Of a DNA stretch of 42,942 nucleotides, positions 1 through 42,942 are shown piece by piece. Under the pieces are notes generated by a model. It did no database searches, was not told where the DNA came from, and was given only the letters and a program-made list of their open reading frames with translations. Made by a program: the position numbers and the translations under genes. This DNA comes from Sedimentisphaerales bacterium. GTDB taxonomy: Bacteria > Planctomycetota > Phycisphaerae > Sedimentisphaerales > Anaerobacaceae. The first letter of the stretch is position 1; each line of letters starts with the position of its first letter. The DNA lies in NCBI GenBank assembly GCA_030603595.1, contig JAUVXL010000005.1, positions 1 to 42,942 on the forward strand, given 5' to 3'.

Positions 1-8
1 CTACCCAC

Positions 9-269
9 TTATGCAACGCCCACGCGATCAACTACGAGAGAAGCTCGGACAAACGTAAATCTAAGACAGGTAAGGGCTTGGCGACGGCAGTGCCATTCCT
101 CACTGACCCCTTTTAAGCACAGAGAAATGATCGATAGTGAATAGTCGAGTGCGATCCCGCCGGGTAAATCGACGTCGGTCCGGCAGTCAATCCGCTCAAA
201 GACCTCGTCAGGGCAGGCGCACCCCAAGGTTTGTCTGACAAACAGCTCTATATTGTCCTTCTGTATCAT
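9..269 (-). CDS. Small conserved-looking protein with a C-x-C-P motif
   Basis: This 86-aa protein starts with ATG at 269 and stops with TAA at 9-11. Its N-terminal part reads as a compact motif: a short amphipathic start, then L-G-C-A-C-P-D-E-V-F and a further Cys (I-D-C-R). I recall similar small proteins with an L-G-C-x-C-P-x-E-V-F core in anaerobes but cannot name a function; metal or thiol chemistry is only a guess. The last third looks low in conservation. It lies 82 bp downstream of the DUF1080 gene on the same strand and could be cotranscribed. The ribosome binding site is poor (an A-rich tract only). No signal peptide is visible. It is probably real because of the motif, but the function is unknown. 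Confidence 0.55.
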   Translation of the reverse strand: MIQKDNIELFVRQTLGCACPDEVFERIDCRTDVDLPGGIALDYSLSIISLCLKGVSEEWHCRRQALTCLRFTFVRASLVVDRVGVA

Positions 270-351
270 TTTTCAAGAATTCCGGTTACAGCAATGAACA
301 CGTTAGGCTGGTATTGTTTTGGTGATTTTGGCCTCGCGGGGCCCAAGATTG

Positions 352-1443
352 TCATCGGGTTGGTTTTGTGCCCTGGACTATCCAGATGTTTCTGTATGCT
401 ACGGGGTTGCCGTGGTCCTGTAGGTTTATGGGGCCTGAGCGTGGTTTGCCGAGTTGGAGCTTTTTGTGGATTATCACGCCGTTGTGGACGACCCAGTACC
501 ATGCCTGCTCTTTGCCGTCGCCGGGATTGTAGGTTATGTCGTAGGTTTGCCAAGAGAGGGGCGGCAGGCACATGTTGACGATTGGTGCATTGGTCTTGTA
601 CACTCCGCCGCACTCGTTAGGCAGGCCATCGAGGCCGAATGAATCGAGGACCTGTATCTCTCGGCCGCCGGGTGGGAAGACGCCGCTATTGCCACGACCT
701 TGGCCTCGGGCCTTGGGCTGAAAGGGCGAGCGGAACTCGATGTGCATGGCCCAGGGGCCGTCGAAGTTCTTGACTGTTCCGGTTTGGCCGGCCTTGGGGA
801 CGGCCTGCATGTAGCCGTTGGGATCGGCTTTCCACTTCTTGTTGCGCATTTCGGCAAGCGAGGGGGGCTTGTTGGGTTCGTAGGGCAGAAGCACTGTGGC
901 GATGGCGGGTGGTTTGAAGCCGAGGGCGGGGCTCTTGCGATGGATCTTTTTGGCCTCGATGGCCTCGCCCTTGTCGGTCTTTCCTGCGAGCTTGCCGTTT
1001 TCTATTACGGCGGTGTAGTCGGCCTGGCTTTTGGGCGGGAACTGCTTGGTCGCGCTGAACTGGGCGGGGTTGCCTGCGAGATACTGCCTGTTGCCTGTGG
1101 CGGGTTGGAAGACGGTCTTGGCGCCGTCGAGCTTGCCCTGGCAGAGGATCTTTTTCTTTACGTCGGCGCCTGCTCCGGGCAATCCGCCTGGCAGGAATAC
1201 GGCCTGGAATGTGCCGTCGCCAAGAGCGATGACCTGGACGCCGATCTTTCTCTTGGCGTCGCCGGCGATTGTGCCGAGATACTCGCCCTGAATGTCGAAG
1301 TCCGGGCCTGCCTTTCGGGCCTCGGCTACCGTGGCATACGTTGAACTGCCGCTCGGTGCGGCGCCCGCCTCCAAGACAAACACGCCAGGCACGAAAACCA
1401 AAGCCAGAGGCATTACAAGCACCAATGCTCGCATACTTTTCAT
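352..1443 (-). CDS. Secreted DUF1080 (3-keto-disaccharide hydrolase-like) protein
   Basis: The 363-aa product begins with a signal peptide (Met-Lys start, hydrophobic residues about 5-27, ending A-G-A-A-P). Residues about 35-180 form a beta-rich N-terminal part I do not recognise. Residues about 180-363 match the DUF1080 lectin-like jelly roll: a W-A-M-H-I-E-F-R-S-P-F strand, then R-G-N-S-G-V-F, then R-E-I-Q-V-L-D-S-F, then a G-G-V-Y-K stretch, and a C-terminal Q-D-H-G-N-P-V-A-Y-R-N-I-W element. Known family members act on 3-keto-glycosides or bind sugars outside the cytoplasm; the exact substrate here is unknown. A Shine-Dalgarno sequence (AAGGAG) lies just upstream of the ATG at 1443. A separate promoter with a palindrome (1483-1524) suggests independent control from the upstream lactonase gene. 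Confidence 0.88.
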   Translation of the reverse strand: MKSMRALVLVMPLALVFVPGVFVLEAGAAPSGSSTYATVAEARKAGPDFDIQGEYLGTIAGDAKRKIGVQVIALGDGTFQAVFLPGGLPGAGADVKKKILCQGKLDGAKTVFQPATGNRQYLAGNPAQFSATKQFPPKSQADYTAVIENGKLAGKTDKGEAIEAKKIHRKSPALGFKPPAIATVLLPYEPNKPPSLAEMRNKKWKADPNGYMQAVPKAGQTGTVKNFDGPWAMHIEFRSPFQPKARGQGRGNSGVFPPGGREIQVLDSFGLDGLPNECGGVYKTNAPIVNMCLPPLSWQTYDITYNPGDGKEQAWYWVVHNGVIIHKKLQLGKPRSGPINLQDHGNPVAYRNIWIVQGTKPTR

Positions 1444-1482
1444 GACAATCTCCTTACAATTGACAGCTTCATGCTAAGACTT

Positions 1483-1504
1483 TCAGCATAACCGTTAATG
1501 CTGA
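1483..1504 (-). promoter_or_regulatory. Operator-like palindrome or leader hairpin upstream of the DUF1080 gene
   Basis: TCAGCAT and ATGCTGA form a perfect 7-bp inverted repeat separated by 8 bases (1483-1489 and 1498-1504). It lies about 40 bases upstream of the DUF1080 start codon and just downstream of a TATAAT hexamer on the minus strand. It would therefore fall at about +8 to +30 of the transcript. It could be a repressor operator or a 5' UTR hairpin; which one cannot be told from sequence. Confidence 0.4.
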
Positions 1505-1518
1505 CCACGACATGGAAC

Positions 1519-1524
1519 ATTATA
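1519..1524 (-). promoter_or_regulatory. Candidate -10 box of the DUF1080 gene
   Basis: The minus strand reads TATAAT, a perfect sigma70 -10 hexamer. At 17 bases further upstream no good -35 is present, so the promoter may be activator dependent. The predicted start of transcription is near 1512, about 70 bases before the ATG. Confidence 0.4.
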
Positions 1525-1641
1525 CCTATAAGCAGCCGGATGTACATACCCTGCTACTCGTTTTTTTGGCGATCTTCAGGTTGCAGCAGAGAAGAAGGGG
1601 TGGGAATGACAGGTGTGTGTTCCTTCACGACGCATTGCGGG

Positions 1642-3291
1642 TTATGGGTGTTTTGCGATTTTTGTCAGGGCGGCTATTCTTTGGCCGAGGTTGCGGGCGG
1701 CCTCTTGTTCTTGCTCGCTTACTCCGAGGTCGAGTGGGCCGGTTACGGCTGCGGCTCCCGGCTCGCCCCAGATGCTGCCTGTTTTTTCGTTTCGGTAGAG
1801 CGGGCCTGCTACTACCATTCGATTGTTGAGCATGAAGAGAAGGAGAGATGTAACGACGTGTCCGTTTCCGCCTGCCTGGCCTCCTGCTGTTGCGAAGGCG
1901 CCGCCGAGCTTGTCGGTGAAGTCCACACCCATTTTCCAGTTCCAATCGTCAATGACAGTTTTCATTTCGCCTGGGATATTGGCGAAGTATGTAGGGCAGC
2001 CGAGGATGATTCCGTCGGCGGCTTCGAGGTCTTCTTTGGATGCGTCGGCGACTTTTCTCAATGTCGTGACTACGCCCGGAACCTGGTTTGCTCCTTCTGC
2101 GACGGCGCGGGCCATTTTCTCGGTGTTGCCGGTGCGGGAGTAGTAGGCCACGAGGATTCGGACGGGGGCCCGGAGGAAGCGTATGCAGACGGGGCTTGCG
2201 ATTGAGATCTTAGTGCCGGTGGGTTCGAGGCTGCCGGTTTTTTGGTCGATTCGGAAGACTACTACGCTGCCGACGCCCTGGTTGGCGACGAGGCAAAATT
2301 TTCCTGTGGGGTCTATATTGAAATTTCTGGGGGTTTTTATGTCTGCGGTTTCATGTTCGACGAAGGTTAGCGTTCCTTTGGTGGGGTCGATTCTATAGAC
2401 TGCGATGCTGTCGTGTCCTCGGTTTGAGCCGTAGAGGAACTTGCCGGTTGGGTGGACGCGGACCTCGGCGCAGGAATTCGAACCGTCGAATCCGTCGGGA
2501 AGGGTAGTGACGGTCTGGATTTCGGTTAGAGCACCGGTGGCGGGGTTGTAGTCGAAGGCGGTTATGGTGCAATGGAGTTCGTTGATTATGTAGGCTTGTT
2601 TGCCGTTTGGTGCGAAGGCGAAGTGACGCGGGCCGGCGCCGGGTTTTAGGTTTGCAGACGGAGGGTTGTTGGCGGTGATGGTTCCTTTTTCGGCGTCGAG
2701 CTTATAAATCATGATCTTGTCGATTCCGAGGTCGGCGACGTAGGCGTAGCGGTTGTCTGGACTGGGGTTTATCGAGTGTGCGTGGGGGCCTTTCTGGCGT
2801 CTTTCGTTGATACTTGAGCCCCGGTGCTGGACGAAGCCGGTTGGCTCGGCGAGAGCGCCATCGGATTTGATCGGGATTACGGCTGCGCTTCCGCTTCCGT
2901 AGTTTGCGACGAGGACATTCTTGCCTGCGTGGTCGATATTGACGTGGCAGGGGCCTGCGCCGCGTGAGGGCTGCCGGTTTAGCAGGTTTAGGTGGCCCGA
3001 AGCGGTATCGATTGCGAAGGCGGTGACTGTGCCTGCGCCGCCGGCTTCACTGACGGCGTAGAGGAATTTGCCGTTGGGATGGATTTCGATGAATGAGGGA
3101 CTCTTGATTTCGGCTGCAAGGGCCGGTGCGGAGAGTCGGCCTGTTTCGAGGTCGAGGGCGCTCCGGTAGATGCCCTTGCTGGAATTGTCGGGGCGGGTGT
3201 ACGTGCCGAAGTAAACCGGGAGCGATTCGGCGGAGACCGCTGATAACGCTGCGAGCGAAAAGGCTGTGATGATAAAGGCTCTGATTCGCAT
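1642..3291 (-). CDS. Secreted lactonase-type beta-propeller fused to a flavodoxin/WrbA-like domain
   Basis: The 549-aa product has a signal peptide (about 1-21, ending V-S-A-E). Residues about 25-375 are a YbhE/Pgl-type seven-bladed lactonase propeller: it opens V-Y-F-G-T-Y-T, carries repeated I-D-P-T-G-K-F blade turns and H-P-N-G-K-F-L-Y-A-V-S-E, and ends S-P-V-C-I-R-F like family members. Residues about 376-549 are a complete flavodoxin/NAD(P)H:quinone oxidoreductase domain: an FMN phosphate loop Y-S-R-T-G-N-T-E, then G-C-P-T-Y-F-A-N and A-G-G-Q-A-G-G-N. There is no Met or ribosome binding site at the join. A strong AGGAGG precedes the ATG at 3291. It sits 39 bp after the glycosidase-CinA gene, so both are likely cotranscribed. 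The fusion would export a flavodoxin, which is uncommon. Confidence 0.85.
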   Translation of the reverse strand: MRIRAFIITAFSLAALSAVSAESLPVYFGTYTRPDNSSKGIYRSALDLETGRLSAPALAAEIKSPSFIEIHPNGKFLYAVSEAGGAGTVTAFAIDTASGHLNLLNRQPSRGAGPCHVNIDHAGKNVLVANYGSGSAAVIPIKSDGALAEPTGFVQHRGSSINERRQKGPHAHSINPSPDNRYAYVADLGIDKIMIYKLDAEKGTITANNPPSANLKPGAGPRHFAFAPNGKQAYIINELHCTITAFDYNPATGALTEIQTVTTLPDGFDGSNSCAEVRVHPTGKFLYGSNRGHDSIAVYRIDPTKGTLTFVEHETADIKTPRNFNIDPTGKFCLVANQGVGSVVVFRIDQKTGSLEPTGTKISIASPVCIRFLRAPVRILVAYYSRTGNTEKMARAVAEGANQVPGVVTTLRKVADASKEDLEAADGIILGCPTYFANIPGEMKTVIDDWNWKMGVDFTDKLGGAFATAGGQAGGNGHVVTSLLLFMLNNRMVVAGPLYRNEKTGSIWGEPGAAAVTGPLDLGVSEQEQEAARNLGQRIAALTKIAKHP

Positions 3292-3330
3292 GTAGAAAGA
3301 CCTCCTTAATTTAGGTTCTCGAATAAGGCT

Positions 3331-6300
3331 TCACCTCAATTTCCGGCGGAGTTCGTCGAGCAGTTGTGTTACAAGTCTCGTCCGGGCCGATTCTCCTGTG
3401 CCGCGTAGTCGCACCTGGCTGCTCGTCAGGCCGTCCGGCAGCTTGAAGGCGACATCTACATAGCTTGCTCCGTTTTGATCTTTCCGCGTTTGACCGACGG
3501 CAACGGCGCATTTGCTCTTGGCCGCGTCGGCGGCGGCATCGGCCAGATGTTCGATCCGGGCGGCAGCATTTTGCGAATCGCCGAGCAGGCGGTACAGGGT
3601 TTCTTCGGTCGGGGCGACGTATGCACCGGCCAATACCCGGTCTGCGTTGGCGGCGGCGCTTAGCGCGGCGGTCAAGCCGCCGCCGGTGGCTGCTTCGGCC
3701 AGCGCAATAGTCTGGCCGCGTTTGGCCAACTGTTTGACTACATGCTCTTCTAAAGATGTGTCATCGGTTGCATACATGTTTTCGCCGAGATGCGCGGCAA
3801 TTTTCTGTTTTATTTCATCGAGGTTTGCGCGGTCTTTGGGGGTGTCGTTGGGCAGGGTGAAGGTGAAATCGACCCGGCCGCCATCGAACCTTGAGGATGT
3901 CGTGACATCACTGGGCAGAGGGACGTGGCGTTCGATGGTCTGGTCGATTTGGGATTGTCCGAGACCGACGAAGCGCAGAGTCATGGAGCAGCCGGGCTTT
4001 CGCGTGCCGAACCGGTGGCCCAGGTACGGTATCAGTTCGTCGCTTACCATAGGCTGCAATTCGCGTGGCGGGCCGGGCAGGGCGATAATCGTGGTATGCG
4101 GCTGCTCGAATACCAGGCCGACGGCCGTGCCGTTGCGGTTCTTCAGATACGCGTCGCGCGTCGGTGCCTGCGTTTGACGGCGCAGGTTCTCGCGAAGCTT
4201 GGCTGGCGAGACGCCGAAACGCCTCGCCATCTCCCGCAGCACATCGGGATTCTCTTTGAGGGGAATCTTCGTAAAGCCGCAAAGAGCCTCGCGGGTAACG
4301 TCGTTGTCGGTCGGGCCCAGACCGCCGGTGACGATTATCAACTCCGCCTTGGCCGCGGCAAAGCGAAGCGCCTCTTCGATGTCCGCCTCTTTGTCGTCCA
4401 CGCACATCGAGCCGACGCAATGAAGGCCCAACGGCGTGAGCGTCTTTGTGAGGAAGTAGGTATGGCCGTCTGCATAAGCGCCGGCGAGCAACTCACCGCC
4501 CGTGACGATGATCATGTATCGTGTGAGCTGCGCCTCGGATGGGAAACTGAGCTTGTCCAGCGGATTTGTGCCGGCCTTGTTCTCCTCTTGGTCTGTCCAG
4601 CCATCGTTGTCGTCGTCGGTATCGGCGTTGTCGCCCGTTCCATCGCCGTCGGTGTCTCGCCATTCCTTCGGGTCGAACGGAAATGCGTCCCAGGGAACGG
4701 ACTTTGCGCGATCGAAACCGTCGCCGTCGAAGTCCAGTTCTTCGCAGTCCGGCGTGCCGTTGTTGTTCTTATCATCGGCGAGGCCGTCGCCGTTGTCGTC
4801 GGCGTCGAGATTGTCGCCGATGAGGTCTTTGTCATTGTCTTTCCATTCTTCCGGTTCGAGGGGGAAGGCATCGGCGCCGTCGGGTACGCCGTCGTTGTCG
4901 TCGTCGTTGTCGAGATTGTTTGGTCGTCCGTCGTTGTCGATATCGGGCGGGCCGTCAGGCGTGATGAGAAGGGCAAGATCGACGGTGAATTCAGGGACTT
5001 CTAATGTGTGCGTTCCCTTCGGCGCGTCGATGATTTTGAGTATCTCGGCCGTTTCGGGTGAATACCAGTACCCCTTGGCGCTCTTGGGGATGTCTAAGGT
5101 AATCTTCAGGCCCTTTATCTTGTTGGTGTGGTCGGTGAAGTGGTGGAGATATGCTCCGGCCCTTTTCCTCGAGGCAAGGGCGTAGGCGCGGACGGCGCGC
5201 GGGTCCGAGACCGTTACGTCAATCGGGCGGACGTCTTTATCGAGGCGGTATGCGAAGTCCTGCATCGCTCGAACGTACTCGCGTTCTTTGGGTCCGAGCC
5301 AGATATTCATAAAGTGGCCGTCGCGGGCGTAGCTCGTGTTCCAGAAGATAAATGCAATCTCGTTGAAGAAGGCGGTCCATTTCCGGATGCGCATTCTCAG
5401 GGCCGAGCGGTCGTCCCATACGCCGCCGACGCCGAGCGGGCGGTTATTCCTGTCCACGTGATTGCCTTGTTCGCCGACGACAACGGGCTTGCCGTGCTTT
5501 TTCCAGTTCTTCGCGCGCGACGCGGTAACGGCATCGGATTGAAGCTCGTTTTCGCGTTGATACCAGTGCGGCGCGCTGATTTCGATGCCGGGCAACTCCG
5601 GGCGCTCCCAACTTGTTGTGATCGGATGATGGTAGGGGTCGATGGACTGGAGGTAGGGGATGGTTATCTCGTACCATTTATCGTCGGCCTTTTGCTCGTT
5701 GAGGAACTCCCAGAAGTCCACATAGGCGCCCCATCTATCGACGCTGTACTTGATAAACCGCTTGACCTTGGCCATGTTCTCTTTGTTGTCGGCTTCGTTG
5801 TTGAAGGCCTTCTGAAACCCGAAGATTCCGTAGCAAATGCCGAATCCGTACTTGCGGGCATATACCAGCAGTTCATCGGTCATCACGGCTTCCTGAACGA
5901 GATACTTCTCAAGGTTGCGGTTAAGGGGAAAAGAGCAGTTTTCCGGGGAGTAGCGATAGAGGTTGAAGCCGCATTGGGAGAAATAGCGGAAATAGACGTC
6001 GGCGTTTTGCGGATTGTTGGCCGGGCTGCGGACGAACACGGGGCCCTTAGGCAGGGGGGGCGGATCCTTGAGGTCTGTGCGGAAAGGGCCTTCCATCGAG
6101 CACTGGTCGAGTACCGAGCCGGTGCCTGAATTATCGCCCCAGCAGTCCTGGACGCCGATGGGGAAATAGGCGCTGCCGTCGTCGAATACGAACCTGAACG
6201 GATTCGTCGGGTGCAGGCGAAGAAATCCGGGATTCGGTTTTCTTCCCTTGATGCACGAGAAGGCGCCTTTGCCGGATGCCTTTTGGCCTTTTGCATTGGT

Positions 6301-6669
6301 GAACGTGAAGGTGTAGGTCCATTCGCCGAGTTCGCCCGGCGACAATCGGGCCTTCCACAAATCCTGCTTGTCGAATTCATAAATAATTCGCTGGCGCTGC
6401 CCGCTCTTCTGTTTATGTATTGCCGGGCCGGCGGAAGAGCCGTAGTGAAACCCGCCCACCTTCATCCGCCTGCCCGATGGGGAGGTGAAAACGACGTCGA
6501 TAGTGACATCGACGAATGGGTCGGCATATTCGTTCTCATGCTCGAATGTGATCTCGAACACTTCGTAGGCCGGTATGGTATTTGTATTTTGCTCGTGGGC
6601 TGCTTCAAGCTGCAAATTGCCGCCGTACAGAATCGCGGTTGTACACAGAAGCAGCACAGCGGGTGTCAT
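3331..6669 (-). CDS. Secreted DUF5060/TIM-barrel glycosidase with TSP3-like linker fused to a CinA-like domain
   Basis: I start this 1112-aa protein at the ATG at 6669 because a signal peptide (residues 1-23) begins there behind GGAAAG. The reading frame is open 63 codons further, but that part translates a palindromic repeat. Domains: DUF5060 Ig-like region (about 30-130); DUF4038-like (beta/alpha)8 glycosidase (about 145-580) with candidate acid/base Glu in W-E-F-L-N-E-Q and nucleophile Glu in V-V-V-G-E-Q-G; D-x-D-x-D-G type TSP3/calcium-binding repeats (about 590-715); then, from about residue 719 (Met codon at 4515), a CinA-like MoCF domain with G-G-L-G-P-T-D-N-D-V-T. The final CinA C-terminal domain has A-E-A-A-T-G-G where NMN deamidases have A-E-S-C-T-G-G, so it is probably inactive. 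No ribosome binding site precedes the CinA part. Substrate of the glycosidase unknown. Confidence 0.85.
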   Translation of the reverse strand: MTPAVLLLCTTAILYGGNLQLEAAHEQNTNTIPAYEVFEITFEHENEYADPFVDVTIDVVFTSPSGRRMKVGGFHYGSSAGPAIHKQKSGQRQRIIYEFDKQDLWKARLSPGELGEWTYTFTFTNAKGQKASGKGAFSCIKGRKPNPGFLRLHPTNPFRFVFDDGSAYFPIGVQDCWGDNSGTGSVLDQCSMEGPFRTDLKDPPPLPKGPVFVRSPANNPQNADVYFRYFSQCGFNLYRYSPENCSFPLNRNLEKYLVQEAVMTDELLVYARKYGFGICYGIFGFQKAFNNEADNKENMAKVKRFIKYSVDRWGAYVDFWEFLNEQKADDKWYEITIPYLQSIDPYHHPITTSWERPELPGIEISAPHWYQRENELQSDAVTASRAKNWKKHGKPVVVGEQGNHVDRNNRPLGVGGVWDDRSALRMRIRKWTAFFNEIAFIFWNTSYARDGHFMNIWLGPKEREYVRAMQDFAYRLDKDVRPIDVTVSDPRAVRAYALASRKRAGAYLHHFTDHTNKIKGLKITLDIPKSAKGYWYSPETAEILKIIDAPKGTHTLEVPEFTVDLALLITPDGPPDIDNDGRPNNLDNDDDNDGVPDGADAFPLEPEEWKDNDKDLIGDNLDADDNGDGLADDKNNNGTPDCEELDFDGDGFDRAKSVPWDAFPFDPKEWRDTDGDGTGDNADTDDDNDGWTDQEENKAGTNPLDKLSFPSEAQLTRYMIIVTGGELLAGAYADGHTYFLTKTLTPLGLHCVGSMCVDDKEADIEEALRFAAAKAELIIVTGGLGPTDNDVTREALCGFTKIPLKENPDVLREMARRFGVSPAKLRENLRRQTQAPTRDAYLKNRNGTAVGLVFEQPHTTIIALPGPPRELQPMVSDELIPYLGHRFGTRKPGCSMTLRFVGLGQSQIDQTIERHVPLPSDVTTSSRFDGGRVDFTFTLPNDTPKDRANLDEIKQKIAAHLGENMYATDDTSLEEHVVKQLAKRGQTIALAEAATGGGLTAALSAAANADRVLAGAYVAPTEETLYRLLGDSQNAAARIEHLADAAADAAKSKCAVAVGQTRKDQNGASYVDVAFKLPDGLTSSQVRLRGTGESARTRLVTQLLDELRRKLR

Positions 6670-6672
6670 ACG

Positions 6673-6678
6673 CTTTCC
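6673..6678 (-). promoter_or_regulatory. Ribosome binding site that decides the glycosidase-CinA start
   Basis: The minus strand reads GGAAAG three bases before the ATG at 6669. It supports a start there rather than at the in-frame ATG codons at 6705 (inside the repeat arm) or 6858 (beyond the repeat). Confidence 0.4.
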
Positions 6679-6699
6679 AACTAATTCTCGCGCCCTATC

Positions 6700-6801
6700 T
6701 GTCATCCTGAACGTAGCGCAGCGCAGTGAAGGATCTGGCTTGTATGCTTGAGGGCTCGCTAATTCCGAAGCCAGATCCTTCGCCTTCGGCTCAGGATGAC
6801 A
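6700..6801. repeat. 102-bp MITE/REP-like palindromic element
   Basis: The ends form a perfect 11-bp inverted repeat, TGTCATCCTGA (6700-6710) and TCAGGATGACA (6791-6801). Inside, GAAGGATCTGGCTT (6728-6741) pairs perfectly with AAGCCAGATCCTTC (6768-6781). The central 26 bases are unpaired. Read in frame it gives a C-H-P-E-P-K-A-K-D-L peptide, a hallmark I know from interspersed palindromes in several bacterial phyla. It encodes no transposase, so it would need one elsewhere. It lies in the spacer between the two glycosidase genes and could form a long hairpin in their shared transcript. Confidence 0.8.
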
Positions 6802-6889
6802 ACTCAACGCTCCCTGAGAATTTTTTAGAATCCGCATCAGTGACTTGTCGGGATACATTGTCTTATCTCCGGTATGCAGGGCTTGCGGT

Positions 6890-9340
6890 TTATCGTTCGG
6901 TTTTCTGCGTCATGCCTTTTCCGAGTTGCGGCAGGACTTTGGCAGCCTGTTCGGGCCCGTAGTTGAAGATTGTAAAGCCGCCTGTATTGAGTCGGCGGGT
7001 AATGTTTATCTGCTCGATGAGTTTGCAGATATCGGTCTGGTCGGGCCAGACGCTCAGGCCGATGCCGGGATAGCAGGGCACTTTGCCGGTCCAGGGCAGT
7101 TGCCGGCCGACCATGCGCTCGAACGCACTGCTCGAAGCGGTATAGTCCATCGGGCAGACGAAGTCGAGGTATCCGCGGTCGCACCAGAGCTTCCAGTCCT
7201 GGCCGACGGAGTCCCGGTCGCTCGGCCAGTTTCTGAATACCGCGGCGGATATCTTGATCCCGGGTCTTACCTTTCTTGCACGCTCTGATACCGCGGCGAC
7301 GACAGTGGTGATCTGCCGGCGTCTGAAATCGAGCCATTTGTCCCTGAAGGCGTCCTTATTTCGCACGTCGCTCGGCCAGTTGTTGACGGCTTTGCCGATG
7401 GTCTTCTCAAACCGCTGCCGACAACCGTCGCAGAAGCAGCCGTCTTTGCCCGGATACCGAATATAGTCGAAGTGGAGGCCATCGACGTCGTATTTGCGGG
7501 CGACTTCGAGCATCGAGTCTATCTCGAGTTGCTGGTTGGCCGGGTGGGATGGGCACAGCCAGTCCGCCAGCGGCGGAGCGGGCGAGAGGTCGTAATTCAC
7601 CTGCGTTCTGCCCTCCGCCTTCATCCGGGCTATATATTCCTTATCCGTGGCCCAGCCCATGTTGAAGTTGACCTTCCAGACGTGGCATTCGACGCCGTAC
7701 TTCTTGCAGGCCGCAAGGCACAGCTTAATCTGGTCGCCTTTCTCGGCAACCGTCTTCGACGTCGGCAGGACGTCGCTCTCGTAGAAAGCCACGCCGCCCC
7801 AAAGCATATTGGGAAGGATTGCGGTAAATCCGTTATCGGCAAGCACCTTGATTGCCTGGTCCCACGTCATGCCGGATACTCCGAAGGCGCTGTGGCACCA
7901 GAACGCGCGGTGCTCTCCGGGCAGGGGCTTCTGAGCGAGGCAATACGCATCTATCATAGACTCCCGGGCCTTTTCTGATGCGAAGATCGCCTGCGAGAAT
8001 TTCTTTTCCGATACAAACCGCAACGCTCGACCTCGATTTTCGACTGCCTTCTCGATAGCGAATAGGGCGGATTTTGCGCCGGAGGCGATTGCTGTTATAT
8101 TCTTTTCGGCTGATTTGAAATTGTCGTAGGGGCCGAATTGGCCGATCCCGTCGATACGGTTCTGCGCTGCATCACGCCAGAACTGTGGCACGAGATCGCC
8201 TGCCATAGCCAAGAGCAGTTGCAGCTTATTAGCCGGGTCGTCGGCGAGCAGGACGTGCGTCAGGAAGGCGCAGTTGTCGCTGAGAAGCAGGGCGGGCTGT
8301 TCGGTGGATTGTCCCTTGTTGTCGTGCCACAAGGCGGCGATCCGGCTTCGCCCGTCGATAGCCGAGGCCTGCTGTATGTTCCAAGAGGCCTGCTGGGTTG
8401 TCCGAGGCATTCCTTCGAGGCCCCGGCCCGATGGGCGAATGGAGGCGAGCCAGCCCGCGTGTTTCTGCTGAATGTGCGGGCCATTTCGGATGCCGACAAT
8501 CTGTTCGAGGGAGTTCGGCAGGGTGTAGCAGGCGATCAGCTTGCCGCCCGCCCGAAGAAACGCGGCGATTTCTTTTGCAGCTTCGTCCGGCATTTTCGGA
8601 TTGTAGGGCAGGATGACAAGCCTGGCTGCCTTGAGTCTTTGGGCCTTGATGTCCCGCTCGCTTGCCACGATATATGGCAGGCCTGCTCGGTCGAGAAGCC
8701 CTGCTGTAATATCGGCGTATTGGCCGGCCGCTCTTGCCTCGCCGGGGTCCGAGTCGCCTCGCGCTATTACGATCTTCACGTTTGCCCCGTACAGTCCCGG
8801 GGCCGTTATGTAAAACTCGGTGTTCTTATCCTGCCCTCGCCATGCGGAGATGCGGACGGTATCGACATTACCCCATCCCGCGGGTTGTCCTTCGATGCGC
8901 ATCTCGGTTTTGTCAATCTTGACGGCGCCCCATCCGTCTGAGGCCGGCGCATCGAAGCTGCCCGCATACCACCCCTCGCCGCTGCGAAAGTAGAAGCTAA
9001 AATGCGACACCGGCGATGCGTCGGCGCAGTAGAAGAGAAACTGCACGCCTTTGCACATGGTCAGGTCGAGTTTGATTCTGCGGTCCCACGAGGCGCGCTC
9101 AATCTTTGTGCCCTTGAAATTACAGGGCAATCGAAGGGTCCGCGTGCCGCCAATATCAACTATGGATACCTTTTCCCCGCTCGCCATCGGCCGCCATGCG
9201 TCTTGGGCGACCTGCTCTGAGTACGCCAGCGAGTCCACTAAGGCGTAACCCGTGCGGGGAATCGCCGGCGGCGATTGTGATAGGGCCAACGGCGAGACAA
9301 CACAAACTATGATAGACGCGATTGTTAAATGACGGCACAT
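6890..9340 (-). CDS. Secreted GHL10/DUF187-type glycoside hydrolase-like protein
   Basis: The 816-aa product has a signal peptide (about 1-21, ending A-L-S-Q). Residues about 45-190 look like a beta-sandwich, possibly sugar binding (strands ending F-Y-F-R-S-G-E-G-W-Y). Residues about 195-290 resemble a glutamine-amidotransferase-like fold often attached to such enzymes. Residues about 470-816 match the GHL10 family: M-T-W-D-Q-A-I-K-V-L start, a G-V-E-C-H-V-W strand, the typical G-L-H-F-D-Y-I-R-Y-P-G near residue 620, and C-P-M-D-Y-T near 730. A C-F-C-D-G-C cluster follows the D-Y-I-R-Y-P-G strand. Family members act on extracellular polysaccharides; the substrate is not inferable. The ATG at 9340 has an AGGAG seven bases upstream. 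It is the first gene of the minus-strand group and shares a divergent intergenic region with the CotH gene. Confidence 0.88.
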   Translation of the reverse strand: MCRHLTIASIIVCVVSPLALSQSPPAIPRTGYALVDSLAYSEQVAQDAWRPMASGEKVSIVDIGGTRTLRLPCNFKGTKIERASWDRRIKLDLTMCKGVQFLFYCADASPVSHFSFYFRSGEGWYAGSFDAPASDGWGAVKIDKTEMRIEGQPAGWGNVDTVRISAWRGQDKNTEFYITAPGLYGANVKIVIARGDSDPGEARAAGQYADITAGLLDRAGLPYIVASERDIKAQRLKAARLVILPYNPKMPDEAAKEIAAFLRAGGKLIACYTLPNSLEQIVGIRNGPHIQQKHAGWLASIRPSGRGLEGMPRTTQQASWNIQQASAIDGRSRIAALWHDNKGQSTEQPALLLSDNCAFLTHVLLADDPANKLQLLLAMAGDLVPQFWRDAAQNRIDGIGQFGPYDNFKSAEKNITAIASGAKSALFAIEKAVENRGRALRFVSEKKFSQAIFASEKARESMIDAYCLAQKPLPGEHRAFWCHSAFGVSGMTWDQAIKVLADNGFTAILPNMLWGGVAFYESDVLPTSKTVAEKGDQIKLCLAACKKYGVECHVWKVNFNMGWATDKEYIARMKAEGRTQVNYDLSPAPPLADWLCPSHPANQQLEIDSMLEVARKYDVDGLHFDYIRYPGKDGCFCDGCRQRFEKTIGKAVNNWPSDVRNKDAFRDKWLDFRRRQITTVVAAVSERARKVRPGIKISAAVFRNWPSDRDSVGQDWKLWCDRGYLDFVCPMDYTASSSAFERMVGRQLPWTGKVPCYPGIGLSVWPDQTDICKLIEQINITRRLNTGGFTIFNYGPEQAAKVLPQLGKGMTQKTER

Positions 9341-9367
9341 TCTATGCTCCTAAAAAGAACTTCATTT

Positions 9368-9373
9368 AGTATA
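9368..9373 (-). promoter_or_regulatory. Candidate -10 box of the GHL10 gene
   Basis: The minus strand reads TATACT, 28 bases upstream of the ATG at 9340. The position of a -35 at 17-base spacing (9391-9396, TGGCAC) does not fit the sigma70 consensus, so this is a weak or activated promoter candidate. Confidence 0.3.
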
Positions 9374-9668
9374 TGTGCAGCTTGCCGGATGTGCCAGCGG
9401 CAATTCCCGCCCGGTTGACATACTCAGTAAAAACGGGCTAACGACGTTGTGATCGCTAAGTCAAGTGGTTATATGGAGTTACGGTGGAAAATCTAATTTC
9501 ATGTTGCGGACATGCTCTCATTGCTGAAACGTTTTTGGATCGAGGTATGGTGTGCGATGTGGATTTGAGCCGTCCGGCAGGGGTTTTTCGCTTATGACGA
9601 GGAGCCAGGTTGCCGATGTGGACTGGAGGACGACCGAAAATCGCCCGATTATTTCCGCCCAAAAGGCA

Positions 9669-9698
9669 TTGACGGAGCCGCAGTTAATATGTTACAAT
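9669..9698 (+). promoter_or_regulatory. Sigma70-type promoter of the CotH/lamin-tail gene
   Basis: TTGACG (9669-9674) and TACAAT (9693-9698) each match the consensus at five of six positions and are 18 bases apart. Transcription would start near 9705, giving a leader of about 93 bases before the ATG at 9798. Confidence 0.6.
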
Positions 9699-9713
9699 AC
9701 ATAACGGTTTGTC

Positions 9714-9738
9714 CGAGCACCTCTTCCATGGGGGCTCG
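9714..9738 (+). promoter_or_regulatory. Leader hairpin in the CotH gene 5' UTR
   Basis: CGAGC (9714-9718) pairs with GCTCG (9734-9738); after one A-G mismatch three more pairs extend the stem, leaving a 7-base loop. It starts about 9 bases after the predicted transcription start. No T-run follows directly, so it is not a terminator; it may stabilise the message or be part of a longer regulatory leader. The remaining leader ends with AAGGAG (9785-9790) seven bases before the ATG. I could not match it to a known riboswitch. Confidence 0.4.
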
Positions 9739-9797
9739 TAAGTTGGGTGATGGAACCGGATAATTGTGGCGTAAGGAAGGCCGCAAGGAGATAGAAG

Positions 9798-12700
9798 ATG
9801 CTCAGGCCGAAGAATCTCTTGCTGTGCGCAACCGCACTAATTTTCCTCTTTGTCTGTTCTATTGATGCCGGTTGCCCGGTTGGGGATGTGCATCAGGACG
9901 GAGACTGCGAGGTCAACTGGCTGGACCTGCAGGATTTTGCCGAGGAATGGCTCAATTCCGGCTGTTCTGCGCCCGATTGCAGGGCTGATTTGGACGGTGT
10001 GCCGGGGGTCAACATGCGGGATTTTGCTGTCCTGGCGGAGAACTGGGGGCAAAGCGGCTCAATTACGTTGGTGATCAACGAGTTTATGGCCAGCAATGAC
10101 GGCATGATCGAGTACCCGGAGGGCTCCGGCAACTATCCCGACTGGTTCGAAATTTACAACTACGGCGAAGAGGATATCGACATTGGAGGCATGTATGTAA
10201 GGGATGACTCCCACTGGCACCTGATACCGACGGGTTACTCTTCGCAGACCACTGTTAAGGCCGGCGGGCACCTGCTGCTCTGGGCTGACAGCGGTCTTCC
10301 AGCGGGTCCTCTTCATGTTGGCTTCGGACTCGGAAAGAGCAGCGACGAAATCGGAATATATGATGAGAATAGAAATCCCATAGACGTCGTCCCCTTTTCA
10401 AACCAGGTGGACGATATGTCCCGCGGTCGCCTGCCGGACGGCAGCAATAACTGGGTGACTTTCGAGATAGGCGGGGCAACGCCCGGCTATGAGAACAGGG
10501 ACAAGCCCGTCGAGATTCTGATCAGCGAGATCATGTATCACCCGGACCACGCGGAGAACACGCCGGAGAACATCCGCGAGGAATACATCGAACTGTATAA
10601 CGACGGCGAGGAAGCTGTCGCGCTGCTCGGCTGGCGATTCACGAACGGCATTAACTACACCGTTACTGATGACATCACACTCGGTGTCGGCCGGTACTAC
10701 GTGATCGCCTCCGATGTGAATGCGTTCAAGGCTAAGTATCCGGCCGTTACGAACGTTGTCGGCGGCTGGGAGGGTCGATTGAGTAATTCGGGCGAGAAGA
10801 TCGAGTTGGTTGACCATGCCGGCGTGTTGGTTGATGTAGTGCAGTACGCCGACCAAGGCGACTGGGCGATTCGTCAGTTGGGTCCGGTGGACCACGAGCA
10901 CCGCGGCTGGATGTGGGCGGACGACCACGACGGCGACGGCGACTCTCTGGAGTTAATCAATCCCGGCGTGTCCAATGAGTACGGGCGGAACTGGGCGGCG
11001 AGCACCGGTAGCGGAGGTACGCCCGGGGCAACTAACTCGGTAGCCGCTTCAGACATAGCGCCTTTGATCCTGGACATGGAGCATTTTCCGATCATCCCCG
11101 GTCCGAGTGCCCCGGTGACGGTAACGGCCCGGATAATAGATGAACTGGCGACTGGCGTTACAGTGACGCTGCATCATCGGCTTGACGGCGAGCCGACTTT
11201 CAACATGGTGACGATGTTTGACGACGGGACGCACGGTGATGGCGGCGCGGATGACGGGGTGTATGCCAGCGAAATACCGGCCCAGACGGACGGCAAAATC
11301 GTTGAGTTCTACGTCAGAGCCAGTGATGCGGCCGCGAATTCCCGCACGTGGCCCGCGGCGAGTGATGTTGACGGAACGCCGCACCAGGTAACCAATGCGC
11401 TTTATCAGGTGGATAATTCCTACAACGCTGATGCGGCGTGGGTACCGGGCAGCCAGCCGGTTTACTACATCATTATGATCGAGACCGAACGCGCGGAACT
11501 GGAGGATATCGGGGACGGCGGCGATCCGTTCTTTGGAGAGGCAAGAAGCAACGCCCAGATGAACGCCACGTTTATCAGCGTCGACGGCGTGGACACGAAG
11601 GTGCGCTATAGCACCGGAGTTCGCAACCGAGGCAATCGGACCCGCGCCCAACCGCCGAACAACCATCGAGTCAACTTTGCACACGACCGCCCGTGGAAGG
11701 GCGTGACGGCGCTCACTATCAACAGCAAGTACCCGCACCTCCAGGTGATAGGCAGTGCAATGTTCCGACTGGCGGGCCTGCCCGCGCCCAAGGCTACCGC
11801 CGTGCAGCTTAGGGTCAACGGCGAGAACCTGGCGAAAAGCGACTATAGCCGCATGTACGATTCTTACGTTGCTATGGAGGTGTATGACAGCGACTGGGCC
11901 GACAATCATTTTCCTGATGACGATGCCGGAAACCTGTACCGCTGCACTTATGTAAAACTCCCTACGGGCGGCACAACCTATGGAGACCTCGATTACAAGG
12001 AGCCCCCCGGCGAGACTCCCGATCCCGACGATTACCGCGACAACTATCCCAAGCAAACCAACCAGTCTCAGGACGACTACTCGGATCTGTTCAATCTGAT
12101 AGACAAACTGAACAACAGCGGCATTGCCGATGCAAACTTACTTGAGGAAGTTGGCCGGGTCGCCAATCTCGACCAATGGATGAGATACATGGCCGCCGAC
12201 GCCCTCGCGGGCAATCGAGAGGGCGGCTTGTACGAGGGCGAAGGCGACGACTACGCGATGTATCGCGGCGTAATAGATCCGAGATTCCGGCTCCTGCCGC
12301 ACGACCTGGATACCTTGTTCGGCCAGGGCGATCACACTTACCGGCCCGATTGGGAGATATTCAGTTACACCCACGTGGCCGGGTTAAGGCGTTTGTTCGA
12401 TCAGGATGAGATGTGGAAGGCCTACTACGGTCAGTATAAGGAGCTTGCCGAGACGGTTTTTGCGCCCGAGAACGTTAATTCGGTAGTTGACCAATTGCTG
12501 GCGAGTTGGGTGCCTCAGTCGGAAATCGAAGGGACAAACGGCATCAAGCAGTTTGTCATCGAGCGCTCCAAGAGCATATTGTACGGTGGCTATCCCGGGG
12601 TCGCCGACGACCCCCAGATACCGCAGAGCTTTGCGATCGACTGTGATTTGGCTGTGGCCGACGGTTTCTACCGGACGACCGGCGGCGTTGTCGGCAGCGA

Positions 12701-15700
12701 CAACATTCATGGCAGAGCCAACGCGATTGAAACATCCTCTGTCTTGGTGAACGGCCGGATGGCCAATTGGTCGCAAAGGTACGGCACCTGGGTGCTCAAC
12801 GAAGGCCTTGGTCTCAATCCCGGTATCAACCGTATCTTCGTGCGAGCTTTTGACGGCCCCGACGGGACCGGCGACGAGGCCGACAGCGGGCACATCGACA
12901 TCTGGTGCGACGATGGTGACGTCTCGACGATTTCCGGCACGATTGCGAGCAACACAATCCTGGACGCTGCATCCGGCCCGTGGCATGTAACGGGCGACAT
13001 CATTGTGCCAAGCAGCCGTACACTAACCCTCCAGCCGGGGACGACTATGTTCTTCGATGCCGGCAGAGGCATTACCGTTCAGACCGGCGGGCGCCTCGTC
13101 GCCGAAGGGACCGAGTACAACCGCATAAGACTTACCAGCGTGCCCGGCGGCTCCAATTGGGACGGAGTGAAGTTCGACGACACGCTCGAAGATAATCGAC
13201 TGTCGTATCTCGACCACGAATTCGGCGACGGCCAGGGCGAATCGACCGACGTTCAGTACTCGCGGGTCACAATAGACAATGTGACCTGGTCCGGAACCAA
13301 TACGAGAATACTCAACATAGACCATCCATCGGTGATCTGCCGGAATTCTGTTTTTCCGTCCATCAGCGGCACCGAGCCTGTGCATGGTGTTGGCCTTGAG
13401 GACGATGAGTACATAATTTTCGACGGCTGCCTATTTGGCACGGCGAGCGGTTACAACGACGTAATCGACTTTACACATGCTCAGCGTCCCGGCCCGGTTT
13501 TCCAGATATACAACTCTTTGTTCATTGGCGGTGGGGACGATGGCGTTGATCTCGACAGTGTGGATGCTCACGTGGAGGGTAATGTCTTCATGAATTTCCA
13601 TGGAGGAGGAGGCGACGGCACTTCCAACGCTGTCTCCACCGGTGACGAGGGCTGGCCCTCAGAAATATACGTCGCGAGAAACACCTTTATTGATAACGAT
13701 CATGCGGTGCTGCTCAAGGAAGACAGCTTTATGCACGCTCAGAACAATGTTGTCACGGGTAGCGACGTGGCAGTGGTCGTTTTTGGTGAGCCGTACAGGA
13801 GCCCGCCCAGAGATCCAGGCAAAGGCGCACGTATGAAAGGCAACATATTCTGGAACAACGCGGCGATGTTCGAGTACTTCTTCGAGGAGCCGCTTCCCAC
13901 TTACGGCCCGACGGGTGAGGTTGTCGTCGATTACTCGATGCTGCCCTGGCAATGGCACTATCTCGGAGTGGGCAACACTGACGGCGATCCGCTTTTCGTT
14001 GACGGTGATGGCGGCGATTTCACTCTAAAGCCCGACTCAGGGGCCATTGGCGCCGGAGCTTGGGGCCTCGATATGGGTGCACTAGTCCCTGCCGGGGCGG
14101 CGATTTCCGGCGAGCCTTATGCTGTTACCTACCATACGGACGCCACATTGACCGTTGGCGGGCCTGGAATCGTCAGTTACAAGTATTCGGTGAACAGTCC
14201 GACCGGCCCGTGGAGTGCGGAGATTTCGGTGGATGTGCCGATAGAATTGACCGGCCTGACCAACGGCCAGTCTTATACCGTCTACGCATTCGGCAAGAAC
14301 TCGGCGGGCGTCTGGCAGAGTCAAGAGAGCCCGGTTGCCTCCCACACGTGGACTATCGACACTTCTCATTCGGAACTGGTCATCAACGAAGTGCTTGCAC
14401 ACACGCATGGAACCGATCCCGATATAATTGAGTTGTATTACGACGGTCCGGCGCCGATTGATCTGACCGGTATGGGCCTGACCGACGACCCGGACGAACC
14501 GACCAAGTTTGAGTTCAACTCCGGAAGCATCCTTGCTACGACTATGAATCCCGGCGACTATATGATCCTCTATGGCGATCTGACCACAACAACGAACCAC
14601 CTGGGATTTGCCCTGTCGGCCGATGGCGAGGGCTTGTATCTATACGATAAGGCTAACCCGGACGGGAGCCGCGACTTGATCGATTCGGTCGAGTTCGGGC
14701 CCCAGATAAACGACTACTCAATTGGCCGGGTCGGGTATGACCGTGAATGGAAGCTCAATAAACTCACCTTCGGCACAGCCAATATTGTCCAGCCATTGGG
14801 TGATCCGGCTCAATTGAAGATCAACGAGTGGCTTGCCAACGGCCAAGTCCTGTTCGACGACGATTTTATCGAGTTGTACAATCCCCATCCGCAGCCCGTG
14901 GTCCTGGGTGGCATGTACCTTACCGATAATCCTGTAACCCAGCCCGGCAAGCACAGAATTGTTGAGCTTAGCTTCATACCACCCCAAGGCTTTACAGTCT
15001 TCCAGGTCAACGACGGCAACGACCCCTCGGAGCTTGATTTCAAGCTCTCGGCGGACGGCGAGATGATAGGCCTGTTTAACGGCGACTTGAACATGATAGA
15101 CCAGGTTCTGTACGGTCCTCAGACTACGGATGTTTCTCAGGGTCGTGCGCCGGACGGCTCGGCTGACTATGACTTCTTCGGTCTTCCTACGCCCGGCGCC
15201 TCGAACCCGCAGCCGCCCACGCTGATCACTACTACTACCGTTCTCGCGCCTGAAAACGCGGCTAAGCGAGTGTTCGTCCCGACAGGCCCCGGTACAAGCG
15301 ATAATTGGAGAGGCGGCGGACCCTTTGACGACTCGCTCTGGAACCACGGCGATTATATCTCCGGCAAGGCCGGCGGCGTCGGCTACGACCAGAGATCCGA
15401 TTACCTTCCTTTCATCACTTACGATGTACGGCAGTTAATGGACGACGACGTCAATCCCGGCGCAAATCCCTCCGTATATGTCCGGACCCCCTTTACGGTT
15501 GACGGCAGCAAGTTTGGCGACTATACGGGTCTGAAGTTGAAGGTGCGCTACGACGACGGATTCGTGCCTTACATAAACGGAGTCGAGCTTGTGACAGCCA
15601 GGCGTAATTTCACCGGCACGCCTGCCTGGGACTCCACTGCCAACGGCGACCACGAGGCCGGCAGAGGCGATTTCGACGTGGAGATAGATATTTTCGACTA

Positions 15701-16313
15701 TATATCGACTCTTGAGGATGGAAACAACATACTGGCCATCCAGGGGATAAATGACGACACCGACAGTTCCGATTTCCTTATCTCTGCTGAATTGGAGGCT
15801 TCGATCACGGAGATCGACCCTGGGAGCTTTCCTTACGAAGACGACCTGGACGTTCTGGCCGGCCTGCGGATAACCGAGCTGATGTACAACGCACCGGGCG
15901 GCAGCAACTTCGACTACGTTGAGCTGCAGAATATCAGCGGCACGCCGATCCAACTCGAAGGCGTGCGGTTTCTCGATGGGATTGTCTTTGAGTTCGGGTC
16001 CAAGCTGCTCGGCGCGGGTCAGTACGTTGTTGTTGTGAGCAATCTGACGGCTTTTCGCAATGAGTATGGCTACACGGCCGATGTCGCGGGCGAATATACC
16101 GGCGGTCTCAGCGGCGGCGGAGAGGATATTGTCCTTGCGCTGGCCTGGCCTCTGGAGGCGGCGGTAATGAGGTTCGAATACAGCGACGCATGGTATCCGA
16201 CCACCGACGGCGGCGGCGATTCGCTGCACATCAACGACGCAACAGCCCATCCTTACCTCTGGAACGAAGCCGAGAACTGGCGCGCCGCATTCCCCAGCCC
16301 CGGCACGCCATAA
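9798..16313 (+). CDS. Giant secreted protein: dockerin-like repeats, lamin-tail domains, CotH kinase, beta-helix
   Basis: The 2171-aa product has a signal peptide (1-24). Two dockerin-like EF-type repeats follow at once (about 29-52 and 61-83, each D-x-D-G…D-F/L…W). Lamin-tail (LTD) domains start near 92, 238, 1524, 1671 and 2022, each opening I-N-E or I-x-E and carrying E-L-Y-N or similar. A CotH-like kinase region spans about 555-900, with D-Y-A-M-Y-R-G near 816 and the metal-binding type L-P-H-D-L-D near 832. Residues about 1100-1420 look like a right-handed parallel beta-helix (repeated I-Y-N-S-L-F / A-R-N-T-F / K-G-N-I-F turns). Residues 1790-2000 form a jelly-roll-like region. CotH homologues phosphorylate proteins; here the kinase would act outside the cell. 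The N-terminal dockerin position is typical of this bacterial group. No PEP-CTERM tail is visible. Confidence 0.9.
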   Translation: MLRPKNLLLCATALIFLFVCSIDAGCPVGDVHQDGDCEVNWLDLQDFAEEWLNSGCSAPDCRADLDGVPGVNMRDFAVLAENWGQSGSITLVINEFMASNDGMIEYPEGSGNYPDWFEIYNYGEEDIDIGGMYVRDDSHWHLIPTGYSSQTTVKAGGHLLLWADSGLPAGPLHVGFGLGKSSDEIGIYDENRNPIDVVPFSNQVDDMSRGRLPDGSNNWVTFEIGGATPGYENRDKPVEILISEIMYHPDHAENTPENIREEYIELYNDGEEAVALLGWRFTNGINYTVTDDITLGVGRYYVIASDVNAFKAKYPAVTNVVGGWEGRLSNSGEKIELVDHAGVLVDVVQYADQGDWAIRQLGPVDHEHRGWMWADDHDGDGDSLELINPGVSNEYGRNWAASTGSGGTPGATNSVAASDIAPLILDMEHFPIIPGPSAPVTVTARIIDELATGVTVTLHHRLDGEPTFNMVTMFDDGTHGDGGADDGVYASEIPAQTDGKIVEFYVRASDAAANSRTWPAASDVDGTPHQVTNALYQVDNSYNADAAWVPGSQPVYYIIMIETERAELEDIGDGGDPFFGEARSNAQMNATFISVDGVDTKVRYSTGVRNRGNRTRAQPPNNHRVNFAHDRPWKGVTALTINSKYPHLQVIGSAMFRLAGLPAPKATAVQLRVNGENLAKSDYSRMYDSYVAMEVYDSDWADNHFPDDDAGNLYRCTYVKLPTGGTTYGDLDYKEPPGETPDPDDYRDNYPKQTNQSQDDYSDLFNLIDKLNNSGIADANLLEEVGRVANLDQWMRYMAADALAGNREGGLYEGEGDDYAMYRGVIDPRFRLLPHDLDTLFGQGDHTYRPDWEIFSYTHVAGLRRLFDQDEMWKAYYGQYKELAETVFAPENVNSVVDQLLASWVPQSEIEGTNGIKQFVIERSKSILYGGYPGVADDPQIPQSFAIDCDLAVADGFYRTTGGVVGSDNIHGRANAIETSSVLVNGRMANWSQRYGTWVLNEGLGLNPGINRIFVRAFDGPDGTGDEADSGHIDIWCDDGDVSTISGTIASNTILDAASGPWHVTGDIIVPSSRTLTLQPGTTMFFDAGRGITVQTGGRLVAEGTEYNRIRLTSVPGGSNWDGVKFDDTLEDNRLSYLDHEFGDGQGESTDVQYSRVTIDNVTWSGTNTRILNIDHPSVICRNSVFPSISGTEPVHGVGLEDDEYIIFDGCLFGTASGYNDVIDFTHAQRPGPVFQIYNSLFIGGGDDGVDLDSVDAHVEGNVFMNFHGGGGDGTSNAVSTGDEGWPSEIYVARNTFIDNDHAVLLKEDSFMHAQNNVVTGSDVAVVVFGEPYRSPPRDPGKGARMKGNIFWNNAAMFEYFFEEPLPTYGPTGEVVVDYSMLPWQWHYLGVGNTDGDPLFVDGDGGDFTLKPDSGAIGAGAWGLDMGALVPAGAAISGEPYAVTYHTDATLTVGGPGIVSYKYSVNSPTGPWSAEISVDVPIELTGLTNGQSYTVYAFGKNSAGVWQSQESPVASHTWTIDTSHSELVINEVLAHTHGTDPDIIELYYDGPAPIDLTGMGLTDDPDEPTKFEFNSGSILATTMNPGDYMILYGDLTTTTNHLGFALSADGEGLYLYDKANPDGSRDLIDSVEFGPQINDYSIGRVGYDREWKLNKLTFGTANIVQPLGDPAQLKINEWLANGQVLFDDDFIELYNPHPQPVVLGGMYLTDNPVTQPGKHRIVELSFIPPQGFTVFQVNDGNDPSELDFKLSADGEMIGLFNGDLNMIDQVLYGPQTTDVSQGRAPDGSADYDFFGLPTPGASNPQPPTLITTTTVLAPENAAKRVFVPTGPGTSDNWRGGGPFDDSLWNHGDYISGKAGGVGYDQRSDYLPFITYDVRQLMDDDVNPGANPSVYVRTPFTVDGSKFGDYTGLKLKVRYDDGFVPYINGVELVTARRNFTGTPAWDSTANGDHEAGRGDFDVEIDIFDYISTLEDGNNILAIQGINDDTDSSDFLISAELEASITEIDPGSFPYEDDLDVLAGLRITELMYNAPGGSNFDYVELQNISGTPIQLEGVRFLDGIVFEFGSKLLGAGQYVVVVSNLTAFRNEYGYTADVAGEYTGGLSGGGEDIVLALAWPLEAAVMRFEYSDAWYPTTDGGGDSLHINDATAHPYLWNEAENWRAAFPSPGTP

Positions 16314-16333
16314 CGATGTTATAACAAAACACG

Positions 16334-16380
16334 AACAGGGGCGGCGCTGTATCGCCGCCCCTGTTTGCTTTACATTTCTT
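16334..16380 (+). terminator. Strong rho-independent terminator after the CotH gene
   Basis: ACAGGGGCGGCG (16335-16346) pairs perfectly with CGCCGCCCCTGT (16353-16364) around a 6-base loop, and A16334-T16365 adds one more pair. A T-rich tail (TTTGCTTTACATTTCTTT) follows. It separates the CotH gene from the redox gene array. Confidence 0.9.
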
Positions 16381-16537
16381 TCTCGGCGGTTAATGAAAAA
16401 TGCAGGCTAACCGGCCCGGCATCGCCATTATCCATTTAATAACAGCGCCGGGCCTATTGCCTCTGGCGACCCCATGCGTTATTATTGACCCTGCGTCTTA
16501 TTGGAATGAAACTGATTTCTCACGATGGAGCTAAATT
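16381..16537 (+). other. Upstream region of the redox array with a second hairpin
   Basis: GGCCCGGC (16413-16420) pairs with GCCGGGCC (16447-16454) across a 26-base loop. A TTGACC hexamer lies at 16485-16490, but at 17-18 bases there is no good -10, so the promoter of the array is not clearly defined. TGGAG (16526-16530) is the ribosome binding site for the ATG at 16538. Confidence 0.35.
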
Positions 16538-17758
16538 ATGGCTGAGGCAGTCAAGCGAGGTCCGGCTGTTGCCGCGATGATCGCAGCTTGCATAATCTAT
16601 GCCGTGCTGTTAAACCGCCGCGGCGACGTTGGTTCGACCGAGGATGCTGCGGCGCCGGAGCAACACGAGGTAATGGTTCCGGCCCAGGCCCCATGGGCCC
16701 CGCGCGGGGATAGCTGGCCTATGTTTCGTGGCGGACAGGGTCTGCTCGGAAGGGCCGCGGGTGCTCTGCCGGATGCTATGTCGCTTGCCTGGAAATTCAA
16801 GACGGGCGATCAGATCAAGTCCTCGCCGGCAATCGAAAACGGAATTGTCTATATAGGCTCGGCAGACGCAAATGTATATGCAATCGATTTGGAAAGCGGC
16901 GAGCAGATATGGCAGTACCATACCAGCGACGCCATCGAGGCGGCGCCTCTCGTGGTTGGCGGCTCGGTCTATGTGGGGGCGCTGGATGGTTTCGTATTCG
17001 CCCTCGACGCCAACAGCGGCTCTTTTAGATGGAAATACGAGACCGATTCACAGATAGCCGGCGCCGCCAACTGGACGTCTTCGCCGGACGGACGCGACTT
17101 ATGGATACTCGTCGGCAGCCACGATAACTTCCTGCATTGCCTCAAATCAACCGACGGCGAAGTGGTCTGGAAGTACGAAACGGACAATTATATAAACGGT
17201 GCCCCGGCTGTCGGCGGCGGCAGGGCGGTATTGGGTGGATGCGATGCGTTGATTCATGTCGTATCCATGGCCGACGGCTCACGTATCAAGCAAATCGAAA
17301 CAGGCGCCTACATCGCCGCGTCCGCGGCCCTTCTCGACGGCCAGGTATATGTCGGAAACTACGACAACGAATTCATCAAGGCCGACATTGCCGTCGGTGA
17401 GATCGTCTGGAGGTACCAGTGCGAGGACGCCGTTTTCTCCTCTCCGGCCGTGGGCGAGGATGTCGTCGTATTCGGGGCCAGGGACAAACTCCTGCACTGC
17501 ATCGGGCGTGACGACGGCAAAGTGGTATGGACGTTTCAGGCATTGGGCGAGGTCGATAGCTCCCCGGTGATCTGCGGAGATAAGGTGGTCGTAGGCGCCG
17601 AAGACGGGCGCATTTATATGGTCAGGCTCTCGGACGGCGGCAAGATATGGTCCTACGAGATAGGCAGGCCCGCAACATCTTCGCCCGCCGTCGCCAAAGG
17701 GATGGTCGTTGTCGGCAGCGACGACGGCTATTTGTATGCTTTTCGTGGAAAACAGTAA
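16538..17758 (+). CDS. Membrane-anchored eight-repeat PQQ-like beta-propeller protein
   Basis: The 406-aa product has one N-terminal hydrophobic segment (about 10-26) that serves as uncleaved anchor or signal peptide, then a linker. From about residue 85 I count eight repeats of the PQQ-like type: each has S-S-P-A/A-P-x-V, V-Y-V-G-x-x-D, and ends D-G-x-x-x-W-x-Y. Eight repeats suggest an eight-bladed propeller in the periplasm. Such domains bind PQQ in alcohol dehydrogenases or serve as scaffolds (BamB-like); I see no proof of cofactor binding. It opens the co-directional array and is followed after 57 bp by the ABC ATPase. A 10-bp perfect palindrome (CGTATATACG, 17772-17781) lies in that spacer. 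Confidence 0.88.
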   Translation: MAEAVKRGPAVAAMIAACIIYAVLLNRRGDVGSTEDAAAPEQHEVMVPAQAPWAPRGDSWPMFRGGQGLLGRAAGALPDAMSLAWKFKTGDQIKSSPAIENGIVYIGSADANVYAIDLESGEQIWQYHTSDAIEAAPLVVGGSVYVGALDGFVFALDANSGSFRWKYETDSQIAGAANWTSSPDGRDLWILVGSHDNFLHCLKSTDGEVVWKYETDNYINGAPAVGGGRAVLGGCDALIHVVSMADGSRIKQIETGAYIAASAALLDGQVYVGNYDNEFIKADIAVGEIVWRYQCEDAVFSSPAVGEDVVVFGARDKLLHCIGRDDGKVVWTFQALGEVDSSPVICGDKVVVGAEDGRIYMVRLSDGGKIWSYEIGRPATSSPAVAKGMVVVGSDDGYLYAFRGKQ

Positions 17759-17815
17759 AGTCGGGGCGGTGCGTATATACGAAGGAATTATAAAGCAATT
17801 TCCGCGAGGATAATT

Positions 17816-18505
17816 ATGCTGGAACTTGTTGATGTAGCCAAAAACTATGAATCGCCCGGCGCCAAAGAGGGCCTTTGCGTCCTGAAAGATATAACGTTCA
17901 AGCTCGAAGAGGGCGAGTCTATTGCAGTGGTCGGGCCTTCGGGCAGCGGCAAGAGCACGCTGCTCAACATCATCGGCGGACTCGACCGCCCCTCGGCGGG
18001 GCGCGTGTTGTTCGAGGACAGGGACCTGGCCGAAATGGACGACGCCGAGCTTGCGCATCTTCGCAATCAGGATATCGGCTTCGTCTTCCAGTTGCATCAT
18101 CTCTTGGCTCAGTGCACCGTGCTCGAGAATGTCTTAGTGCCGACGCTCGTGGACAAGGACCGGGCCTCGAAGAAGGATGTTTACCAAAGAGCCGTTGATA
18201 TGTTGGGGCGTGTAGGGCTTTCAGAGCATCTGCTCCATCGACCCGGCGAACTGTCCGGAGGCCAGCGCCAGCGTGTAGCGGTCGTGCGGGCTTTGATAAA
18301 TCGCCCCGGCCTGCTCCTCGCCGACGAGCCGACAGGTTCGCTGGATGAGGACTCCTCGCAGAACATAGCCGACCTGCTCGTCGAACTGAATCGCAGCGAG
18401 CAGGTTGCGTTAATCGTCGTAACGCACTCGCTGAGCCTGGCCGAGCGAATCGGGCCCGTCTTGGAGTTGAGAGAGGGCATGTTGACCGAGAGGAGCCGGG
18501 CATGA
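17816..18505 (+). CDS. LolD/MacB-type ABC transporter ATP-binding protein
   Basis: The 229-aa protein carries all ATPase motifs: Walker A G-P-S-G-S-G-K-S-T (40-48), Q-loop F-V-F-Q (about 88), signature L-S-G-G-Q-R-Q-R-V (about 145), Walker B L-L-L-A-D-E-P (about 165), D-loop S-L-D and the switch His in V-V-T-H-S. Length and the F-Q-L-H-H-L-L segment fit the LolD/MacB group that works with FtsX-type permeases in lipoprotein release or envelope remodelling. Its stop overlaps the start of the permease gene (ATGA at 18502-18505), so the two are translationally coupled. It acts at the inner face of the cytoplasmic membrane. Confidence 0.93.
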   Translation: MLELVDVAKNYESPGAKEGLCVLKDITFKLEEGESIAVVGPSGSGKSTLLNIIGGLDRPSAGRVLFEDRDLAEMDDAELAHLRNQDIGFVFQLHHLLAQCTVLENVLVPTLVDKDRASKKDVYQRAVDMLGRVGLSEHLLHRPGELSGGQRQRVAVVRALINRPGLLLADEPTGSLDEDSSQNIADLLVELNRSEQVALIVVTHSLSLAERIGPVLELREGMLTERSRA

Positions 18506-21500
18506 CCTTGTGGAGACTCATCAAGAGAAGCCTCGGCTTCTACTGGCGGACGAATCTGGGCGTTCTGCTCGCCGTGGCGGTAAGCACCGCCGTCTTGACA
18601 GGCGCTTTGGTCGTGGGCGATTCGGTGCGCCACAGCCTGATGAAGATGGTGGACGCCCGGTTAGGCGCGACGCAGCTTGCCCTTGTCTCTCAGAACAGAT
18701 TCTTCCAGGCCGACCTGGCCGACGAACTCTCGGACGAGTTGAAAACGCCGGCCGCGCCCGTGCTCCAGTTGCGCGGGCTGATCGCCAACAGCGACGACAC
18801 GGCCCTGGCCAATAAAGTCGAGGTGATCGGCGTCGATGAGCGATTCTTCGAGATTGGCGCGCAGCCAGGCGTCGAGCCGTTTTGGCGCGATTGGAGAGAG
18901 GGCGTCGTCCTGAACGAACCATTAGCCGAGAGGCTCCGCGTCGGCCCCGGCGATGAGGTCAAGCTGCGTATCGAAAAACCGGGGCTGATGCCGCGCGAGG
19001 TGCCGCTAACGCCCGATTCGGATCTGTCTTTTTTCTCTCGCCCAATCGTCAGGGCCGTTGCACGCGAATCGCAATTCGGCCGATTCAGCCTGCAGGCCAA
19101 TCAAGTTGCGCCGCTGAACGTATTCGTCCCAATCCGATGGCTCCAGGAGAATCTCGACCAGACCGGGCAGGCGAATGTCATATTGCTAACGGGCGGCAAG
19201 ACCGGTGAGCTAACCGCCGACCGGGCCAATACAGCCGTCCGCAAGCGATGGCGTCTTGCTGATTCGGGCCTGGAGATTCGCGAGCTGACCGACCAGGGCG
19301 TGCTCGAGATGCGGAGCAGGCGGATATTCATTGACCGGGTCTTGTCGGGGCCGGCGATTAAGGCCGGTGACGGTGCAGTCGGGATTCTGACGTATTTCGT
19401 CAACGAATTGTGCGTCGCCGGGAAGACAACCCCTTATTCGACGGTCGCGGCCATGACCCCCGGCGGCAAGAGTCTGGTCCCCGCCGAGATGCAGGACAAC
19501 GAGATATTGATCACCCAGTGGCTTGCCGACGACCTCGGCGCCAAGGTGGGCGATACGCTGGAACTGACATATTCGGTTGTCGGGCCCATGCGCAAGCTCG
19601 AAGATCGCAAGAACGGTTTCGAGGTTCGAGCGATTCTGGATATGAATACGCCCGGCCTCGACCGCGAGTTGATGCCCGAATTTCCAGGCCTGGCCGACGT
19701 GAATAATTGCAGGGACTGGGAGCCGGGAATTGCCGTCGATCTCGACAAAATTCAAGACGAGGACGAGGCGTACTGGGACGGCTACCGAGGCACGCCCAAA
19801 GCGATTGTCACGCTCGAAGCGGGCCGGCGGATGTGGGCGAATCGCTATGGCGACGCCACGGCCGTGCGCTATCCCAAGGGCGGCGTATCCGCCGAAACCG
19901 TTGCGGCAAAGCTGCTTGGCGAGATCGATCCCGCTACGGTGGGTCTGTTCTTCCAGCCCGTGCGCCAGCGCGGCACAAAGGCGGGCGGCGAATCGGCCTA
20001 TTTCGGCTGGCTCTTTCTCGGACTGAGCTTCTTCCTAATCGTTGCGGCGGTCGTTTTGACGGGCCTGTTGTTCGTATTCGGCGTCGAAGGACGCAGCGAG
20101 CAGGTCGGAATGCTCCTGGCGTTGGGATTCTCGCCCGGACTTGTAAGACGGCTGCTGCTCGTCGAGGGCGGACTCGTCGCTCTTTTCGGGTCAATTGCCG
20201 GAACTGCGGCGGCATTGCTTTATACCAAGATTATGATCCTCGTGCTCTCCGCGGTGACGACCGGCTCGACAACGTATTTCCACGCCAAGCCGCTTACCCT
20301 GATTGCCGGGGCCTTCTCGGCAGTCGTCATATCGCTCTTTGCAATATGGCTGACTCTGCGCAGGCAGGTATCGAGGACGGCCCGCGAGCTTCTTGCCGGC
20401 GTGGCGCAGCGACAGTTCGTCGCCGCCGGCCTTCTCTCGCGGGGCAGGGTGGGCCTGGTCGTTGCGGCGCTTGCCACGGCCGGGGCGTTGATCCTGCCGC
20501 TCCTGGTCGGCAGTGAGAAGAGCGGCGCCATGGCCGGGGCCTTTTTCGGCGCCGGGGCATTGCTCCTCACCGCCGCCATCGCATTTACCGGCTCATTGTT
20601 GAAAATAATCGCAGGTAGTTGGAAGAGGCCCATGCTTTCTCTGGCGGGCCTGGGGTTGCGCAATTCGACACGCCGCCGAGGGCGGAGTCTGGCCGTAGTC
20701 GCGCTGCTTGCATGCGGGGTCTTTCTCGTTGTGGCGGTCGGGGCGTTCAGGCACGACCCGCTCGAACACGCCGAGAAGCGGGACTCGGGCACCGGTGGTT
20801 TCACCCTCTTCGGCGAGTCGGCAATAGGAATCCTCCACGATTTGAACAGCGACGAAGGACGCCGAAAAATGCTCCTCGATCCCAACATGCTCGACGGCGT
20901 CGAGATCGTCCAGTTGCGAGTTCGCGACGGCGACGACGCCAGTTGTTTTAACCTTAATCGGGCGCAGACGCCCCGTTTGCTGGGCGTTCGCTCGGCTGAA
21001 ATGCTGAGTCGCGGGTCGTTCAGCTTCGCCGCCACGAAAGTCGGCGCCGAGGCGGAAACCGCCTGGGATATGCTGAACGACTGCGAGGGTGAAGATATCA
21101 TCCCCGCCGTCGGTGACAACGCAACTATTACCTGGGCGCTGGGCAAGTCCCTCGGCGATGATATCGAGTACAGTGGCGAGAAGGGGCGAAAGTTCAAGGT
21201 CCGCCTCGTTGGGATGCTCGAAAACTCAATTCTCCAGGGCAGCCTGCTCATCGCAGAGGAGCAATTCGTTAAGCGTTTTCCCTCCGAGGATGGATACCGA
21301 ATGCTGCTCATCGATGCTCCGCAGGAGAAGGTCGATGCAGTGGCCGCCCATCTTTCGGAGCGGCTGACGGATTTTGGTCTGGCCGTCTCGTCGGCCAAAC
21401 AACGCTTGGCCGCATTCAGCCAGGTTGAGAATACATACGTCTCGATCTTCCAGATATTGGGAGGTCTCGGGCTTGTCCTCGGCAGTATCGGTCTGGGCCT

Positions 21501-21819
21501 TGTAGTGCTTCGCAATATGCTCGAGCGCCGAAACGAGCTTGCAATGCTGCGGGCTGTCGGGTTTAATAAGGCGGCACTGAAACGGATGGTCTTTTACGAG
21601 CATTCGGGGCTTATGCTGGCCGGCCTTGCTTGCGGCGTGATCGCCGCGCTGACGGCAGTGGCCCCCGCTCTAAAGGCCCCCGGAGCGGCCAGCCACGGCG
21701 GCTATCTCTCGCTGGCCCTGACGGTTGCGGCGATAGCCCTAAGCGGCGTCCTATGGATATGGATTGCCACGACCGCAGCACTCAGCGGCAAGATGTTGGA
21801 TGCGTTGCGAAGTGAGTAG
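18502..21819 (+). CDS. Large FtsX/MacB-type ABC transporter permease
   Basis: The 1105-aa membrane protein starts with a helix (about 18-40) followed by a long periplasmic MacB_PCD-like region (about 45-505). A first FtsX helix bundle lies at about 510-620 (with E-Q-V-G-M-L-L-A-L-G-F-S and R-R-L-L-L-V-E-G), further helices near 640-745, a second periplasmic region (about 750-970), and a second FtsX bundle at about 975-1100 (with R-R-N-E-L-A-M-L-R-A-V-G-F-N). It is about twice the size of LolC/E, with two FtsX modules in one chain, so it may work without a second permease. It pairs with the preceding ATPase. Substrate unknown: lipoproteins, lipids or a mechanical role are possible. Its place among redox genes suggests export or assembly of envelope redox proteins, which is inference. 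Confidence 0.9.
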   Translation: MTLWRLIKRSLGFYWRTNLGVLLAVAVSTAVLTGALVVGDSVRHSLMKMVDARLGATQLALVSQNRFFQADLADELSDELKTPAAPVLQLRGLIANSDDTALANKVEVIGVDERFFEIGAQPGVEPFWRDWREGVVLNEPLAERLRVGPGDEVKLRIEKPGLMPREVPLTPDSDLSFFSRPIVRAVARESQFGRFSLQANQVAPLNVFVPIRWLQENLDQTGQANVILLTGGKTGELTADRANTAVRKRWRLADSGLEIRELTDQGVLEMRSRRIFIDRVLSGPAIKAGDGAVGILTYFVNELCVAGKTTPYSTVAAMTPGGKSLVPAEMQDNEILITQWLADDLGAKVGDTLELTYSVVGPMRKLEDRKNGFEVRAILDMNTPGLDRELMPEFPGLADVNNCRDWEPGIAVDLDKIQDEDEAYWDGYRGTPKAIVTLEAGRRMWANRYGDATAVRYPKGGVSAETVAAKLLGEIDPATVGLFFQPVRQRGTKAGGESAYFGWLFLGLSFFLIVAAVVLTGLLFVFGVEGRSEQVGMLLALGFSPGLVRRLLLVEGGLVALFGSIAGTAAALLYTKIMILVLSAVTTGSTTYFHAKPLTLIAGAFSAVVISLFAIWLTLRRQVSRTARELLAGVAQRQFVAAGLLSRGRVGLVVAALATAGALILPLLVGSEKSGAMAGAFFGAGALLLTAAIAFTGSLLKIIAGSWKRPMLSLAGLGLRNSTRRRGRSLAVVALLACGVFLVVAVGAFRHDPLEHAEKRDSGTGGFTLFGESAIGILHDLNSDEGRRKMLLDPNMLDGVEIVQLRVRDGDDASCFNLNRAQTPRLLGVRSAEMLSRGSFSFAATKVGAEAETAWDMLNDCEGEDIIPAVGDNATITWALGKSLGDDIEYSGEKGRKFKVRLVGMLENSILQGSLLIAEEQFVKRFPSEDGYRMLLIDAPQEKVDAVAAHLSERLTDFGLAVSSAKQRLAAFSQVENTYVSIFQILGGLGLVLGSIGLGLVVLRNMLERRNELAMLRAVGFNKAALKRMVFYEHSGLMLAGLACGVIAALTAVAPALKAPGAASHGGYLSLALTVAAIALSGVLWIWIATTAALSGKMLDALRSE

Positions 21820-21846
21820 GTTCGGACAACGAGTGACGAGGACAGT

Positions 21847-23256
21847 ATGAAGTATATCGCCGGGGCAATGCCCGTAGTATTAGCGGTTGTCGGCGTGATA
21901 GCGATGTACGCCTGGCTCAGCGGCGATGTGATCGAAGAATTTGATCCGCGATTGCCGGGCGCCGACGGCAGACCGGAAATCGTCGGTGATGCAAATGAGC
22001 CTGTCAAGATAGCCGGAGAGCTGCTTACGTCCGATGGCGTACCGGCTGATTTGCCCGGCGCCTGGCCGCGATTCAGGGGGACGGACCTCGATGGAATAAG
22101 CAAAGAGCAGATCAAACTCGCCCGAACATGGCCCGAGCAGGGGCCTGATGTTCTATGGTCTATACCTCTCGGAGAGGGCTACGCAGGCGCCGCCGTATTC
22201 GCCGGCAGAGTCTATATCATCGACTACGACCAAGAAAACGATGCCGATGCGATTCGATGTCTATCGCTTGCGGACGGGAAAGAAATCTGGCGATATTCCT
22301 ATCCAATCAAAATCAAACGCTGGCACGGCATGAGTCGTGGCGTCCCGGCGGTGACGGATAACCACCTTGTGGCTATGGGTCCTAAATGTCACGTGACCTG
22401 CCTCGATTCGATGACGGGCGAGTTTCGATGGATGTTTAATCTTGTCAAAGAGTTCAAGACGAAAATACCCGAATGGTACACCGCGCAGTCTCCGCTGATT
22501 GAGGACGGCAAGGCCATAATTGCGCCGGCCGGCGACGTCCTCATGATGGCCGTGGACTGCAACAGCGGCGAGATAATCTGGAAGACTCCCAATCCGGATG
22601 GCTGGGTGATGACCCATTCGTCAATTGTCCCAATGGAGTTTAACGGCAAACGCTTCTACATATACTGCGGCGGCGACCAGGTCAAAGGCGGAGTCGTGGG
22701 CGTCTCGGCCGAGGACGGCAGCGTTCTGTGGCGGTACGATCAATGGAAAGTCCGCTTTAATGTCCCAACGCCTGTTGTTGTCGGCCCGGACAGGATATTT
22801 TTGACCGCCGGCTACAGCCAGACACCCAAGGGATGCACGATGCTGCGACTCACAGAGACTGACGGTAAAATAGTAGCGCAGTCAGAGTTTCTCTATTCAA
22901 CGGATGTGTTCGGCTCGATACAGCAGACCCCGATTTTTTACGACGGCTATATCTATGGAGTCAGGCCGGATGAACAGTTGGTCTGCCTTGACCTGGCCGG
23001 CAGCGTTGTCTGGACCAGCACAAGCGCCAATAAATTCGGCTTCGGCCCATATACCGTCGCCGACGGACTAATCTACGTTATGAACAGTTCGGGCAAGCTG
23101 ACTTTAGTGCAACTCGGTCCTTCCGGCTATGTGCAGCTTGCACAGGCCGATGTGATCGACGGCCATGAAACATGGGGACCAATGGCAATTACATCGGGCC
23201 GATTGATCGTGCGCGACCTGAAAAGAATGATGTGTCTTGATGTTTCTCAGCGCTAA
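21847..23256 (+). CDS. Membrane-anchored PQQ-like beta-propeller protein (second copy)
   Basis: The 469-aa product has an N-terminal hydrophobic anchor (about 5-24). The segment W-P-R-F-R-G-T-D-L-D-G (about 75) is the usual opening of planctomycete outer-surface PQQ-like proteins, and the propeller follows to the end, with repeats such as G-K-E-I-W-R-Y, G-E-F-R-W-M-F, G-E-I-I-W-K-T and G-S-V-L-W-R-Y. It is less regular than the first propeller and differs in sequence, so it is not a recent duplicate. It starts 27 bp after the permease stop with GAGGA as ribosome binding site. Function unknown; periplasmic location likely. Confidence 0.85.
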   Translation: MKYIAGAMPVVLAVVGVIAMYAWLSGDVIEEFDPRLPGADGRPEIVGDANEPVKIAGELLTSDGVPADLPGAWPRFRGTDLDGISKEQIKLARTWPEQGPDVLWSIPLGEGYAGAAVFAGRVYIIDYDQENDADAIRCLSLADGKEIWRYSYPIKIKRWHGMSRGVPAVTDNHLVAMGPKCHVTCLDSMTGEFRWMFNLVKEFKTKIPEWYTAQSPLIEDGKAIIAPAGDVLMMAVDCNSGEIIWKTPNPDGWVMTHSSIVPMEFNGKRFYIYCGGDQVKGGVVGVSAEDGSVLWRYDQWKVRFNVPTPVVVGPDRIFLTAGYSQTPKGCTMLRLTETDGKIVAQSEFLYSTDVFGSIQQTPIFYDGYIYGVRPDEQLVCLDLAGSVVWTSTSANKFGFGPYTVADGLIYVMNSSGKLTLVQLGPSGYVQLAQADVIDGHETWGPMAITSGRLIVRDLKRMMCLDVSQR

Positions 23257-23266
23257 TACCGCCATA

Positions 23267-23295
23267 TTGAAGCGGGAAGACTTTTACGTTATAAT
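23267..23295 (+). promoter_or_regulatory. Internal promoter ahead of the NHL gene
   Basis: TTGAAG (23267-23272) and a perfect TATAAT (23290-23295) are exactly 17 bases apart. It lies in the 71-bp gap after the second propeller and would start transcription near 23302, so the NHL-to-iron-sulfur part may be expressed separately from the ABC part. Confidence 0.6.
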
Positions 23296-23327
23296 ACATT
23301 GTCTCTGAAGATGGCTAAGGTGTCCGA

Positions 23328-24368
23328 ATGAACAGACTCTCAGCAGCAGCAAATGTCAAAATATTGGTTGGCGTGCTTATCGCTCTTGCCACAGTATCCG
23401 CCGTTATCTCCGTTGTAAGTCTCGATCCTTTCGGCGAGCAAGGCAGCGGCGTCGGTAGAAAGTTCATAGACGACATCACCGAATTGGCGCGGATTGACCC
23501 GAATTTGATTCTGTACGAGGAGTCGTCCGTGAGGATCAGCACCGGCTTTGAGCAGTCACACGCTATTGCCGTCGATTCGAAGGGGCTCATCTACGTGGCC
23601 GGGGATAACGCCGTTCGAGTTTTAGCTCCCAACGGCGATGCAATTAACCGGATTAGTCTCTCGGAGATTGTTAGGTGTGTGGAACCGGGAGATGACGGCC
23701 GGTTATATCTCGGCACAAAGGACCGCGTCGAGGTCTATGATGACAAGGGCCAACGAATCGCAAGATGGGAAAGCCACGGTCTTAATGCCGTTTTGACCGC
23801 CATTGCTGTATCGGGGGACGATGTTTTTGTTGCCGATGCCGGCAATCGAATTGTTGTCCGTTATGACCTTTCGGGGAAAGTCGTCAACAGGATCGGCAAA
23901 AAGGACCTTGAGCGAAACGTCCCCGGTTTTGCGGTTCCGAGTGCTTATTTCGATTTGGCCGTTTCAAAGGACGGACTGCTTCGAGTGGTTAATCCCGGTC
24001 GCTTGCGAGTAGAGGCGTACACTCTTGACGGCGACTTTGAGTTCTCGTGGGGCAAATCCTCCGTGGCCGTGGAAGGGTTCTGCGGATGTTGTAATCCCGC
24101 AAATTTTGCCCTGCTGCCGGGCGGCGGCTTCGTTACCTCGGAAAAGGGCTTGGCAAGGGTAAAGGTTTATGATGCTGAGGGCACGTTTGTCGGTGTCGTT
24201 GCGGGGCCGGAACAATTGCTCGAAGGCGGCACGCCATACATTGCTGAAGTGCCTGAGCAGCACCGTGTCGGGGGGTTCGATGTCGCCGTCGATCCCGAGG
24301 GCCGTGTTTTAGTTCTGGATAGAATCAAGAGCGTCGTTAGGTTTTATACTAAGAAAAAGGCTGGATAA
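23328..24368 (+). CDS. NHL-repeat beta-propeller protein with a C-x-C-C motif
   Basis: The 346-aa product has an N-terminal membrane anchor (about 10-32). NHL-type repeats follow: A-I-A-V-D-S-K-G-L-I-Y-V-A-G, A-V-S-G-D-D-V-F-V-A-D-A-G-N-R-I-V, A-V-S-K-D-G-L-L-R-V-V-N-P-G, and a final A-V-D-P-E-G-R-V-L-V-L-D. A loop with G-F-C-G-C-C-N-P (Cys 252, 254 and 255) sits between blades; it could bind metal or receive electrons. The gene overlaps the next one by one base (TAATG), indicating tight coupling with the Tat-type iron-sulfur genes. Periplasmic location is likely; role unknown, possibly an adaptor or electron partner for the NapGH-like pair. Confidence 0.82.
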   Translation: MNRLSAAANVKILVGVLIALATVSAVISVVSLDPFGEQGSGVGRKFIDDITELARIDPNLILYEESSVRISTGFEQSHAIAVDSKGLIYVAGDNAVRVLAPNGDAINRISLSEIVRCVEPGDDGRLYLGTKDRVEVYDDKGQRIARWESHGLNAVLTAIAVSGDDVFVADAGNRIVVRYDLSGKVVNRIGKKDLERNVPGFAVPSAYFDLAVSKDGLLRVVNPGRLRVEAYTLDGDFEFSWGKSSVAVEGFCGCCNPANFALLPGGGFVTSEKGLARVKVYDAEGTFVGVVAGPEQLLEGGTPYIAEVPEQHRVGGFDVAVDPEGRVLVLDRIKSVVRFYTKKKAG

Positions 24369-24598
24369 TGCGTAATAGCCCTGCAAATTTCACAAGCCGC
24401 CGCCGTTTGTTTGTCGGCATGATGCGATATGCAGCTTTGGGTGTGCTGTGCGCGGCAGCGGGCTTGCTTGCCGCCAAGAGATATCGGCTCAGAAGAAAGG
24501 CCGTTTGTATTAACGACGGACTTTGCAGAGGCTGTGAGGTCTTCGAGAAGTGTCGTTTACCCCTAGCCTTATCGGCAAAGAAGACTTTAGAGGAATAG
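24368..24598 (+). CDS. Small Tat-like membrane protein with four spaced cysteines
   Basis: This 76-aa protein starts S-R-R-R-L-F-V (residues 10-16), a twin-arginine-like motif, followed by a hydrophobic stretch (21-36). The short outer part has C47-x5-C53-x2-C56-x5-C62, enough to hold one iron-sulfur cluster or a metal ion. It lies between the NHL and NapG-like genes with a one-base overlap before it and three bases after, so it is surely part of this unit. I cannot assign it to a named family. It may be a small electron-transfer or assembly subunit. Confidence 0.8.
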   Translation: MRNSPANFTSRRRLFVGMMRYAALGVLCAAAGLLAAKRYRLRRKAVCINDGLCRGCEVFEKCRLPLALSAKKTLEE

Positions 24599-24601
24599 AC
24601 A

Positions 24602-25168
24602 ATGGCTGAGAGTAAGGACATTATTACCAGGCGTCAACTGCTGAAGAATGGTTGCTGCGGAGGCTGTTTAGCCGGACTGGGTGCTCTCGGTGGCTTATTG
24701 GCCGCCAAGAGCAGGCCCGGAGATACCGTCTGGCAGATCGATCCCTACAAGTGTATTGCCTGCGGCAATTGTGAGACATATTGCGTATTGGAGGAATCCG
24801 CCGTCAAATGCGTCCAGGTCTATGAGCTATGCGGATACTGTGATTACTGCCCCGGCTTTCACGAACCGGGAGCAACGGCACTGGATACCGGCGCCGAAAA
24901 CGAGCTTTGCCCCACCGGGGCGATAAAACGAAAGTTCGTGGAGGAGCCTTACTTCGACTACACGATTGACGAACCTCTCTGCATCGGCTGCGCCAAGTGC
25001 GTCAAAGGCTGCGCCGCCTTCGGCAACGGCTCGCTCTTCCTACAGGTCCGGCACGACCGCTGTTTGAACTGCAACGAATGCTCCATCGCCGCCGCTTGTC
25101 CATCCGGGGCGTTCAAGCGCGTCCCCGCCGACAAACCTTACTTGCTTAAGAACGTGGAAAACGCTTGA
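24602..25168 (+). CDS. NapG-like Tat-exported ferredoxin with four cluster motifs
   Basis: The 188-aa protein has a twin-arginine signal T-R-R-Q-L-L-K (9-15) and a hydrophobic region that contains the odd C18-C19-G-G-C22. Iron-sulfur motifs: C51-x2-C54-x2-C57-x3-C61; C77-x2-C80-x2-C83 with C103-P; C127-x2-C130-x2-C133-x3-C137; C154-x2-C157-x2-C160-x5-C166-P. This is the NapG/DmsB-type layout for up to four [4Fe-4S] clusters. NapG works with membrane NapH to move electrons from quinol to periplasmic enzymes; the next gene is such a partner. The ribosome binding site AGAGGA precedes the ATG by seven bases. The electron acceptor is unknown: no nitrate, nitrous oxide or similar reductase is present in the window. 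Confidence 0.88.
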   Translation: MAESKDIITRRQLLKNGCCGGCLAGLGALGGLLAAKSRPGDTVWQIDPYKCIACGNCETYCVLEESAVKCVQVYELCGYCDYCPGFHEPGATALDTGAENELCPTGAIKRKFVEEPYFDYTIDEPLCIGCAKCVKGCAAFGNGSLFLQVRHDRCLNCNECSIAAACPSGAFKRVPADKPYLLKNVENA

Positions 25169-26463
25169 TGAAACGATTCGCCCATACAGTAATCGCGATA
25201 GCCGTTCTTCTGAACCTGTGCGCAGCAGCATCGGCAGAGCTGCTCTTTCCTCCGCCCGAATTCGAGAGCGACTACGTGATGCCCACCACCACTACGCCTC
25301 ATCCACATCAAGACGTCTATGAATACGTCGATGTTGCGGTGCTCTTTATTGCGCTTTCGCTGGCTTCATACCTGGTCTTGAAGAAACGCAGCCGACGAGC
25401 CACATTCGTGCTGATGATACTCTCGCTGATTTATTTTGGCTTCTGGCGAAAAGGCTGCGTTTGCCCGATAGGCGCGATTCAGAACGTTGTCCTCTCGATT
25501 TTCGACAGCACTTATGCCGTGCCGATAACGGTCTCGCTCTTCTTCCTGCTACCTCTTGCTTTTACGTTGTTCTTCGGTCGCGTCTTCTGTGCCGCCGTCT
25601 GCCCGCTCGGCGCGATTCAGGACCTCGTTCTGCTGCATCCGGTCTCGGTGCCATACTGGCTCGCTGCCGGCCTGCGCGCCCTCGCTTATCTCTATTTAGC
25701 CCTCGCGGTCCTTTTCGCCGCAACGGGCAGCGGTTTTCTGATATGTCGATACGATCCGTTTGTCGCATTTTTCCGCTTCAGCGGCAATGTGAACATCCTG
25801 ATAATCGGTGTCTGCTTTCTATTGGTGGGGCTATTCATAGGGCGTCCATATTGCCGATTCTTCTGTCCTTACGGCGTTATTCTAAGGCAGGTCTCGCGCC
25901 TCTCGAAATGGCGCGTCACTATCACGCCCGACGAGTGCATCCAATGCAGGCTGTGCGAGGATGCCTGCCCCTTCGGCGCTATCAGGAGCCCCGCCGTCGA
26001 GTGGCCCGCCGTCGAGTACGCTAAAGCTAAAAAGAGACTGGCATTTCTAATACTCCTGCTGCCCGTTCTGATTGTTCTGTGCGGATGGGGCGGCTCACGC
26101 CTCAAGAACGTGACATCCCGGATGCATTCAACGGTCCGGTTGGCCGAGCGTATCTACTTGGAGGAAGCCGGCGAGGTCGAGGATATCACCGACCCCAGCA
26201 CGGTTTTTCGGGCTACCGGCGAGACAATTGAGAGCCTCTATGAGAGGGCTTCGATCATCCGCAACAAGTTCATTCTCGGCGGCTGGCTTCTCGGCGGGTT
26301 TATGGGCCTTGTGATCGGTGTTAAACTCGCCGCCGTCTCCGTCTGGCGAAAAAGGACCGATTACGAGGCCGACAGGGCTGGCTGTATAGCCTGCGGACGA
26401 TGCTTCAAATACTGTCCCAGAGAACAACTTAGGCTGAGCAAGACAAAGCAGGAGGTTTGCTGA
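25168..26463 (+). CDS. NapH/NosR-like membrane iron-sulfur protein
   Basis: I choose the ATG at 25168, which shares one base with the stop of the ferredoxin gene (TGATG); an in-frame TTG at 25165 is less likely. The 431-aa protein has a signal-like first helix (about 5-24), a periplasmic loop, then several membrane helices. Cys motifs typical of NapH/NosR: C97-V-C99-P, C141-A-A-V-C145-P-L-G and C229-R-F-F-C233-P-Y-G. Two [4Fe-4S] sites follow: C257-x2-C260-x2-C263-x3-C267-P and, near the C terminus, C406-x2-C409-x2-C412-x3-C416-P. A late helix (about 370-390) separates them. Known relatives pass electrons between quinones and periplasmic partners. With the NapG-like protein it forms the membrane step of the array. 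Confidence 0.9.
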   Translation: MKRFAHTVIAIAVLLNLCAAASAELLFPPPEFESDYVMPTTTTPHPHQDVYEYVDVAVLFIALSLASYLVLKKRSRRATFVLMILSLIYFGFWRKGCVCPIGAIQNVVLSIFDSTYAVPITVSLFFLLPLAFTLFFGRVFCAAVCPLGAIQDLVLLHPVSVPYWLAAGLRALAYLYLALAVLFAATGSGFLICRYDPFVAFFRFSGNVNILIIGVCFLLVGLFIGRPYCRFFCPYGVILRQVSRLSKWRVTITPDECIQCRLCEDACPFGAIRSPAVEWPAVEYAKAKKRLAFLILLLPVLIVLCGWGGSRLKNVTSRMHSTVRLAERIYLEEAGEVEDITDPSTVFRATGETIESLYERASIIRNKFILGGWLLGGFMGLVIGVKLAAVSVWRKRTDYEADRAGCIACGRCFKYCPREQLRLSKTKQEVC

Positions 26464-26468
26464 AGATT

Positions 26469-28205
26469 ATGGTTGATCCTAATAACAACAATTCCCCTAA
26501 CGCTCGGATTGCGAGTCCTTGGTGCAGAAGTGCCGTAGCCACCGCCTTGATAGGCGCGATATTCTCGATAATCATTCTCACACTTATCGTGGCAAACTAC
26601 GTCCAGGGCCGTGTCCACGAGATCCGAATCGAGAAGAGGCTGGAGAATCTGAAGATCGAAATCCGTGAAGATTCCGTCGATAAGCAGGCTTTGATCGATG
26701 AAATTCGCCTTTTGGATCTCGAGTTCAGGCAGTCCAGGCTGCCAAGGCCGAGTTTCGCCCGCACGGGCGGCTACTTGCTCCTCGCCGCCTTGGCGGTCTT
26801 TGTCCTCGGTATTAAGTGGGCCGATACTCTCAAGAAGAAGACGCAAATTCCAAAGCTGCAGCAGGACGATACCGGCGAACAAGTGCGTCAAGCCGCCCTG
26901 GCGCGGTGGTCCGTGGCCGCCGCCCTGGCCTTGGCGGGCCTGGTTGTGTTGCTTCTGGTAATAATACCACACGTGGATTTCAGCACGACTGATGCCGAGG
27001 ACGCCTCCTATCCGACTCAGCAGGAAATCAGACAAAATTGGCATCGCTTCCACGGGCCCGAAGGCGCAGGTGTGACCGCCGACGCCAACATCCCCGACAA
27101 CTGGGACGGCAAGTCCGGCGAAGGAATTCTCTGGAAAGCGAAGGTGCCCGTGATAGGCCACAATTCGCCTATCGTCTGGGGCGACCGTGTCTTCCTCTCA
27201 GGCGGCGATCCCAACCGCCTCAACGTATTCTGCTTCGATGCGGTCTCCGGAAATCTCCTCTGGACCGGAGACGTCAAGCGGACTCTGCCTAAGTCCGAGG
27301 AAGAGGAATTCGAGGTGATGGAGGATACCGGCTTCGCCGCATCAACTATGGCCACCGACGGCAAACGGATCTATGCGATCTTCGTCACCGGAGATCTGGC
27401 CTGTTTTGATTTCTCCGGGCGAAACCTCTGGACAAAGAGCCTCGGCATACCGGACAGCATGTACGGCTATGCCTCATCGCTCGAGACCTTCAGGAATATG
27501 GTGATTGTCCAGTACGACCAGGGCGACGCCGAATCGGGCAAATCCAGATTATTCACCTTCGACGGAGCTTCAGGTCGGCTCGTCTGGCAGGCCAAAAGGC
27601 CCGTCGCCAATTCATGGAGCTCGCCAATAGTAGCGCAGACAGAAACCGGTATTCAGATAATCACCGCCGCCGACCCGAACGTAATGGCGTTTGACCCGAA
27701 TACGGGGGCGGAAATCTGGCGGGCCGAATGTCTCGCCGGAGACATCGCCCCATCCCCGATCTATGCAAAAGGATTGGCCTTCGTCGTTGAGCCGTACAGT
27801 AAGATCCTTGCGATACGAACCAACGGAAAAGGGGACGTGACCAAAACGCACATCGCATGGAGCGTGGATGAGCCCGGACCCGATATTTGCACCCCTGTAA
27901 CCAACGGCGAATATGTTTTCATCCTCAACTCAGACGGCTTGGCGCTCTGTTTCAATACGGTGGACGGCAAAAAGCTGTGGGAAGAGGATATCAGAGAGGA
28001 CTTTCTCCCTTCGCCAAGCCTCGTCGGCGACAAGCTCTATTTGCTGACCGAGAAGGGCGCTATGATAATCGCCGAGGCTATGCCCGAGTACAAGGAGTTG
28101 AAAAGATGCGAACTGGGCGAGAGATGTCACGCCTCGCCGGCATTTGCCAACGGACGCATCTACATACGAGGCGTCGAAAACCTCTATTGCATAGGCAAAC
28201 AATAA
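26469..28205 (+). CDS. Polytopic membrane protein with coiled coil and PQQ-like beta-propeller (third copy)
   Basis: I start at the ATG at 26469, which has GGAGG (26451-26455) upstream; an in-frame TTG at 26457 is too close to that site. The 578-aa protein has three predicted membrane helices (about 22-42, 95-113 and 143-162). Between the first two lies a charged, heptad-like segment (about 45-85, R-I-E-K-R-L-E-N-L-K-I-E-I) likely to form a coiled coil. From W-H-R-F-H-G-P-E-G-A-G (about 190) to the end is a PQQ-like propeller with G-N-L-L-W-T-G, G-R-N-L-W-T-K, G-R-L-V-W-Q-A and G-A-E-I-W-R-A repeats. With three helices after a cytoplasmic N terminus the propeller would face the periplasm. It follows the NapH-like gene directly, so it may be its docking partner. 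Confidence 0.86.
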   Translation: MVDPNNNNSPNARIASPWCRSAVATALIGAIFSIIILTLIVANYVQGRVHEIRIEKRLENLKIEIREDSVDKQALIDEIRLLDLEFRQSRLPRPSFARTGGYLLLAALAVFVLGIKWADTLKKKTQIPKLQQDDTGEQVRQAALARWSVAAALALAGLVVLLLVIIPHVDFSTTDAEDASYPTQQEIRQNWHRFHGPEGAGVTADANIPDNWDGKSGEGILWKAKVPVIGHNSPIVWGDRVFLSGGDPNRLNVFCFDAVSGNLLWTGDVKRTLPKSEEEEFEVMEDTGFAASTMATDGKRIYAIFVTGDLACFDFSGRNLWTKSLGIPDSMYGYASSLETFRNMVIVQYDQGDAESGKSRLFTFDGASGRLVWQAKRPVANSWSSPIVAQTETGIQIITAADPNVMAFDPNTGAEIWRAECLAGDIAPSPIYAKGLAFVVEPYSKILAIRTNGKGDVTKTHIAWSVDEPGPDICTPVTNGEYVFILNSDGLALCFNTVDGKKLWEEDIREDFLPSPSLVGDKLYLLTEKGAMIIAEAMPEYKELKRCELGERCHASPAFANGRIYIRGVENLYCIGKQ

Positions 28206-28245
28206 CGGCAGGAGCCTTGATAGCGATCGCAGCGCAATACAATTT

Positions 28246-30597
28246 ATGAGTGAACTGAATCTGACATTTGTTGACAAAGCTATCGAGAGAATCGGCGGCG
28301 GAAAAGAGAAGGTTCTCGAGATACTCCAGGCTGTTCAGGGCGAGTTCGGCTATCTGCCCACAGAAGCCCTCGAGCGCATCTGCGAACTGACCGAGATAAC
28401 TCCCGCGGCAATTACCGGTGTTTCAACTTTCTACGACCAGTTCAGACATCGACCGGCAGGGCGTTATATGGTTCGAGTCTGCATCGGGACCGCTTGCTAC
28501 GTCAAGGGCGGCCAACAGGTGTATGATGCCTTTCAACGCTATCTCAGTATCCCGGAGGGAGAAGATACGGACCCGGAGAAGCTCTTTACTGTTGAGAAAG
28601 TGGCGTGCCTGGGATGCTGTATGCTTGCACCGGTAATACAGATTGAGGATGTTACCTACGGGCACTTGGTTGTGGAGCAGGTACCCGCAGTCTTGAGGGA
28701 CTTCCTCGAGCAGGAAAGAACTCGCGATCGGCAGAAGGGCGCGCCCGACCGCGCAGAAGCAGGCGCCGAGTATGGCGAAATCCGTATTTGCGTTGGTTCC
28801 AGTTGTGTCGCCGGCGGCAGCGCCAAAGTGTATGAGGCATTGAAAAAGGCTGTCAAAGAAACCGCTGTTCCGGCCGTGATCAAGAGTGTCGGCTGTTCGG
28901 GGATGTCTTTCCTGGCCCCCTTTGTCGAAGTGGTTCCGGCCAATGGCGCTTCGTTTCGCTATGCAGGGGTCCGGCCCGAGAATACCAAAGCTATTGTGCT
29001 TAGGCATTTCAAGCCGAAGACAATCAAGCCCAAAATCAAAAATGCTATATCGACTATGTTGGATAAAATACTTACCGACAAGGCATGGGAACCCGTCACA
29101 CGATATTCGGTGGATGTTCGCGATCAGCCGGTAGCGGATTATTTGGGCAAACAGATCCATATCGCTACCGAGCACTGCGGACATATAGACCCCGTTGACC
29201 TCGATGAGTATTCCAGCTACGGCGGATTCGACGCGCTGGAAAAGTGTGTAAAGCAAATCCAACCCGAGCAAATTATCGCTGAGATTGAAGAGAGCGGACT
29301 TTGCGGCAGGGGAGGCGGAGGATTTTCCACGCATCTAAAATGGACTGCCGTGCGGAACGAAAAATCACAAAAGAAGTATATAGTCTGCAACGGCGACGAG
29401 GGCGATCCCGGCGCCTTTATGGACCGAATGCTGATGGAGTCCTACCCATATCGTATCATCGAAGGTATGGCAATAGCTGCCTGCGCCGTCGGCGCCGATG
29501 AAGGTTATCTCTACATTCGTGCCGAATATCCCCTGGCAATCGAGCGGGTGGCCCGGGCGATTGATGTTTGCAAAAAGCGTGGTTTGCTGGGTGACAACAT
29601 TTTCGGCAGTGAATTCTCGCTGGCCTTGAAAATCGTCCCCGGCGCCGGAGCATTTGTCTGCGGCGAGGAGACCGCCCTGATGGCCAGCATCGAAGGTCGC
29701 CGCGGCATGCCCCGTCTTCGGCCTCCCTACCCCGCCCAAAGCGGGCTTTGGGGAAAGCCCACCCTTATCAACAACGTCGAAACCTATTCGGCCGTACCCT
29801 GGATTATTCGCAGCGGCGCCGCAGAATTCGCACGCCTCGGAACGTGTGCCAGCAAAGGAACAAAGGTCTTCGCACTCGCAGGCAAGATAGCTCGCGGAGG
29901 CCTGATAGAAGTGCCGATGGGTATTTCAATACGCGAGATTGTCCAGGACATCGGCGGCGGCATAGGGGGCGGCCTGCGCCTCAAGGCTGTGCAGGTGGGA
30001 GGGCCTTCCGGCGGATGCGTCCCGGCCCAACTGGCCCATACACCCGTCGATTACGAAACCCTCAAAGACGTCGGAGCAATGATGGGATCGGGAGGACTCG
30101 TTGTCTTGGATGAAACCGACTGCATGGTCGATATCGCAAGGTACTTCCTCGATTTCACCCAGAACCAGTCCTGCGGAAGGTGTACATTCTGTCGCGTCGG
30201 CACCCGGCGAATGCTCGATATCCTCGAAAGACTCTGCGCAGGCCAAGGAAAGAAAACCGATATCGACGAACTCGAGCACTTAGCTGAAATAATTAAGGCT
30301 TCCAGTCTCTGCGGACTGGGAAAGACCGCCCCGAATCCCGTCCTCTCCACGATCAAGTATTTCCGCAGCGAGTACGAGGCCCACATCGAAAAACGCTGCC
30401 CCGCCGGCAAATGCAGGGCGCTAATCACGTATTCGGTAACGGACGATTGCATTGGCTGCACCCTCTGCGCTCAGCACTGCCCGGCCGACGCAATCGAGTG
30501 TAAGCCTTATGAAAAGCATGAGATCGACAACGAAAAATGTATCCGCTGCGGGACATGCAAGAATATATGTCCCGCTGACGCCATTAAAGTTGAGTAG
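28246..30597 (+). CDS. NuoE-NuoF fusion: NADH-oxidising flavoprotein with multiple iron-sulfur sites
   Basis: The 783-aa cytoplasmic protein joins NuoE and NuoF functions. Residues 1-160: NuoE-type thioredoxin-like [2Fe-2S] domain with C79-x4-C84 and C121-x3-C125. Residues about 175-260: a second thioredoxin-like domain with C182-x4-C187 and C217, but Ser where the fourth Cys is expected (G-C-S-G-M-S). Residues about 350-690: NuoF core with G-R-G-G-G-G-F (FMN/NADH), the C-N-G-D-E-G-D-P-G-A-F segment, the G-E-E-T-A-L loop and the N3-type [4Fe-4S] site C643, C646, C649 and C689. Residues 735-783: a 2[4Fe-4S] ferredoxin tail (C735…, C765…). The tail and second domain resemble beta subunits of bifurcating hydrogenases, but no hydrogenase gene is here. 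No clear ribosome binding site precedes the ATG. Confidence 0.93.
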   Translation: MSELNLTFVDKAIERIGGGKEKVLEILQAVQGEFGYLPTEALERICELTEITPAAITGVSTFYDQFRHRPAGRYMVRVCIGTACYVKGGQQVYDAFQRYLSIPEGEDTDPEKLFTVEKVACLGCCMLAPVIQIEDVTYGHLVVEQVPAVLRDFLEQERTRDRQKGAPDRAEAGAEYGEIRICVGSSCVAGGSAKVYEALKKAVKETAVPAVIKSVGCSGMSFLAPFVEVVPANGASFRYAGVRPENTKAIVLRHFKPKTIKPKIKNAISTMLDKILTDKAWEPVTRYSVDVRDQPVADYLGKQIHIATEHCGHIDPVDLDEYSSYGGFDALEKCVKQIQPEQIIAEIEESGLCGRGGGGFSTHLKWTAVRNEKSQKKYIVCNGDEGDPGAFMDRMLMESYPYRIIEGMAIAACAVGADEGYLYIRAEYPLAIERVARAIDVCKKRGLLGDNIFGSEFSLALKIVPGAGAFVCGEETALMASIEGRRGMPRLRPPYPAQSGLWGKPTLINNVETYSAVPWIIRSGAAEFARLGTCASKGTKVFALAGKIARGGLIEVPMGISIREIVQDIGGGIGGGLRLKAVQVGGPSGGCVPAQLAHTPVDYETLKDVGAMMGSGGLVVLDETDCMVDIARYFLDFTQNQSCGRCTFCRVGTRRMLDILERLCAGQGKKTDIDELEHLAEIIKASSLCGLGKTAPNPVLSTIKYFRSEYEAHIEKRCPAGKCRALITYSVTDDCIGCTLCAQHCPADAIECKPYEKHEIDNEKCIRCGTCKNICPADAIKVE

Positions 30598-30705
30598 GAG
30601 AATTCCGCCACAAAGACACAGAGTTGAAAGTGAGCTAACAAGCCTCGACCGTAAGCCTGTCCCCAAGGGGGGAGGGGGTTTTATCCCGGCTAAAGTGAAC
30701 CAACA
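30598..30705 (+). other. 108-bp spacer with repeat-like debris
   Basis: This spacer separates two genes that otherwise look like partners. It contains CCACAAAGACACAGAG, a phrase I recall from interspersed repeats in planctomycete-like genomes, and a G-rich run (about 30664-30678). No good promoter or open frame is seen. The start codon of the next gene at 30706 has no clear ribosome binding site. Confidence 0.3.
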
Positions 30706-32313
30706 ATGCCGAAACTGAAAATAGACAATCGCGAAGTTGAAGTCCCCGCCGGCGCGACCATTCTCGACGCCGCCGCCAGGCTCCGAATCGATATCCCCAC
30801 CCTCTGCTTCCTAAAGGGTTGTGACCCTTCGACGAGTTGCATGGTCTGCGTGGTCAAGATCGACGGATTGCCCAACCTTGTTCCTGCCTGTGCGACGGTT
30901 GCCACAGACGGCATGCAAGTCGAGAGCGATTCAGAAGAGGTCCGCGAGGCCAGAAGGGCGGCCTTGGAGTTGCTCTTGAGCGATCACCTCGGCGATTGCA
31001 TGGGCCCCTGCCAGATGACGTGCCCGGCCAGGATGGATATTCCCCTTATGATTCGACAGATTGCCGCCGGTCGGCTTGCCGACGCGATTGTCACGGTCAA
31101 AAAAGATATTGCCCTGCCTGCCGTCCTCGGACGGATCTGCCCGGCGCCTTGCGAAAAGTCCTGCAGGCGGGCGGTCCACGACCAGGCCCTCTCGATTTGC
31201 CTGTTGAAGCGTTACGTCGCCGATGTCGATCTACAGTCCGACAAGCCCTACCTGCCCCAATGTAAGCCAAGCAGGTCCAAGCGAGTCGCGATAATCGGCG
31301 CCGGACCGGCCGGCTTGGCCGCCGCTTACTACCTGAGCCAAGACGGCTTCGATTGCACGATCTTCGACGACCACGATGAACCCGGCGGGATGCTGCGCTA
31401 TGCTCTATGTAGCACGGGCATCCTGCCCGTCTCTTGCAATCATCGCAAGGATGCCGATGCCACAAAGCTCCCTCGCGATGTACTCGACAAAGAAATTACC
31501 TCGATTATGAAATTGGGCGTCGAGTTTCGCCCCGAAACGCGAATAGGCGATAAGATATCGATACAGGACCTGCAAAGGGATTCCGACGCCGTCTTTATCG
31601 CAGTCGGCAAGTTGGAGCAAGCCGATGTCGAGGCGATGGGCTTGGAAGCGGGCAAGAATGGGATTGCTATAGAGGCCGGGACTTACCAGACTTCGCTGCC
31701 CGGCGTCTTCGCAGGAGGCGACGCCGTGCGCAATCGCAAGCTCGCCGTTCGCTCAGTCGCAGACGGCAAAGAGGCAGCAGCTTCCATAGCCCAATACATC
31801 CTCGGCCAACCGGTAACGGGGCCTGAGAGACCGTTCAACACGCGCATCGGCAGGTTAAAAGAAGACGAGATCGAAATCTTCCTCAATAACGTCAGCGACA
31901 AATCCCGCGTCCAGCCGACCGCCGATGACGGCGGATTCTCCGACGACCAGGCCCGCGACGAAGCGGCACGATGCCTCCATTGCGACTGCCGCAAGCCTCA
32001 AACGTGCAAATTGAGACGATACGCAAAGGAATATGACGCCAAGCCCAGCCGTTACCAGGGCCCTCGACGCCTGTTTTCGCAAATCCTTGAACACCCGAAC
32101 GTGATTTACGAGCCGGGCAAGTGTATCGACTGCGGCATCTGCATTCAGACTGCCGCCAAGGCCGGCGAAGAACTGGGCCTGGCATTTGTTGGCCGCGGCT
32201 TCGATGTAAGAGTCGCCGTCCCGTTCGACCGCTCACTCGCCGAAGGCCTCAAAAAAGCCGCAAGTCAATGCGTCGAGTCTTGCCCAACCGGAGCCCTCGC
32301 CTTCAAAAACTGA
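30706..32313 (+). CDS. NuoG/GltD-like FAD iron-sulfur protein lacking the NAD(P)H Rossmann insert
   Basis: The 535-aa protein starts with a NuoG-type [2Fe-2S] domain (C34-x10-C45-x2-C48-x13-C62). A GltD-like N-terminal iron-sulfur region follows (C98, C102, C106-P; C145-P-x-x-C149-x3-C153). The FAD fold opens with G198-A-G-P-A-G203 and closes with F-A-G-G-D (335-339). Between these, GltD relatives carry a second G-x-G-x-x-A/G nucleotide-binding domain; here it is absent. Residues 235-253 translate an inserted palindromic element. The C-terminal part (about 420-535) has C-L-H-C-D-C and a NuoG/hydrogenase-like stretch, C-I-D-C-G-I-C … C-V-E-S-C-P-T-G-A-L. Without its own NAD(P)H site it may take electrons from the NuoE-NuoF fusion upstream. 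It could serve in flavin-based bifurcation; that is inference. Confidence 0.88.
   Translation: MPKLKIDNREVEVPAGATILDAAARLRIDIPTLCFLKGCDPSTSCMVCVVKIDGLPNLVPACATVATDGMQVESDSEEVREARRAALELLLSDHLGDCMGPCQMTCPARMDIPLMIRQIAAGRLADAIVTVKKDIALPAVLGRICPAPCEKSCRRAVHDQALSICLLKRYVADVDLQSDKPYLPQCKPSRSKRVAIIGAGPAGLAAAYYLSQDGFDCTIFDDHDEPGGMLRYALCSTGILPVSCNHRKDADATKLPRDVLDKEITSIMKLGVEFRPETRIGDKISIQDLQRDSDAVFIAVGKLEQADVEAMGLEAGKNGIAIEAGTYQTSLPGVFAGGDAVRNRKLAVRSVADGKEAAASIAQYILGQPVTGPERPFNTRIGRLKEDEIEIFLNNVSDKSRVQPTADDGGFSDDQARDEAARCLHCDCRKPQTCKLRRYAKEYDAKPSRYQGPRRLFSQILEHPNVIYEPGKCIDCGICIQTAAKAGEELGLAFVGRGFDVRVAVPFDRSLAEGLKKAASQCVESCPTGALAFKN
31409..31463. repeat. About 55-bp palindromic repeat inserted in frame in the FAD protein
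   Basis: The left arm GTAGCACGGGCATCCTGCC (from 31409) and the reverse complement of the right arm, GTGGCATCGGCATCCTTGC (31445-31463), are imperfect copies of one sequence. The forward translation contains S-T-G-I-L-P-V and D-A-D-A-T, which I recognise as a frequent planctomycete repeat peptide. It replaces the usual R-Y-G-I-P-x-Y-R-L-P loop after the FAD-binding M-L-R-Y and before L-P-R-D-V-L. The frame continues on both sides. Confidence 0.75.
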
Positions 32314-32323
32314 CCACCCCTCG

Positions 32324-32350
32324 TCGGCAGTGGCGCCGATCTGATTTTTT
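32324..32350 (+). terminator. Weak candidate terminator after the FAD protein gene
   Basis: TCGGC (32324-32328) pairs with GCCGA (32335-32339) around a 6-base loop, with five bases before a run of six T (32345-32350). The short stem makes it weak, so readthrough into the next two genes is possible. Confidence 0.35.
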
Positions 32351-32545
32351 ACACATCTTTTACTTTGTTCCGCCCTGCTTATCGTCCATAATAGAGGCAT
32401 TGAAGCGCAGTGTTCTCTGGGATTGGAAGACTCGTTTACCTGGAGCCGGACTTTTGTTAGCGTATCAAAAAATAATACTTCGTATCCGTCGCACCGTGTC
32501 GTCGCGGCAACCATATCCCCGCTATCGTCACAATCTCTTCTCTAC

Positions 32546-32551
32546 AAGGAG
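32546..32551 (+). promoter_or_regulatory. Ribosome binding site that decides the start of the 1112-aa giant
   Basis: AAGGAG lies seven bases before the ATG at 32559. The open frame extends upstream to 32121, into the FAD protein gene, but only the ATG at 32559 has both a ribosome binding site and a signal peptide behind it. Confidence 0.75.
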
Positions 32552-32558
32552 AACCCTT

Positions 32559-35500
32559 ATGAACAGTCCACATTCCACCATAATTGCAGTCTTTCTTGCC
32601 ATTAGCTTTGCCCTCTCGTCGCCGGGCATTGCCGTCGAGGGCGAATCCGGCAAAGACGCCCCCGCCAAGGTTTACGTCCCCTATGAGGACCTAAAGGGTG
32701 TTTTCGAGAAGGCCGATCAGGGCGTATTCCTGCCTTACAAGGACTTCCAGAAGCTCTGGCGGTCCGCTCAAGGCAAGCCGGCAGGCGTTGCCAAGGCCCC
32801 ATTTGAGTACCTCGTCAGCACCGCGAAGTTTCAGGGCAAGGTCGTCGAAGAACTTGCGACTATTCGCCTGGAACTGACAATTGACGTCCTTGCCGAAGAT
32901 TGGGTCCAGATACCCGTAGGGCTCGGCGGAGTCGCTGTGGCGCAAGCAACCTTGATCGAGACTGAAAATGCCAAGGTCGTGCCACTGCTGCGAGTGGACA
33001 AAGGCCAGTACATCTTCGTGACCAAGGGCAAAGGCCGTTACGTGCTCGCGTTGGATTTTGTCCGCCAGCTCGAGACCCAGCCCGGATTGGCCGTAGTCGA
33101 TTTCCGCATACCATCCGCCGCAATCACAACCCTCGAGCTGCTCATCCCCGAAGAAAACCTGAAAGTGGACGTTCAGCCCATGCTCGCCGCCACGACATCC
33201 CAGGTCGAGGCCGACGGCGTCAAATCGACAAAGCTACAGGCCTTTCTCGGAGCCGCCAGGCAGGTCCGCCTGAGCTGGAAGCCGAAGACCGAGGCCGTCG
33301 CCGAGCTTGAGCCGGTCCTAATCTGTGAGCAATTCCAGCATATAAACATTGACGAAGCCCTCATAAACTATGAAACGAAGCTGGACTACAGTATCCATCG
33401 CGGAGGCGTCGATGAGCTTACAATAAAGCTGCCGAGCGAGTTTCGAGTAACCGACGTCGCCGGAGCCAATATCGCCAAATGGGAGATCAAGCCCGCGGCC
33501 AACGCGCAGACCCTCAGCGTCAAGCTATTCGCCCCCGCAAAAGGCAAATACACGCTCACAATCAAGACCGAGCGCTTCCTCCAGGAGACCCAGGCGAAGA
33601 TTCCGCTCTCGCCGATTACCACAGAGCAAGTATTCCGCCGAAGCGGCCTGATAGGAATCACCAGTTCCCCCCGTCGCTCGGTCCACCTTGAAGATATCAA
33701 GAATCTCGCCCGCGTGGATACGGGCCAACTGCCCAAGAATCTCCAGAATAGGCCCGGCGTAACGGCCTACCGCTTCATCACCTCGGACTACAGCGGCACA
33801 ATCGCCATTGAAACCGCCTCGTCCCGAATTACGGTAGATCAGTCCTGGATGCTGGGAGTCGATAGCGACCGCCTTGAATTGCGAGGCAGGCTTCATTACA
33901 AGGTCGAGCGAACCGGCATTTTCGAACTTAATATGAACCTGCCCGAGCCATGGAAGCTCGAATCGGTAGAGCCGCCGGATCTCGTGGACGATTTCCAGTT
34001 GAAAGGCGCCGGAAAGAGTCGCCTGCTCCATATACTGCTCAAGAAAGAGAGAATAGGCGAGTTTGACCTGACGCTAACCGCTCGAGCCGACCGCCCGCAG
34101 CCGAATAGCCCCGTCGATTTCACCCTCCCGCTCGCCGACGCCAACGATCTCCACTTGTACCGGGGCCAGTTGATGCTGCTTTTGCCCAACCAGCTTCAGG
34201 CCCAACTCGATGATGTGCGGCAATTGCAGGCCATTCCTCTCAAGCAGGCCCGGAGTTGGACCAAGATGGCCGGCCTCGCCCCGGCGATGGCGTTCGAGTT
34301 TCGCGCCGTTGATCGCGACAAACCCGCCGGTGGAAAGTTCAAAATCGATGTCAAGCCCGTCCAGATCTCCGCTACCGTTCATCGTCTCGTGAACATTCAG
34401 CCCGGCTCGGTTGAGCAGGAAGCCGTAGTGCAGTATCGCATTCGCTACGCCCCCGTAGATACCTTCTATCTGAAAATGCCCGCCGAACTGGCTTATGCCG
34501 GCGTGCAGATTTCCGGCGCCAATATCAAGGAAAAGCCGCGCATAGACAAGCTTCCACCCGACCAGCAAGCCGAGCCAAACCAGCCCGCCCCCGACCAGAT
34601 AGACTGGGCGTATTACAAAATCGTACTCCAATCCAAGGTAACAGGCAGCTATCAGCTCAGCGTACGGTCGCGTAAGCCCTTCCAGGCCGGCAAGGTGGGC
34701 GCCCCTGCCGTAGTAGCACTGGAGCCGATCCTCGCGGCCGGACGCCTCTCCGACCAGAACGGCCACATCGCCGTAGCGAAAGCCGAGACACTCGCCATCG
34801 GTCAGCCGACAATCAAGAACCTAAAACCCGCCGACCCAAGCAGCGCGACCGACCTACCCTATGAGTCCCATCGCCGCCTCGCCGCATTGGCCTTCAAGTA
34901 CGATTCGGCCGATTTCGCATTGTCGTTGCCTGTAGTCGCGCAGAAGGAGGCAACCGTATTCACCACAATCGTAAGCGGCGCAATTATCGAGCAGGTCCTG
35001 GCCCGCGACGGAACGCTCAATACGCACGCGACTTACCTGCTCGCCACCAGCCAGGGCGACAGGCTGCCAATAACCCTCCCTGAGAACCACAAACTAACCG
35101 CCGTGCTATTGAACGGCAACGAGGCCCCCACGGAGATGGGCCTCAAGCCGGACGAGCGCATCGTTCGCTTGCCCCCCTCGGCCGGACAGGTATCGAAGTT
35201 CGTCCTCGAAATCGCCTACAGTCTCGACGGAGCCTCGCCCTCCAATCTGGCGGCGCCCCGGCTTCCCAAGGAAATTCCGGTCCAGCAGACCCTCTGGCGG
35301 CTGTGGATTCCGGAAGATACTTCTTTCCTGGGGTACGACCGTGTCTTTGCACGTCTCCAGCCTTATCAGGGGCACAACATGCTGCAGACTTTCCAGAAAA
35401 ATCAGTCCGCCGCCGTCGCCTTCAAGCTATCCGGTCAGGGCCAGGAGCTTCATTTCGTCCGGCAGGGAGCGCCGGGTGAGTTGTCGGTCCTGCTCGTTGG

Positions 35501-35897
35501 CAAGGAGATTTTCAGCATAGTCATCTGGGTTGTGATCATAGGCACCGGGATTTTGATGCTCAAACTTACCGGCTTCCACCGCGTTATCGTCATATTGGCC
35601 GCGGGGCTGATCGCAGGGATTACTCACCTGTACCTGCCGCTGCTGGTGGGTAAAGTGCTCGAGGCGGGCATATTCGCCGCGATTCTTGTGCTGCTCCTAT
35701 GGATGGCGTACTGGGTGTTCGGGAAAATCCCACAGTTGCAATCGAGCTTGGCGGCGCTGCGACAAACCACTTCGCTCAGAGTTGGCAACGCCAAGAAGAA
35801 AGAGCCCGCCGGAGGCGGGCCAAAATCAAAAAACGCTCAAAAACCGCAGGCCCCTGACCAAAAGCAACAGGAGCAGTCAAAAAAGGATCAGGAGTAG
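32559..35897 (+). CDS. Large envelope protein with V-P-Y motifs and C-terminal membrane helices
   Basis: The 1112-aa product has a signal peptide (about 1-24). A short motif follows at about residues 36-70: V-Y-V-P-Y-E-D-L, then V-F-L-P-Y-K-D-F-x-x-L-W. The long middle (about 80-970) is beta-rich, with repeated Ig-like or sandwich strands (V-P-V/I-G-L-G-G-V-A-V). From about 975 to 1060 there are three or four membrane helices. The tail (about 1075-1112) is rich in Lys, Gln and Pro and probably faces the cytoplasm. I do not recognise a named family. The N-terminal motif and the strand pattern recur twice in the next gene. The stop is four bases before the next start, so both are in one operon. 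A scaffold role in the envelope is inference only. Confidence 0.85.
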   Translation: MNSPHSTIIAVFLAISFALSSPGIAVEGESGKDAPAKVYVPYEDLKGVFEKADQGVFLPYKDFQKLWRSAQGKPAGVAKAPFEYLVSTAKFQGKVVEELATIRLELTIDVLAEDWVQIPVGLGGVAVAQATLIETENAKVVPLLRVDKGQYIFVTKGKGRYVLALDFVRQLETQPGLAVVDFRIPSAAITTLELLIPEENLKVDVQPMLAATTSQVEADGVKSTKLQAFLGAARQVRLSWKPKTEAVAELEPVLICEQFQHINIDEALINYETKLDYSIHRGGVDELTIKLPSEFRVTDVAGANIAKWEIKPAANAQTLSVKLFAPAKGKYTLTIKTERFLQETQAKIPLSPITTEQVFRRSGLIGITSSPRRSVHLEDIKNLARVDTGQLPKNLQNRPGVTAYRFITSDYSGTIAIETASSRITVDQSWMLGVDSDRLELRGRLHYKVERTGIFELNMNLPEPWKLESVEPPDLVDDFQLKGAGKSRLLHILLKKERIGEFDLTLTARADRPQPNSPVDFTLPLADANDLHLYRGQLMLLLPNQLQAQLDDVRQLQAIPLKQARSWTKMAGLAPAMAFEFRAVDRDKPAGGKFKIDVKPVQISATVHRLVNIQPGSVEQEAVVQYRIRYAPVDTFYLKMPAELAYAGVQISGANIKEKPRIDKLPPDQQAEPNQPAPDQIDWAYYKIVLQSKVTGSYQLSVRSRKPFQAGKVGAPAVVALEPILAAGRLSDQNGHIAVAKAETLAIGQPTIKNLKPADPSSATDLPYESHRRLAALAFKYDSADFALSLPVVAQKEATVFTTIVSGAIIEQVLARDGTLNTHATYLLATSQGDRLPITLPENHKLTAVLLNGNEAPTEMGLKPDERIVRLPPSAGQVSKFVLEIAYSLDGASPSNLAAPRLPKEIPVQQTLWRLWIPEDTSFLGYDRVFARLQPYQGHNMLQTFQKNQSAAVAFKLSGQGQELHFVRQGAPGELSVLLVGKEIFSIVIWVVIIGTGILMLKLTGFHRVIVILAAGLIAGITHLYLPLLVGKVLEAGIFAAILVLLLWMAYWVFGKIPQLQSSLAALRQTTSLRVGNAKKKEPAGGGPKSKNAQKPQAPDQKQQEQSKKDQE

Positions 35898-35901
35898 CCC
35901 C

Positions 35902-38900
35902 ATGAGATACTTCATACAACGAACCGGAAAAAGGCGTTTGGCCGGATTCATCAGGATAGCGACCTTGATAACTGTTGCGGTCGCGGCGGGGCGATTCATC
36001 TCTCCGACCCGCGCCGATGAATTCAAGCCAAATCTGTACGTTCCCTATAAGGACCTGGCCCATTTGATTGCACCGGTCGATAAAGCCGTCCTCATGGACC
36101 GCGCGAAATTCGCCAAGCTGCTCGCAGACGCCGAGGCCAACGCCGCCCTCGCCGATACCCTCGAGCTCGGACAGGTAAAGCTCGCCGAATACGCCGCAAA
36201 AGTCTCAGGCGAAGAGTTGACTTTGACCGGCAAACTGGAGGTCCTCTCCATTGGCAACGGCACCGTCGCCGTACCCTTGGGTTTTGGCGGAGTAGGGCTG
36301 ACCCGCGTGGTCCTCGACGGCAGGCCCGCGCCGTTAGGCTATAACAAGGACGGAAGATTGACGCTTATCGTACAGACCAAAGGCGACCACCAACTCGAAA
36401 TCGCCGGCACGACCAAGCTCAAGGAGCTTGCAAGCGGCGGCACGCAGTTCAGCATTGCCCTGCCCCAGGCCGTAGCCGGGCGCGTAAACCTCGCCGCCGC
36501 CGGCGATCTGGAGATTCACGCGACCGTGCCCGCCTCGGCGACCTCCTACGATAAGCCAACCGACACGACGAGCGTCGAGCTTACCATCGGCGGCATGGAC
36601 GAATTGGCCGTCGTCCTGCTCGGAAACGGCCGTCAGGAAGACGATCGCGCCATTCTGCTCGGCGACTCGGCCGCAACCGTGAATTTGACCAGATCGCACC
36701 AGGTGTTGAGTTGTCTCTATACCGTGCAGGTCCTGCGTCGCGGCGTAAGGCAGCTCCAATTCCAATTACCTAATCAATGGACCATAACCGAAGTCACTTC
36801 TCCGAACCTTGTCAAGTGGTCTGTTGAGGAGGCCGAGCAAATCAAAACGCTCAGCGTGCGCATGCGATCCGGCAAGGTCGGCACAACGGCGCTGCACATC
36901 AAGGCGACCGCGATCCGCACCGGCCAGTCTTGGAACGCCCCGCGAATCGCCCTTGTTGACGCCGCTTTCCAGCGGGGATTCCTGATGGTCAACACCGACC
37001 AGGCCCTCGGTGTGCGAGGCGAAAACGTCGTCGGAGCCCGCCGGGAGGATGCTTTAGCTGCCCGTTCTGTACCTGGTTTGGTCGGCGGTTCAACCGGACC
37101 GCTCTACTTTCACTGGGGCGACAAATGGTCCGTGAATCTGGAACTGGCCGATGTCGAACTCAAGCGAAGTATTAAAGAACAGCAGAAACTCGTTGTCTCG
37201 CCGCAGCAGGTGACCCTAACCGGCCTTTTCGAGGTAACGGCCGTCGAACGCGAGCTTTTTGACCTGTCCTTTGTGCTCCGCGGCTCGGCCTCTCAATGGC
37301 AGCTAAGAACAGTCCTAATTGACAACAAACAGACCGGCTTCGAGTATCGTATTGAAGAGCAGCCGTCCCGGCGACTGCTGAAGATCGAATTGCCTCGCCC
37401 GATACAGCCGGAGAAGACCGCCAACGTTACTATCGTTACCCAGCACGTCCCCGCAGAATGGCTCTGGCCCAGCGACGCCCCTGATCGCAGCATCACGGTC
37501 CCGCTTATCGAATCGCAGGCCGAGACTGTCTCAGGACACGTCTCGCTCTGGGCCGAGGGCGATCTGGACGCCGTTCCGAAAGAGGTTCCCGACCAACTCG
37601 AACCGGTCCCAGTCGGCCGGATGGCCTCGCTCGGAATGACAGGAGCAGTCCAACACGCCTACAGCCATAATAAGCCCGTGATAGGCGACATACAACTGCT
37701 CGTCTCCCGGCGTCGGCCGCGAACATCCGCCGACGCCATCGGCCTGATTAGCGTTCGACCACGCGAATTCTCAGCAGACTGGAGAATTACATACAACATC
37801 TCAAGGGCCTCGGCCAAGAGACTCTATCTGCTCGCCGACAAATCTCTCGGCCGCGAGTTCAACATCGCATCCGCAACAGTACCCATAAACTCCAAGAGCA
37901 TTCTAACGCCCGATGACAAATCAATTCCGCTCTCGCCCGAATTAGCCAATCGCTACAATCTCTGGCTGTTGAACCTCGACCACTCCAGTCTCGGCAACGT
38001 CGTAATCGACATCCGCTATGACAGGCCGCTTGCCGACGATGCTCTGGAACTGCCCCTCGTGCGACCGATATGCCGCGACCGGGGCCGAGTAAGCGAGCAG
38101 TTGGCCATCCAGGCCAGCGAAGAACTCGCGCTTAGGGCCGATGCAGGAGGCGCAAAGGAAATTGACGCAGTGGACCTACCCCCGCTGCCGGCCCAGGCCG
38201 CACGAATCTTATGGGCATTCCGACTCGATGCCCCCGCAACGCCGGATGGAGCCAAAACAACTCTTACCCTCGAGACGGACGTTCACGAAGGCTACGAAAT
38301 CCCATCGGCATTGGCCGTCTCGGCGCACTTGACGACGTATCTCGACACCGAGGGCGGCCAGCGAAGCGAAGCGGAATTTACGGTCGCAAATGCCGGTCGC
38401 CAGTTTCTCACTATTCGCCTGCCCCAAGGTGCCGAGCTTTGGTCCCTGCGAGTCGCCGACAGGCAGGTCAAGCCCCAACGCAGCGCCGCCGGAGATTACC
38501 AGGTATCTCTCGGCAGGTTGGGCAAGCCCGTCCCGGTGAAAATCGTTTATTCCTATCGACCCCCAAAGTCCAGCCTCGAACGCCTGAATCTCGGCGGCAT
38601 CGAGCTTCCAGGCGTCGAGATAAACCAGATGAACTGGACCGTAGTCCCCCCGCCCGGCTACCGCATAACCACACAACATACAAAAATGCTAACACACGAC
38701 CTACCCCGGCCCACCCCCGCCTATCTAAAACTCTACGAATTCCTGACAGAAAATGCCTTTGCCGGCTCGCCATTATTGATGACTGCACTGACTACAGCAC
38801 ATCAGAAAGATTTCGATATTGCCGGTGACCGCGCTCTCGCGAAGTATGAGATCGAAGTCGCAGCCGAGGACGCAGAAATCCCGGCCCTCCCGGCTGAAAA

Positions 38901-41900
38901 GCAGAGACGCGAGACAGAAGAGTCGTATAGGCGTAGGCTGTCTACGGACCCGCAGCCCAAGGCCAAACCCGCAAAACCGCCTACAAAAAAGGATTTGGGA
39001 GTTAAGCTTCTCGCCGAAGGCCGCTCGACATTGCCCGTCGATTTGGCTCCCACCGCCGGCGCGGGTCGCCGGGCTACGTTCGCCGGGCTCGGCACGGCCG
39101 CCTTGACTATCGGCCTGACAAGAACCGCATGGATGTCGTCCTGCTGGGCCGTGGGATTTGCGCTGATAGCAGTTATAGGAATCATGCTTGTCCGGCAACG
39201 GCCAAAGGCCAAGGCGACGATGGTAATCGTTATTCTATCCGTCGCGTCCTTACTCGCCCTCTGGCGACCCGCCATGGTCTATTTCGCCAACGGAGCCTTC
39301 ACCGCGGGCCTCTGTCTCATCCCCCTCTATGTGTTCGCTGCTTTCATCCGGTTGTTATGGTCGAAGCTGCACCAGACCGGCGTTCCGGGCGGCGCTTCTG
39401 CAACGGCCGCTGTACTGTTTGCCTGCATATTGAGCTTCGGCTGTTCGGCCCAGGCGGCAGTGACTGCCAAGGCCGGTTCCGCCCCGGCAATACAGCCCGC
39501 CCCAGGCGGGCCGCTCCCCACTCAACAGGCCAAAAAAACACCCCAACCGATAGAACCAAAGCAATCTGAGCCCCTCATTATTCCCTACGATGAAGACCCC
39601 ACCGCGGCGGAAGACTCGAACAAAGTCCTCATCCCCTACGCGCGTTTCATCAAGTTATGGAACCAGGCCCATCCGGACGATATTATTGAGCAGTTGCCCC
39701 CGGCGATGGAAGTCTCCCTCGCGGCCGTGCGCTACGAGGTCAGAGTCGAAAGCGAGATATTGAACCTGCTGCTCACAGCCGACATCAAGACTTACGGGCC
39801 CGATTGGGTCGTCCTCCCCATGCCCATATCAGGCCTCGCCGTAGTAGAAGCCACTATTGACGGCAAACCCGCACAATTCCACAGCCCACCACAACCTCAG
39901 GGCAAAAAGGCCGTCCCCAATAGTATGGTTCTAATGCTTCCCGCCAAGACGTCCGGCCAACTGAGGCTCAAGGCCGTCGCAAAGCCCAAAAACTTCGGAC
40001 GAAGGGGCACTGCCAAATTCTCCCTGCCGCCCCTGCCAGGCGCCGTGATGGACGTCATTCTGCCCGCCGAAGACCTCGAACTCGAAGTCAATGGACTCGA
40101 AAGCGCCCCCTCCCCCCAAAAAGCAAACGGGAAAACTAAGTGGATAGTCCCGCTGGGAATGACCAGAGAACTGACATTGCGATGGCTGCCCGAAGCCGGC
40201 GGAGGCGCAACCGACAGCACACTCTCCGCCGCCTCCACACACGATGTCTATGCATTCCACTGGGCCATCGTAGGTCTCAGCAAGATTGCCTACAGCTTCT
40301 CAGGCGGCGAACACGACAGATTCGCACTGCTCACCCCCAAAGGCACAACCCTGACCGAAGTCAAAGGCACAAACATCCGCGATTATCGCGCCCTCGGCGA
40401 GAGAACTATCGACGGCAAGACGTTCAACCTGATAGAAGTCCGTCTCCACCGCCCCGCAAAAAAGCAATACGACCTCACAGTTCGCTGGCTGGGCGAGCTG
40501 CCGCCGCCCGATGAGCCCGTCCAGTTGCTCCTCGTCAGGGCAGCCGATGTTAGCCGTGAGAGCGGCGCGGTTACATTGCATTCCGCCGGCGGCATGGCCG
40601 TGAAGGTCGCTAAGGTCTCCGGCGGTCGAAGGACAGCCGTTGCCGCCACGAAAGATTCACGCGCTGCGGAGTTGACCGCCGACAAGGCCAGGCCCGTAGC
40701 TGGCTACTATTGGCCGTACAGACCGTTCGCATTGTCCGTGCAACTGTCTCGCCTGACTCTCAGCCCCAAGGTCCGTCTCGATCAGCTCGTGCGTATCAGC
40801 ACCGACAGGACCGAGTTGCTCGTCCAGGCCGCCCTTACCACCGAGCAGGGCAAGCTCTTCGGTGCAAGCTTCATCCTGCCCGCCGGCTACGAGCTGCTCA
40901 GCGTCGTAGGGCCTGCCGTCGAGAATTTCTACGAGCGTACGAGCGACGACCGAAGGTTTCTGCACGTCAAATTCGACCGAGGACGAAAAGATGCGAAGAT
41001 AGCGATGGTCCTGGTCCGCAGGAACGCCCCGCCTAAAGACTTTGATGTCCCGCTGATTACCTACATTGATTCCGCCGCCCCTGCGCCGAAGCAGCAGGGA
41101 CGCCTTGCCGTTCAACTGGCCGCGTCGCTGGAGGCAAAGACCCTCAGCAGCAAAAACCTCAAGGCCATCGTGCCCGGCACGCTGAAAGACTGGCTCGATT
41201 CTAATCAAATCAATTCGGTCCAATTTGCCTACAGTTATGAACTGGCCGATCCGTCGCTGGAGTTGGATATTCGTCCCGAGCCTACGCGCATTCGCGTCGA
41301 GGCCTTTGCCGGCCTCGCCGTCAAGACCACCGCCGCCGTTTACACATATCGTCTCCGATACAACATCAGCGGCTCGCCAATCGACAATCTGAGCTTCAGC
41401 CTGCCAACTAAATATGCCCCGCTCGTCGCAGTCAATTCGCCGGCTATGCGAAGTATCACCAAATCGCAAGCAGATGGCCGAACAACTTGGAAAGTTGTAC
41501 TCGTAAACGAAGTCACCGGCGAAGTCGATATCGCCGTCAATTTCGCCCTGCCTATCGACGCAGCCACAAAGCTGCTCTCGATCCCGCGCATCGAGACCGA
41601 CGCTCCTGCGGGCTATCGCGCGATCATCGCCGTCCAGAACCTCTCACGACACGACATAAACGTCAAGGACGAGAACAAGACGAATCTCACCGAGCTTGCC
41701 GTCAGCGAACAGCGAAAACTAATGTCACGCCGGATGACCGAATCTCTACAATACGTCTTCCAATCGTTCGAGGACAATTGGTTCCTCACCCTCGACTTCA
41801 CCCCCGCCAAGACGGCCACCCGCATTCAGGCGGTAGTCGACCTACTGGCCCTGACCACCGTCATCGACCGCAACGGCAGATGCCGTTACCAGGCCAGGCT

Positions 41901-42942
41901 CGCCCTGCAGAACCGCAGCGAGCAATTCCTAACTGTTGAAGTCCCGTCGGGCCTGCGCCTCTGGAGCGCCACAGTCGCCTCCCAGCCGGTAAAGCCGGTC
42001 ACAACCTCGACCCGGGGTCAGGTCCTGATACCACTGGTCAAGACTTCTCCCGGCGGCTTGCCCTATGACGTCTATCTCTATTTTGCCGACGAGCCCCCAG
42101 GGGGCGAGCAAGCCCAGCCTCTAATTGAGCCGTTGAACGGAATCACCAATCTCAAGCCGCTCGCCATCTCAATTGCAGGCATCCCCGTCATGCGAACCAC
42201 CTGGTCGCTGCGCCTGCCCGCCGGTTACCGCTATATGCGCCCGGGCGGAAATATGTCGCCCGTCGCCGGCACGGTCGAAATGCTCAGCCTCAATATCGAC
42301 GCCAGGCTCGACCAGCTCAAACGCCTCGATAAGACCTACCGCAATGTTTCCGGCTCATCCAGCCGCACCGAGCTTATCGCCCGACATAACTGGGATATTT
42401 CCAACACAAAGCTCAACATAGACATCGAGCAGGCCCAATCTTTCCTCGAAGCCAACCGAGGACAGGTCAGCGAGGACGATTACAGGCGACTGAGCACAAA
42501 ATTAGGCGGGCAAAAGCTAAAACAGGTCACACTCATTGGCGCCAATACCTCGTACATCCAGGAGCAGCAGGAGCAGGCCCGCTACGATTTGAACGTATGG
42601 ATCAACGCCGAGGCAGTCAACCCCGGCCTCGCCGAGAACCTCCGCAATGACGCCCTGCAGCAAAAGCCCGAATTCATCAGACAGGGTGAAGAGCAGCAGA
42701 TAGCCCGCCTCACAAAAGAGCTCGAAGTATCCCAGAAGCGCCTAAAGGTCCTCCAGCAGCAGGCCGACAAAGTCACGACCGAAGACATGATCCTTCATGA
42801 CGCCGATACCGACGCCATCGGCGCAAAGACCTTGCTGGGCGATGTCGGCCAAGAGGCGGCGGGCCTGATACTTGCCCCTCCCGATAAGAAGGCCGAGACG
42901 CGCGGAATATTGAAGGACCTATCCGAACAAAGTGCCGCTCAG
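35902..42942 (+). CDS. Very large two-module envelope protein, cut by the right edge
   Basis: The frame is open from the ATG at 35902 (AGGAG seven bases upstream) to the last base: 2347 codons without stop, so the C terminus is missing. A signal peptide (1-38, with K-R-R and ending T-R-A-D-E) precedes L-Y-V-P-Y-K-D-L (about 43). The first module (to about 1050) is beta-rich and shares V-P-L-G-F-G-G-V-G-L with the preceding protein's V-P/I-V-G-L-G-G-V-A-V. About 1053-1160 hold roughly three membrane helices, then a signal-like helix (about 1165-1190) opens the second module: L-I-I-P-Y-D-E-D and V-L-I-P-Y-A-R-F-x-K-L-W (about 1225-1255). Residues about 2255-2300 form a coiled coil (Q-I-A-R-L-T-K-E-L-E). 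The protein thus looks like two tandem copies of its neighbour. No enzymatic motif is seen; function unknown. Confidence 0.85.
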   Translation, partial: MRYFIQRTGKRRLAGFIRIATLITVAVAAGRFISPTRADEFKPNLYVPYKDLAHLIAPVDKAVLMDRAKFAKLLADAEANAALADTLELGQVKLAEYAAKVSGEELTLTGKLEVLSIGNGTVAVPLGFGGVGLTRVVLDGRPAPLGYNKDGRLTLIVQTKGDHQLEIAGTTKLKELASGGTQFSIALPQAVAGRVNLAAAGDLEIHATVPASATSYDKPTDTTSVELTIGGMDELAVVLLGNGRQEDDRAILLGDSAATVNLTRSHQVLSCLYTVQVLRRGVRQLQFQLPNQWTITEVTSPNLVKWSVEEAEQIKTLSVRMRSGKVGTTALHIKATAIRTGQSWNAPRIALVDAAFQRGFLMVNTDQALGVRGENVVGARREDALAARSVPGLVGGSTGPLYFHWGDKWSVNLELADVELKRSIKEQQKLVVSPQQVTLTGLFEVTAVERELFDLSFVLRGSASQWQLRTVLIDNKQTGFEYRIEEQPSRRLLKIELPRPIQPEKTANVTIVTQHVPAEWLWPSDAPDRSITVPLIESQAETVSGHVSLWAEGDLDAVPKEVPDQLEPVPVGRMASLGMTGAVQHAYSHNKPVIGDIQLLVSRRRPRTSADAIGLISVRPREFSADWRITYNISRASAKRLYLLADKSLGREFNIASATVPINSKSILTPDDKSIPLSPELANRYNLWLLNLDHSSLGNVVIDIRYDRPLADDALELPLVRPICRDRGRVSEQLAIQASEELALRADAGGAKEIDAVDLPPLPAQAARILWAFRLDAPATPDGAKTTLTLETDVHEGYEIPSALAVSAHLTTYLDTEGGQRSEAEFTVANAGRQFLTIRLPQGAELWSLRVADRQVKPQRSAAGDYQVSLGRLGKPVPVKIVYSYRPPKSSLERLNLGGIELPGVEINQMNWTVVPPPGYRITTQHTKMLTHDLPRPTPAYLKLYEFLTENAFAGSPLLMTALTTAHQKDFDIAGDRALAKYEIEVAAEDAEIPALPAEKQRRETEESYRRRLSTDPQPKAKPAKPPTKKDLGVKLLAEGRSTLPVDLAPTAGAGRRATFAGLGTAALTIGLTRTAWMSSCWAVGFALIAVIGIMLVRQRPKAKATMVIVILSVASLLALWRPAMVYFANGAFTAGLCLIPLYVFAAFIRLLWSKLHQTGVPGGASATAAVLFACILSFGCSAQAAVTAKAGSAPAIQPAPGGPLPTQQAKKTPQPIEPKQSEPLIIPYDEDPTAAEDSNKVLIPYARFIKLWNQAHPDDIIEQLPPAMEVSLAAVRYEVRVESEILNLLLTADIKTYGPDWVVLPMPISGLAVVEATIDGKPAQFHSPPQPQGKKAVPNSMVLMLPAKTSGQLRLKAVAKPKNFGRRGTAKFSLPPLPGAVMDVILPAEDLELEVNGLESAPSPQKANGKTKWIVPLGMTRELTLRWLPEAGGGATDSTLSAASTHDVYAFHWAIVGLSKIAYSFSGGEHDRFALLTPKGTTLTEVKGTNIRDYRALGERTIDGKTFNLIEVRLHRPAKKQYDLTVRWLGELPPPDEPVQLLLVRAADVSRESGAVTLHSAGGMAVKVAKVSGGRRTAVAATKDSRAAELTADKARPVAGYYWPYRPFALSVQLSRLTLSPKVRLDQLVRISTDRTELLVQAALTTEQGKLFGASFILPAGYELLSVVGPAVENFYERTSDDRRFLHVKFDRGRKDAKIAMVLVRRNAPPKDFDVPLITYIDSAAPAPKQQGRLAVQLAASLEAKTLSSKNLKAIVPGTLKDWLDSNQINSVQFAYSYELADPSLELDIRPEPTRIRVEAFAGLAVKTTAAVYTYRLRYNISGSPIDNLSFSLPTKYAPLVAVNSPAMRSITKSQADGRTTWKVVLVNEVTGEVDIAVNFALPIDAATKLLSIPRIETDAPAGYRAIIAVQNLSRHDINVKDENKTNLTELAVSEQRKLMSRRMTESLQYVFQSFEDNWFLTLDFTPAKTATRIQAVVDLLALTTVIDRNGRCRYQARLALQNRSEQFLTVEVPSGLRLWSATVASQPVKPVTTSTRGQVLIPLVKTSPGGLPYDVYLYFADEPPGGEQAQPLIEPLNGITNLKPLAISIAGIPVMRTTWSLRLPAGYRYMRPGGNMSPVAGTVEMLSLNIDARLDQLKRLDKTYRNVSGSSSRTELIARHNWDISNTKLNIDIEQAQSFLEANRGQVSEDDYRRLSTKLGGQKLKQVTLIGANTSYIQEQQEQARYDLNVWINAEAVNPGLAENLRNDALQQKPEFIRQGEEQQIARLTKELEVSQKRLKVLQQQADKVTTEDMILHDADTDAIGAKTLLGDVGQEAAGLILAPPDKKAETRGILKDLSEQSAAQ

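Follow-up and report, generated by a model that had tools for sequence, protein, structure and literature searches.

Three homologous modules in two giant planctomycete proteins are predicted to be membrane-anchored arrays of domains with the M1-aminopeptidase N-domain fold

The closest described counterparts of the two-gene system A-B analyzed here, in which protein A constitutes one module and protein B two (B1 and B2), were found at the level of predicted fold. The N-terminal domain of the M1 aminopeptidases (LTA4H, IRAP, ERAP2, and APN) shares its fold with the modeled domain 5 of A: most leading Foldseek matches superimpose ~100 residues at an rmsd of about 2.5-4.5 Å and ~15% identity, with a weak, non-significant sequence signal to LTA4H and no Pfam match. 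Unlike the M1 aminopeptidases, the modules would carry about five tandem copies of this domain each, without a catalytic domain and anchored in the membrane. Ribophorin I, whose family has two domains and one membrane helix, resembles the modules in having tandem non-catalytic M1-N-like β-domains on a membrane anchor (ribophorin I/Ost1). This likeness is a fold-level match, no ribophorin sequence family being detected in A, B1, or B2 with Pfam or NCBIfam, and the modules differ from ribophorin I/Ost1 in their approximately five domains and three helices and in the absence of OST-like neighbors. A related β-fold is matched in the inter-α-trypsin inhibitor heavy chains (VIT + VWA; Foldseek E 5e-5), whereas here VWA is a separate protein present at some loci only, and neither VIT nor VWA was matched by Pfam in A or B. 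Finally, YfbK-type VWA proteins and pairs of ECF sigma and zf-HC2 anti-sigma factors are found at the class II loci described below and at a few A-B loci, as partners and not as part of the module; they are absent beside the A-B genes analyzed here, and YfbK_C is missing from most A-B genomes tested.

Genes A and B occupy the end of the window, by which we mean the whole stretch of 42,942 nucleotides that was analyzed; it comes from a Sedimentisphaerales bacterium and represents an entire contig (G000:C335). Gene A encodes, in order, a signal peptide, PY motifs, approximately five β-domains, three membrane helices, and a charged C-terminal tail, and it is separated from gene B by 4 bases. The features of the pair are as follows.

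32559..35897, + strand: gene A, 1112 aa, one module; orthologs known
32559..32636, + strand: predicted N-terminal signal peptide of A, aa 1-26, with a hydrophobic segment at aa 8-26
32673..32768, + strand: double PY motif region of A, aa 39-70, YVPYEDL...GVFLPYKDFQKLW
32790..33308, + strand: domain 1 of A, aa 78-250, which diverges most among the repeats
33264..33758, + strand: domain 2 of A, aa 236-400, with repeat matches to domains 3 and 4
33744..34274, + strand: domain 3 of A, aa 396-572, with repeat matches to domains 4 and 5
34272..34883, + strand: domain 4 of A, aa 572-775, with a repeat match to domain 5
34851..35378, + strand: domain 5 of A, aa 765-940, predicted M1-aminopeptidase N-domain fold (AlphaFold, Foldseek)
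35505..35696, + strand: three predicted membrane helices of A, aa ~983-1046 (hydropathy and model)
35902..42942, + strand: gene B, B1 and B2 fused, 2347 aa readable without a stop, the frame being cut by the contig end
35902..39348, + strand: module B1, aa 1-1149, by profile match to the other modules
39136-39348, + strand: three predicted membrane helices of B1, aa 1079-1149 (hydropathy)
39382..39462, + strand: signal-peptide-like segment at the internal B1/B2 joint, TAAVLFACILSFGCSAQA, ending in CSAQA and read as a gene-fusion fossil
39517..42942, + strand: module B2, from aa 1206, starting LIIPY...VLIPYARFIKLW; its membrane helices fall past the contig end

The frame of gene B, whose orthologs encode about 2500-2600 aa, extends past the end of the contig, and its 3' end was found on a different contig of this genome (C87:2-667), where it terminates in hydrophobic helices. 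The double PY motif region of A forms two short helices in the AlphaFold model, and B2 contains a Q/E-rich stretch, probably a coiled coil, from about position 42304. All three modules follow a common plan of signal peptide, PY region with short helices, approximately five β-domains, and approximately three membrane helices; the membrane topology, predicted from hydropathy, is well supported at that level.

A first-pass annotation of this DNA had proposed three related modules across the two giant proteins. Profile-profile comparison of ortholog alignments bears this out and shows that A, B1, and B2 are homologous rather than unrelated, nearly end to end and at the coordinates proposed (profile E 7e-22 to 5e-24). 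The probabilities, E-values, and aligned columns are 99.4, 6.8e-22, and 961 for A and B1; 99.6, 5.1e-24, and 834 for A and B2; and 99.6, 4.9e-24, and 816 for B1 and B2. For comparison, A against column-reversed B1 and B2 gave E 0.08 and 0.21, and A and B2 against an unrelated protein of the window (2171 aa) gave E 0.19 and 0.25. A single-sequence search also pairs the modules (A with B2, E 4e-24; A with B1, E 7e-19). The V/L/I-P-Y motif that had been noted at the module starts has an invariant PY (P41 and Y42 of A) in all 17 aligned modules, and the strand patterns quoted with it are found in the sequence (VQIPVGLGGVAV, VAVPLGFGGVGL, and VVLPMPISGLAV). Similarly, the predicted membrane helices ascribed to the ends of the first two modules are seen, and in intact relatives they also terminate the third.

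Beyond what the first-pass annotation had described, each module consists of about five tandem copies of a β-domain of ~170 aa. The domain-repeat comparison was run on A, where domains 2, 3, and 4 match one another strongly (2-3, E 4e-24; 2-4, E 1e-21; 3-4, E 4e-22), domain 5 matches domain 3 (E 2e-11) and domain 4 (E 3e-7), and domain 1 shows weak matches to domain 5 (E 1.8e-5) and domain 4 (E 1.5e-4); reversed controls gave E 0.008 or worse. The five-domain layout is extended to B1 and B2 because both match A end to end. With domains repeated inside a module and modules repeated inside the gene pair, the architecture therefore reflects two layers of duplication.

Neither Pfam nor NCBIfam matched A, B1, or B2 above chance, phmmer found no match for A among PDB sequences, and Pfam searches with 49 members apiece for domains 5 and 3 produced scattered matches in few members. 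The earlier statement that no known domain can be recognized thus stands for sequence families but not for the fold of the building block, which structure prediction did recognize. The AlphaFold model of A, based on 49 orthologs, has a pLDDT of 83.8 and a pTM of 0.50, and therefore the individual domains are good and the arrangement between them, a straight rod or otherwise, is uncertain. In a Foldseek search with whole A, ribophorin I/Ost1 ranks first (E 5.5e-10, prob 1.0), followed by integrin α chains, the inter-α-inhibitor heavy chain, and LTA4H; the domains are arranged differently, and the TM-scores of whole A against ribophorin I/Ost1 (0.12-0.14 of the query) are accordingly low. When domain 5 was modeled alone (pLDDT 86.5, pTM 0.72), all of the 50 matches listed by Foldseek were M1 aminopeptidase N-domains (best E 2e-6, prob 1.0, TMq ~0.4-0.45). 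Its profile had LTA4H as the sole, non-significant match among PDB sequences (E 0.034), and the profile of domain 3 had no match there. The fold of the domain as that of the M1-aminopeptidase N-domain is well supported by these predictions, and on the models each module is most readily interpreted as an array of non-catalytic M1-N-like domains. No M1 zinc catalytic domain or Pfam peptidase was matched in A, B1, or B2, and the HExxH and GxMEN patterns gave three scattered matches, none conserved, in 121 module proteins; judged by these pattern searches, the modules are shown to lack a conserved catalytic motif.

Genomes were sampled within the phylum Planctomycetota. The module family was detected in 125 of 392 genomes (E 1e-5) and in 95 of the 98 near-complete genomes of family f35. 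Seven of the 25 sampled genomes of the window's own family have it when one protein is used as the query, and its presence there accompanies larger genomes (Mann-Whitney p 0.01). Each of the 35 scored pairs has gene A immediately upstream of gene B in the same orientation, no more than 153 bp apart, and no other neighbor is conserved around A-B at the relatives' loci.

On the phylogenetic tree, which was built with FastTree only and contains many long branches, A, B1, and B2 form three groups that branch in parallel across the phylum; the single exception, a protein labeled A, is a B1 module cut by a contig end. Since the three modules fall into separate clades, the triplication is older than the sampled families. 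A hydrophobic segment is present in 34 joints between B1 and B2, 16 of which have AxA within the expected distance, and in two genomes (G100, L086; G051, L089) the two modules are encoded separately, both beginning with a signal peptide. Together, the joint segments and the split genes are the expected traces of a gene fusion or of the reverse event, and the tree favors neither fused nor split B as the older state. The origin proposed by the first-pass annotation, in which one ancestral gene was duplicated and two of the copies became fused, is supported by the homology, by the three parallel clades, and by the signal-peptide-like joints. Versions with other module numbers were likewise found in related genomes: pairs of single-module genes (class III; L103, L104, and L105), two-module proteins (class II), and the split B. 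In several planctomycetes (L088, L080, L078, and L110) gene B encodes a B1 with an additional pair of membrane helices and a low-complexity insert of 200-300 aa before the final helices, both of which are missing in the window's family.

Relatives of the modules are linked to sigma and anti-sigma factors in some lineages. Class II loci combine an ECF sigma factor, a membrane anti-sigma protein (vWF_A, VWA, and YfbK_C), and a two-module protein of ~2200 aa, and one of them is present in the genome under study, on contig C355.

L129:4492-5139, - strand: sigma factor
L129:791-4420, - strand: anti-sigma/VWA protein
L025:3007-9624, - strand: two-module protein

In the anti-sigma/VWA protein of this locus, a Secretin_N domain (E 7e-9) separates the linker from the VWA part, and the HxxxCxxC zinc motif is absent. 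Every class II locus whose upstream DNA can be read has a VWA/YfbK_C gene directly upstream. Among 17 genomes with a YfbK_C match, a non-random set chosen for module proteins of ~2200 aa or class-II-like matches, YfbK_C is immediately upstream of the module gene in 15 and was not located in the other two. An ECF sigma gene is also present at ten loci, class II and A-B combined, and 9 such VWA proteins out of 15 match a MIDAS-like DxSxS pattern. Some A-B pairs are included in such clusters. The genes are arranged as sigma-VWA-A-B in one direction in G049 and G210 (L118 and L119), with frames that touch or overlap at most joints; as sigma-VWA-A in G195 (L123), in which the contig end truncates A; and as VWA-A-B in G103 (L094). 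In G069, an ECF sigma gene and a gene for an 1855-aa zf-HC2/VIT/VWA anti-sigma protein (L108:10971-16535), together spanning L108:10415-16535 on the + strand, are divergent from the neighboring A-B. The window has no ECF sigma or anti-sigma gene beside A-B. An obligate VWA partner for A-B was rejected, YfbK_C being absent from 16 of the 28 genomes with plain A-B; the sigma/VWA wiring is therefore probably an addition and not part of the core. We found no paper linking planctomycetes with VWA anti-sigma factors among the open access papers searched. The sigma/VWA link indicates that related assemblies can be connected to transcription.

We tentatively favor the interpretation that A and B together form a complex of three homologous rods in the envelope, anchored in the inner membrane, probably with a structural function and, in some lineages, coupled to ECF signaling. 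Each module would be exported, would fold into approximately five M1-N-like β-domains without a catalytic domain, and would re-enter the membrane by approximately three helices. A would be made alone and B1 and B2 would usually be covalently joined, so that one A and one B would supply three similar rods in a fixed 1:1:1 ratio. These could assemble into a rod or tower of pseudo-threefold symmetry that would rise in the periplasm and may serve as a structural scaffold or tether for the planctomycete envelope; in the lineages with a sigma operon, the state of the complex would probably be reported to transcription through the membrane anti-sigma protein (VWA, YfbK_C). That the triple A, B1, and B2 persists whether B is fused or split suggests that three subunits interact in a 1:1:1 ratio, and the three-gene version (L086 and L089) fits such an arrangement. 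The structural role in the envelope is proposed from the size of the proteins, their membrane anchoring, the missing catalytic motifs, and the near-universality of the family in f35; complex formation, stoichiometry, scaffold role, and signaling are all what we infer from such features.

Some of the same observations could be explained if the modules were primarily the sensor of an ECF sigma/anti-sigma system, in which a ligand or mechanical load on the β-array would act on VWA and cause release of sigma. The regular position of VWA/YfbK_C upstream of class II genes, the ten sigma-containing loci, the VWA genes joined to A or A-B at four loci, the MIDAS-like patterns, and the paralogous sigma/VWA locus on C355 all argue for it; nevertheless, most A-B pairs, including that of the window, have no sigma or VWA gene nearby, and more than half of such genomes (16/28) have no YfbK_C at all, and we regard this primary function as unlikely. 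A role like that of ribophorin I, with modules that hold or present substrates to a membrane enzyme or transporter in glycosylation, secretion, or polymer export, is less likely still. It would account for the top whole-protein fold match, to a subunit of the eukaryotic oligosaccharyltransferase that also displays non-catalytic β-domains on a membrane anchor, but the TM-scores of that match are low and neither an oligosaccharyltransferase nor any other enzyme gene is a conserved neighbor.

The long tandem arrays of β-domains, the integrin α chains among the fold matches, and the VWA partner in some lineages might instead indicate that the membrane displays a surface adhesin or a protein for contact between cells. 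We consider this improbable, since the approximately three membrane helices per module suggest anchoring in the inner membrane and since the near-universality across family f35 is unlike what is seen with variable adhesins. Despite the M1 N-domain fold, it is hardly conceivable that the modules are an M1-type peptidase, active or decayed, as they lack the catalytic domain, any conserved HExxH or GxMEN, and any Pfam peptidase match; peptidase activity was rejected on the missing motifs.

Planctomycetes have an enlarged and invaginated periplasm, and their envelope has long been debated in bacterial cell biology; we know of few building parts of it that have been named, and a survey of open access literature on giant or conserved unknown planctomycete envelope proteins found nothing relevant. 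A-B is a two-gene system of ~3,500 residues without a Pfam or NCBIfam family model, near-universal in f35 and triplicated before the sampled families diverged, and offers a concrete target for knock-out and structure determination, the sigma-linked versions providing a read-out of what the complex senses. If the favored interpretation of an anchored three-rod complex is right, A-B would be a bacterial case in which a peptidase domain is reused as a building block in the manner of ribophorin. In a bolder and rather doubtful version, A-B would be a core envelope machine of the Planctomycetota, a pseudo-threefold, inner-membrane-anchored tower of ~15 M1-N-like domains that organizes the unusually wide periplasm and from which the sigma-linked sensory versions are derived.

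The DNA upstream of gene A encodes redox proteins.

28246-32313, + strand: NuoE-NuoF-type fusion, then a Fer2/GltD-like protein, near three related PQQ-type propeller proteins (16538, 21847, and 26457)

The redox genes and the propeller gene at 26457 are retained before gene A in two near relatives (G002 and G015; L026 and L027). A functional link between A-B and the redox genes was rejected, as the latter are not seen beside A-B in G011, G019, and G020. Farther upstream, the 2171-aa protein (9798-16313, + strand) has a CotH kinase domain, five lamin-tail domains, and, by eye, a dockerin-like N-terminus. Two frames on the opposite strand also look composite by eye. One of 1175 aa (3331-6858, - strand) appears to be an odd fusion of a glycosidase-like N-terminal half, acidic repeats of Ca-binding type, and a CinA/MoCF-like C-terminal half, and the other, of 549 aa (1642-3291, - strand), appears to combine a lactonase-type β-propeller with a flavodoxin/WrbA-like domain.
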